Shown one piece after another: positions 1-64,000 of a DNA stretch of 64,000 nt; the stretch's first letter is position 1, and each line of letters begins with the position of its first letter. The DNA lies in assembly GCA_914767715.1 (NCBI GenBank), contig OU612068.1, forward strand, positions 32,548,001 through 32,612,000, written 5' to 3'. Under the pieces are notes generated by a model that worked only from the letters and a program-made list of their open reading frames with translations, searched no databases and was not told the origin of the DNA. The stretch comes from Membranipora membranacea. Its lineage: Eukaryota; Bryozoa; Gymnolaemata; Cheilostomatida; Membraniporidae. Both the position numbers and the translations under genes were made by a program.

Positions 1-210
1 CTTGCTAAGAAAAATCGTAAGCTGCAGGATTTCTATATTTCGCCTGGTACCCTCATTGATTGATTAGTTTTGGATAATTAGCGCAATACTAGTTTTCAAC
101 TTGTTTGTTCTGTCGGAATCTTTATTCTTTGTGTTGCTGGTAGCAAAATCACTTCTTAGTGCTATATGTCCATCATGTACAGCTGTTATTCAGATAATCT
201 TGTGTTGCAG

Positions 211-482
211 AGACAGCCGAAGATATTGAAGGGGAGAAGGAGAACTTTAAATACAATGATGAAGATAAGGATGGTTCACTGAACCGAGCTGAGGTTTACA
301 AGTGGGTAACTCCAGATATGACAGGAGTGGCTGGGGAGGAAGCTGCACATCTCATCCAGGAGACAGATGAGAACAGTGATGGGGGCGTCACATTGGATGA
401 GATAATCAAACAGAGCGATCTGTGGGTAGGATCTGAGGCTAGTGATTTAGTAATGTCTGAGCTTGATCATGATGAGCTGTAG
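211..482 (+). CDS. C-terminal exon of a CREC-type ER EF-hand protein (reticulocalbin/calumenin/Cab45 family), 5' partial
   Basis: The last coding exon follows an acceptor (tgtgttgcag, ending at 210) and runs to TAG at 480-482; its first two bases complete a split codon. It encodes about 89 residues with two EF-hand-like loops: DEDKDGSLNRAE, and DENSDGGVTLDE near the end. The final residues are HDEL, an ER retention signal. The spacing of the last EF hand, a D/SLWVGSEASD-like segment and terminal HDEL is the pattern at the C-terminus of reticulocalbin, calumenin and Cab45 proteins, which bind calcium in the secretory pathway. Upstream exons lie outside the window, so the exact family member cannot be named. 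It converges with GNL2, whose stop codon lies about 315 bp downstream. Confidence 0.85.
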
Positions 483-765
483 AGAGATAACATTCAGAGT
501 CTGTGATTGAACTGACACTGATGTCAGTCAAAATCATAAAATCATTGGTCATAATAAAGATACCACATTTTTATTACTATCATAACTCTTTGATGATTTA
601 GACAACAATTTTTAATTTATTTCCATTGTATAGATATGAAATAAGGCTAGAAGTGATCATCTTGTATATACCATCATTTCTGTGTATATTAGTCACAGAT
701 ACTAAACCTTCTGGTGCTGTCTATCAAGTCACAATGCATTTTCATGAAGATTCTCATGTTTTATA

Positions 766-771
766 AATAAA
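766..771 (+). promoter_or_regulatory. Poly(A) signal AATAAA of the EF-hand gene
   Basis: AATAAA lies 284 bp after the stop codon in an AT-rich 3' UTR, just before the convergent GNL2 stop codon. Confidence 0.55.
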
Positions 772-798
772 GTAATCATTAACCATAAAAAAATCTCA

Positions 799-3700
799 TC
801 ACTCATTCTTCTTGCGCAGATTTCTGTTCTTTACGTTGGCAGTGTCATAGTAATGTACCCCCACCTTTCTGGACTTAGAGGACCTCTCTGCAGCTCTCCT
901 CTGCAAATAATATAGCAAAAATAATACCACTGCAGGCATGGCAAAAATTAATATATGTGATAAATAGGAAGCACAATTTATCATTTTAAAAAACCAATGA
1001 TGGTGACAGCTTGCTAGTAGGCGGTTCTGTTAGTTTCAGCAGTTTAATACTCATGAGCCAGCATTGTGAGCTCCACGTGGCCACTCACTCAAAGGGTGAC
1101 GTGGCTCCACATATATCACACATGGTACCATGTAATTGTCTGTAATTGTCTAAAGCCTTTTAACTTATGGTCTATGCAACAATAATTTTATGGGTTGGTT
1201 TAGTTAAAAAGCAAGCTGCTCTTTATGGGATTTAATGCGTGTCATTCAAATTACCCACTGCCGAAATCATCATGCACAGGTTGATAGCATGGTGTTTATT
1301 ACACTTATCACTAACTAAATCTGAGGCTTAATCAGGTGAAACAAACAGGTATTAATGTGCCGCCAGCTGAGCATAATTAATGATCCACCCAACCCTTGTT
1401 CATAGACGACATTTGCTGTTGAATAGAAATGTCATCAGATTGTGATCGTAACTCATAGGGTTATAGTATATAATGACTCTTATGTTGTAACTCAAAAGAA
1501 GAATGATGACTTCACCTGAAATGCTTTTTATCTGATAGCAAGAAGTACAGCAACAAAAATTGTCATCAAGTCATCTTGGCCATATAAGCCTCCTCAAAAT
1601 TAAAAGTATCAAGCTACTCCCCAGCCAAAGTGATGTTGAAACCAATATCCCAAATAATGAGGTTACATCTCCTACCTGCTTTGCGGTCATCTTTTTCTGT
1701 GGTTTAGACTCCTCTTCGTCATCAACCTTTTGTTTTTTGATGACCTTCTGGGCTTTTTGTGGAGTGGCTGTAACAACAAAAATTGAAACCATGAAATTCG
1801 ATGAAATCATAGCTGTTATTTTATCTCATTGCCGAGAGTGACATATCGAGAGTGACATATAGTGTTTCTGAACATTACCAAGTCGGCAAAAAGCCCTTAT
1901 GGTAATAAAAGCTTACAAATTCCTCACATCCAAGTAATTACCTCACATAAAATTAACCTACAAACAGTAAAATATAAAACAATGTAGAATTGTTTCCAGC
2001 TGTGACAACCAAGCATACCAGAATCACCTGTCTCAACAGTGAAGGTTCCACTAGCTGTTTTAAGCCTCGGGCCTCTCTTAGATTTAGCTGCTGATCCCTG
2101 CTTCTCTGCGGACACAGGCGAAGGACGCTTCCTCAGAGTCCTTGTAGATACAGCTGCAGGTGATTCTTTCTCCTTTCTAGCAGGAGATTTTGTGCGTTTT
2201 GATTTAATGTCAGTTTGTTTCCTTTCGTCAGAATCAAGAGTAGAAGTGGAGTCAGGTACGGCCTCTTGTTCAGCGGAGTTATCTCCTGCCTCTTCCTCTA
2301 ATGTATCGTCCAGTGTGTCATCCAGTGTATCATCCAGTGTGGTATCCTGACTGGTGGTCGGCAGCGATGACTCATCTATAGCTTGTACATCATCTCCCTC
2401 AAACTCCACCTCAACCTACAAACAATAAGTCATATAAGAATTTATCACTGGTATGAAGAGTGAACACCACATACATATTTATCTCTTACACTGCTGAAGT
2501 GTGTTCTTTTTTATCATGTTTTAACTCTCAGGTGAACCCAGTCATAATTTCAGGAGTCAGCTGGCTATTGTAACAAGACCTGATACCCTGTAGATGAAAT
2601 ATTCTCATGGCCTAGTGTTCTGGAGCTGTGGATTATCTGACATGGGAGCAAAGCTATAAAATAGCTCAGCATACATTATATCTTGCGATGATGAAGCCTA
2701 CATAACTGATCTTCACTTCCACTGTCACACCTGAAGTATATTAACTGTGATGTGGGAGAGCAAGCTAATTTTATTCAAAAGATCCTAAACAAACCAGATT
2801 CAAACTGAACTCAATTCAACCCACACAGGTGCTTCCTTAAAACAAATCAAAATATGGCAATGGTTGTGAGCATGTATTCATTATTGTTGTAACCAGGCGC
2901 TTGCCACATGATCAGCGCTAGAGGTTTGGCCTGAGGTTTGGAAAAACAATGACTGATCATACCTCCAATGGTTGTCAAAGAATTTGAAATACTAGTTTGA
3001 TTATTGTTATCATTAGCAAATCACATTCACAACTATATTTACTATTGCCTTTGTCTGTAAACCATATTATGGCCAGGCATAACTTTATCTCATCTGAGTT
3101 TATATCTTTGAGTTTCTCTGAGGGAGCCTACAACAGCATTCAGAATTTTGTGATATAGAATACTGACATGAAATAAGCCACCGATCTGACGGAGACAAAT
3201 TTACCTGTAATTTTCTGTAATCTTGTTTGATCTCGACTTGTAGTTGTGTATCTGCTGTAGCACCGCTTGTAGTTGACACATTACCAGCAGGTGTCTCTGT
3301 GGGACTCTCTGATGGTGTGTCAGTGTCAGCAGCAGGACTGGTGCTGTCCTTAGCAGCTGCTTTCTCTTCTTTTTCTTTCTTTCTTTTGTGTACAGGCTAC
3401 AAGGTATCAGAAAGTAAATCAGAATATTTCTCAAAATTCCAGGGGTTGGAAGTTCAAACTCCTTGATTCAATGGCAAAACGAAATCCTGATAAGATGTTG
3501 CACCTATGTGTACTGGGTGACATAGTAGACAAATCAGTTTTTATCATGCCAGAAAAAGTTTCTGAGGGAGAAGATTTTTGTGATAGACCCTGATTCTTTA
3601 TCTTGCCTTATCTCAGGCAAGAATTTGGTAGAAAGGGACAACTCCTAAATACATGGAATTTAAAATTTATTGTCTCTCTTTGACAGGAAAAAGTTAAAAA

Positions 3701-6700
3701 AATAGAGGCAGTGGCAGGAATGATATGAGTGGCTCAAAGCAGGCTTAATTGTACAAACTATTATTCCTATGCTATATTAGGTTATAATGAATCACTACTC
3801 ACCACATAGTCATCAGAACCAGGAGGCCTCACATAATATGGGATTTTTCCTCTCTGGAAATCATTCAGCATTATTTTAGCTGCTGTTTTGATATCTGGTT
3901 CTCCTCCCTAAAATGATGAAATAGTGTACACTCTGTATAAATACCACGATGACATACATTTTTACAATAAATCGATCATAGAGAATGGTCATTCATTTCC
4001 TGATTATCTTATACGACAGTTGTTTGACATGCATACCTTGAGAAGTTTGCCGTATCTTTTGGCCACCTGCTCGAGGAATTCCTCATGGTCCTCCCAGCTC
4101 TCGACTTTGTAGGTTTTGGTTAGATATTCAGGTTTGACTCGTCTCAGAAGCTCAGGTATGTAATCATCTGGAGTTCCGACATTCTCTACTCGAACAACCC
4201 CTAATCAAATAGTAGAGTGCATGGATAATAAAAAGGCACTATTATTATACCAAAACAAAGGACTTGCCTCAAGTGACGTAACATTAGTTTCTTTAGGGAA
4301 AGCATACCTAGTTTGGTTGAACCAAATGGATGAATGAAAAAGCTAAGCAAAGATCCAAGATTTACTTTACCTTTCAGAACAATATCAGCTTCATTGTCAC
4401 CGCTGGGATAGACAACTCCAGGACAGTCTATCAAAAATATTCTTCTCATCAGTGTTACATACTGCCATACCTGAGAGATTTAAAAGGGTATCATTCACAG
4501 GTGGTATTATGACAGAATGTAGCTTACAGTTTGCATTGCCAAACATTTACCTTGGTGCTTTGAAATCAATCTCTTTTGAGTTACACTGGTTAGGCAGGAT
4601 ACAGACTCTATAGTAGTAAAGTTCAGCGATAGTTTAGAAAGTTTAGATAGTTCAATTTCTACATGACTATTGACAGCATGAATATTTGCAAAAAAAAAGG
4701 TCAATAAGTTGCATAAAATGATCCTAATCACCTGGCATAAAAACCAATACAAGGTTAGCAGATTGAATTACAATTAGACTATCCAAGTCCTTTGGATTTG
4801 TGAGATATCCTACCTTAGTTTCACCAGCTATTGGAGCTACATTACAGACTTTCTTTTTGCGTAGTGTGTTAATAACTGAGCTTTTACCAACATTAGGGTA
4901 TCCGATAAACCCAACACTGATCTGTTTCTTGTCAAGGTGAAGCTGAAAAAGAAGAAGAGAAAATTTGTTACTTTTTAGTTGTAGAGGCAGCCAAATGATG
5001 ACCTGTAGTTCAAAATATGCTTTCAATGTAAGTTGATTGACATCACAAGTTCTTGGGTGTGCATCAGCAGAGTGCAAACTAGTCTAAATAAATATGATTG
5101 ACACAACTTCAGATGTGAAAAACAATGTCTCTGTAAGCTACTTGAGCCCTTTGCCTGAGCAAATGCTGATCACGGCAAAATGACATACAAACCTTTCCGA
5201 ACTGTCGGAGCAGCTGTATGAGGGCTCCTTTTCCGAATGGGTTTGTGATGCTGGCATGGAACGCCAAAGTGGGATATTCGTGTGACAGGATAGCTACCCA
5301 TTTTTGCTAAAATGAAATAGAAGTATGCAATCACAAAAGCAGTCAATCAACAAAATATAATACTAAAGGAAATGATTTTCTATTGATACTTCTCCTCGGA
5401 TTTATATACTGGGTAAATGTGATTCAAGGGTATTAGCAGTTTTTTGTTTTTGTCTCCTTTAGGGACAGCTTCTCATGGCTTTTCTTTAGAGGGTCTGAAG
5501 TAGTTGTTTTATTTTATTGAGGAGAAGCAATCATACCCAATCTTAGTTATATATTGGATGATGGATCACATTGAGTGACGATAGACGTATATAAGTATGA
5601 GGGTTGAGTATACACTCACAGTAGCCCATGTTGGTATGAGATCACATTTATTCAGTACGAAGATGAGATGTTTGTGTGGTGCCTCCTTCTTTAGATATTT
5701 CTCTACTTGAGGACACCTGGTACCCTGAGGATCTCGAGCATCTAGTACATGTATCAATACATCCGACGAATCCACAACCTGTCAAGTGTAAACAAACATC
5801 ACTAAAGAGGAAAGCTCAGACTCCTCAAATCTTTTCCTTATATTAACTCAACTGTAATCAGTAAAGGTGCAGGGGTCTTGTATCATCAGACAACAACATA
5901 GGTATATTTCAGGATGAACTAACCAAAGACTACACACTACGTGTATTCGAAGTGTAATAAGACTACACACTACGTGTATTCGAAGTGTAACAAGACTACA
6001 CACTACGTGTATTCGAAGTGTAACAAGACTACACACTATGTACACATTACTTGGATGTATGATATATGATGAGAAGAGTGAGCCTACTGTGCTGGTATAC
6101 CTGTTACCTGAGATTACTCACCTTGTATAACTCATTCCAGATACGTTTACTCTGACCAGCCTTGAACACTAGAGCTGAGGGCTGATCCTTAACACCACCA
6201 GTATCTATCTCTATATTAGTATCCTTATCTTCTGTATAACTCTCCTGTGCAGCATCCACCTTCTCCATCATATCCTGTGTATGAAATATGCAACTATATA
6301 TAATACTGAAACAACAGGTCATCAGCCATATCATTATCATGGGTTCCTAAGTAAATAAAAGTGCTTTAAATTCCTGAGTCATACCACGCCACCTTAGCTT
6401 CCGAGTTTTCTTTCCCCCACACAGCTAAATATTGGCTGCTCCAGACATTCAACATAAATAGGGACTTGTAAGAAATCAGGAGTAATGTCAAAATGAGTTA
6501 CTGGCTATGCAAACTTACACTCATATCTCCGACTTTCAATGTAGGTCTTTTACGCTGAGCTCCCTTGCCGAATGTATTCTGAAATGATTCTGTGTCCAAC
6601 AAGTGCACCCTGGAGTACTACAAGAAGACAGAAATATTAATAATATTAAATCATTTTTACAAAGATTATTGACATGAGAAGCTAATTCACATCGATGTCT

Positions 6701-7986
6701 TTTCACAGACAGAAGACTGTTGTACATACCTTAGCTGTTTCATTGAGAAGAGTGATGGGTAGCTTTGTCTGTCTCATCACTACTTTATATGGATCTTTCA
6801 TCACGTTACCCATATCTTCCTGAAACTTTTGCAATGCTGTTTGGGTGATAACTCTTGTGTTTCCTGTAAAACAAAGAAAACATGAAATAATTATCAGATC
6901 AAGTAAAAATTGTTCCGGTAATGATCAGTCTGTCATGTTCTCAAGCAAGAGGTTATTACAAAATGAAATTGCAAGCAGTTCATAACTATTACAATCCACT
7001 TGGAAACCTCATCGTCTCAAATATAGTAAATCTTTACTTTTGGTGGGTACCATTCAACTTATTGATGTTATCTCTCATAATGCATCCACGTTGAGTTGGG
7101 TACCTTGGAACTAAAATAAAGATGACTAAGAGGTCAAATAAACAAGGATGAAAGATCATACACAGCTAGTCCATAATGAAGTGCAAACAAATGACTTACC
7201 GAACCATTTCCTGTTTGGAGCCACTCTAGCTTGTGTTCCAGAAGGAAGTCTATTTTGGAAAACGGCTGACTTTGTGATTTTACCTGCAGAATTTCTACAA
7301 TAAAAATATACAGTGAAAAAGAATAAACATACATGTACGTGGCACTGTGTTCTTGTTGGCAGAGAGAAAAAAATGGTGCTTTGAAAAAATTGATCAAACA
7401 CACACATGCATAAGCAGGGAGTATCTTTTTCCGAAGATACAGGGGGAATCACACATACAAGTAATATCGACAGAACTCAGAAATTCTCAACAGGATTAGA
7501 GGAGGGTAAAGCTTTCAACATACCTGGTAGGTTTTCCACCCCTATACATGATGAGCCTCTTGATGGTAGCTTTACTTCTGGCATTCTGGCCTCCAGCTGC
7601 ATTGGATCGGTCTGCAGAAATAGCGACACACGTTAGTATCAGCCATGGAATTTGTGTAAAGTTAACTAAAACTTAACTATGTCTAAGTAACATGTTCTTG
7701 TAATATGAATGAATAAACATGCACGCTTAGGACATTCCAAATATGATATACGACATCAATAAGCTACCGCTTATCAGCTCTGGGAAAGTGTATTTTTCTT
7801 TGTGGGTGAACATGAGAGACGGATACGGTCGATTAGTCCATGCCACAATCAAATTTAGATCAGACTGAGCGCTGCATTAAAAAGCTCTCCAACTGTAAAT
7901 TCCAATACGTTACCTGGGTTGAAACTGTGACCAGATCTGTTGATTCCATTTCCACCTTTCGAGGCTGGCTTGCCTGTTTTCCCCAT
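799..7986 (-). CDS. GNL2: Nucleolar GTP-binding protein 2 (NOG2/NGP1), complete 16-exon gene
   Basis: Exons (minus strand): 7914-7986, 7524-7611, 7200-7294, 6730-6863, 6519-6617, 6122-6274, 5620-5778, 5193-5306, 4814-4942, 4371-4470, 4037-4200, 3803-3907, 3205-3396, 2028-2415, 1676-1767, 799-900. All join in phase into 728 aa, close to human GNL2. The protein starts [12 protein letters not shown] and has the NGP1 N-terminal region, then a circularly permuted GTPase: G4 NKCDL (about 257), then G1 GYPNVGKSS (about 319), then G3 DCPG (about 363). This G4-before-G1 order defines the YlqF/NOG family that releases pre-60S ribosomal particles from the nucleolus. The C-terminal third is a charged Lys/Glu tail with a triplicated DDTL repeat in the 388-bp exon. 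Splice sites are canonical and the start codon is the only Met matching the conserved N-terminus. Confidence 0.95.
5928..6041. repeat. 33-bp minisatellite, about 3.4 copies, in a GNL2 intron
   Basis: Three near-identical 33-bp units begin gactacacactacgtg and end with cgaagtgtaaYaa, followed by a partial fourth unit. Copies differ at one base. The array lies in the intron between GNL2 exons 6122-6274 and 5620-5778. Confidence 0.9.
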
Positions 7987-10900
7987 GATTTATCTAAAAA
8001 TGTGCAGCAATGATGATGAAATTTACTAGGGGTTTTAAATAAACACAGGTTGTCTTGTACCAGCCATGTTTTGACTATGCGTTGTTTTTGTTACTTGAAA
8101 GGCAAGATTTCGATACCTGAAAGTGGTGTCATATAAGAGAGGCTATTGACCACTTGGCATGGATTGGCTACAGCTATAGTAATAAGAGAGATATATAAGC
8201 TTAATAAAACTCACATAGTCTTAAGCTCAAGAATGAGCCATAATTCTAATAGTGATCCACTATGATCAATTTTTGTTGCTTAACAAGCTGTAATTTATCT
8301 CACATGCTAACTTAGCTAGTAACAGTCAAAGCAAGATGGTAAGTAAGGACCACCTATATAGGACAAACCCAGAATAGAAGAGCAATGGGTAGGCCTAATT
8401 AATACTAATTAAATTAATGGTCCCCTTACTTACATCAACTTACATCAAAGACGACATCACGCTAGACCGCCTAGGGGGGCGTAAGGGGCGTGCCTCAGTT
8501 TTTGGACATAAATACATAAGGTTTGGACATTGTTCCAGAATACCATCCCATGGGTAGGGCATTTGGGTTCAGAGTGGGTACATGTACCCATCCAGTAGGG
8601 CATCAGTAGTATTGTCCTCTGATTGTCCTTAGAGCTACTATACAGCTACTAACTATCTCTGTGAGTCTTAATTGAGCAGAGGAAGTAATAGTTATTTAAT
8701 TGTGGTTCCTACACCTTTCTTGATAGTTGATGGAAGCCCAGTCCTCCCCTCACTCCACTGAGTCACACATTCAATAATTAATCAACTCCAAAAATAATCA
8801 TTCCACCACCCTTTCCTTCATTCAATGAATTGAATGACTATGAGTAATTCATTGATTCAATCATGTTTCCCTGAATGAAGAATTGTCATGACAATCTACC
8901 ACTGGCTGACTTAAGTCAGCCAGTGACTCGACTGGTAGGCCTCTCTGAAATTGCTGGACTTCATAGGGTTTGCTTATTTATAATTATTATTTAATATTTT
9001 TAAACCTCAACTAAATTTATTAAATGAAGATATTATTCTGTGACCAGAAGACACTGGATATGAGATCCGTTCACAAGGCTCTTCAGTGTGATTGGGTTTC
9101 GTGTTCTTGGACAGGCAAGTGTTATGTTAGGCAAGAGAGCTTGGTTAGGCCTGCCTAGTGTCAATATAGCTATGAATTTTGTTCATGGCAAAATCCTTGG
9201 AAGACATGTGTGCCTCTGTAGCAAGAACACAACCGAGTTACCATAAATTTTGGCAAAACAATACTGTGCATCATATTTACCTGCAACACTATTTCTCAAC
9301 CTAACAAATTACTAAGTCCTGTTATTTGCTTCTCAATAATTTCGTCATTCTAATGAATGTGTTCAATACAATAAGGGATAGTGTGATCAATAAACTAAAC
9401 CTTAGTTCATTGGTGTGATCAGGGCGGGTGATGAGAAATTTTGTTGACAAATTGTATCATAGAAGTTGTCTGCCTATTCATTAATATGTAATCTGGCAAT
9501 CAGAGTAGTTTCACAGAGCTCTTATTTGGCAGGTAGGTCATTTCATGGCTTTTAGTTTTATGCATTAAGTCATTGCAAATAAAAAAATGTCTTCATGGTC
9601 TAAGCCCAGTCTAAGCCCAACTACATAATCAGTGATTTTTAAAGCACTGATCATCGTTTTTTATTCCTTTGATACTGACGTTCTGCATCCAAGCAATAAA
9701 TTATTTTTAATTCATACGACTTCTGCTTTCAACAACCTTCTTTCATCATTAACCATACATAAGTTTGAATGTGATCGTCCGAACACGTGGATTAAGCTAG
9801 TATTTTTCTTCCCTTGATTGCATTTTTGGTTATAGATTTTTTTGTTCATCACGGAGAACATCCGCGGACGGTGGTGACTGCAAACAAAACTGTAAATGTA
9901 TAAGATTGCTTGATGCGAGATATGTGTTCCTCAAATTGATGTAACCCTATTTTCTATACAAGCCTTGTACTAAATCATGACTAAAAACATCATCGCAATC
10001 GCAGAAAAGGAAATTATATAGATAAGATATATGCGGGCAGGAAATCTCCAGAGTACCATACAGAGTAGCCTGTCTTGACAAGCTTTGTCTCTCACCAAAC
10101 AAAACTTTTCAAGACAGGCTACAAACAGAGTTGCCTGCTGACTACACTACTGAATGATTTATACATTGCATTGCGCTTATACATTACTTTCACATTACAA
10201 TTACCATTAACCCAAATACCTAGAAAATATATTCTTTATTTATGGATACATTCCACAAAAGTGATCATTATGCTATTGCTAGCCAATTTTGGCCAATAAA
10301 GAAGTTTAAGGAGTTCTTTGTTGAGCATACACTGCGCCTACCTGAGCTATAAAACAAGTCTAGTCGCCCAAAATGCATTCCTTACAAGAACGTCAGTTCC
10401 CTCTAACAGCTTGTTTACATGTATTGTAATGGATAAAATAAATCGACAAATTTAGTCGGTGTTGTCACTGACTAATCAGGTCATTTGTCCAAGAAAATGA
10501 AAATATTTACCTCAGAAGTTTTCAGGGTGAGCTTCAAGTGAAACATAAAATTCATAGTTTAAGGAAGCCAGGATTTACAGTTCGCTGATTTTAACAATTT
10601 TCTTATTTAGTTTTTACTTTTCACTTTTACTTTTCACTTCCACGCTACGCTACGATAGGGCGGTCTTGCTTAGATAATCCTGTTTGATTAGGGATCGTTC
10701 TATTTTTAACCCATATAATAAGAACTTCAGGCAAATTTTGCACCAACCAATACCACACAGAAACATTGTGTTTGTGAAGTTATCACCACTACTTGAGTCT
10801 ACTCTCACCATGGTTTGCTGATCTTCATGTCATGTTGTTGTTCAATATGAAGAGTGGTGCAGCGAAAAAAGATGAAACTTATCTAGTATTATCTAAATAA

Positions 10901-11065
10901 CGACAACAAAACAGGTATGATTCGTTTCAGGCAGAGATCATAAAATTAACATACAGAATAGCTAAGCAAGTTGATGTAATATGAGAATACACAAGTGGTG
11001 TAGCTGTTTTTGTTGTTGCAAGAAATCATTGGAGGTTCATGTCTGGTATTGTGGTGCCATCAATC

Positions 11066-11130
11066 AACTTCATTCCATGAAAACATTATTAATTTTGCCT
11101 GATTTAAAATTGTTTTCACGGAATGAAGTT
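11066..11130. repeat. Short inverted-repeat hairpin
   Basis: Arms of about 20 bp (aacttcattccatgaaaaca and its near-perfect complement, one mismatch) flank a loop of about 25 bp. It lies 80 bp before the larger foldback element. Confidence 0.7.
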
Positions 11131-11212
11131 CATATTAATCTCAATCTTTAGGAATAATTAATGTCACCAAAATTCCCTCAATCAAAGCAAAACAGTATTT
11201 CTTACTCTCCCT

Positions 11213-11729
11213 AATAGACAGTTTTCTAAGCTCTTATTTATGCCTCAATTCGGAGTTGTCCTCTCTCCAGTTTGGTACTTTTAACCCACGCCGCATAGGA
11301 AAAACCTGTTGAAAGAGGGTTATCTTGAAAACCGCATATGTAAGGATAAAAAATGAGTTTTGATTCAGAGTCTGCACCATTGAAAATACTGTGAGACAGG
11401 GTTTCCAAATCATTGGAGGCTTGAATGTTGAAAAATCTTAATTTTAGTGACGAAACTCATGAAAAATTCTGCCAAATTGTCCGCAAAACAGGCAGAAAAT
11501 GCTATAATTGACTATCCAAATACTAAAATTATTTTCCAAACTATTACCATATCAGTTTTCAATGCTGCAGATTCTGAATCAAAAATAATTTTTATCCTAT
11601 CATAAACGGTTATCAAGATAACCCTCTTTTCAGCACGTTTTTCATATGCAGCGTGGGTTAAAAGTACCAAACTGGTGAGAGGATAACTCCGAATTGAGGC
11701 CTAAATCAGAGCTCAGAAAACTGTCTATT
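11213..11729. mobile_element. Long foldback (MITE-like) element
   Basis: The left end aatagacagttttctaagc is mirrored by the right end ending ctgtctatt. The complementarity continues inward through the tract around gcctcaattcggag / ctccgaattgaggc, through the acccacgc / gcgtgggt and gggttatcttgaaaac / ataaccctctt tracts, and into ttgattcagagtctgc / gcagattctgaatcaa near the centre. Almost the whole 517 bp is two imperfect arms, with no coding capacity. This is the form of a non-autonomous foldback DNA transposon. No clear target-site duplication was identified. Confidence 0.75.
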
Positions 11730-12456
11730 GTATGACAAAATATTGTTGGTTTAGGATTGAATATATTTTATATGTTAGAATGACGAATTTTTTTTCATCA
11801 CTAAAGATCACCTGATAAGACCTACACAGCCACAGGGAACAGATGTGTCCTCATACCCCCGCAGAGCATACCGGTGTGTATACGTCACCTGACCTACACA
11901 GCCACAACCACAATTCCAGCATTCAAAGAAAAACGGTAATTACATCTATGAGTTTTGGGCCGAGAGAATTACATTGCGCGAGCCTCATCCCATTTTATTG
12001 TGTTGGTTGGTGTGAAGGGGAGGTGAATAAGTGAATCTTTGTCTGGGTTATTTATACAAATAAAGAAAATGTATTTATTTTCAAATTGTGAAGTATAATG
12101 AAAGTAAAATAAATCAAATATATGAACACTGGCATTGGAATTGATATACTGGAATACTGACATACTGAAATATAAAATTTTCTTGACATGACTGTGTGCT
12201 TGTGTTCCAATATTATCTATGAAAATAGTACACGATACATACGGAGATAGAGTGTTATCATTCTGCAATCTATCAATCTTTGTAAAACATATTTATTTTA
12301 TTGATATAAGTCTCAATTTGATGAGAGAGTAAATATTTCATAAGTGTATAGGTATGACTGATAATGTTCTTAGCTGGAGATATGTACAACAGACCGAGCA
12401 CCTAATAAACTGACTAAATTGGTCACCTTACCATGTAACTTTTCGTGAAGTGCTGT

Positions 12457-15143
12457 TCATTCAGATTTCTCAACACAGAGCAGTGACTGAAGAAACTTAT
12501 AACAGTACCAACCCTGAAATATGGAAAAAAATAGCATGAGGGCTGTTTAGAAGAGCAAACATATGGTAGAAATGCAGTCATATTTATCAGGCTGCTGGAA
12601 AAATGATTTCCTATAAGAATCGCTTGGTCATAAGGCTTGGGAGGGTAGGTTAACTAATGGTTAACTAATTGATAATGATTCTTTATCTCTGGAATATAGT
12701 CTTTTTTCCAGCCTTCTCAAATGAAATAAATCACCAGACTGGAATAGAACTAATCCCTCGACATTAACTGAGGGGATTATGAAATGACAAACAATCAGCC
12801 TGGTGGTAGACAGAGTAGATATAATGCATTTTACTCTTGATTTTAAATATATTATTTAATTTCTGTTAGGTGTAATATCAAGAGTGTTCGGCAAATATTT
12901 GCAATAATTTTGAACACACAGGGGACTGGCTCTGATCTTGCCCTACCTGCTGGTGTAGGCCAAGGCTATAAGGCTTCTATGGATAGGTGGCGGCTTTGGG
13001 CTGGATCAATTAACCAAGAAATGAGCCCCAAATGTGAAACAAATCTGGGACTCCTGCGGCACCAATCATGCAAACACAATGAATAGCGAGCACACGATTG
13101 TTTAGTGTGCTTCAAACAATGGCTATTAGATAAATAGGGATAGGTTATTGTCTGAATTAAGTAAATAAAGCTTACCTCAGCTAATGCCGCTAGTGCTCTA
13201 CCAGCGATAAGAGCTGTATAGATAACTGACTGTACTGACTGGTCACACCATGCAGCTATCAGGCCTGGGGTATATATGGTTATATAGTACCATAGAGGTA
13301 ACACAAATAGACTCCCAACCATGTAGAACCCGTGAAGTGTTTTGAAATCTATAAAAAAAGGCAGAGCATGATAATTTCTATGGCATAATAATATAAATAT
13401 AACCATATATACATCACAATATCTTGGAGATAATGAAGGTCAGTTATCACACCGTTTAAACCAATTCAAAACAACTGGTATATTGTCAATGAGCAACTTC
13501 ACATAGATAGTGATCATCAATTATTTTCAAATATGACAGGCCTAATATTGGTTAAATGACTTACTGTTTTTCATGAGAAAAGAAATAAGTGAAGGCGCTT
13601 TTGGAGGTGTTTTCCACACCTTGCCAAACAATATCTGGATTGCCATAAATGTTAACCACTCCCACACCATAATCATATACCCAACACTCTGTAATAACAA
13701 ATCAACAGTGGAAACGGTATGATGTCAACTTTATTCATTTATGATTGCCTGTGCAGCAACAATTTCTACAGAATGAGCTATATTTTCACTGAACCTTAAA
13801 TTGAGTGTGTCCTCTTGTCAACCAACAACACAGATTGAAGTGTCTCCTCGAGGTGTAACCATTAAAATGATGTCTTAAATATAGCAACCCAGACTGATGT
13901 TGAAAGAAAACTTTTATCTAGTAGAAACTAAGTAGAAATATCGACTTACTGGATGAATATGGGTCCACAACAAACCGCGAGAGATCAGGTCAATGAAAAT
14001 GTCAAACTGAAACGAGAAAGAGTATAAATAAATGGTCACGCATATCATATCATATCACATATCATATCACATATCATATCACACTCAGAAAGAAGAATAA
14101 TCTCGCTGCTATAAACTTATTGAACTTGAATTAATATGTATATATGTATGAGCAGCTAAGTCAGATTTTCTTAGGTCTAGTGATAAAATAAACAAAGTCA
14201 GTAAAGCTTACCCAGGCCCCAAAAGCACTTGTTTGGTTGAATTTCCTTGCTAATCGGCCATCAATCTCTGCAAGGAGATAAACATTTCATTGCATTCAAA
14301 GTAAGGATCATGCTTGAGTTATTTTTCTTTTGTGTTCACTAATCAATTCATTTTAAGAATGTTTATTCTCATTTATTAAATTGAGATAGCCGCCAAGCGA
14401 TGAACTGAGGGAGTTCATTGCAGCAAGGGCCTTATGCCTTATGCAGTGATGTAATTATACTCACCATCCAATGCAAAGCTTAGTGAATAGACCGCTATAG
14501 CTTGAGTGTAGTGTTGCTGGTAGTGTAGTGCAGCAGCTATACCGCATAATACCAGACGAATGTAACCTGGATGGGAGAGCGGAGGAGTGACCATAGATAC
14601 ACAGGCAATTTGGATGAATGTTCAGTTAAACGATTTGATACAAGCACCAACCAGATGAGTTTAAGCCCTCTGATAACAGCCACAAGAAAATCCGACTGAG
14701 ATTTTATTCCCGCCATACTATCTCAATTTACGACAAAGAAAACACACATCAAGCCATTGTAACAACAGTTGACAATAATTCAATTAAAGACAAGGCCTAA
14801 TTAGCAGGTTAGACAGTGGTTCTGTTGGTTGGAGTGCCGGTCTGCAGCGCGCAAGGACTGAAGGTTGTACTTCAGTCCTACAGCAGTCTGCTGACATCTA
14901 GGGTATGCTGGGCTTCCAGGTGTGCTCCATTTGTCCCTCAAACTAAGACCAAATTCACCGTGAGTGCACTCATTATTTTGCTGCAAATTCTTCGGGATGT
15001 GGTGTGTGACTGGATATCGTGATATTTTTAACCGACCAAATTTTGATTTAGCTTTGACTCCGCACAGTAATCAAAATGATAATCGGATTGAACTTACCGA
15101 CTATATTTGGGACCCACAGCAGTACCTTCCAATTAGTATCCAT
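12457..15143 (-). CDS. CDP-alcohol phosphatidyltransferase, phosphatidylinositol synthase-like
   Basis: Exons: 15098-15143, 14465-14566, 14212-14267, 13950-14006, 13565-13688, 13176-13348, and a tentative last exon 12457-12513. The first six join in phase into 186 codons starting MDTNWKVLLWVPN. The VPNxxGYxR segment and a complete CDP-alcohol phosphotransferase signature are present: D-G-x2-A-R-x8-G-x3-D-x3-D, read here as DGRLARKF...FGAWFDIFID and split across two exons. Several hydrophobic segments follow. This is the active site of membrane enzymes that join CDP-diacylglycerol to an alcohol; the N-terminus and length resemble CDIPT (about 213 aa), which makes phosphatidylinositol in the ER. 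The last exon is uncertain: the phase-0 frame gives only 18 residues before a stop, while a neighbouring frame looks more like the CDIPT C-terminus, so a small exon may be missing. Confidence 0.8.
14043..14086. repeat. Small (atatcatatcac)n-type tandem repeat
   Basis: About four imperfect copies of a catatcatatca-like unit in the intron between exons 14212-14267 and 13950-14006 of the phosphatidyltransferase gene. Confidence 0.7.
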
Positions 15144-18100
15144 GTTGTAACCGTGACCTGGAATCAAAGAAGTGCACTACCAAAAAATGGTACAGTAATT
15201 AGCAGCAAGAAGGGTCCTGTTGGTCTTTTTCTGGCTTACTCAGGCAGACCTATCTGAACTGAGATGTAGGCCTACAGTAGATTTTGTTGATCTGATATAA
15301 AGCTTGAAATAAACCTCTTGGTTCAAATCACACCAACCAATAAACAGTATACGTTGTACAACCAGGGAGAACGTTTGTAAAACCTAAGTGTTCTATCTCG
15401 TACTGCCAGTACCTAATCATCCGGGACTAAACGAGTTTGCACATCAATGTTATGAATCAGCTTGAAAATGGAAAAAAAACAGCTTGATGTAATTTGGAAG
15501 GGTAGTGTATTTCATACTGGGATAGTTGGTGTTAATGTAAAAACCACTGAAATATATTATATGGTTGAGGGGTACAGATATATATTATTATTATACAAGG
15601 ACTATTATTGTATTATCTGACCCTGAGCAAGCGTATGGCTATTCATGCATGGTTGCTGGATTTATATCAATGGTAATAACTGTGACTAGTACACTCTGAA
15701 TGAAGTGACAAGCACACAGTATCATATGGATGAGCCAACTAGGATCTGAGCAGCTGTTTACTCCTTGATCTGAGCGAAGTCCAGAGTGCCATTTTTGATT
15801 GTCAACATTTAGTTTCAAAGTAAACCACAATGAAAACAAATTCAGGACAAGCCTTTCCTAGCCTTACCAATGCCTAGACTAAGTTGACACCTCCCAAAAC
15901 AACTAAAAACTCTGAGGGTTTCTTTGCTATAGCTTTTCCTCCGAATAGTTCCTCTGCATATATAACATAGCTTACACAGGAAATATAGTACAAAGGTGAT
16001 AAGCTGGCTCACTACAAGAATGTACATAGTTTTGATTGGACAATGACGAGCAGTTTAGATTCTGATTGGCTATGACTCTGATTTATTTTAATTGGCTGAA
16101 ATGGGAAAAGGTTGTTTCACTTTTATGCAGAGCATGAGTGAGGAGTGTCAGGATTGCCACCAGTGAGAATGGAATCCTTCCATTTTCCTTGTTGCCACTG
16201 CACTTTTCCAAATTTCAAAATTCCCCATGCCAGGTTTGTTTTTCATCAAGACCTGAAGTATATTTTGATAGTTTAATTCTAAACAAATGATCTAAGTAAT
16301 GATGATTTTTGATGTTCTGACCTTTCTTGCATATATAATGTATGTTTGACTGCCCCCTTAGGTTTTTGTTGTTTTACTGTTGTTTGTTGTTCAAACAAAA
16401 AAACCTCAAAAAGCCAAGGGGGCATTCAAACATTGCCAGAGTCCGAGGTTTTAGAGTAGACCTGTCAATTGCCCTATCCCAACATACCTCACCGACCCAA
16501 CTTACTCCCCCCATATCAGCCTCTGGCCATATCTCCATACTAATTGAGATCACATATCTTCTGCCAAATCTCACAGTGTAATTCGACCCTCTTTTCTTCC
16601 AGCAAAAACACCCTGCACCTACATTATTGTTATGATGTATTCACAGGAAAGCACAGATGAGACCACAGACGTCTTCCACAGATCAACATAAGAAATGTAA
16701 GAAACCCACTGGTTATTTGTGTTCGGTTATTACAAATGCAGGGGCATTAATTAAGCATATAACTATTGGTGGCCAGCCAAACAATGCCCTGACGAGGGGG
16801 GGGGGGCGCTACCCCAGATTTGTATCATACTGCAGGTATCAATATCATGAATTTATTGCAGATTGATGAAGACAAGGCGCAAATTCAGGCGGTGCAGTAA
16901 CAGATATGGTTTTTTATTTTGTTTCACCCAACCAATCATGATGCATGCTGCATTGCGTTATGTCCTGCCAAAGCGTAAAATAACTCCTGGGTCTTGCCCT
17001 ATAGGCTTTTAAATATGGATCTTCACTTCTTATCCTCAACTCTGAGATTTCTTTGCTATCTTATTTTGTCAAAAGATTCCTTGGTATAATGATCCGAAAT
17101 ATCAACAGGTGAAATAAACAGAAATTATCGACCTGAGGCAGCACCTCATTTGCATTCAATGTTGCAATGACTCCATGACAAGATCAGCTTCTCCAAGTAC
17201 TTTGATGTAACTGAGATTATACTGCGCTTCTCATGTGATAATATCTTGGTGGTAAAGCATAGCGACAAATTTATTACTGTAATATTATATACAAAAGCTA
17301 CTTTCAGGATAGGGATCTTATCCCAGTGTGTGAAGAGCATAGCTGACAGGTCTCCCTAGATTAGGTAGGGAGGCTCCCATTTTTAGGGGTTTTTCCACCC
17401 CTCCCTATCTCCCATTTTCCTCCCTTTTTCCAGCTTCATTCACCCAGAAAATTTGGTAAGCAAGGGAAACTTGTTTTTCTCTCTTCACAGTACATATACC
17501 TATGGTATTACTTATAACCATTAATGCTTGTATCTTTACCTAGCCTAACACTATTGATAGGGCTGTCTCTCCTAGTTCCGATAAAGTACAACAATATCAT
17601 TTGTAAAATCAGGTAAAATGACACAATTCATAATTTGAACAAACGAGTACCGAGTTACACTTGCACTCCGGGACGCAGAGTGGTACTCTGGGTTGGGAGT
17701 TTGTCTGCAAAGACCTCCTGATTTCTGGGTCTACTAACTTTTCATGTATGGTGAAGAACGATTATAGATACAATGACCTCTTATGTGAGATTTCTAACCA
17801 ACTCTAGATAATGTATCAACAGCCATCTATTAGAAGTTCAGAAATAACGGGATTGTTGCGATTTAACGGTACGTAACTGCTCAACGTGAAAACAACGCTG
17901 CGCCCAACAATGCCGCTGTCATTACGCCATCTGGTCATTATGTACGCACATTTTAAAACTCGGGAATCTTTTGTTTTGTACTCATTTACATGAGTTGTTT
18001 GTTTGCTGTCCAATTCCAAACAGTGGATCAGTTCGTATTTCTTGATTATGACAGCTGGGTGCAAAGATAAGTCTACATTCCCAGTGAGTAGAGATCTATG

Positions 18101-18448
18101 TTTTGCGATAGATTTAATTGTAATTTGAACTCAACCATGATTGATCTCAACAGATTTCTAAAACATGGTTGTCTAAACAATTTTGTCCATTTTAGTTTTT
18201 CTAATAGTTTATTCTAAACTGAGAAATATACAGACATCGGTTAGACTTTTGAAAGACAGGTAGCAAAAGGTTATGCTCCCTGGCAAGATTTTAGGATGAT
18301 GTCTTTATGATGCATGTAATGTGGCTTGGTTTTATCATGAATCTATGGAAGAAAACCAAACTCACGAAAATCATCCGATCAGAGACCTAAATCATAAGTT
18401 GCCTGTAGAAATGAGCTGAAATATTCTTTTGTTTTTACTTTTTTTCAG
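15144..18448. other. Intergenic region, no gene recognised
   Basis: About 3.3 kb between the divergent phosphatidyltransferase start and the first recognised exon of the + strand unknown gene. Only short open frames occur. It holds the 16341-16436 hairpin and a run of ten G at 16797-16806. The missing first exon(s) and promoter of the downstream gene should lie here, but no convincing start plus donor could be chosen. Confidence 0.5.
16341..16436. repeat. Inverted repeat / hairpin, about 95 bp
   Basis: atgtttgactgccccctt near 16341 pairs with aagggggcattcaaacat ending near 16436 (one mismatch). The inner tracts aggtttttg and caaaaaaacct also pair across a T/A-rich loop. Compatible with a tiny MITE or a structured non-coding RNA precursor; no other evidence was seen. 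Confidence 0.6.
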
Positions 18449-20595
18449 ATCATTACTGCTACCAAACTTATAGAGTGTTTGTTGAGCGACTTCTCTCAGT
18501 TATATTCTATTATTGTAAGTAGCCATAGATGTTCTGTCATACCACAAGTATTCAAATAGGAGCATTTCTGTAGTATATTAATTATTCTCATTATTACAAT
18601 TTATACCAAATCGGTTAGCGCTTGTCATTCACTGCCAGGCGATCGGTGCCGTTGGAGTCGTGGGTTCGAGTCCCACTGGAGGAGCTTTCAAGCCCCCAGC
18701 CTCCTCTGGTATTTTTCTCTCCCATCACTCCCACATTCTTTGTTTAGGTGTATTTTATCAAGGATGTAGAACATCTACTGCTTGTGCAGAAATAGTATAA
18801 CCCCATTCAGAGTTGCGATTCCATCCTTAATTTCCCCATGTTTAGGAAGAAAACAAAGATGTGCTGTATGAGAGCGACATAACTCGAGCTTTTAAGTCTA
18901 GGCAGAGTGTGATGAGAGCTGTTAGAAGGCCGTGGTGTAAGTCTTATAACTGGAGTAGTATCCTATCTCAGGGTCACTCTGGGCAGAGTGGTGAGTATCA
19001 GGAAATCTTGTTAGGATCAAAGCATTTATTTGTGAATCATTTAGATGCAAAATAGAGAGAAAACAATAAATCTATCATGTAATTCATTGTATTCATTTGG
19101 TATCTTTACCTATAGGATGAGATATTGTATTGTTTTCGTGATCTGGCAGGCTGCTAATTGACCTGAAGGATTACCTCTTGAATGGATACCGTGGCCACCA
19201 TTGCATTTACTCATTAAAATAGCAATTAAATTGATATAAGTTCATTCCTGTGTAACTTAGATTTCATCCAGTAATTAATTTTGTTCATGGTTATTTGCAG
19301 ACCATAGTTCTGTGGAATCTCATGATGAACCTGAGGAAGTGAACGTAGCAAATAATAGAAATAGAAGTGACAATCCTCTCAACTCTAAAGGCAAACCCGA
19401 TTATGACCAAGAAAAAACAAAAAGTATTCAGGATGATCAACGTGCTGTGAGTTCTAGTATCTCCTTCTTTTGGGAACCAGAGAAGGATGATGGATCATGT
19501 CCTGGAATGTCGGATTTTCTAAGTGTTAGTAAATCAAAAACTGACAGTGGGCTGTCATACTCCAGTCAGCTAGAGAATGATGAGACAGATGACGATGGTG
19601 AGCATGGTTACTAATATCTCAGAAAATATTTTACATAATGGAATCCTAAAGCCCGAGCTTTTAAATAACTGAAGCCATTAATGCTATCAGACGATTAAGC
19701 TGGGGGTCCTTCAATTAGAATGAGCGATGCTTTACTAAAGCAAATTATCACTATCACATCGCTCAAAATTATCACTCACTTGGTATTTGAATTAAAAAAA
19801 AAAGCTCACTCAGAAAGTATATAGTTCAACCAATGAGTGAGCAATTTCTGAGTGAGACCCTAGCAGGTATCACTCTCACTCATTGAGTGAGGGATCAGAT
19901 AGCAATGTCGACTGTTTTTAAATTGAAACACCCCCCTGGATCAACAGCTCGAATGCAAGAGTGGGTGCGCATTTGATGTTAAAGCAAGAGGAGAACTCTA
20001 TAGAAGACTATCCGGTTGTAGTGGTAATATTGCTCTAATCTTGCTGTTTTGTTTACTCCCTACAGCATCAGAACTCATTTCACACATCAGGAATCAGTGC
20101 AAGACAAACAATCATCCCCAAGAGTCTCTCCCTTCCTCAAATCTACTGGAACTAAAAAACAAGACAGAAGACTTCATTTATGACATACCAGTAGAAAGAG
20201 ATGTGAAATATTCAGATATTAGTGATGATAAAATGATTGAAGATATTATGACCAGAGATAACTCTGATTTAATATGCCTATCTGACCCATGTGATCATAG
20301 CTTTGACATGCCTATGCCGCCATGGGGTTACCCTGAACCAAATTATATATCCATGAATGAAATTGCAAGGAAGTCTAATATCTACAACCTACACTCTGTC
20401 TGTGGTTCAGTTACAAGAAAAACTAAGCCTGCAATTTCTAAGAGAGTGCTCAATAAAGTTGGTTTTAATGTGACTGGTGGCCTGTCTGTTAAAAAAACTA
20501 CTACGACTACGACTAACACTCCTACCATCTTACCTTCTCTGATGCCTCGATGCTTGTCACAGTACAATGTAGGAAAGGCATTGGAACAGAAATGA
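18449..20595 (+). CDS. Unrecognised acidic protein, 5' incomplete
   Basis: Exons 18449-18514, 18846-18990, 19301-19597 and 20066-20595 join in phase into 345 codons and end at TGA 20593-20595. The start is not resolved; the first listed exon begins with an open frame after a good acceptor (tttttttcag). The N-terminal part looks helical (TATKLIECLLSDFSQLYS). The middle is Ser/Asp/Glu-rich, with segments such as SSISFFWEPEKDDG. The last exon has an unusual Pro/aromatic motif (MPMPPWGYPEPNYIS), a threonine run and a basic C-terminal part. I recognise no domain. Splice borders are strong and phases agree, so it is a real gene, but its function is unknown. It lies about 620 bp upstream of the ankyrin-kinase-KEN gene on the same strand. 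Confidence 0.7.
18610..18680 (+). repeat. tRNA-like fragment with perfect T-arm (SINE head or tRNA relic)
   Basis: atcggttagcgc resembles a tRNA D-loop/A box. About 45 bp on, gtgggttcgagtcccac forms a complete 5-bp T stem around the invariant TTCGAGT loop (B box). The 5' acceptor strand does not pair with the 3' side and no good anticodon stem is seen, so this is a tRNA-derived relic and not a working tRNA. It lies in an intron of the unknown gene. Confidence 0.55.
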
Positions 20596-21215
20596 TTCAG
20601 TTCACTTCAACCACATGACCTTCTGTATGTTGTTTTATCTAGCAGTAATTCTTTCTCAAAATTAGATTCTAAATATCGTCAAATACTATTGCTCGTACCT
20701 GTTGGTGCATAGGAAGTCTACCAGTAACAAATCATGATATAAGTTTTTTAATGCTGTAATTTACTCCTGAGCATTGATATCTTTACATCTACTGGTTGTC
20801 TGCGCTTTGCCAATCATTAGCATTTTAAATCTTAGTTTGTTTCAATATCTTCTCATCAAATGTTCATTTCCCTTTCCCTCTCTTCTCAGAAATACATATT
20901 TCAATTTTTATTATAATTCATCCTGACATTCTCCTCCTTACCAGTCACTACCAATAAAAATTTCGATTCATCATCGACATCATTGTTATTATTGACTGCG
21001 CCTATTGTGTTCCATTTGTCACCATATCACACAACACCATATTCACAATGCTGCCACACGCCGACTTTATCTTACTGCTCTGCATGACGTCATTGCATTC
21101 AAATTGTTTCATTGTGCAACTTGTCTTCTCCTGCCGTACTATTTGATGCGATCTTATAACTGGAGTTCAGCGTGTATTCAGCGTGTATTCCATCAAGTTC
21201 ATCTCACTGTAAACA
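20596..21215. other. 3' UTR of the unknown gene and spacer before the ankyrin-KEN gene
   Basis: The stretch follows a stop codon and contains AATAAA at 20953-20958, a plausible poly(A) signal. The open frame of the next gene is closed upstream by an in-frame TAA at 21210-21212. Nothing else was recognised. Confidence 0.5.
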
Positions 21216-24200
21216 ATGCGATGTCCCTGTAAGCCTTCTTGCCAGGGACCTTGCGCTGTCGAAATATTAAAGACAGCTATGTTTTCCCAACCAAAACGGC
21301 CTGAGGGGCCTCCTAAACAACTGAGTAGCAGCAATGTGGACGCTTTCACTACTATTCAGCATTTGGAAATGCTATTCAAAGAACATCGTGCTTCTGATAT
21401 CCTGAGGAGTGGTTTCAATGATGCTTTGGTAAGCCCACCTGGTCCTTTTTTTTCACAACAACGACCTTATTATTGTTATCAGCTGGTGTCATCAGTCTGA
21501 AAATCTAAGAAGTTTGACTCACATTATCTGCATTCTATTTCATCATTTCTATCTCATACTCGTCCCGGCCTCTCCTGAGCGATACTAGTTGAGATATAAA
21601 CTAAATTAATTTGATATATATGAGCGCGCCTACAGACTAATGTGAGATATTTGTTATATTTATCCAATTATTCGTTTTATAGTTGTTATCCAGATCCTTG
21701 CTGGCCTGTTCACCTCCCTAAAAACCAAAGTTTGGGTAAACACTCTTTTATCATTGTAGCAATCCTTATACATAAGAATGGACATTGAATCTTTGTAATC
21801 TATTATAGGTTTGCATTCCACCGTTGCTACTTGTGAGCTCCGTAGGATACAATGAAGGTGTGATAAAACTGGTCGCTGCAGGAGCAAATGTCAATCTTCA
21901 AAACCCAAAAGTAAGATATGAAATGTAAATGCATTATCAGCCATGTTTCATAAAACTATTGAATAGAGAGCTATCGCTTAACAGGATGTGAATCTTTAGA
22001 ACCATTGAGGTATAGTATTATACATATTAGTGCTGACAAACGATATCTTCAAACTTTATATTAGGATTATGCCAGCAACATAACTAGGAATTTTAAAGAA
22101 TGCATAGAAATCAAAATGTTTCATAGCCGCATCATTACTTAATTCACTCACAATAACATTGGCACCAACAATTTCCTTTTATATCTATCAAGAGGACAGT
22201 AACATATCTAGGTATAGTAGAAAACCCTGGAAATGGAGTTTGACTAGCTTATCAGTGCGTATAATAACACATCAGAACCACAGACGAGGACTAAAATAAT
22301 ATTAAAAATTTCATCCGATGTTGACATTTTGAATTTGTTTGTTCATATTTTCACCACCTTCAATCAGCCAATTTCCTCACATAGATCTTACAAACACTTC
22401 TGCTATATATTTATTCAGGATGGAAATACTCCGTTGATCCTGGCTACCAAAGGAAAGCATGTAGAAACGATGAACATTCTACTTACACACAGCGCTAATG
22501 TCAGCATCTCAAATCAGGTAACAAAGAATCCCCATCACCCCTGTGTTCCTCTAAAATGTCCCACTGCCACTGATTTGTAAATGGGTGTTAATATTGTCAT
22601 TCAAAATGACCACATATGTTGGGTTCACCCACCTGCATTGAGCATTGACATGACATCTCTGTATTTATATTTGATAGGTGTTCAATGCCCGCATGTCGCA
22701 TTGAACGCAAGAACATAAAACTGAAGAAGTTCTTGGCCTTAATATTATTCTGATAACCTCTATCACTATAAACTGGTCACTTACGCTGATATAAACTGCA
22801 TAATCTCTCTTCATTAGGAAGGTAATAATGCTTTTATGATAGCTGTGACAACCGGATCCCCAGCTCCTGTCAATCTACTCTGGCAGCATCGCAGATCCTT
22901 CAATATCGACTTCAGGAACAAGGTCAGCATCAGCTCAATATAACAAATAAATTATAGTGTATACACACATTGACACAACAATCCTTTGAGGATCAGCTGA
23001 GGCTGTTATATTAACGTTTTGATGACATGCAAAGGGCTCTGCGCTCTGAGGTTACTGCTGATCGATCAGCTGAGGCTGGTCTCTGAATATATGATCACAG
23101 ACCTTAGAGGCTGTAACAGCTCGATGTGCTTTGACCTTTGACCTCTATGCCTCAGATGAGCAGACTGAGATGAATAGCATTCATGATCAGCTCTTTTAAT
23201 CAGCGACCCCATATCTATAAGACAGCTACCAAACATGAGTAATAGAATCTCCCTTAATTTAAATTTCAATTTATGTCAATTAGTTTGATTTGTTTCATGA
23301 TCGTGTCCATTCTTACCTTAGCTTGGATACTCTGCTCTCTTACTTGCTGCTGAGAGATGCTGGGAATCTTGTATAAACATGCTGATTACTATCGGAGCTA
23401 ACAAGAACCTGCTCACAGAACACAGTGATTCGGCGTTGGCTATCTCCACAAAAGCTAACGATAGAAAATCTGTCAACAGACTTTTGAACAATAACATCAG
23501 GATTACTACTGAGAACAAGGTTTGTATTTGTTGGTAAATCTGTTACCAGTAATCTGTCTTGGCTTCCAACCAGCAGGACAAAAAGCAAAATGCACTTCCA
23601 TTTTAAACATTTCTAAATCAGAGGCCAACATAAACAACAGTACAACATCACTTTTGAATGGACTCCATATCAAATTCAGCAGAACACTATGGAGTTGTGA
23701 TAGACATTATGGCCATTTTGAGGTAGGTAGAGGTTTCACTTTAAGGATGTACTATATTGTTCTCTCTATCCAGTCGTGTGAGATGCCTCTCTGCATAGCA
23801 GTTACTCAGCACAAGTCTGAAATATTTGAACTTATTGCCAAAAGAATGGATTCAACTGAGAGACAATATTATGTGGCAGTGAGTATCTTATTCGAAGTTT
23901 TTCCTCAACATGAATATCAATCTTATTTATGCCTACATCTTATTTATGCCTATATCTTATTTCATGCCTTTATCTTATTCCATGCCTATATCTTATTTTT
24001 GTCTAAGGAGCAGGAAATGCGATGAGTGGATGATTGATGAATTGATTGATTGCTGAATTGATCTATGGATTGATTGATTAATTGATTCATCACCGGACAC
24101 AATTGAATATTTTTCATTATAATTATATATTATCGTATATTATTTCATATTATATCATTATCGTGTCATATGCATTTATGAGTTTTATGTATATAAAGAT

Positions 24201-27200
24201 CTGAATATTCATACTACAGAAAAAGTTGGAGCTGTTAAAGCGAAAGTCATTCCCTGGTTACAACACAGATGTGGATTACTACATCGCCTGCTTATTTCCT
24301 GTACTACATAAGATCCTCTGGCACGATCTATTCAAAGGCATTGTTCAGCAGAAGAATTTTGCGGTAGCTCTGATTAGTATGTTCTGTCGTCATATGAATA
24401 ATGATGAGCTGGTGCAGAGATCAGCTGAGCTGCTCACTCTCAGTATGCATGATGGGAAGAGAGTGGAGGAGACTGTCATTACGGACTTCATCACTAAACA
24501 GGTATGCCTGTCTGTCCGTTTGATAATACTGAGCGCACTGATTAAACCTATCTAACCATTCATCGGCCCTTAAAAACGACACCTTTGTACCATTCAAACT
24601 GATCACCATTGAAGTGTTAAGTCTATTGGCTCAATGATTGTAATCTCTTTCAAAGCAAGATTTTAGAACATCCTTTCGGCAATTGCACAAACCAGCACCA
24701 CAAATTAACAATTTCTGCCTTTTTGATTAGTGCCCTGAGATAATGCTAAAGTCTCTGCAGTTTTACACGTCCACTGCTAAACACAAACAGTCAGCTACTA
24801 TCCTCTCTCTGATGTTACCGATCTTCTTCTCCTGTACACAAGATAAGGGCCTAGAGTGGCTTCGTGATAACTGGTACGCCGTCATCTCATTTATACACAT
24901 GTATGAGAAAACCTATCTACACATGCATGTGAGTATACAACTCTTTGGTCTAGGTGTCATATATTACTGTGGAAACATTGGTCATGCGCCCAATTAAATT
25001 CAGGTGTTGGCCTCACACTCTGGGAAACAATTCAGTTCAAATATGCAGAGGGACGAGTAGCCACCCCTTGCCTTAATAAACCTTTTGTGGAGAAGATGTT
25101 TACCCATATCTAATAATGTCAAACAAAATACCACTCATAAATAACCTTTTAGCTTTAGGTTAGGTAGTTTTCGTTCATTTCCAGTTTTAAATTTCTGTGC
25201 GTAGATCAAATAAATCAATCGGGACATGCATGATCTCTGTATAGTATTTTTATGTGATGTGTTGATATTCATAGTATGATGAGAACAGGCCAATGGTTGA
25301 CAGAGTTTGGAGATCTTTCAAGAAGAAGTTTGAGCTTATTCAGCAAGAAAAAGCAGATCTAGCTTGTGCTGAACTACTCCACACAGAAGCTCTGGAGAAA
25401 GCTAAGGTCAGTCTAGCAGTTACTATGTGAACTAGATGAAGAGCGTGTCAGGTATTTATATGTATCACACGGGTCTAGACCTGAGGAACTACTATTAGTT
25501 GAATTATGGCTGATCGGCCAGAGAAAGTGTTGGATTTTATTATTTATATTTACTATTAATAGCTGCCTTTGGTTTATCAAGGTTGAGAAAAAAGAGAAGA
25601 AGAAGTCTAAGAAACAAAAGAAGAGAGCCTCTGAAGGTGAAGGTTAATAATAAACTTTATCAGTTCAGATTCTCTTGGCTCTCTCTAACTCACCATAATG
25701 AAAAATCTAAAAGCTGTGGTACGGTCGCCTTCATTTTGAATAATATTCACAACTGCCATCACCACAACAAACAGTCTGTGTTTTATTTTGCAGCGGAAGA
25801 AACTGTGGTGGAAAGTACACCACATCAACAAGATCTCCTGGTGGAGAAAGACAGTAAAGAAGAAGTACCTCATACTAAGCCAATACAGACAAGGGTGTCA
25901 TCATGTGAGATTACATTGAAGCGCTTTTAACGAATAATACTTCGTGTCGCGTATATATATATTCTTTTCTATTTGGCAATGCAATGCTTTGAATTCTGAA
26001 GCAGAGTTTCACATGCTTGCGGTAAAAAGCTGAGACCCATGGTGACTTTATAATGACATTACTACTCAGTTGATGGTGGATGGATATATGACGAGATATT
26101 TGTATTTTTAGCTGGGAATTCTTTGGTTGTGGTAGGGCCTTGCTTAGCAGTGACAGTTGATGATGGGTGTGTGACAGATGCTGCTACATGTGGTGGTATT
26201 GTCGTGACAGCTGTAGATGATTTAGCGGATATCGCTGATGATGAAGATGAGGCGGATGATGACATGAAGTTAGCTAAACATAAAAAGAAACGAAGGAAGA
26301 GAAAAAAAGGGAAGGGGGATAAGTATGAGCTCGGTGTACCGGTAAACATGCTCAACGAGGACGAGGCAAGTCTAATCGCTATGTATCATGATATGAATTT
26401 ATATGATATAATATAAATTTATATATGTATATATATTATTTATTTAATATAATTCATATATATCAGTGGCTATGTATCTTGGGTTGTTAAATTAGTAAAC
26501 AAATTCAATTTAATGGTTCGAGTAAAGCTCTAGCTACACGAAACGATTTTTACATCGATTTGTGGTCACGAGTGGTTAATCGGTGGATTTGCACGAGTGA
26601 TTACTCGTTTTAAGTGGACATTGAACTTGTTGGTCTTTTGCCCGAGTGATCTGGACGATCCTCTATGCTGATTGGTTGTTGATTGCTTGCTTCAATAATT
26701 ACACGGTTAAACACGTCATCTATCAAATCGTGACAGGCTATCAAAATGGAGGAGTTGATAATATCTGTAGTAAAATCACATCCTCCTATTCATGATAAAA
26801 AAGACCATAACTACAAAGATAGGAGTGGTGCTGTAGTGAAAATATGGAAGGTAATAGCTGTATCACTTGGAAATGGAAGCTGTCCTGACATGACATCCAT
26901 AGTATAGCATAGGAAAATCAATTTTACAGAAGACTGAAATTTTATTTGGTGAAGATTCAAAGTGACAAAGACCCGGATTTAATATGACATCTATATCCGG
27001 TCATTTGTTAACACGCCCATTAAATATCATTGGTCAATCGATTGAACTGAGGGAGTTCATTGGTCAATCTAGGCACCTGATTTATGACCCCACTATGACT
27101 CACTAGACCATCGTGTACTAACTCATAGGCCTGTATAGCAGTGTGGGATCGGCTGAGCATGTCTAGACATGCCATCGGCCTGTGATTACATCGTCTCGTG

Positions 27201-30200
27201 TAGCTACACCATAAGTAGTACTTGCGGTGTTTTTTTGTTAGGTTGCTTTCTATATCATCTCAGATAGTCTATACTCTATATCATAGATTTCATGTGAGAA
27301 TAAATAATATTGCAGGTGCGAGTTGCCTTCTCGTATGAGATGACTGGGGGTGCTGCAGCAGCACCGTTTGTAGCCGACTTGAGTGGTAAAGAGGAAGATA
27401 ACTTCGAGACAGTGATGAGTAAAAAGTCACTAAAACAGAGAAAGCGTCTAATATCAGATCCGCAAAGATTGGCCAATGGTGCTGAGTCTCTTGATGATAC
27501 TGATAGCAATAAGTAAGAGATGATTGAGTGATTCTTTCAAAAGGAAAATCAATGAATTTATGCAAACCCTGTCACAAAACCGGCTGAAGCTTGTTCAGAT
27601 TTTAATATATACAACCCAATCCAACTCAAATCATTTTAGGATACACAACGTTTACATAATTTTTCAGGTCTAATCAGTCCAGTAAGTCTGTATCACCGAG
27701 CCCTGTGAGAGCTGTCAGAGGACCAGATGTCTTACCTGATGTGTGCGCGACCTCAGCTGCTGTCAGTAACGCAACTGCTGACTTCCCAATTCCAAGTGGT
27801 AACAATCGAACAACAACCAACGATCAGACGTTAGAGATCACTGAAGTTCTACCCCAACCCCTGGCAACAAATGACTATCTCGTTCCTGTATGTTATTTCA
27901 CGATACTTTTAATAAGATAACTCTCCACTTTCTGAAGGAATCAATTTGCATTTTCTAGAGGTTGATCTTACATGAATCAGCCAAGCTTGCATTTCTTAAT
28001 TTGCGACGTACATACTTACAATGTAATCAAGTTTGGTCATTGTGATCGTGTGTATTGTTTTCTACAGCCTCCTGCAAACTTTGATAACACAGAGCCACCA
28101 ATTGCTCAGATGGCTGCGATTGTGCTCGAAGAACCTGAGAGCTCACCACCTTCTGATTCGCCTAATGACAGATCCCAGAGATTGAAAACCGCTTCCAACT
28201 TTTTACAAGAACTCGACCCACAGCCGGCAGTGAGTGAGGAGCCTCCCTATCACACAGATCAGGCACAGGTTACTGTCACTGAAGGAGCACCTGTGGATAG
28301 TTGCCTTGGGTTTAGCATACCATCTCTCCACACAACTACAGGTGCACAGCAGTTACCACCCTGCTCTCACTTCTCTCAAGCTCCATCTGTCAGCTGGGCT
28401 GATCTCCTCAAACACAAGGGTAATAATGCTTGTCGTCTATTTATGTCATACCTTGTAGCATTTTTTCATCGTGTCATGTGTGACATGTCGTTGATATGGT
28501 AATTTTTGACAGATATATATCTGTATGCACTACAATACTGTATATTCGATTTGGTTTCATAATATTCAAATTTGTTGTGCTTATTGGATGCACAGCATCT
28601 TGTATCAGAAAGTAAGAAAGCATTTTGATAATTGTCTGCTTATCTGTTTGTGTTTGCCTTTAGATGCTGAGTTTCCGAAGTTAGGTGCCAAAGTTACATG
28701 TAATCCTACAGCTTTCACCTGGGCATATAACACAAAGAACTCATCTTTAGTTCAGCCGCTATGCCTGCAGCAGTCTGCTCCAGATTCCACTGAATCAAGC
28801 TACAGCTCTAGAAAGGTAAACAGTTGTACTATACTATATTATAATGGTATGAAATAGTATATGAATTTAGGCCTGATTCAGCAGTTTTTCTACCAAACAA
28901 TGATCTGTAAATAGAAACATGTGAATTTTCGTCAGATTGAGGAATATAGGAAATGACCCATTTTCTTTCTGTAGGACAAGGAGGGATTCACACTAAGTGA
29001 GTTCATATTGCCTGAGGTTGCTCGTAAGATTAACAGCGCTCAAGGTGAGGGGCTGGTGTATAACGCCTCGGCTTCAGATCCTCAGAGTACAGACTCAGAT
29101 ATTGGGCTACTCTCTCAGAATGATTTGCTCGGAGAATCTGTAGCAGAAGGAATATCTGCTGTCGGTGGTAATCAAGACTCATCTGTACAGTCCCAGCAAG
29201 GTAAGATCTCACCATGAAATTCAAGTGCATTACATTTTTTGCCTAATGCTGACATTCTTTTACACGCTGACAGCGCTAATACCTTTTGTAATCAGTAATG
29301 GTATGTTTTCTCTCGCGTATTTTAAGCGAGTTGCAGTTTGAATCACGGAAGATCAAACCAGGCAGTTATTATGGAGGATACAGCTCCCGATCTCTCTAAT
29401 CTAACTAAAAGTGGTACTAAGGCTAGCGGAGACAACACGACATCTACCCAACAGCATACCTTCTCTCCTACTGATAGGGACTACCTTATGCATTTTATGG
29501 ATGAGGAGTTTCCTATTGGAAAGGTAGATACAACTATGTAACTTGTGAATTAATATTGTTGACTGCTTGCTGTTCTTAATGCTAATTGCTATCTACTGTT
29601 TTAGGGCTTGGTATAGTTCTCCCCACAGCTGCAAGAGCGAGTTTGCGGCATACACTATAATTCATTCCATTCTTCTATGTAGTTTTTTTGCCTACTCCTG
29701 ATCCTGAACCCTAACTATCAATTTTACAGATAAGTATTTCCCTTTGTGGTGTTTCAGGTTCCACTCTTAGATCCCCGGTACACAAATTTCCTGACAGATA
29801 TCAGAGTACCTGATATAAAGCCGAGCCCGCTAGATGATATCGGCTTCCTGTCTAACTCCTCAGACGATGATGTAGACACACAGCAGACTGTAGCTGGTAA
29901 TCAACAAATACCTGGTATGAAGCCTCCTGCTCCCACACGTCTCGCTCCAAAGGTGAGTGCGTACCTCCCTTATCCAAGCCACTAAACTATCATAGAAAAT
30001 CTTAAGATAATTGAGGATTATCAGTAGATGGAAGAAACTCCATTGTGAGTGTCCTATTGCCTTTGGCTCGAGTATCAGCAGTAAACATAATAGCTTATTG
30101 TATTACTGTATATTTAAAACACACTGCCAGTTTCCTATGGTATCAGTCAGGTAATTAAGTGATATGACATTGTGATATTTTCAGACAATCATGCAGAACC

Positions 30201-33200
30201 CTGCTACCAATCAGAATATAATAAATCAGAACAAGTATGAGCCTCAGACAGCAGCTATGACAGCTGAGCCTCCTGGACAGAGAAATATGGATATAATGAC
30301 TACTCTCTACCAGTATCATAACGCTGTTCTCATGCAGCAAAGGTAAGACAAACAATCATTGAAAGGTCATCTTCTTTGGTTATTTTCTCCTCTTGGGACA
30401 ATACTACATGCCCCTAACCTTATTCAAAGGCGTAACTTGTTGTAGATCACTGTGTGATTGATAGAATGTTTTTTGAACAGTATGAGCAGTTATTTCAACT
30501 AATGGCTTAACTTCTGAATGTTATCAGGGCTAACAACATGCCACCAGCCGGAGCACCAAACAACCACACTGCAGCTGCCATGACTAATTTCTGGATGCCT
30601 TACAACCAGCTGATGTACAGAAATCAGCAGCAGACAATAGCATATAACCATCAGACTATGTTCGGTAATCCAAATCATCAGAGCACTGCAGGTAAGAACA
30701 CGCAGCATTATGCAACACGTTTTCTTTTATTTATTTTTTATTTATTTATATACAGTTTATTTCGCACTGTTGCAAACTTTGTTTCTCTCCCCCGGAAATA
30801 ATTATACATCAGTGCTTTTTAATAACAGTGATGAATGCAAAACAGACACCTTGCAGATTTATTCCAGTACATTGCTGCTGATGACTATAATAGCTTTGAA
30901 GAGATACTTCTTTGCTTCGCACAATCCTATTCTTGGTTTGTTGACAGCTGCCACAGGTTACAGACCAGGTACGCTCAGACCACAGCAGCCTGCTAACTAC
31001 TTCCAGCAGCAGCCGAATCCTATCTCATCTACAGCTGGTAAAATATACACTCAGCCTCCCAAACCTCAGATCTCACAACAATACCAGATACCACCCAAAC
31101 ACGATATACCTTCTCCAACTACCGCAGTCAACAACATGGCTCTCATCTGGCAGGACTCAATGCCTGCTAAGCGGCACGACTTGCTCACATGGCAGTTCCA
31201 AGCCATGCCTAAAGATAAACTAGTCATCAAGGGAAATATTGTGCTATGTGTGGAAAACAAATTCATCCTGGGTAAAAGGTAGGTACAATAACATAGTTAT
31301 TTGGTGCCTTTGCATTTTATATTTCATGTTCAATGGTTGTCTAAGTTTTTTGAGCTCTCTTCAGGTCTATTCAAACTTAAATTATATTTTATGTTTTTAG
31401 CACGACATATAGCTGTGATGTGCTGGTCCTACTTGGTATGGTCGGTAAGGTACCAGCTGCGGTGAAGAGATTACCGATGGCTTTATTTGCTCCACTAAAG
31501 GACAGTCTGTATAAACTTCTACAGCCAAAGTTTCATTATGAGTATCTCGTCAGATACCTGGTAAGTGATGTAGTGATCGATAATACAGGTAGTAGAAGAT
31601 CCTCCTGCCACCGGCCTGTGGCAGAATTGATCAATTTGCCTGTTTTTGGTGTTGCGCCTCCTTGTGCCGACAGCAACTTAACAGTAGAATGGAAGCCACC
31701 CGAAATGCAGGCAAATAAATATGATCCAACTTGATCTAAGTTGGGCTGTCAAATACTTAAATTTGTGTGAATATGAAAGAATCATATCGATATCATTTCG
31801 ATTGGCTCATGATTAACGCTGCGTGGCGGTAAATAACTTTTGATTGTGACTTTCTTTGTTTCTCATATGTGATGGTATGACCAGTATGATTTTATTTTTA
31901 CAGGACATTGCAGAGGATGATAATTATGGGTACATAGCCCAGGAGTTGTGTGATTTTACACTTGATGAATACATCCATCTTCTTATAAAGAAGAAAGGTC
32001 TGAACCCTGCAGTTGATGTCTCTGTACTATTCAGACTTCTATACCAGATGTTCAGAGGGCTTCAGGTTAGCGCTTGCTATGTCTGAATTGTTGAAAGAGG
32101 GAACTGTCATCTTATTTCAATTTTAAAATCTAAAAAATAAATAGTATCAGTTTAACCAAAGAACCAGTCTCCGTGAAAAACTCATCAGACGTGTCTCCCA
32201 CAATAATAATGTAGATATCACTTTTGCTTGATTTCGTAGAATACATGAAAATACTCCAAAACGCCAAGAATTCAAATTTAATCAATTAAAATTCAGAAGC
32301 TGAACTTCTTTTGCAGATGCTGCACTTTAGATGCTCGATGTTACACAGGAATATGAAACCCAGTAATATTCTTATAGACGCAGCGGGTAAACTAAAACTA
32401 AGCGACTATGGCCTCACACATGTCACATCAGAGGGTGAGCTTTATCAACATATGCTGCCAAATAAAACAGCACTAGACCATCAGTCCTAGAGCAACACTA
32501 TCATTTACGCAAAATATCTGTCTTATTAACTATTCTTTCGTTTCATTTATATAAATAGTGATGAATAACAGTACAGTTGTACAGAGTCTTTTATATGCAA
32601 TGAGCTCAGTTTTATAGCAGAGTGGTCCATTGTTAATTGAATCTGAGACACGTACATGAAATGATGTTTATTGTGTTACATCATCCTTACCATAAGGTAC
32701 AGGAACAACCCGACACAACCAACAAAACTTCTAGCATTGTCGGTTTTTTTTCTAGGAATGACAGTATTCTACTCTAACAAGATAGGAGATAACTGCTGGA
32801 GGCCTCGAGAGTGTGTCAGTAATACACAGCAGTGGATGGCTGGATCTATATCTATGGCTCATTACACCATGCACTCCGATATACAGGTTAGATTAGTCTG
32901 AAGTTTGAGATGTTTAACACACATAATAAAATCCTCCACAGGTTTTACAATGGCTGACACATCGAGGCACATGCAACAATGTCTCAATAGCAGGACTAAC
33001 ACATGTGTTGAAGAGTGAATATTGTGTTATGGAAATTCAAAAGATTCAAACTACCAACCTTATTGGAATTTTTATATCTTTAGGTGGCAGGTATGCTAGC
33101 ACACTACATCCTAACAGCTGGTCAGCACCCATATGGAGACAATGCCTTTGATATTGAGGTGAATATAGCTGGTGGCTGGCTTAAAATGAAGGAGATAAAC

Positions 33201-34627
33201 AATGAAGCTAATCACCTTCTGTGGCTGATGATGTCTAAGGAATCTAGAGATCGGCCGGATATACACAATGTGCTCAGGTTATTACATGACATGACATGAC
33301 ATATTACATGTGACACAAAAATCCAATAATGTCAGAAAATCACTGCTGACTTTGAATAAGTTTATACATGAATTAATCAAAGCTATTGGTCTGTCAGAGT
33401 CATACAAGATTAATACTGAACAACTATTAGTAATTTTGTTTCGATATGTGATGGAAATGATCAAAGTAGGCCTCATAATCCAAATTGGCTGGATAGAGTT
33501 AACATTGCCTCCATCCCTTAGGGGAGCAGGGCCTGGTGGGATCATAATTATGATCTGTACAGTTTGGGTCGAGTTACCTTCCCATGTATATTGGTAAAGC
33601 AACTCCAACTATGACTTCTATTTTACATAGTGTCAATTATTTAATTCCAATAATATTGTGCACATTACTTGTTTTAGACATCCCTATTTCTGGTCAGAGA
33701 AAAGGCGGTTTGAGATGTTGGTAGCGGTTGGATGTGAGTTGGTTGAGATGGCAAAGACTTACTGTTATAAGAATATCACAACAGAAAAGCTTAATAATAT
33801 CAGCTGCCATGTCGTTAGCAGGGATTGGGTATGTGCCTCCGGACAACTACATGTTCTACCAATTCTTTGTAACCAAGTTATCTTATTGATGTCCAATAGG
33901 CTATCCTGAATGAACCTAGCAAGACAAAATGTCACAAACATCGGGGTCAATGATGGTCATTATTATCCTGTTAGTCCATTACAGGCTTTTCTCATAGAAC
34001 GTTTCAACAGCGTTTTCATCCATCTTCTTAATTGCAATATATTTTAGTGTAAAGCAGTTGAGACAAAGTTACTGGATGAGATGGATGTTGATAGAAGTTC
34101 AGCTACTACAGTGTGTGATCTACTGATGTTCTTCTTCCACCTACACCAAACCTACAACCGTCTGTAAGTACAATGACCGTGTTTGAATGGCTCACTGTGA
34201 ACTGTCAAATCATATGCCTTACTGAATGCGGAATTAAAAAGTCGTGTAATTCCAGTCGGATATCAACTCAAAACTTATCTGCAGGTCCAACAGGCGTCAC
34301 AATATAGCTCTCGTTGTTTTCTCATGACCCTCTTTCACTTTGGCATATCCTATTTCTACTCAGCTCTAATAATTGGCTTCTCGTCTATCACACAAATCTT
34401 ATGATTGAAGGACACTGAAACTATGTTGCTACCTTCACTTCTAACTACTTTGTACTTCACACAATGAACGATATGATTATTACAGATCTATACATGTGAG
34501 GTCAGGACTAGGGCAGCCTCATCTCTACTTTCTCAGCAGATTTCCTCATCTCTTCATATCTGTGTACAAAATAGTGAGAGTCAGTGACTGGATCAACAAA
34601 CCAGCCCTGAAGCAGTACCTGCAATGA
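21216..34627 (+). CDS. Ankyrin repeat - pseudokinase - KEN domain protein (RNase L/IRE1-like), 30 exons
   Basis: Exons: 21216-21428, 21809-21910, 22419-22517, 22818-22922, 23322-23519, 23774-23878, 24220-24501, 24731-24928, 25275-25406, 25582-25642, 25794-25904, 26112-26365, 27316-27512, 27668-27887, 28068-28419, 28664-28815, 28975-29200, 29327-29523, 29758-29952, 30185-30342, 30528-30691, 30948-31278, 31401-31560, 31904-32065, 32317-32434, 32756-32886, 33084-33277, 33678-33828, 34048-34163, 34486-34627. They join without a stop into 1,741 aa. Order: ankyrin repeats (about 72-274; DGNTPLILA, GANVNLQN); helical region (275-434); Ser/Pro/Gln-rich linker with an acidic then Lys/Arg-rich block; kinase (about 1315-1600) with AVK lysine and DYG, but HRN for HRD and no full glycine loop; KEN domain (about 1606-1741; HPYFW, SRFPHL). 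Ankyrin-kinase-KEN is RNase L order. KEN positions of IRE1 R905/N906/H910 read F/H/T, so RNase activity is doubtful. An alternative start lies at 21279. Confidence 0.88.
26530..27209. mobile_element. Inverted-repeat DNA transposon remnant carrying a MADF fragment
   Basis: The left end ctagctacacgaaacgat and the right end (reverse complement gtagctacacgagacgat) match at 16 of 18 positions and bound about 680 bp inside one intron. An internal open frame at 26746-26907 resembles the start of a MADF DNA-binding domain. MADF proteins accompany PIF/Harbinger-type transposons, so a non-autonomous or decayed member of that group is likely. No transposase core and no clean target duplication were seen. 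Confidence 0.6.
26746..26907 (+). pseudogene. Truncated MADF-domain open frame inside the intronic element
   Basis: 53 codons starting MEELIISVVKSHPPIHD, with DHNYKDR and KIWKVIA further on. This matches the MADF pattern of an N-terminal helix (LI..V..HP.L.D), a Y.DR turn and a W..IA helix. It stops before the domain is complete. It is not in the frame of the host exons and is enclosed by the inverted repeats, so it belongs to the mobile element. Confidence 0.55.
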
Positions 34628-34967
34628 ACTGTCACTAATTCTAACCAATACCTGACAGTGGCATATCTTCATTCAAACCTGATAGGCTCATCATTAATAA
34701 TCTGTAGCCATCTTATCAATAATCTACATCGCAGATCACTCCCCACTCATCTATCTTCTTTCATGCAATCAGCGTTTTTGTTGGTTTGTTGTATTATATG
34801 CATTATTTGAGTATTTAAACTATATTAAATTCACAGTTCAAAACACTCAATCTTGTTTTGAGAAAATAAATGTGTATATATTATCTTATAAATATTGAGG
34901 AATGATGAAGCGAGTAATCATAACTAAACTCAGTCACACCACAGAAAGTTGATCCCAGACATCATGT
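34628..34967. other. Shared 3' spacer between convergent ankyrin-KEN gene and receptor A
   Basis: 340 bp between two stop codons on opposite strands. AATAAA at 34865-34870 (+) is a plausible poly(A) signal for the ankyrin-KEN gene and lies about 100 bp from the receptor A stop codon, so the two transcripts probably overlap or abut at their 3' ends. Confidence 0.5.
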
Positions 34968-37900
34968 TCAAACTTCCGAGCTTTCAATGTCATGTTGGAT
35001 AGATTGCGTCGGCTCAATGTCCTGCTTGTCTGAGCTCAAATTATCGATTTCCTCCTCTCCAATTTTCCCGTGCTCTGGAGACCCAACATCAGTGACCTCT
35101 GCCTGTAGCATTGTGACATCATCACCTCTTGCATCTTCTAGTTCGCCATCAGCTATGACCTTGACATCATCTTCTGCTGGTGTAGCTTGGTCTGGTTCCA
35201 CTTGTAGTTCCTCCTGTACTTCCACAGTTTGGCTTGCTTCAAGGATGTCAGGTTTGGTTGCTTGCTCAGCACTCTCAGTAACTTCATGACTGTTGTTATC
35301 TTCTAGCGCCTTTATTGAGCTGCTGTTATCGGCTTCACCCTCCATGTTTATGTCATCATTTTCATCTGCTCCGTCTGGCGTCTCTGGATAAACTATTATC
35401 TGTATCCTCTCTTCGGGTGTTGATGCTGTTCCAGGATTATTATCTTCATTCTCAGGTATCATTTCTGGATGCTGGTTATCTGTCTCAGATGCTGTTGATC
35501 TGGGATTATCATCCTCTGCAGTCAGTGATGATGTGGAGTTCAGGCTATTTAGGATGCTTTTCCTTGCTTTCTTCTTTGCCGCTGAGTCGTTACTTTTTGC
35601 CAAAACCTTTTTAAAAGTTGTCTCGATCTTACTCGGTATTTGGGCATAACTCTGCTTCATCGATTTGAATCGCCTGAAGCTAGCTCTAATTTCCTTCTTA
35701 AGCTCAATGACTCTCCTTGTAGCCACCTGAAAAAAGAAAATGGCATAATGATGCATAATAGATACATAAACCACAAATAAGCATGGGAAGGGAAATTTAA
35801 ATCATTCTACCAATTGATGGACAAGTTGTATTTGACAGAGAGCAGTTTGGTTGAAGTTGACTGGGCAGCAGCTCTTGTCTCGATGCATAGCAAAGGGAGT
35901 GCTGCTGATATTAGAACAAGTTTGATCCAGTTTGCCTTCATACTAGTTGCTCCCCTGCGGCATGACCAGTGGAGGGGGAGCAACTCCGAATGCAGGCAAA
36001 TGGACCAAACTTGGCCTATGCTGTTATCAGGTGTTCGCATCGCTGGGTTGCATATATGACACATGGATATGCAGACGTATTTGTATGTCACACTCACAGG
36101 GGTGGTGGGTTCTGGTGTTGGAGTTCTCCGTCCTAGTGAGCAGTCATCCAGGCCAAGTCTTAAATCTGGTGTAAATCGGTCATTATATGTAGTACCAATA
36201 GAAGCTCTATCTAATAGGTCGGGGTCACTAACTGAGAAATTCAGACTATCTCCATCCGACAGATCATCAAAATATTCAGCTGGAACAAGAATTCAATACA
36301 GTCTATCCACAATCAACTGAACTTTGAATTCATCAGTGTTAAATTGATGGAATCATTTGAAAACAGAGAAAGAAGGAAATACAATCCCATATCCAGACAT
36401 GCTAGCATTAGTTCATTCATCGGGGTGAGTAAAATATCAAGGGTTTGATCTTGGCTACACATTGCCCGATTGAAATTCGTACCTGGCCTTGTTTCTACAA
36501 AGTTGTCTAAGGGGAATACACTTTATTATTGTTTCATCAATACTGCTGAATATTTCATGACAGATTGAGAGGGAAATGTTTTTTCCCTCAGGTCTACAAA
36601 ATAACTGGTTGTGATGTCAATTTATGAATTAAAGATTTTGATGGAGGACACAAAAGAACCTGCTGTCACTCACCTTTTAGCTCTTCAATATTTGTTGACA
36701 TCTGTTCTTCCTCTGTTTCCACTTTCTCTTCATTCACTATCAGAACTGTGATTGGTCTTTCCTCCGGTCTAAATCAAATTACATCACCTTTAATCTATCT
36801 ACCAGCACCACATGGAAATGTATATTGTTAGTTTTTGCCAATGCAGTGTAGATTTCGCTCACATCGAACCCCGCCCGAATACCGTACATAAGGGTGCTCA
36901 TGTCATGTAAGCGCTTCTATTACATAAGATTTCAATGTTATAACACTTACAGCATAATATGACTTTTGACAAACTTCCAGTCTGCGATTACAAGAAGAAG
37001 CCATATAATCCCTGTAAGACAGTATAGAGCACCTGCTGCTACACATCCCCATGTCAGAACCATAACCATCAGCTCATCAGGGTGAACTAACATCTCTGAC
37101 ACCATATAACTCTCAAAATCTACAAGACAAGGATGAGTTAAACTCATATACCTAAGAATAGAGCAATTTTAAACTGTTTTACTTATTGCATTGAAAAGAG
37201 AAAAAAATCAACTGGTAGGCAACTACAACACCATATCTCATTGTGATTATTGTCTTTCCTTGGCAATCACAGGTCGTCTTCTTGAATACGTTTTTTCGGA
37301 CAACAATATAATCTGTTGAAACAAGATGTGGTTACTACAATAAATCTTTTTGAAAACTGAATGTTCACAATAGATGCACAATACAAAGTACGTACTCACC
37401 AATACATCCATTTGGTGCTCCTATCCACTCCAGTGTCTCCAGGCTACAGTAAGCACCCTTAGCATACGTACCATCAGCTGGGAATATGTGACCCTCTATA
37501 CAGGAGTATGTGACTCTGGTACCAGCCAGTAGTGAGTTAGTACTCCGCACTGAGTTGTTTACATGAGGAGGTAGTGGTCCGGGGCAGTATGCAGCTAAGA
37601 TAGGTATTAGGGTCATGTCACAAAATTGCAATCAGCATATCCATTACCATGATAAACAATTTATTTTTATCAATTTACAAATCAACATGGATTGGAAAAA
37701 CAAGTTTTTACAACAGCTTGTCACTGTTACACACCTGGCCGTAGCTCCATACCTCAAAGTCAGCCTAGGAGCAAAAATTATGATATACATCGAAATCTTG
37801 TGATTGAAAATGACCTACACAATTTAAATATATTTAGCATTTGTTATGGGTTCAAGATTACATACGAACTTAGAGCTCACTGTCATTGGTAAGAAGGGAT

Positions 37901-40900
37901 GTGTAGCCAAAAGACTTAAGCAAGAGATACGGGGATTTTTTGGTCCCTGGTAAAATCAAGTATCAAAATCAGCTTTTCTCATGGCTTGACAGCATGTACT
38001 GGATATAAACTGAGATATTTGCACTCAACAGCAATATATACATGAGTCATACGTTCACATGTCGCTGAGTCACCCGCCCAGCTGCCGGTCTCAGTACAGG
38101 TCATAACCTTAGAGAAGTTCCTCTCTGTGTTGTTAAGTCTGTATCCATCATCACAGGTCACTGTGACTATGTCTGCATAACTTGCTTCACTACCCGACAC
38201 CTTGGAGTGAGGGATAAAGTAGGCATGGCACTTTACAGCTAAAATGAAAAATTAATTAGAGAGTTAATCAGATCAGACTTTATGATAGATTTCTCAGCTA
38301 CAGACATGTCAAAAGATGGCAACCCACATAGCCAAGTTTTGCAAAATAGACGTCGCCACAATTCTTTTCTCTTCACGTCATCCCGACAAGATCAAATACA
38401 TTACTAACCAATAGCAGTGAAAATCAGCAGACTCATTGATAATGATGATGGGTAACCATTAAATCTCATAATATTGAATGGGTATTCCAGAATGGTACTT
38501 TCTCTATTCTTCCCTTACTCATACCTTCACATCTGTCCTTTTGAGGCTCCCATTTGCCACTTGCCGAGCATACAAGGACATTGGTGGTCCTACCGTCAGG
38601 GAATGCAAAGCCTGTATCGCATGTGAAGGTATCTGTTGCCCCGTACTCATCTACGCCTTGCGCAGATGTGGCATTTGGCATTCCAGGCAGAGGGCATCTC
38701 AGTGCTACAAGATGTCAAACAATTTTTTCCTGGTATGTACTCAAATATGGCCTGGTGTAAGAAGACTAATTTGGGTGCTAGGCTATAGGTAACTTTATAT
38801 CTTACTCTCTGGTAGAAGGTTTTACAAATATATTTCTGATATACTTTCAGTTTGATATTAGGCTCACCCTCGCAATGCTGTGGCATGAAAGACCACTTTC
38901 TATTCTCCAGACATTGTATCGTCTTGATTTTTGCTCCGTCTGGGAATATGTAACCATCCTGACATGTATACTTTATCTTACTACCATAGTATGTCGCGTC
39001 TCTGTCCATATAGGAATTGTTAACCAGCATATCAGGGGCGTTCACCAATGGGCACACAGTTCCTGCAAAATAATGTGAAAGGCAATATCACAGAATACAA
39101 ACTTTGGATTTTTTATCTCACTCGTGAATGAATGGTCGTATTATGATAGGCAGAGAATACACAACTTGTTCCACACAACGATATTATGTTTGTACTACAT
39201 ACGCTCACAGTTTCTAGACCGCGTCCAGGTGCCAGTATTAGAACAGGTGGAGTTGAAGAGAGAAGTACCATCAGGATGAGTGTATCTATCTCTACACTTG
39301 TAGTAGACTGTCGTACCCAGCGACACCGGGAGGCGTGTTATCTGGTCTGGTGGGCTCAGGTCTGCATAAGCATATACCGGAGGTGCTCCACATGCTGAAG
39401 ACAAAACAAAGCATTCAGTTAAACAGTTGGTTAAAAATTTTGGTTGTTTAAAATTGCAAGTTTTCGTCTCTGTCCGAGGACTGAGAAATAGCCTTAGGGC
39501 GCGGCCACCATGTTCGGCGCCAAGTTGCTCTCAGTTTTTAGGCAGGTCGGAGCACACCTTGGGCAATGTGCCCAGTAGTCAGTAGAATGCAGCGGGTCTC
39601 AAACCCAGGACCTCCAACACTTGTGTGTTTGAGGTCAGACGCTCTATCCAACTGAGAATAGATGGATGGACAGACATATAGACAGTTAGACAAAAACACA
39701 GATAGACGGACGAATAGAGGATATCAATATATAGAATAAGAGACATTAGGTCAAATTAGTATCAAAAGGTGAATTCCGGCCCCTGAAAATACCATATATA
39801 GGTAAAAGGCCAATCATTTTATAATAATATAGTTTAGTCCCCAGTACCAATCCTTGCCATGTGTGTCGTATTATACATAATGTGTATACAGACTTTATAA
39901 AATCACCATCACCAGGCAAAATTAAAAAAATTCTGGTATTGAAGTTATTTACATGCAGATTTTTCGCAGGCATATGGCATAAGGTCATCACAACTCCTGT
40001 CCTTCCAAACTCCAAAAGCAGAGCTCCTCGCACACTCAAATAACTCTGGGTAACCTGTCGCAAAGTTATCATATTCTGGGTCAGATCCGTCATGCCATAA
40101 CCAGCTACCATTAACCTTGTGATATCCTATCCACAAATCTCTACCGTATGTGTCATATCTACAGCAATAATATCAGCGATAATGTTCTAGTTTCATCATT
40201 TGGGGTTATCTTGTTATGCACTATGGTAAGGTAACTACCAATGTGAAGAATTCATTGCAACAATTTGTGTGCATATTTATGTCATTGAAAGGCATAAGAC
40301 ATAATTTGTTGACACTTACAGCGATTTGAAGACTATTGACTTTTCCAAAATGTTATTCACTGTAGCTAGATAACTGTCTTTATATTCACAAGATGTCATG
40401 GCCGCTCCATATCTGAGTCCTCTCGATGAAGAGTCAGATAGGTAATAACAGCTGCCGAGAAACCTGATCCAACCATTAGGGCAATAAGACTCTGTAACAT
40501 GACAACCACATTATAATAATCAAACTAAGGTCTGTCAAGGACAATCCGTTATATAAATTTTGACAATAATTAGCGTCTTACATTTACCGGCGAGCTCATG
40601 CTTGAACTCCATCGCATATATGAAGCTTTTTCAATACCAGAGCAGTGAAGGCTAAGTTTTACCCACCATCGCAGCCACTTATAGGAGGGGCAGCATCCCA
40701 TTCCCCGCTTGGTTCACAAGTTACTTGTTTGGTGATTTCACCTCCTGGGAATAGCTTGTTACCGTCGCATTCATACACTATACTTTGCCCAACCTCAGAT
40801 TGATAATTGACAGCAGATCCTTGGATAAGTACATTATCAACTCTTGGCTGAGCACATCTTATAGCTGTAATATCAGGTCATAAATGGAAAAACAATTTTG

Positions 40901-43190
40901 AGAAAATAATATGGGAGACAACTACCTGCTCCTACTCATTAAAGTATAAATTATGAAAAATCCAAAAAGTTGCTATAGTTTGAACTTAGTTATTTGTATC
41001 AATGTTCTATTTAACAGGTGAGAACTGTAAAACTATCGTACAATGTCTCTCTGTCTGTCTGTCTGTCTGTCTGTCTTACCTAGACAATCAGGTAATGATG
41101 TACTAGACCAGGCGGGATCTCTACCTAGATTATCAGTACACTCCACGACTGATCTGTACTTGTTACTAAGCAGTCTGAAGCCCGTCTCACAATAATAAGT
41201 GATACGATACCCTACTCTAGTCTGTATCTCACCAGCAAACTGGTTAGCTCCTTTTACTGGCTCTCCCACACACCTTCTCTCTGTCATAAGAGATGTCACA
41301 AACGTAGCAGTACCAACCACCAAGCCCTAAGGCACATGATCTCATTAAACTGTATTTTGCATTTCATGACACTGGCATGGATTAATGTAATACTACGTCA
41401 CCAGTCATTCCCATGAGGTCAGTTTTATTATAAAGGCAGTCATTCAAGTAATAAGCTATCAATATTTCATAGATATGGGCATAGGTCTATTTTGTTCACA
41501 ATAGCCTAAACCAAAACTGAACTCCGCCATTATGAAGATACAGCCATGTTTAATATTTCCATTCAAAACAGAATATTAACATGTCAATGCCATGTCAACA
41601 GGAAACAGAATGACCTCACTCTGTAACCCTTCTCATATCTTGACCTACCCTCACACTGCAGGGTATCCAGCTCATGATCAGGTGTCCAGTCCGTACCGTT
41701 ACACTCTATGGTCTTACTGTAGTTACCATCAGAGAATCTCCAGCCTTCCATACACTCATACGTCACCGATGTCTTGCTTGTCACTGTGTTCCTTCTCATG
41801 GTAGCGTTTCCTACTTCTGGTGGATTCATACATGGTGACTCACCTGCAGCATCATATTATAGGGATTAGTTGTTCAAAAAGTAAACTTGATTTGTCACGC
41901 TGACTAAATTTAATGGTGATCAGATAATCGTTCCCTCTTCTGCCACGTTCAAAATCAGCAGTGTTGCAAATACTGGGTGGAAAAATGTGATTGATTGTTC
42001 GATGCTATTATTCACGCTTCAAAATTGGAAATTATGAATCAATACAAAAGCAGGAGGATAATGTCCAACGGTAGAAGATTAGAGGGAATTCAAGCGTTTT
42101 TCAATTACCAACAATGCTCAGATCCAAAATGACAAGTCTTCATTACTCACTATAGCAGTTAAATAGATGTGTACTCCACACAGCCCCGCTGACACAATCC
42201 GCTGTCTGTGTGGTCTCTCCGAATGGGCTCCATCTGAACCCAGCATCACACTCAAACTCTACTGAGTCTCCGATATAAGAAGAGAAGCTCCCAGCTGATA
42301 TGTTTCCATTATCTATTGTCAAGTCCTCACATCGAAACAAGTCGTAATCTGAGATAAAGATTAAAAGCTTCTGTTGTGATAACCATCTCAACTGTCAGCC
42401 CTTTTTTTCTTCTTTAATATGGCTATATGGGGCATTTATATATATTGTTGATTTACCTTTCTGACAGATAGCCTCATATTGCGTTATGTCTTCTGGGTCA
42501 ATAGTTACCATCTCCCAGCTGCCGTCCTGTTTCAGTAATAGGCTGTTAGTTGTTAGTTCATCTCCTGTTATGTCCCTTGAATAGTCTTTCTGCGATCCAT
42601 CAACCCACAGCCATGAGTGGTCATTTACTTTGTATTGACCGAAAAATACTGCTCTGAAGTTGATAAGACAAAGTTTGGGATTATTTAAGGTAGAGACACG
42701 GGGGTCAGCAAACATCAACTTTCTATACACCGTTTGAAAGCTCGGCAGCTTTCCAACGGTGTATAGAAAGTCAATATTTGCTGACCCCCCCCTCCGTGTC
42801 TCTATCTTATATTGTATTATACCGAATACAGGATTATAGTTTTCTATTCGACTTAAAAGTCACAGATTGTTTATTATTAGCTTATCATCAGGTTGTTGTT
42901 TGGAGAGTAGCATGTAGACATTAAGCAGCTGTGGCTTACCTGCTGATTCTACCTGCGATAAACTCATTGAGACTATCAGAGTCTATCGTCGCCAGAATGC
43001 CATCGTTCTCCTCGCAAACTGTCTTTGCAGACTCCCAGGTGGTGAAATCTATCGGTGGTATTGTCCAGTAACACATGCCTTTAAACTGAAATGTCTCGCT
43101 GACGTCCCTCTCAAACATACAGCCATATGCCGTCCCTGAACTTAACACATACAGAGCCAAAATTAAGAGACGCGCAATCTTACTCTCCAT
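34968..43190 (-). CDS. Receptor A: CTLD-4xCCP-CTLD-5xCCP type I membrane protein with long acidic tail
   Basis: Exons: 42940-43190, 42457-42653, 42151-42348, 41649-41843, 41080-41280, 40667-40864, 40320-40491, 39953-40158, 39203-39394, 38868-39062, 38525-38704, 38053-38238, 37400-37594, 36951-37119, 36674-36768, 36098-36279, 34968-35726. All join in phase into 1,256 aa. Signal peptide MESKIARLLILALYVL; CTLD1 split over exons 1-2; four CCP exons; CTLD2 over 40320-40491 and 39953-40158 (WKDRSCDD near its end); five more CCP exons, each with the four-cysteine sushi pattern and an FPDG/YECxxG-type core. A transmembrane helix (GALYCLTGIIWLLLVIADW) follows, then about 350 cytoplasmic residues, mostly in one 759-bp exon: a basic helical start, then Glu/Asp-rich. 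CCP exons are phase 1-1. Likely an adhesion or pattern-recognition receptor; ligand unknown. Confidence 0.88.
39495..39660 (-). repeat. tRNA-derived SINE in a receptor A intron
   Basis: Read on the minus strand, tctcagttggatagagc (D arm/A box) at about 39641-39657 is followed about 45 bp on by gggtttgagaccc, a T arm with B box. An unrelated body of about 100 bp ends near aacatggtggccgcgcc. The order of tRNA-like head then body marks a SINE. It lies between the CTLD2 second exon and the next CCP exon. Confidence 0.75.
41051..41074. repeat. (CTGT)n microsatellite at a splice donor
   Basis: About six CTGT units end directly at the donor of the third CCP exon of receptor A (gtaagacagacag on the minus strand), so the intron begins with the repeat. 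Confidence 0.85.
42690..42805. repeat. Near-perfect hairpin element in receptor A intron 1
   Basis: agagacacgggggtcagcaaa pairs with its complement ending ccgtgtctct. The arms continue through ctttctatacaccgttt / acggtgtatagaaag to a tiny central turn around gctcggcagc. About 115 bp is almost entirely self-complementary: a palindromic MITE or hairpin transposon relic. Confidence 0.85.
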
Positions 43191-43761
43191 GCCGAGCGAA
43201 AATTCAAATAAAAGGGATGAGCTGTAAATTGATAGGTGTTTGTTGGCGAGCCACTCTGAGCTTAGAAAATCAATTCTCGCCAATAAAATATTAAAAATTA
43301 TTCCATTGCTGTCTCCTTAGTTTCAAAACAGGCCAACATATTGATACATAATATATGAGAAAACAGATGTTGTTATCTGTTGGTATTTGTGTTGTATTGA
43401 AGTATTGCTGACCTGTTAAAATTAACAGATAAAAATGATGGCCAATGATAGGCACCAATGATTATTCGTATTATTTAGATACTCAGTTTGTGAAGTGGTA
43501 ATTTATTTGTGCCATGTATTGTGAGGTAACAGAGGTAGAAAACAGAATGAATATTATGCACATTGCTGAAGGCAGAATAACTCATGGATCAACAACAATT
43601 TGACAAATCATGATAACACCAATCAGTCTCAGTAATGGAAATGAGTTTTCGGAGAATTGGAGATTATTAGTTTCTTGAAACTGCTACAAATAAATTAAAA
43701 GATTAAACAGCAGTTGCTCAAAGTTGTATCCTCCTGTTACCAGCGGGATTTGGAGTTTTCT
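43191..43761. other. Spacer between receptor A start and receptor B stop
   Basis: 570 bp with no coding frame. It must hold the receptor A promoter and the receptor B 3' UTR. A minus-strand AATAAA (tttatt on +) lies at 43502-43507, 255 bp after the receptor B stop codon. Confidence 0.5.
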
Positions 43762-46700
43762 CTACTTTATCTCCTCCACATCTTCCTCCTCTTCCTCATC
43801 ATCAGTCTCATATTCACTTCCTGTCTCCTCATCTTCTTCCTTATCATTGTTAGACTCTTTCTGATCAGGAGTTTGCTCCTCCAATGACTCCTTGTGATCG
43901 CTGTGAGTGTTTAGCTTTGTTTTGATATCTGCAGTGTCCATCATTTCATGAGGTGGAGCAGAGGGTAGTGTCGGTGGTGCCGGCTTTCCAAATACTGAAG
44001 AAAAAATAATTTTGGATACATCCAACAGGTTTTTTCAATTATCAAACTTTTCTTAGAGAAAACTGCAGAACTCTGGTCCCCGCTATCATATTTGGGAAAA
44101 ATGGGGATGGCCATGTTGCAAATCTGAATGATGTGGCTTTGAAATTTCATTTTGAAGCTTACAAGGCTAAACATTTCACCATGATGACCTCTTACCAAGG
44201 TTTGAAGGAGAATTGGCACTAGTAGAAATGGTTGAATTTTTGGGTTAATCGATATGGATAGAAGTTGTGGCCAAGAAATTGATAAAAGGGTTACTTACAC
44301 ATTGCTATGAATCTTTGGATAGTTGCCAGATCCAACACAACAACTACAACCACCAATGTGCCCAGAATACCGAGTCCAATAGCAGCGTAAGTTCCACCTG
44401 AAGGTGCCTCAGTAGGGTCATGCTTATGTGTGAGCTTAATATATACAGCCTCCTCTGTAACAAGAACATATCTGGATTGGATACTCATCTGTGTTCCAGC
44501 CGTATTCTGATAGACATTCTGATCACACTACTAGATAGGTCAATTCATCATGGCAGAATTTGTCGCGAGGCACAGGCACTTGAGCAAAATTTACCTTCCT
44601 TGACAGTATGAGAGCACAGATTGGGATTTTATGGCAGTGATTTTGATAATTGAATGCGATAAAATATCAATTGGAGATGTTTTCAGTGCAGTCACTACAT
44701 TTTACATGACGGCTATTAAAATGCTAAATCTTTTGACGCTCATTTCTTGGTTTGTGTTTGATGAGTCTGACTTAGTAAGGACCGCTTGAGTCTCTAACTC
44801 CCAGTACTCACCCACGCAGGGGTTAGGGATGTTTGTCCACTGCAATGTCTCGTAATCACAATAAGCTTCTCTCGAAGTGTCTCCATTTATATATACAAAC
44901 TCATCGTCACAGGTATAAGTGACAACAGTACCAGAGTTTATCACATCTGTGTCACGGTATGCATTCTCCACGTCAGGTGGTGTTTCCCCTGGACACTGAG
45001 TCGCTGTAAAATTAGGACGGTAGAAGAATGTTCTCTGCTGTATTTTAAGATAATATTGGTATAAAAAATGAAACTTTTGGCATTTTCTCAGATAAAATGT
45101 ACCATTGGACTCTCACATATCAGAAATTGACTTGACTCAAATGATGGCATGTGAGATTCTCCCCCATCCAAGGCGTGATTGATAATGGAATACAAAACAA
45201 AATCCCACTCCGATACCCAAACTAGTAATTACCACAATAAGCACATCTTTCATTTCTGAAAACCTCTTCGGTTTGTTACTACCTGCCATACATACACATA
45301 TGCCCAAGGGGACAAAAAATGTTCTAGAATTGTGGAAATGTGCCGTAAGCTGTTCCTGGAGTTGTCTTATATCATAACTTACGTGTACAGGCACCCAGCG
45401 TAGGTTCCCATTCTCCTTCTTGGTTACACCTGAGCTTCTTATTGTTTGATGTATCAGGAAAGATAAATCCCAGTTTACACTGTACTGTGATCTCATCTTT
45501 ATAAACACCAACATTAGGCGTCACGTCAGCTTTTAGGTGTGAGAAAATCGGACACGCCCTCGCTGTAATGGTATCAAACACATATAAGGCTCGATATTTT
45601 CATCACTGAATATATCTACTAACTTGATGCAGTGCATTTTTCCTACAGCTTTCCTCAATTCATTATTTTCTGAAGACTATTGCTAGAGGGTTTTCCTAAA
45701 CCAGACTCATGGAAATGAGGGTTTCTGAGCTCCTCGCCTAAACATATGCAAGCAACCATGATAGATATGGTATACTCAGATAGAAAAGGAGAAGAACTCA
45801 CGAATACAGCTCCAGCCTTGTGGTGACCATATCCCATCTCTGGTACACCAGAACAGTTTGCTTACTTCACCATCCTCAAAACTGAATCCAGGCTCACAGG
45901 AGTAATAGTCCATATCTCCCCATTCATCATAACCGTTGTCAGGTATTGTGTCTGGAACAGCTGGCTTCTGACACCTCAGCTCTGAAATAAACGAATATAG
46001 AATGCTCCATATAATCGAAAATAAGAACATATCCTATTGATTTTGATTGGTCACATGCACAGTTTGAATTAAGCTGAAAGTGAGTGTTTCAATCCTCAGT
46101 ATTTCTCTCTCAGCCTTTTTGTTGACCACTTATCTTTGCAAACATCCAAAATCCAGTGTATGATAGTTAAACTCCTGCAAGATATCGAAATTTACCTTCA
46201 CAGTCATCTGGCAGCTCACTCCATTCACCCCCAGGTAGGCACTCTATAGTCTTCTGTCGCTCTCCATCATCAAACAGGTAGCCATCGAGACATGTATACG
46301 TGACCAGCTCACCGACTGAGTTCAGCGTGTTATCAAACCAGGCTTTATGTACTTCTCGCTCAGCTGCGTTTAGTAGTGGGCATCGGTCCTCTACAACAAT
46401 ACCATTCTCATGTTTGAAAGATATCCAAACCAAGGAGTTAGAGTTCTAACACAATCTTTCTTTGTCAGCCATAGCATGGCAGTTCAGATCTCGCAAGCTG
46501 CTGTATGAAATTTACCTCTCAATATAACTCAAGTGAGTCTTTATATTGAATAGATAAGAGATGTCTCTGAATGGTCTAATCTTGGCTTACTACAGGGGCA
46601 GTCTGCCTGCGCCTTTACCTGACAGTATTGTCAGTGATAAATACTATCCACCTTATTGCTATCGTACTCACCAACACAATTAGTAATGTCGGTCCAGATG

Positions 46701-49700
46701 CCCCCGTCTCCACATTTGATGGTTTTGTTGAAACCTCCATCTTTAAAACGGAAACCTTCGTCACAAGCATAGGTTATCTCGTAATTAGCATTCACAGGGA
46801 ATTCTGGGAGGTCCAGTGCTGCTCCATTAGCAATAGTAGGAGATTCTCCGCAAACTACAAAGTGCAGAGCAAAACCATGGGCAATGATGAAATTGATATA
46901 AATCTCCTGTGAGCAAATTATTTGTTAGAAATGTTTGCTACTCCTCAACTAGTATTTGAATGACTTAATGTATGAAGACAGCAAAAATATATAGATACAT
47001 GTATAGATATATTGTCTTTTTTTGACAAACCAACGCATAATGCTAAAGAAAGCTCAGGCAGATCAGGGAGAGTGGGCAGATGGGTTGTCATGTTTTGATG
47101 AAAGGATTGTCTGTTCACACAGTTAGATATGATAACTCTTAAATAGCATAAAGGTATTTACTGGAAGTTTTCTTGCAGATGTAAGGCATTAGTTCATCAC
47201 AGTGCCTGTCCTTCCAGAAGCCATAAACAGAGGTTCTAGCGCAGCCATAATACTCAGGATATCCCTCAGCAAAGTTTGTGAAGTTGGTAGTATATTCACC
47301 CATCCAACCCCAGTCTCCTGTACTATTCTCGTGATATCCAATCCAGAAATCTCTCTCATATATTTCATACCTGCATATTAAAAATAGGAAAGTCATACTG
47401 TCATGCCAAAGAACCCACTGTAACTATTTTATCTGGCCATCTCTTAAGGTTTCTAAGTATTACCTTACCTTATAAATATTCTAGTTCTGTCTACAGACTG
47501 AGTCATTGTCGTATCATACTTACGTGTGAGAGGCGATCCAGTCAGCCTCCTCCTGAGAGCCTATCAGGACCAGATGAGCGTGTTTAAGATTACAGAAACT
47601 CTCTGCATACTCATATCTCAGTCCTAGACTTCTACCGTTAGAGAAGAAATAGCAGGAGCCATCTAACTCCTCCCAACCATCCTCACATTTACTTACTGGT
47701 AAACATAACAAACAGTTACTGTTGATGTGTGTGCCAGGGGTCTCATCCATTTACACCCACACTTTGTATGTATTTTGCTACAGTATTTCAAGCAGGTGTG
47801 TTCGGCTCAGTAGGCCCAAAAGCACAACCACATAAAATTGTACAATAATATCAATATCATATCAGTAATAATGTCTGAGACCTTAAAACTAATCTATGTG
47901 TTCTTACTTTCACAGCCTGATATGGCTATATTGTAGTCCCACTGGAGATCAGGCTGGCATGTGATATCCATTTCTGTCACACCTCCGGGGAACATGCCAT
48001 CATCATCACATGTGTATGTGACAGGCTGACCAATCTGGTACATATCAAATACACCTGAAGCTGTAGCGTTCTCCACCACTAAAGCTGAGCAACCACCCGC
48101 TACAATCGATATACGATATAAAAATAGAGGTACAAAAGAGTACTTTTGATTCCATTATGCATCACCTTACACAAATTTTTTATCTCTCCCTTGATCGTGC
48201 ATCGCAATATGGCTTCTATTGATCACATCATGGATAAAACAGCTTTTGTAAGCTTAGACCCTGCTGAGACCCAAACTATACCTGCACAACCAGGGATAGA
48301 TCTCTCCCAGTCATGAGGGAAGAGAGGGTTTGGTGACTGGTCGCATATAGTTGAAGTTCCAACTTGTCCATTCGGGTGTTCCTCACCCTCCCAGCACCAC
48401 CAGATCTGATAATGACCCACGGCTACAGACTGCGGCTGATGGCTCCAGGCATTGGTACCAGCTGGAGGTATATCATCACAAAATATTTCTACAATTACAA
48501 CAAAGTTTATCATTAGGATACTATTAGCGCAGGCTAACTATCCCGACCGAATGTCTCTTGTTTCAGATTTGAAATTGTGACATGCCGTTTCCCTTCAGAT
48601 CCACCTCAATTTTTCTCGAAGTGGCTTACAGGGTATGAATGTCAAAATTGCACAAATTTACAAGGAGTGAGCGACTTGACTGTGTGCCAGTATTAATTGT
48701 ATAGTGTCAGCCGCAAATTTCCAACATGTTGCTTCACTGAGAAGGAGGCACCCCACATAACTGTCACCAGATGAATAAAACCAGAACTGAAATGATCTTG
48801 TGACATTTTATAAGTAAGTGTGAAAAGATGAATACACTATTGTAGTTGCTACTGGCAACCTGCGAAATCCCTTGGATTAATCAGTGAAATGTATCTGAAA
48901 TGCTCCCTAAATGATAAATAGAAACTGAGGAAGATCAGAAGGAGCTACTTGCACAACTAATTTTATTATTCACTCTCTCGGGAGTTATTCTGGTCATCTT
49001 ACGTGTACAGTTGAGTGAATCTATTTCACTCTGAGGACCCCATGTTGGAGGATCTCCTGTACATGTGATTGTTTTAGAGATAGCTCCGTCCGGGAATATG
49101 AATCCGTACATACAGGAGTATGTGATAGAACTGCCGAATAGTGTTACTGTTGTATCTAACTGTCCCATGGTAAGCGACGGAGGTGGATCGCATCGGGTAA
49201 CTGTAACAGAGAATGTATATATTGAATGGTTTTTGATATTTCTGGCAGCCTCCATTTTACATTCTCTTTTCCATTGGTGCCAACCTACTGTATATACTAT
49301 ACAAGTAAGCTTTCCAGTCAATCTGACAACAATAATCTGAATGATATTGATGTACTTACATTCGCATGGTCGAAGGGGAGGAAACCATTCACCGCTGCTC
49401 AAACACTCGAATACCATCTGATCTGTACCTGGAGCGAACCAGGTATCATTACTACATGTGTATACAACCTGATCACCCACAGCATTTGCATCTGATTCTC
49501 TAGTTGTGTATGCTGGAGGATCGTCCACATCACAACTGATTCCTAAAAGCAAAATATGAATAATTAGTTGTTCAGTTACACAAATACATAGCATGCTGAA
49601 TGGTGGCGTAAGCTCATTGAAATAGGGTATAAGATGGTTGATTATTACGTTTGCCCAATCACCTGTCTGCATATTTCTTGGATCAAAATATTGTTGCGGA

Positions 49701-51106
49701 ATGTTGACTGGGTACCTGAGATGCCAATAAGACTTGGATATTGTAACTTGTCTCACTTACTTTTGCAGTCTAACACTGGTCGGTTCGTCTCCTGTCCTTT
49801 ACTCCAGGTATTCAGAGGTAAACAATCAAATGTCTGTTCTGTGATGCCCACGAGTGCGTGATAGCCATCCTCACAGGTAAACTTCACGCTTTCTCCAGCG
49901 TAGAGAGGGTTACTTTTAGTTCTTCGGGCTTTGTTAACATAGATATCTTTACAACGCATGTATGGATTCCGTTCTGAAAATAAAGATGAATGAGTTTCTT
50001 GATTCAGTTACAATTTTTAAAACCATAGATTGTTCTGTCACCTCACCTAGTGCTCACCATACCGCAGTTTTGATTTTGGCTTTATATAGACTTTTTATCG
50101 TATGAGTCACGAGTGGGTAAAATATGGTTGATTAAAAATAATGAACTGGCAAAGTTCTAATGCGCAGAAGCGACTGAGACTTATTCGAGACTGAAGCCAA
50201 TCTTGATAAGAGCCAAAGAGCCCATACTCAATCATCAGTATGTATTATGTTTGGTACAGCGTCAGTTGTACATCCATTTATCATATCCTACCTAAACTAC
50301 ATAATAGGTCATAGAGGTGTCCTTTGGCGTCTATGCTCGTCACCTCCCAGTCTCCCGTCCCATCTATTATAGCCATATGTACTCCCCCAGTGTCAGTGTA
50401 TGTGTTTGTGTAGCTATATGTGTCATTGAACCAGTTCCATACTCCATCCATGTGTTTTTTATATCCTATAAATGCTGGTCTACAAAATACCATGCGAGAT
50501 TGACGTAAGAGGTGATTGTTTGAAAAAAAGGATTGTTTGAGCTGTTTTGGTGGCATGTTTCATAATCGTATTAAATCAACTATCAGAGAGATCATGTAAT
50601 CAATCAATCAAGATGTGACTATAAAAAGATTTGATTATAGTCAAATGACGTCATTTCTTTGCTAGTGACTTGGATGTAATCTTCCCATGCATATACTTAC
50701 CTGTCTAGTTTTGTAGCTAGCGCGGCGTTATTTGTATCACTATCTATAGTTGCTAGATGCCCTCCTGTGTTGGCGCATGCTTGTTCCGCTGTTGACCATG
50801 AGCTGAAGTTCTTAGCAGTATATGTCCAGTAGCAATTCCCATTTGACACAAACACATTATCAATACCAAGAGCTACCATGCAGGGGTCTGAAAGAGATTC
50901 AAATTTCTGCATTTACTGTGTGAGGTCGCATATCTTGCTAGCAATTTATAAATGAGGAGCACGCACTTGGTGTGGTCTGAAAATATCAATAGCATATATA
51001 CAACAAGGGATCCTGAGTAGTGCTTACCTGCAAGACAGTAATGGCAGCCTTGTGATAAAACGAAGACGAATAATATAATGTGATGGCCTCTCATGTCGTG
51101 ATCCAT
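43762..51106 (-). CDS. Receptor B: CTLD-5xCCP-CTLD-5xCCP type I membrane protein with acidic tail
   Basis: Exons: 51028-51106, 50701-50887, 50292-50479, 49761-49973, 49360-49542, 49003-49200, 48282-48488, 47908-48099, 47524-47695, 47162-47370, 46672-46854, 46196-46390, 45802-45981, 45383-45562, 44812-45003, 44299-44454, 43762-43994. They join in phase into 1,048 aa. A separate signal-peptide exon (MDHDMRGHHIILFVFVLSQG) is followed by a two-exon CTLD1, five CCPs, a two-exon CTLD2 (WKDRHCDELMPYICKK), five CCPs, a helix (IGLGILGTLVVVVVVLDLA) and a tail of about 90 residues ending in ETDDEEEEEDVEEIK. The fourth CCP is Trp-rich and divergent. CTLD2 lacks an EPN/QPD triplet at the usual place, so calcium-dependent sugar binding is doubtful. 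The exon plan matches receptors A and C, which makes it a tandem duplicate. Confidence 0.9.
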
Positions 51107-51988
51107 TCCTACTCCATCATCCTGAGAAAGATATTTTTACTGACATTATTCTCCATAGAAAATCACAGAGAACATGACAATAATGTATTTTGATCAATAT
51201 TTTGGCCATTGTCATCGTAAATCAATAAATATCTTTTGTCTCATTTTTTCGGTGATTGAATGATTTTATTGTTATGTATTTGGAATCGATAAATAAACAA
51301 TTGCTCCTTAGCACTCAAAAACAACATCAAATAGACTCTCGTTCAACATTTCTGCCAACAAAATTAATGGAGTTGTTTTCTCATGGAAAGTATCTTCATG
51401 CATCACACTGCTCTATAAATAACAAAGCGTTTCGTATTCATGTTCCGACAAAGTTGAAAAAATAAGTCATAATTTCCCTCATTGATATGGAAATTTTTCA
51501 TATATTTACCTATATTACAATAACAGTAATGGAGTTAAATGTCATTTAAAGTGGCTTAGAAAAATCAAACTAATAAAGCTGTTCATCTATAAAAGGTATA
51601 ACTAAGAAGCAACAGCGGTTACTTCTTGGTAAAACTCTATGCTGAAGGGAGAGATCTCAGTTATCACTTGCCATCAATTGATACACATTGAAAGATTGTA
51701 GCTGGATGGGACGGAAAAAAAGTATAAGATAAAAGACTAAATTTCAATAAATTTAGATACAAATAGATAAATATAAATGACTGAAGATATAGTTGAGTTA
51801 TTTTATTGACTAGGTAATTAAAAGGATCCTCCTGTTTGGGGGAGGGGGGTCAGGATACCAGCTGACTGAGTTTACACCTTTAATCTAATCGGATGACATC
51901 GATACGATTGTTGATGTGATTGATGACATCGTAGAAATCGGTAATCTGATTGGCTGACTAAGATACCATCTGTAATCTGATTGGCTGA
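51107..51988. other. Spacer between receptor B start and receptor C stop
   Basis: About 880 bp with only short frames. tttatt on + at 51802-51807 can serve as the receptor C poly(A) signal. A G-rich run lies near 51838-51850. Near 51946-52020 a motif resembling ccatctgtaatctgattggctga is repeated about three times, ending within the receptor C last exon. The receptor B promoter is expected near 51107-51300. Confidence 0.5.
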
Positions 51989-54900
51989 CTATACCATCTG
52001 TAATCTAATTGGCTCAGGTTTATCCTCATCTTTCTCTTCCTCTTCCTCATCCTCTTCGTCTTCTTCTGCACTACTACAGATCTGTAATACTTTCCTGTAA
52101 TATTCCAAAAATTCAAAATACATGACTTATGACTTTCCATGCATCGATCTGGACTGTTTTAGCAATATCAGAGACTGTTGATATTATCTTTAGTCTCTGT
52201 CAATATCAGCTGGATGAACACTCATATAAAGCAGCTGATAAGTATTGGCCATGGTTTCCAAAACTACATATACATGTATCTAGTCTAAGTGCTCAGACGG
52301 CTCCAATGTAAGTTAGTGGCATTACATTACATTACCAACCACCCAATTCAATTGTGTGGCTGATAATGTAATGCCACTAACTCACATTATAGCCATCTGA
52401 GCACTTAGACTACTGTACCTGTCTTCATAAAAGTCACAGCACATCAGAAATGTGGTGAGAAAAATCAATCCCAATATTCCGAATACTGCTAGTATTGTGG
52501 AAAATGTCTTCCCTGCGGCAATTTGGTTGGTTGTGACCTGCTCTGGTAAGGAACCTACAAAACAATGTAATGAAAGTGTAAAAACCTGTACAACTATTGA
52601 TAGATATTGAGCTACATTCATATTTATATCAACTCTTATCGTAAATATTCAAACAAGACACCTGTTTCATGTTCTCTCCACATGGATATTCTTATGACAG
52701 CACCTACCTAGACATTCTGTAGGGAGATCTATCCACTGCTGAGTTTCAGTGTCACATACTGCTATACGCTCAGTATCTCCATCTATGAACTGATATCCCT
52801 CCAGACAAGTGTACAGTACTACCGCTCCTACATCTGCTGATGACGTGTTAGCTGTGGCGTTACCAACATGTGGGGCTACTCCGTCTGGACATGTCAGTGC
52901 TGGAAAAAAGCACAATTAAGTAAATCATGAACTGTAATTCTCAGAGTTGTGACATTGACTAAGATTATTGAAGAGGGGACAATACAAGCTATAAACTATA
53001 GTTTTACAAGACATATATATTATCCGGAAATAGAAAAATTCAACAATGTTATATTTATGGCATCAATTTAGTCCTCTCCTAGAAGATATTACCTGACCAC
53101 ATGCACACACCTATTATTTGTTAGATAAGAAATCAACACATAATGACTCGGTACTCACGATCACATAGAGGTAGATAAGGATCCCAGTGGAAGTTATCTC
53201 CACATCTCGCCCACTTCATCATTGTACCATCAGGGAAATTATACCCATTATTACAAGTTATCTGCACTCTCTCCTGGTACTTAGCCACTCCTGATACTCC
53301 TCCTGTTATATTACCATTGAGCTGAGTATACGGCTGGCATTCTTTCTCTGTAAAAAATATGAGATGAAAGTATTTAAATTATCTATATTATATTGGAATA
53401 GTATTATTATCTAGGAGTAGTAATTTTGTTAGGTTACACTCACATGGAAGGCAACTCTAAAGAATAAAATTGTGGAGGAAGAGAAGCAGCCTGGGAATAT
53501 GTATTGAATTGCAAGAATTGCAAGTTTGTCATACTGATCATCTTCTAATAATGAATTGAAACTTAGGGCCCTTGTTTCTAATCACTCGATCGCATTCAGT
53601 CATAGGCTCCTCTTCTTCTAATTTTGTCCTCATGCCAGCATAAAATCTGCTATACATAGCATATCACTGACATTGTGGGTTTGCCGCTCATATCAATATT
53701 TAGCAGTAACTTACTCCAGCAGCTGTCATCAGGTATCCAGGTTCCATCTGACAGACATGTCATCGTTCTCTCCGTCTCACCAGTCGAGAACTCATAGCCT
53801 TTCTTACATGTATAAATATCTACCTCTGTGGGCTCAGCAACACCAAACTCTGGCACTGCATTCAATATTGCTGGTACAGCACAATGTACCTCTGTAAAAA
53901 AATAAATAGATATGATGTGATGTTTAACTGACAGCACATACCCAGTGCTCTAAATCAAGCTCACATTCCATTACCTGAATTACTGTACATAGATGGAATA
54001 TCGAATTTGTCAATGCCAAGTTACACAATCGGGTATGCAGAAAACATGTAGCCAATATTGCTGCAGTCAAAGTCTCTTGCCACACTTGCAGCAGAGGACT
54101 AACTCGTCAGCTGATTATTTTGAGTCATAAGACTCACTGATGCACTGGTCTGGTATCTCAGACCATGTCCTGTCTGCCTGACAAGTTATGGTCTTAGAGA
54201 AAGTCCCATCAGCGAATATATATCCATCGTTACAGGTCCATGTTACTCTGCTATTGTATCCCACAGACTGAGCGCCGACTATCACTGCATTCTCTACCCA
54301 GTATCCGGGTCTGTTCAGAGGTGGACATACAGTTCCTGAGATTGAAAAATGTATGAAATCAGCTCTATGAGTTATCTTCATCTTCTCTCTAAGCATGGGT
54401 AAACAACTTCTAGATATGTTTTTAGTGATTGATACTGTTTTCATCTTTCACAGTAAATATCAGAGAAATGTGTTAATAAAAAGCATTGTTTGTAGTAAGA
54501 AGGTTAAGTTAACTACAACTCCAATCGAATTAAGCTGCAATGTATCTGTAGAAACAGTGCGTTCACACATTACTAACTTTGACAGTTCTCTATTTCAGAG
54601 TAGTAAGAACCTGCCATACATGTGACAGTCCTGTTGGTGGTTCCATTAGTTCTAAAGGAGTAACCCTCATCACATTCATACACCAGAGACTGTCCTACAT
54701 CCATAGAGATAGGTATCTCAACTACATCAGGACCACCGTATGTTATCTCAGGAGGGGGACCACACACTACAAACAGAAAGTGAGGTAATTGGAATAACGA
54801 ATATCTTAAAGTGTTTTGGAAAGCAAAAACCAACCGATGTTCATATAGAAGTACTCTCGGAGCAATGAACAAAAAAATTAAATTTACTCGCACTTGGACA

Positions 54901-57900
54901 TTATTGAATGATATAAACGATTTCAAAGTGCGAAAACTCATAGTCTTTAGTATGTTATCTCCCCTGTTACATATTAACACTAAAATTATGATCCACGAAC
55001 AGTATTACAGTAAGCCTAGCCATAGTTTGCCTAGGATAGTTACCAGGCTGCTACATTTTCACCAGAAATTCTTACCAATCAGTATTAGTCAAAGGTAGCC
55101 TAGGCAAAGATATTTTAAGTTAATGTGTAATAGGGGAGATAACATACTCTGGACTCTTCTAGACCGTGAGTTTTTCACCTAGAAGTCGGTTATATCATTC
55201 TTCTATATCATATCATTCTTGTGCAAAAATTTGGTTTTTTTGTTCATAACTACGAGAATACTTTGATATAAAGAATGGCTGTTTTTTGCTTTCCTTTTTG
55301 CGTTTTATTTTGGCTGTCAGCTTAGCTTATATGTCACACTTTGATTAGTAATTAGTGATACTCACTGGTCGGCTTCTTGCACACATACGGCAGCAGGTCA
55401 TCACAGTCCCTATCCTTCCACACTCCCCTCTCAGACATTCTGGCACAGCTGTTCTGTAACTCTGGGTATCCTCTGTGCCAGGCTCTGTATGTACCGTTAG
55501 GCTCATCGAACCATGTCCACTCTCCTAGTGTCGAGTTATAGTGATAACCAAACCAGAAATCCTTCAGATATTTCTCAACACTGAAATTATAGGTTTGAAT
55601 ATGATGAAATCCATTGAACCATCAAACCATCAAACCATCAAACATGACTTTCCATGTATTTCTATCAACAATATTACACACAATTCATAAACCTGTACAT
55701 ACGTGATGCTATATAAAAAGAATCGCTCTTCTCTACTATCTATGGTCGCAAGATGTGCCTGCCGCTGGTTACATCTTGTCTCTGCATAATAATATCTCAG
55801 ACCCCAGGAAGTGCCATCTGATATGTAATAGCAATAATCATTGTACATCACCCAGCCAGCCTCGCACCCTCCACCTATAAATAACATGTAGATTTTATTA
55901 TCTTAGACTGGGTAATTCCAGATATTTAATGTAACAGAACGGTAGTAAACCATATTCGCACCGTAGTATCCTAATATGTTCGTAATATAAAAAAACCAAC
56001 TCAATAATTACTGCAAGTCGAGTAAAATGATCATAAAAAACTAACAGAGAATAAATTAGTATAGGAGGTGAGAAGTTGTTTTACCTTGACACCCAGATAA
56101 AGCAGGCTCACTATTCCATTGACCGTTGTAATCACACTGCATCACATGTACAGTGTCACCTCCGGGGAATCGTCCTCCCTTACAGTGATATCTACTGCGT
56201 CTCAGATACCCTCTGTTATTGATTACCCTTTTTGTGTTGTTAGGTGGGGCATAATCTGGACACTGCAGATCTATGAGCGAAGAAATCACGTTACATATAT
56301 GTATGGAACATTATTTTCTCAATGTAAGTTAAAAACTAGCTAGAGTTTAGTTTAGCTTTTTTTAGGGATGAACAAATACAAATTTTAGCTAGCTACGATG
56401 GAGCTTATAAGTATTAGTAAAGGGGGATTGTTCACAGTAATATGCACGTGAAATTCGGCATCTGCAAATAATTTACTGCTCTACGGTAATTTATTGAGCT
56501 ACATTCAATGATAGAAGTAGAATATAATTTTTTACCCTAGCATCTTAACATTTCACAAGGAATATTAGTATTAATTGATATCCAAACAGGTATGACATTC
56601 TCACCTTCGCACTCACTGAAGGAGCCGGTTAGACTGAGAGCAGCTCCACATTTATGTACTGTCTGTACAGAGTTACCCCTCACTCTCTTACCCTCCTGGC
56701 AGTAAGAAGTCATCACCCGGCCGACAGCCACACTACCATTCACATACGCATCTAGTCCCTGATAGTGTACTGTAGTAAGGTTCCAGTTTAGCGGTGTCTG
56801 ATCACATACCTTTTCTTATGTCGTAAAATAGATCAAAATTATTAAACATAGGGAACATCAAATATTAAAGCTGACATAAAGGACAGGAGGATTTCACATC
56901 GAGCTCCTTACTCACATGAATGCTTTAGAAAAAGTTTTACTGATTCCTTCAGTCGGTTCCTTCAGCCTTACCAAATTAAGTCAACTGTTTAGGCTATTAT
57001 AGCATCAACTGTAATAAATAATTTGGTAAAATAGTATCAACAAGAAGATTTTTTTGTGTAAACCTCAATAAAAAGTGTTAGACACATTAAACTACATAAA
57101 AACCCACCAAAAACTACCAAAAATTTAATTTTAAATATTCATTGTAAAATTCATTGTAAATTACAGTCGTCGGAAAAGTAATTACCATGTCCAACTATCG
57201 ACATATTTTCGATGTCGACAGTTGGACTTGCAAAGACTATCCGAAATGCAATACAATCGCTTTTATAAACTACAAACAGTTTGCCAATTTGCATAATTAT
57301 TTTATCAAATGCGATTGATCAAGTTGTCTGATGATGAAAGTGTTTTATGTCAGTAAATAGTCCTGGCTAACAGATGATGGTAAAAAGTGCCAGTGGTAAA
57401 ATAGGTTGGTGAAGAGTTGACTGGTGGCTTGGTGTGAAAATGGGGGTGGTAAAATGGGGGTGTGAAAATGGGGGTGGTAAAATGACACTAATTTTTACAA
57501 GCCTTAGATAGCCTGAGCTTGCGAGTTCAATGAATGTGTACAAGTTCATATGCTCAACAAGAGTGTGGAAATCTAGAGTATAGTCCTAAGTCACGAGCAG
57601 CATATTGAAAAGCTCACTCAGGCCTGTTGTAGGCTCGATATCGACTCACGTTCACATGTCATGTTGTATATAAAGTCACCAGGCTGTGTGTCCCACTGTA
57701 GAGTATCAGGGTTACATCTCAATATCTTAGTAGAGGCAGCATCAGTAAATCCAAAGCCGTACATACACCGATACACCACGGTAGCATCACTCTCTGTGGA
57801 GGGGGTTGATAGTGATGTGTGGGATATTACTGGAGCTGCCCCGCATCGTCTTACTGTAAAATTTGGGAGAATTCAGTCTACAACCTGAGATATTAATCAA

Positions 57901-58672
57901 ATACTGTGAAATCTAGGTTATGCATGAGGTGTTCTTCTACCTGCAATTTTGGCAGTAAATTGTGTCCTATCCTGTGATATGAATTTTGTGTTGTCAATAA
58001 GCAAATTCTTAGTGAACCCTCTCACCCTCTCTAGCTCATTGGAAAACATGTGAGTGTATCATAAAGTAAGTTGCTCTGAACAGAACACCGCTGTTTTGGA
58101 ACGTGACACCCCTTTTGTTTTGGATACCTTGACAGGGATGCGGTACTTTGTTCCATCGACCATCCGGTAGACATCTGACATGATATACCGTCTTGTCATC
58201 ACTGAAAGCCGTATTTGGCTCTGTACACATATATTTGACCCTGGCATCTATGAATGTGTCGTCACTGGTACGATTAGTACCAGGCTGCTCTGCTATGTAC
58301 GGACATCCAGAACCTGAAACTAGATATCTTGGGCTTTTGTATTATTGTAACTACAATGCTTTGTTTGTGCATGTTTCAGCGTATAAGTTTCACAGTCTTT
58401 GAAATCCAAGAACTTTAAATAAAGCAAAATAACAATACAATTGCTCAGTGGGTTCTTCAATTTATGGAAGGTTACACTAAAATTATTCAAAGTATTTTCA
58501 GGAGAACAGCAAAGCCTTGTCATGCAACCAATTGATTTTTATTTCCTGCTGGCTGTGTGACAAGTCTAAGTGGAACAAAGTTCTTCTCATGTCCTTTATA
58601 ATAGCTGTAACTCATACCCATGGAAGACACCAGCAAAAAGCTGGCCAATGCACACAAGGCTGATAATATCAT
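51989..58672 (-). CDS. Receptor C: 4xCCP-CTLD-5xCCP type I membrane protein with acidic tail
   Basis: Exons: 58618-58672, 58128-58313, 57650-57853, 56605-56814, 56085-56270, 55703-55874, 55366-55580, 54578-54766, 54138-54335, 53715-53891, 53159-53347, 52708-52899, 52419-52554, 51989-52094. They join in phase into 804 aa. Signal peptide MILSALCALASFLLVSS is followed directly by four CCPs (the third has an unusual cysteine arrangement), one two-exon CTLD (WKDRDCDDLLPYVCKK), five CCPs, a transmembrane helix (LAVFGILGLIFLTTFLMCC) and a short tail ending in an EEDEEDEEEEE block. It lacks the N-terminal CTLD of A and B. The first CTLD exon is 172 bp, as in A and B. The third CCP has a weak acceptor (acataag). 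Ligand and signalling partners are unknown. Confidence 0.88.
52282..52411. repeat. Hairpin element abutting the last donor site of receptor C
   Basis: agtctaagtgctcagac at 52282 pairs with gtctgagcacttagact-like sequence (one mismatch) ending at 52411. The arms extend through gttagtggcattacatta and its complement to a central loop of about 35 bp. The right end lies 8 bp from the exon 52419-52554, just inside the intron. A solo copy of the same end sequence occurs at 61164-61181. Confidence 0.8.
54905..55200. mobile_element. Foldback element in a receptor C intron
   Basis: gaatgatataaacga near 54905 mirrors the right end (…tatatcattc, 55191-55200). atgttatctcccctgttaca mirrors taataggggagataacat. 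The arms are imperfect and flank an inner part with its own ctaggat/gcctaggc tracts. No coding capacity. MITE-like. Confidence 0.6.
57188..57231. repeat. Short near-perfect hairpin
   Basis: gtccaactatcgacat and atgtcgacagttggac pair over 16 bp with one mismatch around a short loop, in the intron between receptor C exons 57650-57853 and 56605-56814. Confidence 0.7.
57430..57485. repeat. G-rich tandem repeat (aaaatgggggtg units)
   Basis: About four alternating copies of gtgaaaatggggg and ggtaaaatggggg lie in a receptor C intron. Runs of five G recur every 14-18 bp. Confidence 0.8.
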
Positions 58673-59275
58673 GATGGTGCTCCCGGTATGAGAGTTAGGC
58701 TGTCTGCTTCTCTGGTTTCAGCGAGCTAAAATCCTCATGTTGCGCTCTGTATATGGCGGCCATGTTTGCTATGTTGACTGACCATGAAGTTATGTTGAGC
58801 TTTATTGATCAGTATCAAGGTCCCCTTTTGTTTCAGGTACGGTTATAAGTGCCAAAAAGCATTGTTATTGTGACGTGTTTTGTGGACTCAAGAAAAAACA
58901 ACCAATACTGATCAATAATTTCATGTACAGTGACAGTGTCACATTTTATTGTTTGATGATCTCTGATCATACCAGGGAACTCCCTGATCATACAGATACT
59001 TTTATTAGAGTTAGCTCCCCTTGTATACTTAACATGTGATCAGTTGATAGTCTTTTCCTGCTCGACAAGCCTACCATACTCAATCGGCACAGAAAAAAAA
59101 GTAAAATTTAAGGTAAAATTTAAGGTAAAGTGTTAAGTAGAAGTAAAGTTTTCTTGCAATTAATTGTTTATCTGTGCAATAAACTTGATCCCCCCCCCAC
59201 CACACAATGTGAAGGAGTGGATCCTGATGCCTCAATAATACCAAATAAATTGATTTTCCATGCAAGGACTGATCT
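58673..59275. other. Spacer upstream of receptor C with one orphan + strand exon-like frame
   Basis: Contains the presumed receptor C promoter. On the + strand, 58753-58836 is an open frame from ATG (MAAMFAMLTDHEVML…) ending at cag|gtacgg, a good donor, but no downstream exon could be assigned. The stretch also has an AT-rich palindromic tract near 58960-59000 (ctgatcata repeats). Confidence 0.4.
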
Positions 59276-61743
59276 TTACATGGTCAGGAATATTTCCGTT
59301 GCTCTTACATCGCGTATAAACTGCTGGTCACACAAGTGGAAATGATCTAAAACCCAGGCTACTACATAATTACTAAACAGGCTGTCACGTTGTTGAGCTG
59401 ATATTATCGATGATACAGCTGGTAGCGCCAATATGATGGTGTCTATCATGGATATATTTATGTTGTCAGGAACTGAGAAGCATTGCAGCGCAGAGAATAG
59501 ATACAATAGTACATGAGTGGCCATGAGTATGACACTTACAGTCTGTCACAGATAACACATTATAATAATGTCTCGGATAGGCACTGTTAGACCAAGGAGT
59601 TAAAGACATTGGTTAGACTACCATGAGAAAACAAAGAGAAGATTGTTTAAAATTGATCATACTGTGTGATTAGAAAATTTAATTTTGTATTGATACATTG
59701 TGCAGCATAAAATAATTCTGTTGTGTTTGCAGCCCCAAAATAATATGGAAATATCTCCTCAAACTGTGAAACGACCATAAGCATATGTAATAAAGATATA
59801 TATGATACCATATGTATGCTGATATGATACAATGCGATGAATCTTGATATACAATGCAGGATGGAAGCAGAAATAGAAGCTCTTTGCTCTCATCCTCATT
59901 GTAACAGTGTCATTTAAAGAATTGGTGAACATGTAAGGAATTAAAAAGCATTCAATAAATAATCTGGGATAGGGATGGCACAGACAAAGAAGTTTTTACA
60001 TGAGTCCATGAGGGGATCATCGAATGTGGTAAGCGCTCCTTCTCCAGTAAGACAGGTCTGCTGCTTTGTACAGTATTTACTCACTGCTGTGCTCAGAAAC
60101 TGCATGTAGTAGTAATCCAGCACAGCCAATCCAGCCGTGAGTAGTACTCCAAATATGATAGAAGAGAGCAGACAACATCTGGCCTTACGATGTTTTCTCT
60201 GGCTACCATATTCATCACCTGATATACATGATCACAAGATAACATAAAAGTAACGAGTATGGAATGTTTGCAGTTTTAATTTTGTTAAGTTCTTCTCCGT
60301 TACCAGATTTACTTTTGGTCTTTTTGGGCTCTATGTATGAAAGATATCAAACTTTAATGGTTTGGTTATGGTAATAGGAAAGATATTCTATCATGGTTTG
60401 ACACAAGTCCAAACCTACCAATTTTTGAATGATTTCAAATTTTTCTGCATTGCAATACTTTTTGCAACGCTATTTCGCAATAATTTTGCAAAACCAATTC
60501 TGACAGGTTGTTCTCAGTGATGGTTTAGACCTGGTGTTATTCTCAGAAAATTAAAATGCCAATCAATTATGACAGAGTGACTGTTTGTATAAAACGCTAT
60601 TGTACCACCGATATTACAGCCAGCCAGTGATATTAACTGGTCATTGTCATCAACATAAGTATTATTTATGATATTTACGGCCACTTGACTGATTAATTGG
60701 AGACTGATGTTTAGTGTGAATATCTGCAGAGGAATAATATGGCACCTGTAGACCATGCTGGTGTGGCTTTGTGACATTATGATGGTTGGTTTGTTGCTGG
60801 ACACAAAGGATGACTAATGAATGTTAGGAAAGTAAATGAAATGGTGGCCTGCCAACACGATCTGTTACTTATTGCCAAGTTATAAATTTAACATTGCCCA
60901 ACAATCATTATATGGCCTTGTTCACACATGAATCTAAGGTTGAAATTTTATGATTCCTCATAAATTTATTGAGTGTATTCTTACCAAGGGCCAGTGATCT
61001 TTGTGAGGTGACAGTGTAGGCCATCGATGCCAAACCGCAAATACTGCAGCAGCATAGGGTAGCAAATATCTTCAGTTTGAGCCACAGTGGTTGGGAGTTA
61101 CGTCTCCTGCTCACACCATGTTCAGTATCCAACATTCTCTCAGTGTCTGTGTAAAATAATAATAGTCTGAGCACTTAGACTAAAGTAACTCAAATAATTG
61201 GTATTGAAATAACTATGCTCAAATGATGCAATGATAGACTCAATGCCAGCCAAGCTATTTAATGAAATTTAACCACACATATCTTATACGTTAGCATATT
61301 GACTCAACGCCTCTTTTGAAATAGAATCTAAACCAGTTGGAGGAATGATGTTACCTGAAAACATTTACTTTTCCAAACAAACCAAATTACTCAGCATAAA
61401 CCCTACCATACGGTAGATATTTGCTTAGCTGTAAGGCTAATGGCTATATAGAAGAATAAATTTGCTCAAGTCAGTGAGAGCAACCATGGTCAAGGGGCCA
61501 TTTACTCTTTGAAATAATCAGGGACCGGGCTCATCGCTCCCCATAGTTGTGACAGCTGAATGTTTGATTCATCAGTGTAGCCAATTCAAATGTAGTAGAT
61601 TTTCGTAATTGTGGAAATACTGATATGGCGAAGACTTGCACATGAAATCTGACCAGTCATGCTCATGCTGCCTCCAACTTTGACCAATAGAGAAGTCAAG
61701 CATATGGTAATACCTTACCTAGGTACAGATCTCCTTTACCCAT
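59276..61743 (-). CDS. Putative small multi-pass membrane protein(s), exon model tentative
   Basis: Likely exons: 61719-61743 (MGKGDLYL, start), 60985-61146 (in phase; hydrophobic ATLCCCSICGLASMA), about 60132-60215 (phase 1 acceptor; charged GDEYGSQRKHRKARCC, then hydrophobic SIIFGVLLTAGLAVL, ending before a gtgagt donor), and about 59276-59534 (hydrophobic MATHVLLYLFSALQC…, to a stop). An additional hydrophobic frame at about 60535-60720 (TLNISLQLISQVAVN) resembles the last exon in composition but does not fit in phase, so two small paralogous genes or alternative exons are possible. Membrane location is supported by the hydrophobic segments; no family is recognised. It lies upstream of receptor C on the same strand. 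Confidence 0.4.
61164..61181. repeat. Solo copy of the receptor C hairpin-element end
   Basis: agtctgagcacttagact matches the right terminus of the 52282-52411 hairpin and lies 17 bp from an exon start (acceptor acacag at 61147-61152 on the minus strand). Confidence 0.6.
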
Positions 61744-62404
61744 TCTCGCTGTCTGTCTGTCAGTTGGTACGAAAATGTCTGCCTGTTAGCTCCTTATATT
61801 CAGCTGTCTATACGTCTGCTCCACTATTTTATTGCAGCAGATTGTTAATGTAGTTAGATTGATTTAGTGTGACAGATATTCGCAAGTGCTCCTTCGAACC
61901 CTCTCGACCCTGAGAACCGTGCACCTTGTGATTGTTTGTGTATTCTCAGCGACCAGCAAATTAGCTCTGAATATTGTTATGAGATTTCTATTTTATATAT
62001 CAGTATGAAACGACACGCAACTATTATACTTAATTTTAATGCGCATTCAACGCAACCTCTGAAGCGCATGTAAATGTCATGTGATGGAATTTGCACTCAG
62101 GTTTGAACTCCCAGCTCATTTGATTTTTAATGGGAGGTGATAAGGTTAGCCCATTATAAGTAGGAAATCTAAGGCTACCCTATCATGGTTGATTAGACAC
62201 TTCATCAATCACCATTATTAATAAATTCTGTTGGAGTATATACTTTTCCTACTTCCTTCTTGTAGATTTAACCCCCCAGTTTACTGATGTTGTGTGTAAT
62301 TATTGTGCAAAGGTATAATTATAGTCTTAAAGGTTTATACATTATTCCAAACTACAGCCGCGTAGAAATGAATGTATATCAGTGTGTATTGTGTTTGAGA
62401 GAGT
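61744..62404. other. Spacer before the retrotransposon fragment
   Basis: About 660 bp with no supported gene. It probably contains the promoter of the minus-strand membrane protein gene and the unknown left edge of the retrotransposon copy. Confidence 0.4.
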
Positions 62405-64000
62405 TTGTATATGGAAAAATGCCCCCAAGGTCTATCCGGAAACGAAGGGGAGGATGAGAGACCTACTGGTACCCGGTTAACTGTTATAACGAACTCGGAA
62501 ATGCCATGGACTTGCGTATGCCAGCGGGGTTTCAAAACTGAGCGTGGTATGAACATACACAGAACTAAGAAGGGATGCGAAGTGGTGTTAGAGAACCGCA
62601 GTGTAGATAACTCTGCACCTAAGACGAATGGTACACTGCCCCAGGTTGAAAACCACAGTGGGCAGACAACCAATTCTCAAACACCCACCGAGCATCATGG
62701 GAGCGGTTGTGAAAGGCAGGAGGTTGAGTGGCCAAAGATGAGCAGTGTCAAGACTTGGCGTGAGCTTGACGAATATGCAGTTGTTGCTCTCAACTCTGCA
62801 TTGACTGGAAGCGGTGAGAAAAAGGCCAAACAACTGCCTGCTATTCTCTTTTCAAGCTGTGAGGAGAAGTTTGGCTTAGTTGTGAAACGAGGTGGAACTC
62901 AGTGCACGAAAATACCAAATAGACGCCAATGTGAGAAAGGCAAACTGAGAACTCAGCAACACCCGCTGAGAGAGAATGAGAAATTGCGCTGAATCAGAAA
63001 GGCATGGGCTTTCTGTATTGCTTAATGATGTCAAGGAACGAATAAGAAGGCTAGCCAGAGCTGAGGCCTTGAGGAAGAAGAGGAAGTTGAATTGAAAGAA
63101 CTTGAACAATTTCATGAAAAATCCATACGGATTTGCCAAGAAGTTGTTTGAGCAGAGCAAGAGTGGCGAGCTCAAGGCTAGTCAGGCAGAAGTTGAGGCA
63201 CACTTGGCAAAAGTGTACGGTAACAAGAGCGAGGTGAACACTGATATTGCCGGGCTTAAACGTCCAACATCTCCAGGTTTCAGTTTTGAGATGGGTGATA
63301 TCAAGCTTGGTGAAGTTGCACATGTAGTTACCAAGGCACGTGCCAAAAGTACTCCAGTGCATCAGTTATAAGCTATACAAGAAATATCCAGGCATACTGG
63401 AGATCTTGACAAAAGTGCTCAACCAAATCTGGAAGTCTGGCAAGATCCCAGATGAGTGGTGTTGTGCGAATGGTGTGTATATACCGAACGAGGATAAGGC
63501 GGGCAGTTTAGACCAATATCACTGCTAAATGTAGAAGGCAAGATATTCTTCAGCGTTCTGGCAAAGCGCCTGACAGATTATCTTATGAACAATGGATTCA
63601 TTGATCCATCAGTTCAGAAGGCAGGCATCCCAGGATTCCCTGGATGTCTTGACCATGTGAGCATGATTTGGTCAGCAATAAAATCTGCTAAACAAGCAAA
63701 ATCAAACCTTGAGGTAATCTGGTTGGATTTGGCGAATGCCTATGGTTCTGTACCGCACAGCATAATTGACCTCGCACTATCACACTTCTGGGTGCCGACA
63801 GGCTAAGGGTTATGGTTGAGCGCTACTATAAAATGTTCAAAATGCGATTCACAACTAAGAACTTTACCACGAGCTGGCAAGAGCTGGCAGTAGGCATCCC
63901 TATGGGATGTGCAATATCACCCTTGCTATTCGTTATGGTGATGGAGATAGTTATACGGAATTCAGTGTGAATGGGATCCAGATTGCGAATAACCAGATAC
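62405..64000 (+). pseudogene. Decayed non-LTR retrotransposon (zinc finger + reverse transcriptase), runs off the window
   Basis: First frame 62405-62992 has a C2H2-type finger (CVCQRGFKTERGMNIH…C). Further pieces continue in changing frames: 63102-63371, about 63340-63528 (WKSGKIPDEWCCANGVYIP), 63525-63806 and about 63800 onward. The reverse transcriptase landmarks are SLLNVEGKIFF, QKAGIPGFPGC, the catalytic block A WLDLANAYGSVPH and a GIPMGCAISPLLF block. An N-terminal finger with this RT type suggests the R2/NeSL-like side of non-LTR elements; that assignment is tentative. Stops and frame changes near 62990, 63093, 63370, 63525 and 63804 show it is not functional. The catalytic block with the paired Asp and the 3' end are beyond the window. 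Confidence 0.8.

Follow-up and report, generated by a model that had tools for sequence, protein, structure and literature searches.

An ankyrin-kinase-KEN gene of the bryozoan Membranipora membranacea as a probable member of a protostome family with altered kinase and RNase sites

The order of domains in RNase L, with ankyrin repeats before a kinase-KEN unit, is commonly presented as an antiviral innovation of vertebrates. The window studied here, a stretch of 64,000 nucleotides from the bryozoan Membranipora membranacea, contains a predicted gene with this same order on its forward strand (21216..34627), and raises the question of what such a protein might be in a bryozoan. Comparison of sequences suggests that it probably belongs to an orthologous protostome family built from ankyrin repeats, a helical region, a linker, a pseudokinase and a pseudo-KEN domain, and that it probably acts as a scaffold or regulator and not as an enzyme. 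No description of such a family was found in the open-licence literature searched, and no RNase L was found in sponges and other invertebrates searched in a previous study (PMC6307210).

The predicted coding span (21216..34627, + strand) consists of 30 exons with GT-AG splicing, all joined in phase, and extends from an ATG at 21216 to a TGA at 34625-34627, the only in-frame stop; an in-frame TAA lies two codons 5' of the ATG. The initial annotation, which had described thirty exons in phase without a stop, is thereby borne out with regard to the span, but its length of 1,741 residues is not, as the present model encodes 1,723 amino acids and some splice choice must differ. Over all exons, the true frame contains a single stop, the last codon, whereas the two alternative frames contain 93 and 164, and in the linker exons 10-22 (2,564 nt) the corresponding numbers are 0 versus 41 and 85. 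By coding score the true frame ranks first in all exons but exon 3 (29 of 30), and every linker exon has its highest score in the joined frame. GC content is 0.447 in exons versus 0.351 in introns. Polyadenylation-type signals are present at 34824 and 34865, and a predicted convergent gene ends beyond them, at 34968. Weak splice sites of the model are the acceptors of exons 9, 18, and 29 and the donor of exon 27, and coding scores are low for several N-terminal exons and for exon 28. Left to itself, an automatic gene finder did not recover the 30-exon model: in all three local settings its prediction began only at 24394, so that the ankyrin exons were left out, one run extended the prediction to 62318, and the whole-window run fused the upstream gene with this one.

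Exons 2-6 (21809..23878, +) encode about six ankyrin repeats within residues 72-274 (Pfam Ank_2, 2.7e-18), which in BLAST comparisons match the ankyrin regions of the family proteins P0021 (1.3e-16) and P0031 (2.2e-14). They are followed by a helical region common to the family (exons 7-9, 24220..25406, +; residues 275-478), defined by alignment and by a hidden Markov model made from five relatives with the window protein excluded. This model scores 25.0 bits over residues 262-480 (17.2 bits for the whole protein), the best of 5,000 shuffles reaching 10.9 bits, and Pfam finds nothing above its cut-off over residues 275-478. Exons 10-22 (25582..31278, +) code, as judged by composition and open frame, for a disorder-rich linker of approximately residues 479-1305, the 3' end of exon 22 belonging already to the kinase. 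The helical insertion and the long linker between the two halves are therefore as the initial annotation had them. The linker could not be aligned with those of four relatives (the clam Solemya, Periplaneta, Timema, and Anthonomus): its score was reached by 137, 19, 14, and 82 of 200 block shuffles, respectively, and a conserved linker is thus unsupported. Of 10 family proteins examined, three (the window protein and those of Solemya and Periplaneta) carry an EFPxL-like motif in the linker. As had been proposed, an IRE1-type membrane segment is lacking: no transmembrane-like stretch is seen in the window protein, the highest 19-residue Kyte-Doolittle mean being 1.5. Membrane contact may occur elsewhere in the family, since three relatives possess more hydrophobic stretches (Solemya 2.06, Periplaneta 1.77, and Anthonomus 1.70).

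The kinase fold is encoded by exons 23-27 (31401..33277, +; Pfam Pkinase, 1.9e-23), and its nearest solved structure is human IRE1 (6xdb, 7.3e-29). Exons 28-30 (33678..34627, +) encode the KEN domain at residues 1588-1723 (Pfam Ribonuc_2-5A, 2.5e-11). The three domain types expected from the initial annotation are thus all matched by profile search of the translation, and in the expected order, ankyrins at the N-terminus and kinase plus KEN at the C-terminus. According to the alignment, the lysine of the AVK motif is kept (codon 31465..31467, +), in a column that we take to be that of IRE1 K599. In place of HRD the kinase has HRN (32344..32352, +), with the catalytic-base aspartate replaced by asparagine, and in place of DFG it has DYG (32404..32412, +), with the aspartate kept. 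With this lysine and aspartate the window kinase may bind nucleotide, although nucleotide binding is not a constant of the family, because both residues are lost in Solemya; HRN kinases may also retain residual activity.

In the KEN domain, all four IRE1 RNase residues are substituted. A serine (34096..34098, +) occupies the Y892 column, the least securely aligned of the four, and FHLHQT (34135..34152, +, within a single exon) aligns with RNKKHH of IRE1, which corresponds to R905→F, N906→H, and H910→T. In IRE1, Y892 is the general acid, and roles of R905, N906, and H910 have likewise been described (PMC9472280); KEN activity requires the histidine and the arginine, according to PMC3710099. In the IRE1 encoded by the same genome, none of the four RNase residues is replaced, and the kinase HRD aspartate is intact. 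From these substitutions we infer that phosphorylation and RNA cutting have been lost in the window protein, and a role as regulator or scaffold is probable because both kinase and RNA-cutting sites lack required residues.

These losses are shared by relatives. The HRD aspartate is asparagine in 11 of 11 family rows, that of the window protein included, versus aspartate in 17 of 17 others, and the complete R-N-H triad is found in 0 of 11 family rows versus 14 of 17 others, where human RNase L is counted among the others and three family rows (P0003, P0021, and P0028) have no residues at R905/N906. At the R905/N906/H910 columns, Solemya reads Y/N/H, Periplaneta R/A/D, Timema R/V/D, and Anthonomus K/E/S. 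As Solemya keeps N and H while four insect rows keep R, the KEN active site appears to have decayed differently between lineages, and some family members may possess weak or altered activity. Ankyrins and kinase occur in one protein in Solemya (together with KEN) and in eight of the nine insect-type family proteins, the ninth (P0023) showing a kinase alone. For the insect-type proteins, what is left of the KEN shows up in the alignment only: Pfam detects none in P0024 or P0027, and the precomputed lists for all nine rows are likewise without it. The window protein shares with the family the ankyrin and helical N-terminus, the asparagine for the HRD aspartate, the incomplete triad and a common branch in the trees.

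In a kinase+KEN tree of 22 rows, the window protein, Solemya, three insects, and P0022 form a clade of six rows (support 98/94). This tree is without P0003 (KEN cut off), P0011, P0021, P0023, P0025, and P0028, which are included in a kinase-only tree of 28 rows from which the HRD-aspartate column was removed; there, the family clade comprises 11 rows (98/93), within which the window protein groups with Solemya (93/85) and nine insect-type rows group together (100/100), a split that matches the species. From the set of 22 proteins that supplied the insect-type rows, P0029 (Daphnia, with kinases in tandem), P0032, and P0034-P0041 were not used, nor were P0013-P0020 of another set. Since homologue searches relied on shared short exact words, missing phyla are no proof of absence. 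A forced grouping of the window protein with RNase L is rejected (p-AU 0.0027) and, when the entire family is joined to RNase L, rejection is marginal (p-AU 0.047), RNase L being represented by two long-branched sequences only. A special kinship with RNase L, to which the initial annotation had pointed, is therefore not upheld; of its two suggested origins, a separate lineage agrees with the six-row clade, but a lone fusion does not, as the protein has family relatives. Forced grouping with IRE1 is also rejected (p-AU 0.00026), so that an IRE1 paralog is ruled out, as is an RNase L ortholog by the tree tests together with the KEN active-site losses.

Within the M. membranacea genome, a kinase-KEN query finds nothing above 38.2 bits outside the gene's own locus, and the unit therefore appears to be single-copy. 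A KEN family search matches the IRE1 gene twice and no other place; as it overlooks the window's own KEN, which is spread over three exons, it may overlook further split KENs too. With P0007 as the query, kinase matches and one match at the IRE1 locus are obtained, with no further KEN among the best candidates scored. The genome also contains a Hox cluster, which rules out a sponge as its source.

Could the gene model itself mislead? A merger of two adjacent genes at the linker might be suspected from the length and lack of conservation of this region and from the local gene-finder start at 24394, within the helical part. However, that start is no break in the linker, because linker and kinase half stay together in the resulting prediction; all linker exons score best in the joined frame, and Solemya and insect proteins unite the same halves. 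That bivalve and insect proteins carry both halves supports a single gene, and a merger is highly unlikely. Even less credence is given to a decaying pseudogene in M. membranacea: catalytic residues are gone and some exons score low, but thirty exons are open with no premature in-frame stop, as the linker counts illustrate, and relatives have comparable losses. Equally improbable is a bryozoan RNase L, whose ankyrins would bind 2-5A, whose pseudokinase would dimerise and whose KEN would cut RNA. The domain order is identical, the RNase L kinase is weakened as well (HQD for HRD, DFD for DFG), and the family as a whole is only just separated from RNase L; against this, the window protein itself is clearly separated, and RNase L-like working is not expected because neither the KEN active site nor the catalytic aspartate of the kinase is preserved. 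In addition, an aromatic pair of the W60/F126 type, placed in ankyrin repeats 2 and 4 of RNase L, in which F126 presumably joins W60 in contacting 2-5A, is absent from the hairpins of the window protein, where the repeats read I, N, N, Y, D, and E (in repeat register, not structure). W60, K89, E131, and R155 of RNase L are treated with respect to 2-5A in PMC5927464. OAS1_C (PF10421) has no match in the genome, which counts for little as the control of the same search was also undetected.

An active endoribonuclease with a rearranged site, using for example either histidine of FHLHQT, is unlikely; Solemya does retain a histidine at the H910 column, but the full triad is absent from every family row, and neither the histidine nor the arginine required for KEN activity is in its place in the window protein. 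Somewhat less doubtful is a dominant-negative partner of IRE1, which would lower IRE1 output through kinase-KEN heterodimers: the closest solved structures are those of IRE1 and an intact IRE1 is present in the genome, whereas the window protein has no membrane segment and the family is well separated from IRE1. A further minority possibility is an old, dead protostome counterpart of RNase L/IRE1 that senses through its ankyrin-helical part, and whose pseudokinase-pseudoKEN would either bind RNA and leave it uncut or modulate active KEN nucleases, IRE1 for example; if true, it would represent a pseudo-enzyme arm of a stress or antiviral RNA-decay system. For the scaffold or regulator that we favour, the kinase-KEN unit would still fold and, by analogy only with IRE1 and RNase L, would mediate dimerisation or docking. 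A protein partner would be bound at the ankyrin-helical platform, and the linker, being flexible, might tether the two ends, a guess since it is unconserved. The output would then be scaffolding or regulation of the partner and not catalysis.

Proteins with the ankyrin-kinase-KEN order thus form a separate clade, seen here in one bryozoan, one clam, and several insects, in which catalytic residues have been lost; a sea anemone has a second, active-looking type. This points to the kinase-KEN unit having been fused, or reused, more than once. Ankyrins and KEN in one protein do not by themselves argue for a 2-5A system, and a conserved, doubly dead kinase-RNase offers a natural test of what a KEN unit does without cutting.

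Among known proteins, those of Nilaparvata (P0003, LOC111061653), Periplaneta (P0024), Anthonomus (P0027), Timema (P0026), and Solemya (P0031, ScPMuIL_001003) have the layout of the window protein, with ankyrins, helical region, long linker, an HRN or HGN kinase, and a KEN or its remnant, but differ in their patterns of KEN decay and in linkers that cannot be aligned. RNase L (human 4oau, pig 4o1o), of about 740 residues, resembles it in its ankyrin N-terminus, a kinase with altered motifs and a C-terminal KEN; in contrast, it has neither helical region nor long linker, its R-N-H is intact, it possesses 2-5A-binding residues and its position in the tree is different. IRE1, which carries a lumenal sensor and a membrane helix, shares the kinase-KEN unit and gives the best solved match, yet its kinase and RNase residues are intact and it belongs to a separate clade; by Pfam and hydropathy, the window protein lacks lumenal domain and membrane helix and has an ankyrin N-terminus instead. 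The Actinia-type proteins (P0002 from Actinia, and P0033) likewise run from ankyrins through kinase to KEN in one protein, but have more ankyrins and intact HRD and R-N-H, and fall in a different clade nearer IRE1. Finally, the GT4-conflict-kinase-KEN proteins of Glandiceps (P0001 and P0030) and P0004-P0012 share the SDIQVAGM-type kinase and the KEN, but have other N-termini and an intact HRD; their R-N-H is intact in eight of the nine P0004-P0012 rows (P0009 reads R-K-H) and not intact in the two Glandiceps rows.

The gene at 21216-34627 on the plus strand of the window (C4:32548001-32612000, presumably part of chromosome 4) is read here as 30 GT-AG exons that keep phase throughout and predict a protein of 1,723 aa whose sole stop is the terminal one; a further stop in the same frame lies two codons 5' of the ATG. 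The model is based on splice sites read by us and on homology. It bears out the thirty in-phase exons without internal stop and the single protein of the initial annotation, whereas the length of 1,741 aa proposed there is not reproduced, so that one or more splice choices must differ. Over all exons the true frame contains one stop, compared with 93 and 164 in the other frames, and in the linker exons 10-22 (2,564 nt) the counts are 0 versus 41 and 85. As these counts and the frame scores, which are best for the true frame in 29 of 30 exons (the exception is exon 3), favour the true frame, its openness is no accident. The gene finder did not return this model unaided: its first run extended far downstream, and three local settings all began the gene at 24394, leaving out the exons that encode the ankyrins. 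When run on the whole window, it joined the gene to an upstream one, the predicted protein at 18048-20595 (plus strand, no Pfam match), whose frame closes with a stop beyond which the run had spliced. The profile search suggested initially matched all three parts expected, i.e., ankyrins (2.7e-18), kinase (1.9e-23), and KEN (2.5e-11).

A predicted gene at 34968-43076 (minus strand), in which Pfam recognises six sushi stretches besides a C-type lectin domain (4e-5), is convergent, has a long low-complexity tail, and ends about 340 bases from the stop of the ankyrin-kinase-KEN gene. It adjoins a second predicted protein at 43762-58199 (minus strand), in which sushi repeats and a C-type lectin-like stretch are seen by eye, and the two might be lectin-sushi receptors arranged in tandem. 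The region 799-14594 (minus strand) codes for an NGP1/GNL2-type nucleolar GTPase (Pfam NGP1NT 6e-17); the automatic model merges the GTPase with pieces ahead of it that by eye resemble a CDP-alcohol phosphatidyltransferase, e.g., PI synthase, and a Pfam scan of one such piece gave no match. Elsewhere in the genome, a compact Hox cluster (C1:21407689-21468413) gave five homeodomains with one query and fits a lophotrochozoan, one homeodomain being followed by a KLTGP peptide, a lophotrochozoan marker; an additional Hox-like homeodomain lies at C2:9374027.

Relatives were gathered with two queries, the kinase-KEN end of the window protein and the kinase end of a planthopper relative, by a word-based search, which can overlook entire phyla. 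Proteins that combine ankyrins with a long middle and a kinase were found in planthoppers, a cockroach, stick insects, and a weevil; P0022, which groups with these insect relatives, has the same parts. For P0023, a second cockroach protein, the kinase alone is listed. The relative from the bivalve Solemya (P0031) has these three parts plus a recognisable KEN (Pfam 1e-11). With an HMM of the helical region built from Solemya and four insects, the window protein excluded, its residues 262-480 score 25.0 bits (whole protein, 17.2) and the best of 5,000 shuffles 10.9 bits; the helical region is thus genuine common ground of the family. Among the proteins gathered, the window ankyrin block finds its best matches in the family (P0021, 1.3e-16; P0022, 2.5e-16; P0031, 2.2e-14); the anemone protein P0002 reaches 1.1e-7 and the family member P0025 no better (1.1e-7). 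No linker conservation was found between the window protein and four of its relatives (Solemya, Periplaneta, Timema, and Anthonomus).

In IRE1, H910 acts as general base, Y892 serves as general acid, and the phosphate is held by R905 and N906 (PMC9472280). At H910, Y892, R905, and N906 the window protein reads T, S, F, and H, the Y892 column bordering gaps and being the least certain of the four. A splice error seems an unlikely cause, because all four columns sit in exon 29 between aligning flanks (DLL ahead, Y behind). None of the 11 family rows has the complete R-N-H triad, and three of them lack residues at R905 and N906 altogether. Of the 17 rows outside the family 14 have it, all but those of two Glandiceps proteins and P0009. 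In this count the human RNase L row is entered with the triad His; chain 4oau has Asn at that position, taken for an engineered change (pig RNase L has His), and with the chain's own letters the count becomes 13/17. The Asp of the kinase HRD motif is Asn in 11/11 family rows and Asp in 17/17 others. Two solved human IRE1 chains, 6xdb and 8uvl, read HRN as well; the human IRE1 row was drawn from HRD chains. As a same-genome control, the bryozoan's own IRE1 keeps every one of these residues. The window protein keeps the Lys of AVK and the DYG Asp; at these positions Solemya has Arg and His.

A kinase+KEN tree of 22 rows recovers a clade (98/94) that unites the window protein with Solemya, P0022, and three named insects, and within which the window and Solemya proteins group together (91/89). 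Two constraints were taken from the initial annotation, and both are rejected: placing the window protein with RNase L (p-AU 0.0027) comes at a cost of 25.6 log units and placing it with IRE1 (p 0.00026) at a cost of 40.1. Two further constraints were set after the tree had been seen: uniting all ankyrin-bearing groups costs 16.8 (p 0.011) and uniting the family with RNase L 7.0 (p 0.047). The latter rejection is marginal, so the family as a whole may still be distantly related to RNase L. A kinase-only tree of 28 rows, with the HRD-Asp column taken out, recovers the 11-row family (98/93) and places bivalve plus bryozoan (93/85) against nine insect-type rows (100/100), as would be expected of one gene inherited from a protostome ancestor. 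These results call for caution over long branches: Solemya and the weevil are flagged as such in this tree, and RNase L is long-stemmed in both trees.

In IRE1 and RNase L, dimerisation of the kinase fold brings two KEN domains together. In the bryozoan and clam proteins the fold of the kinase-KEN unit is still recognisable and the residues needed to transfer phosphate and to cleave RNA are gone, for which reason the unit is probably most economically read as a dimerising dock, whose partners the ankyrin-helical head would pick. Alternatively, the KEN of this family might bind RNA without cutting it, as has been proposed for non-catalytic HEPN domains (PMC3710099). Insect KENs have drifted further or are truncated in the predicted proteins, an indication that this domain is the more dispensable part. 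No TM-like stretch was found in the window protein (best hydropathy mean 1.5), and more hydrophobic stretches occur in Solemya (2.06), Periplaneta (1.77), and Anthonomus (1.70).

Tree, KEN active site, and ankyrin positions together make it very unlikely that the window protein is an RNase L. The ankyrin hairpins of RNase L carry W60 and F126, letters confirmed against its sequence, whereas the matching positions of the window protein read I, N, N, Y, D, and E. An OAS1_C profile search of the genome (339,339,785 bases, 18 contigs) gave no match, with an uninformative control. A wide variety of front ends seems to have been combined with KEN units; in the precomputed lists for P0005, P0008, and P0009, Pfam accessions ahead of kinase-KEN are presumably TPR. 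The Actinia-type ankyrin-kinase-KEN proteins P0002 and P0033, of a clade other than the family of the window protein, have HRD and R-N-H intact and by these motifs look like active analogues of RNase L in non-vertebrates. Among the sponges and other invertebrates searched in a study of OAS evolution, OAS was reported and RNase L was not (PMC6307210). Poly(I:C) response genes of Nematostella, as listed in PMC8476169, include RNase L homologs, perhaps anemone-type ankyrin-kinase-KEN proteins like P0002. In the open-licence literature searched, insect gene names not being among the queries, no description of a dead, helical-bearing family was found. Because the HEPN survey lists, for some eukaryotes, KEN that is fused to kinase "along with ankyrin repeats", with the active site conserved in 95% (PMC3710099), the architecture class itself is already known, and the new part would be the apparently dead, helical-bearing family within it.
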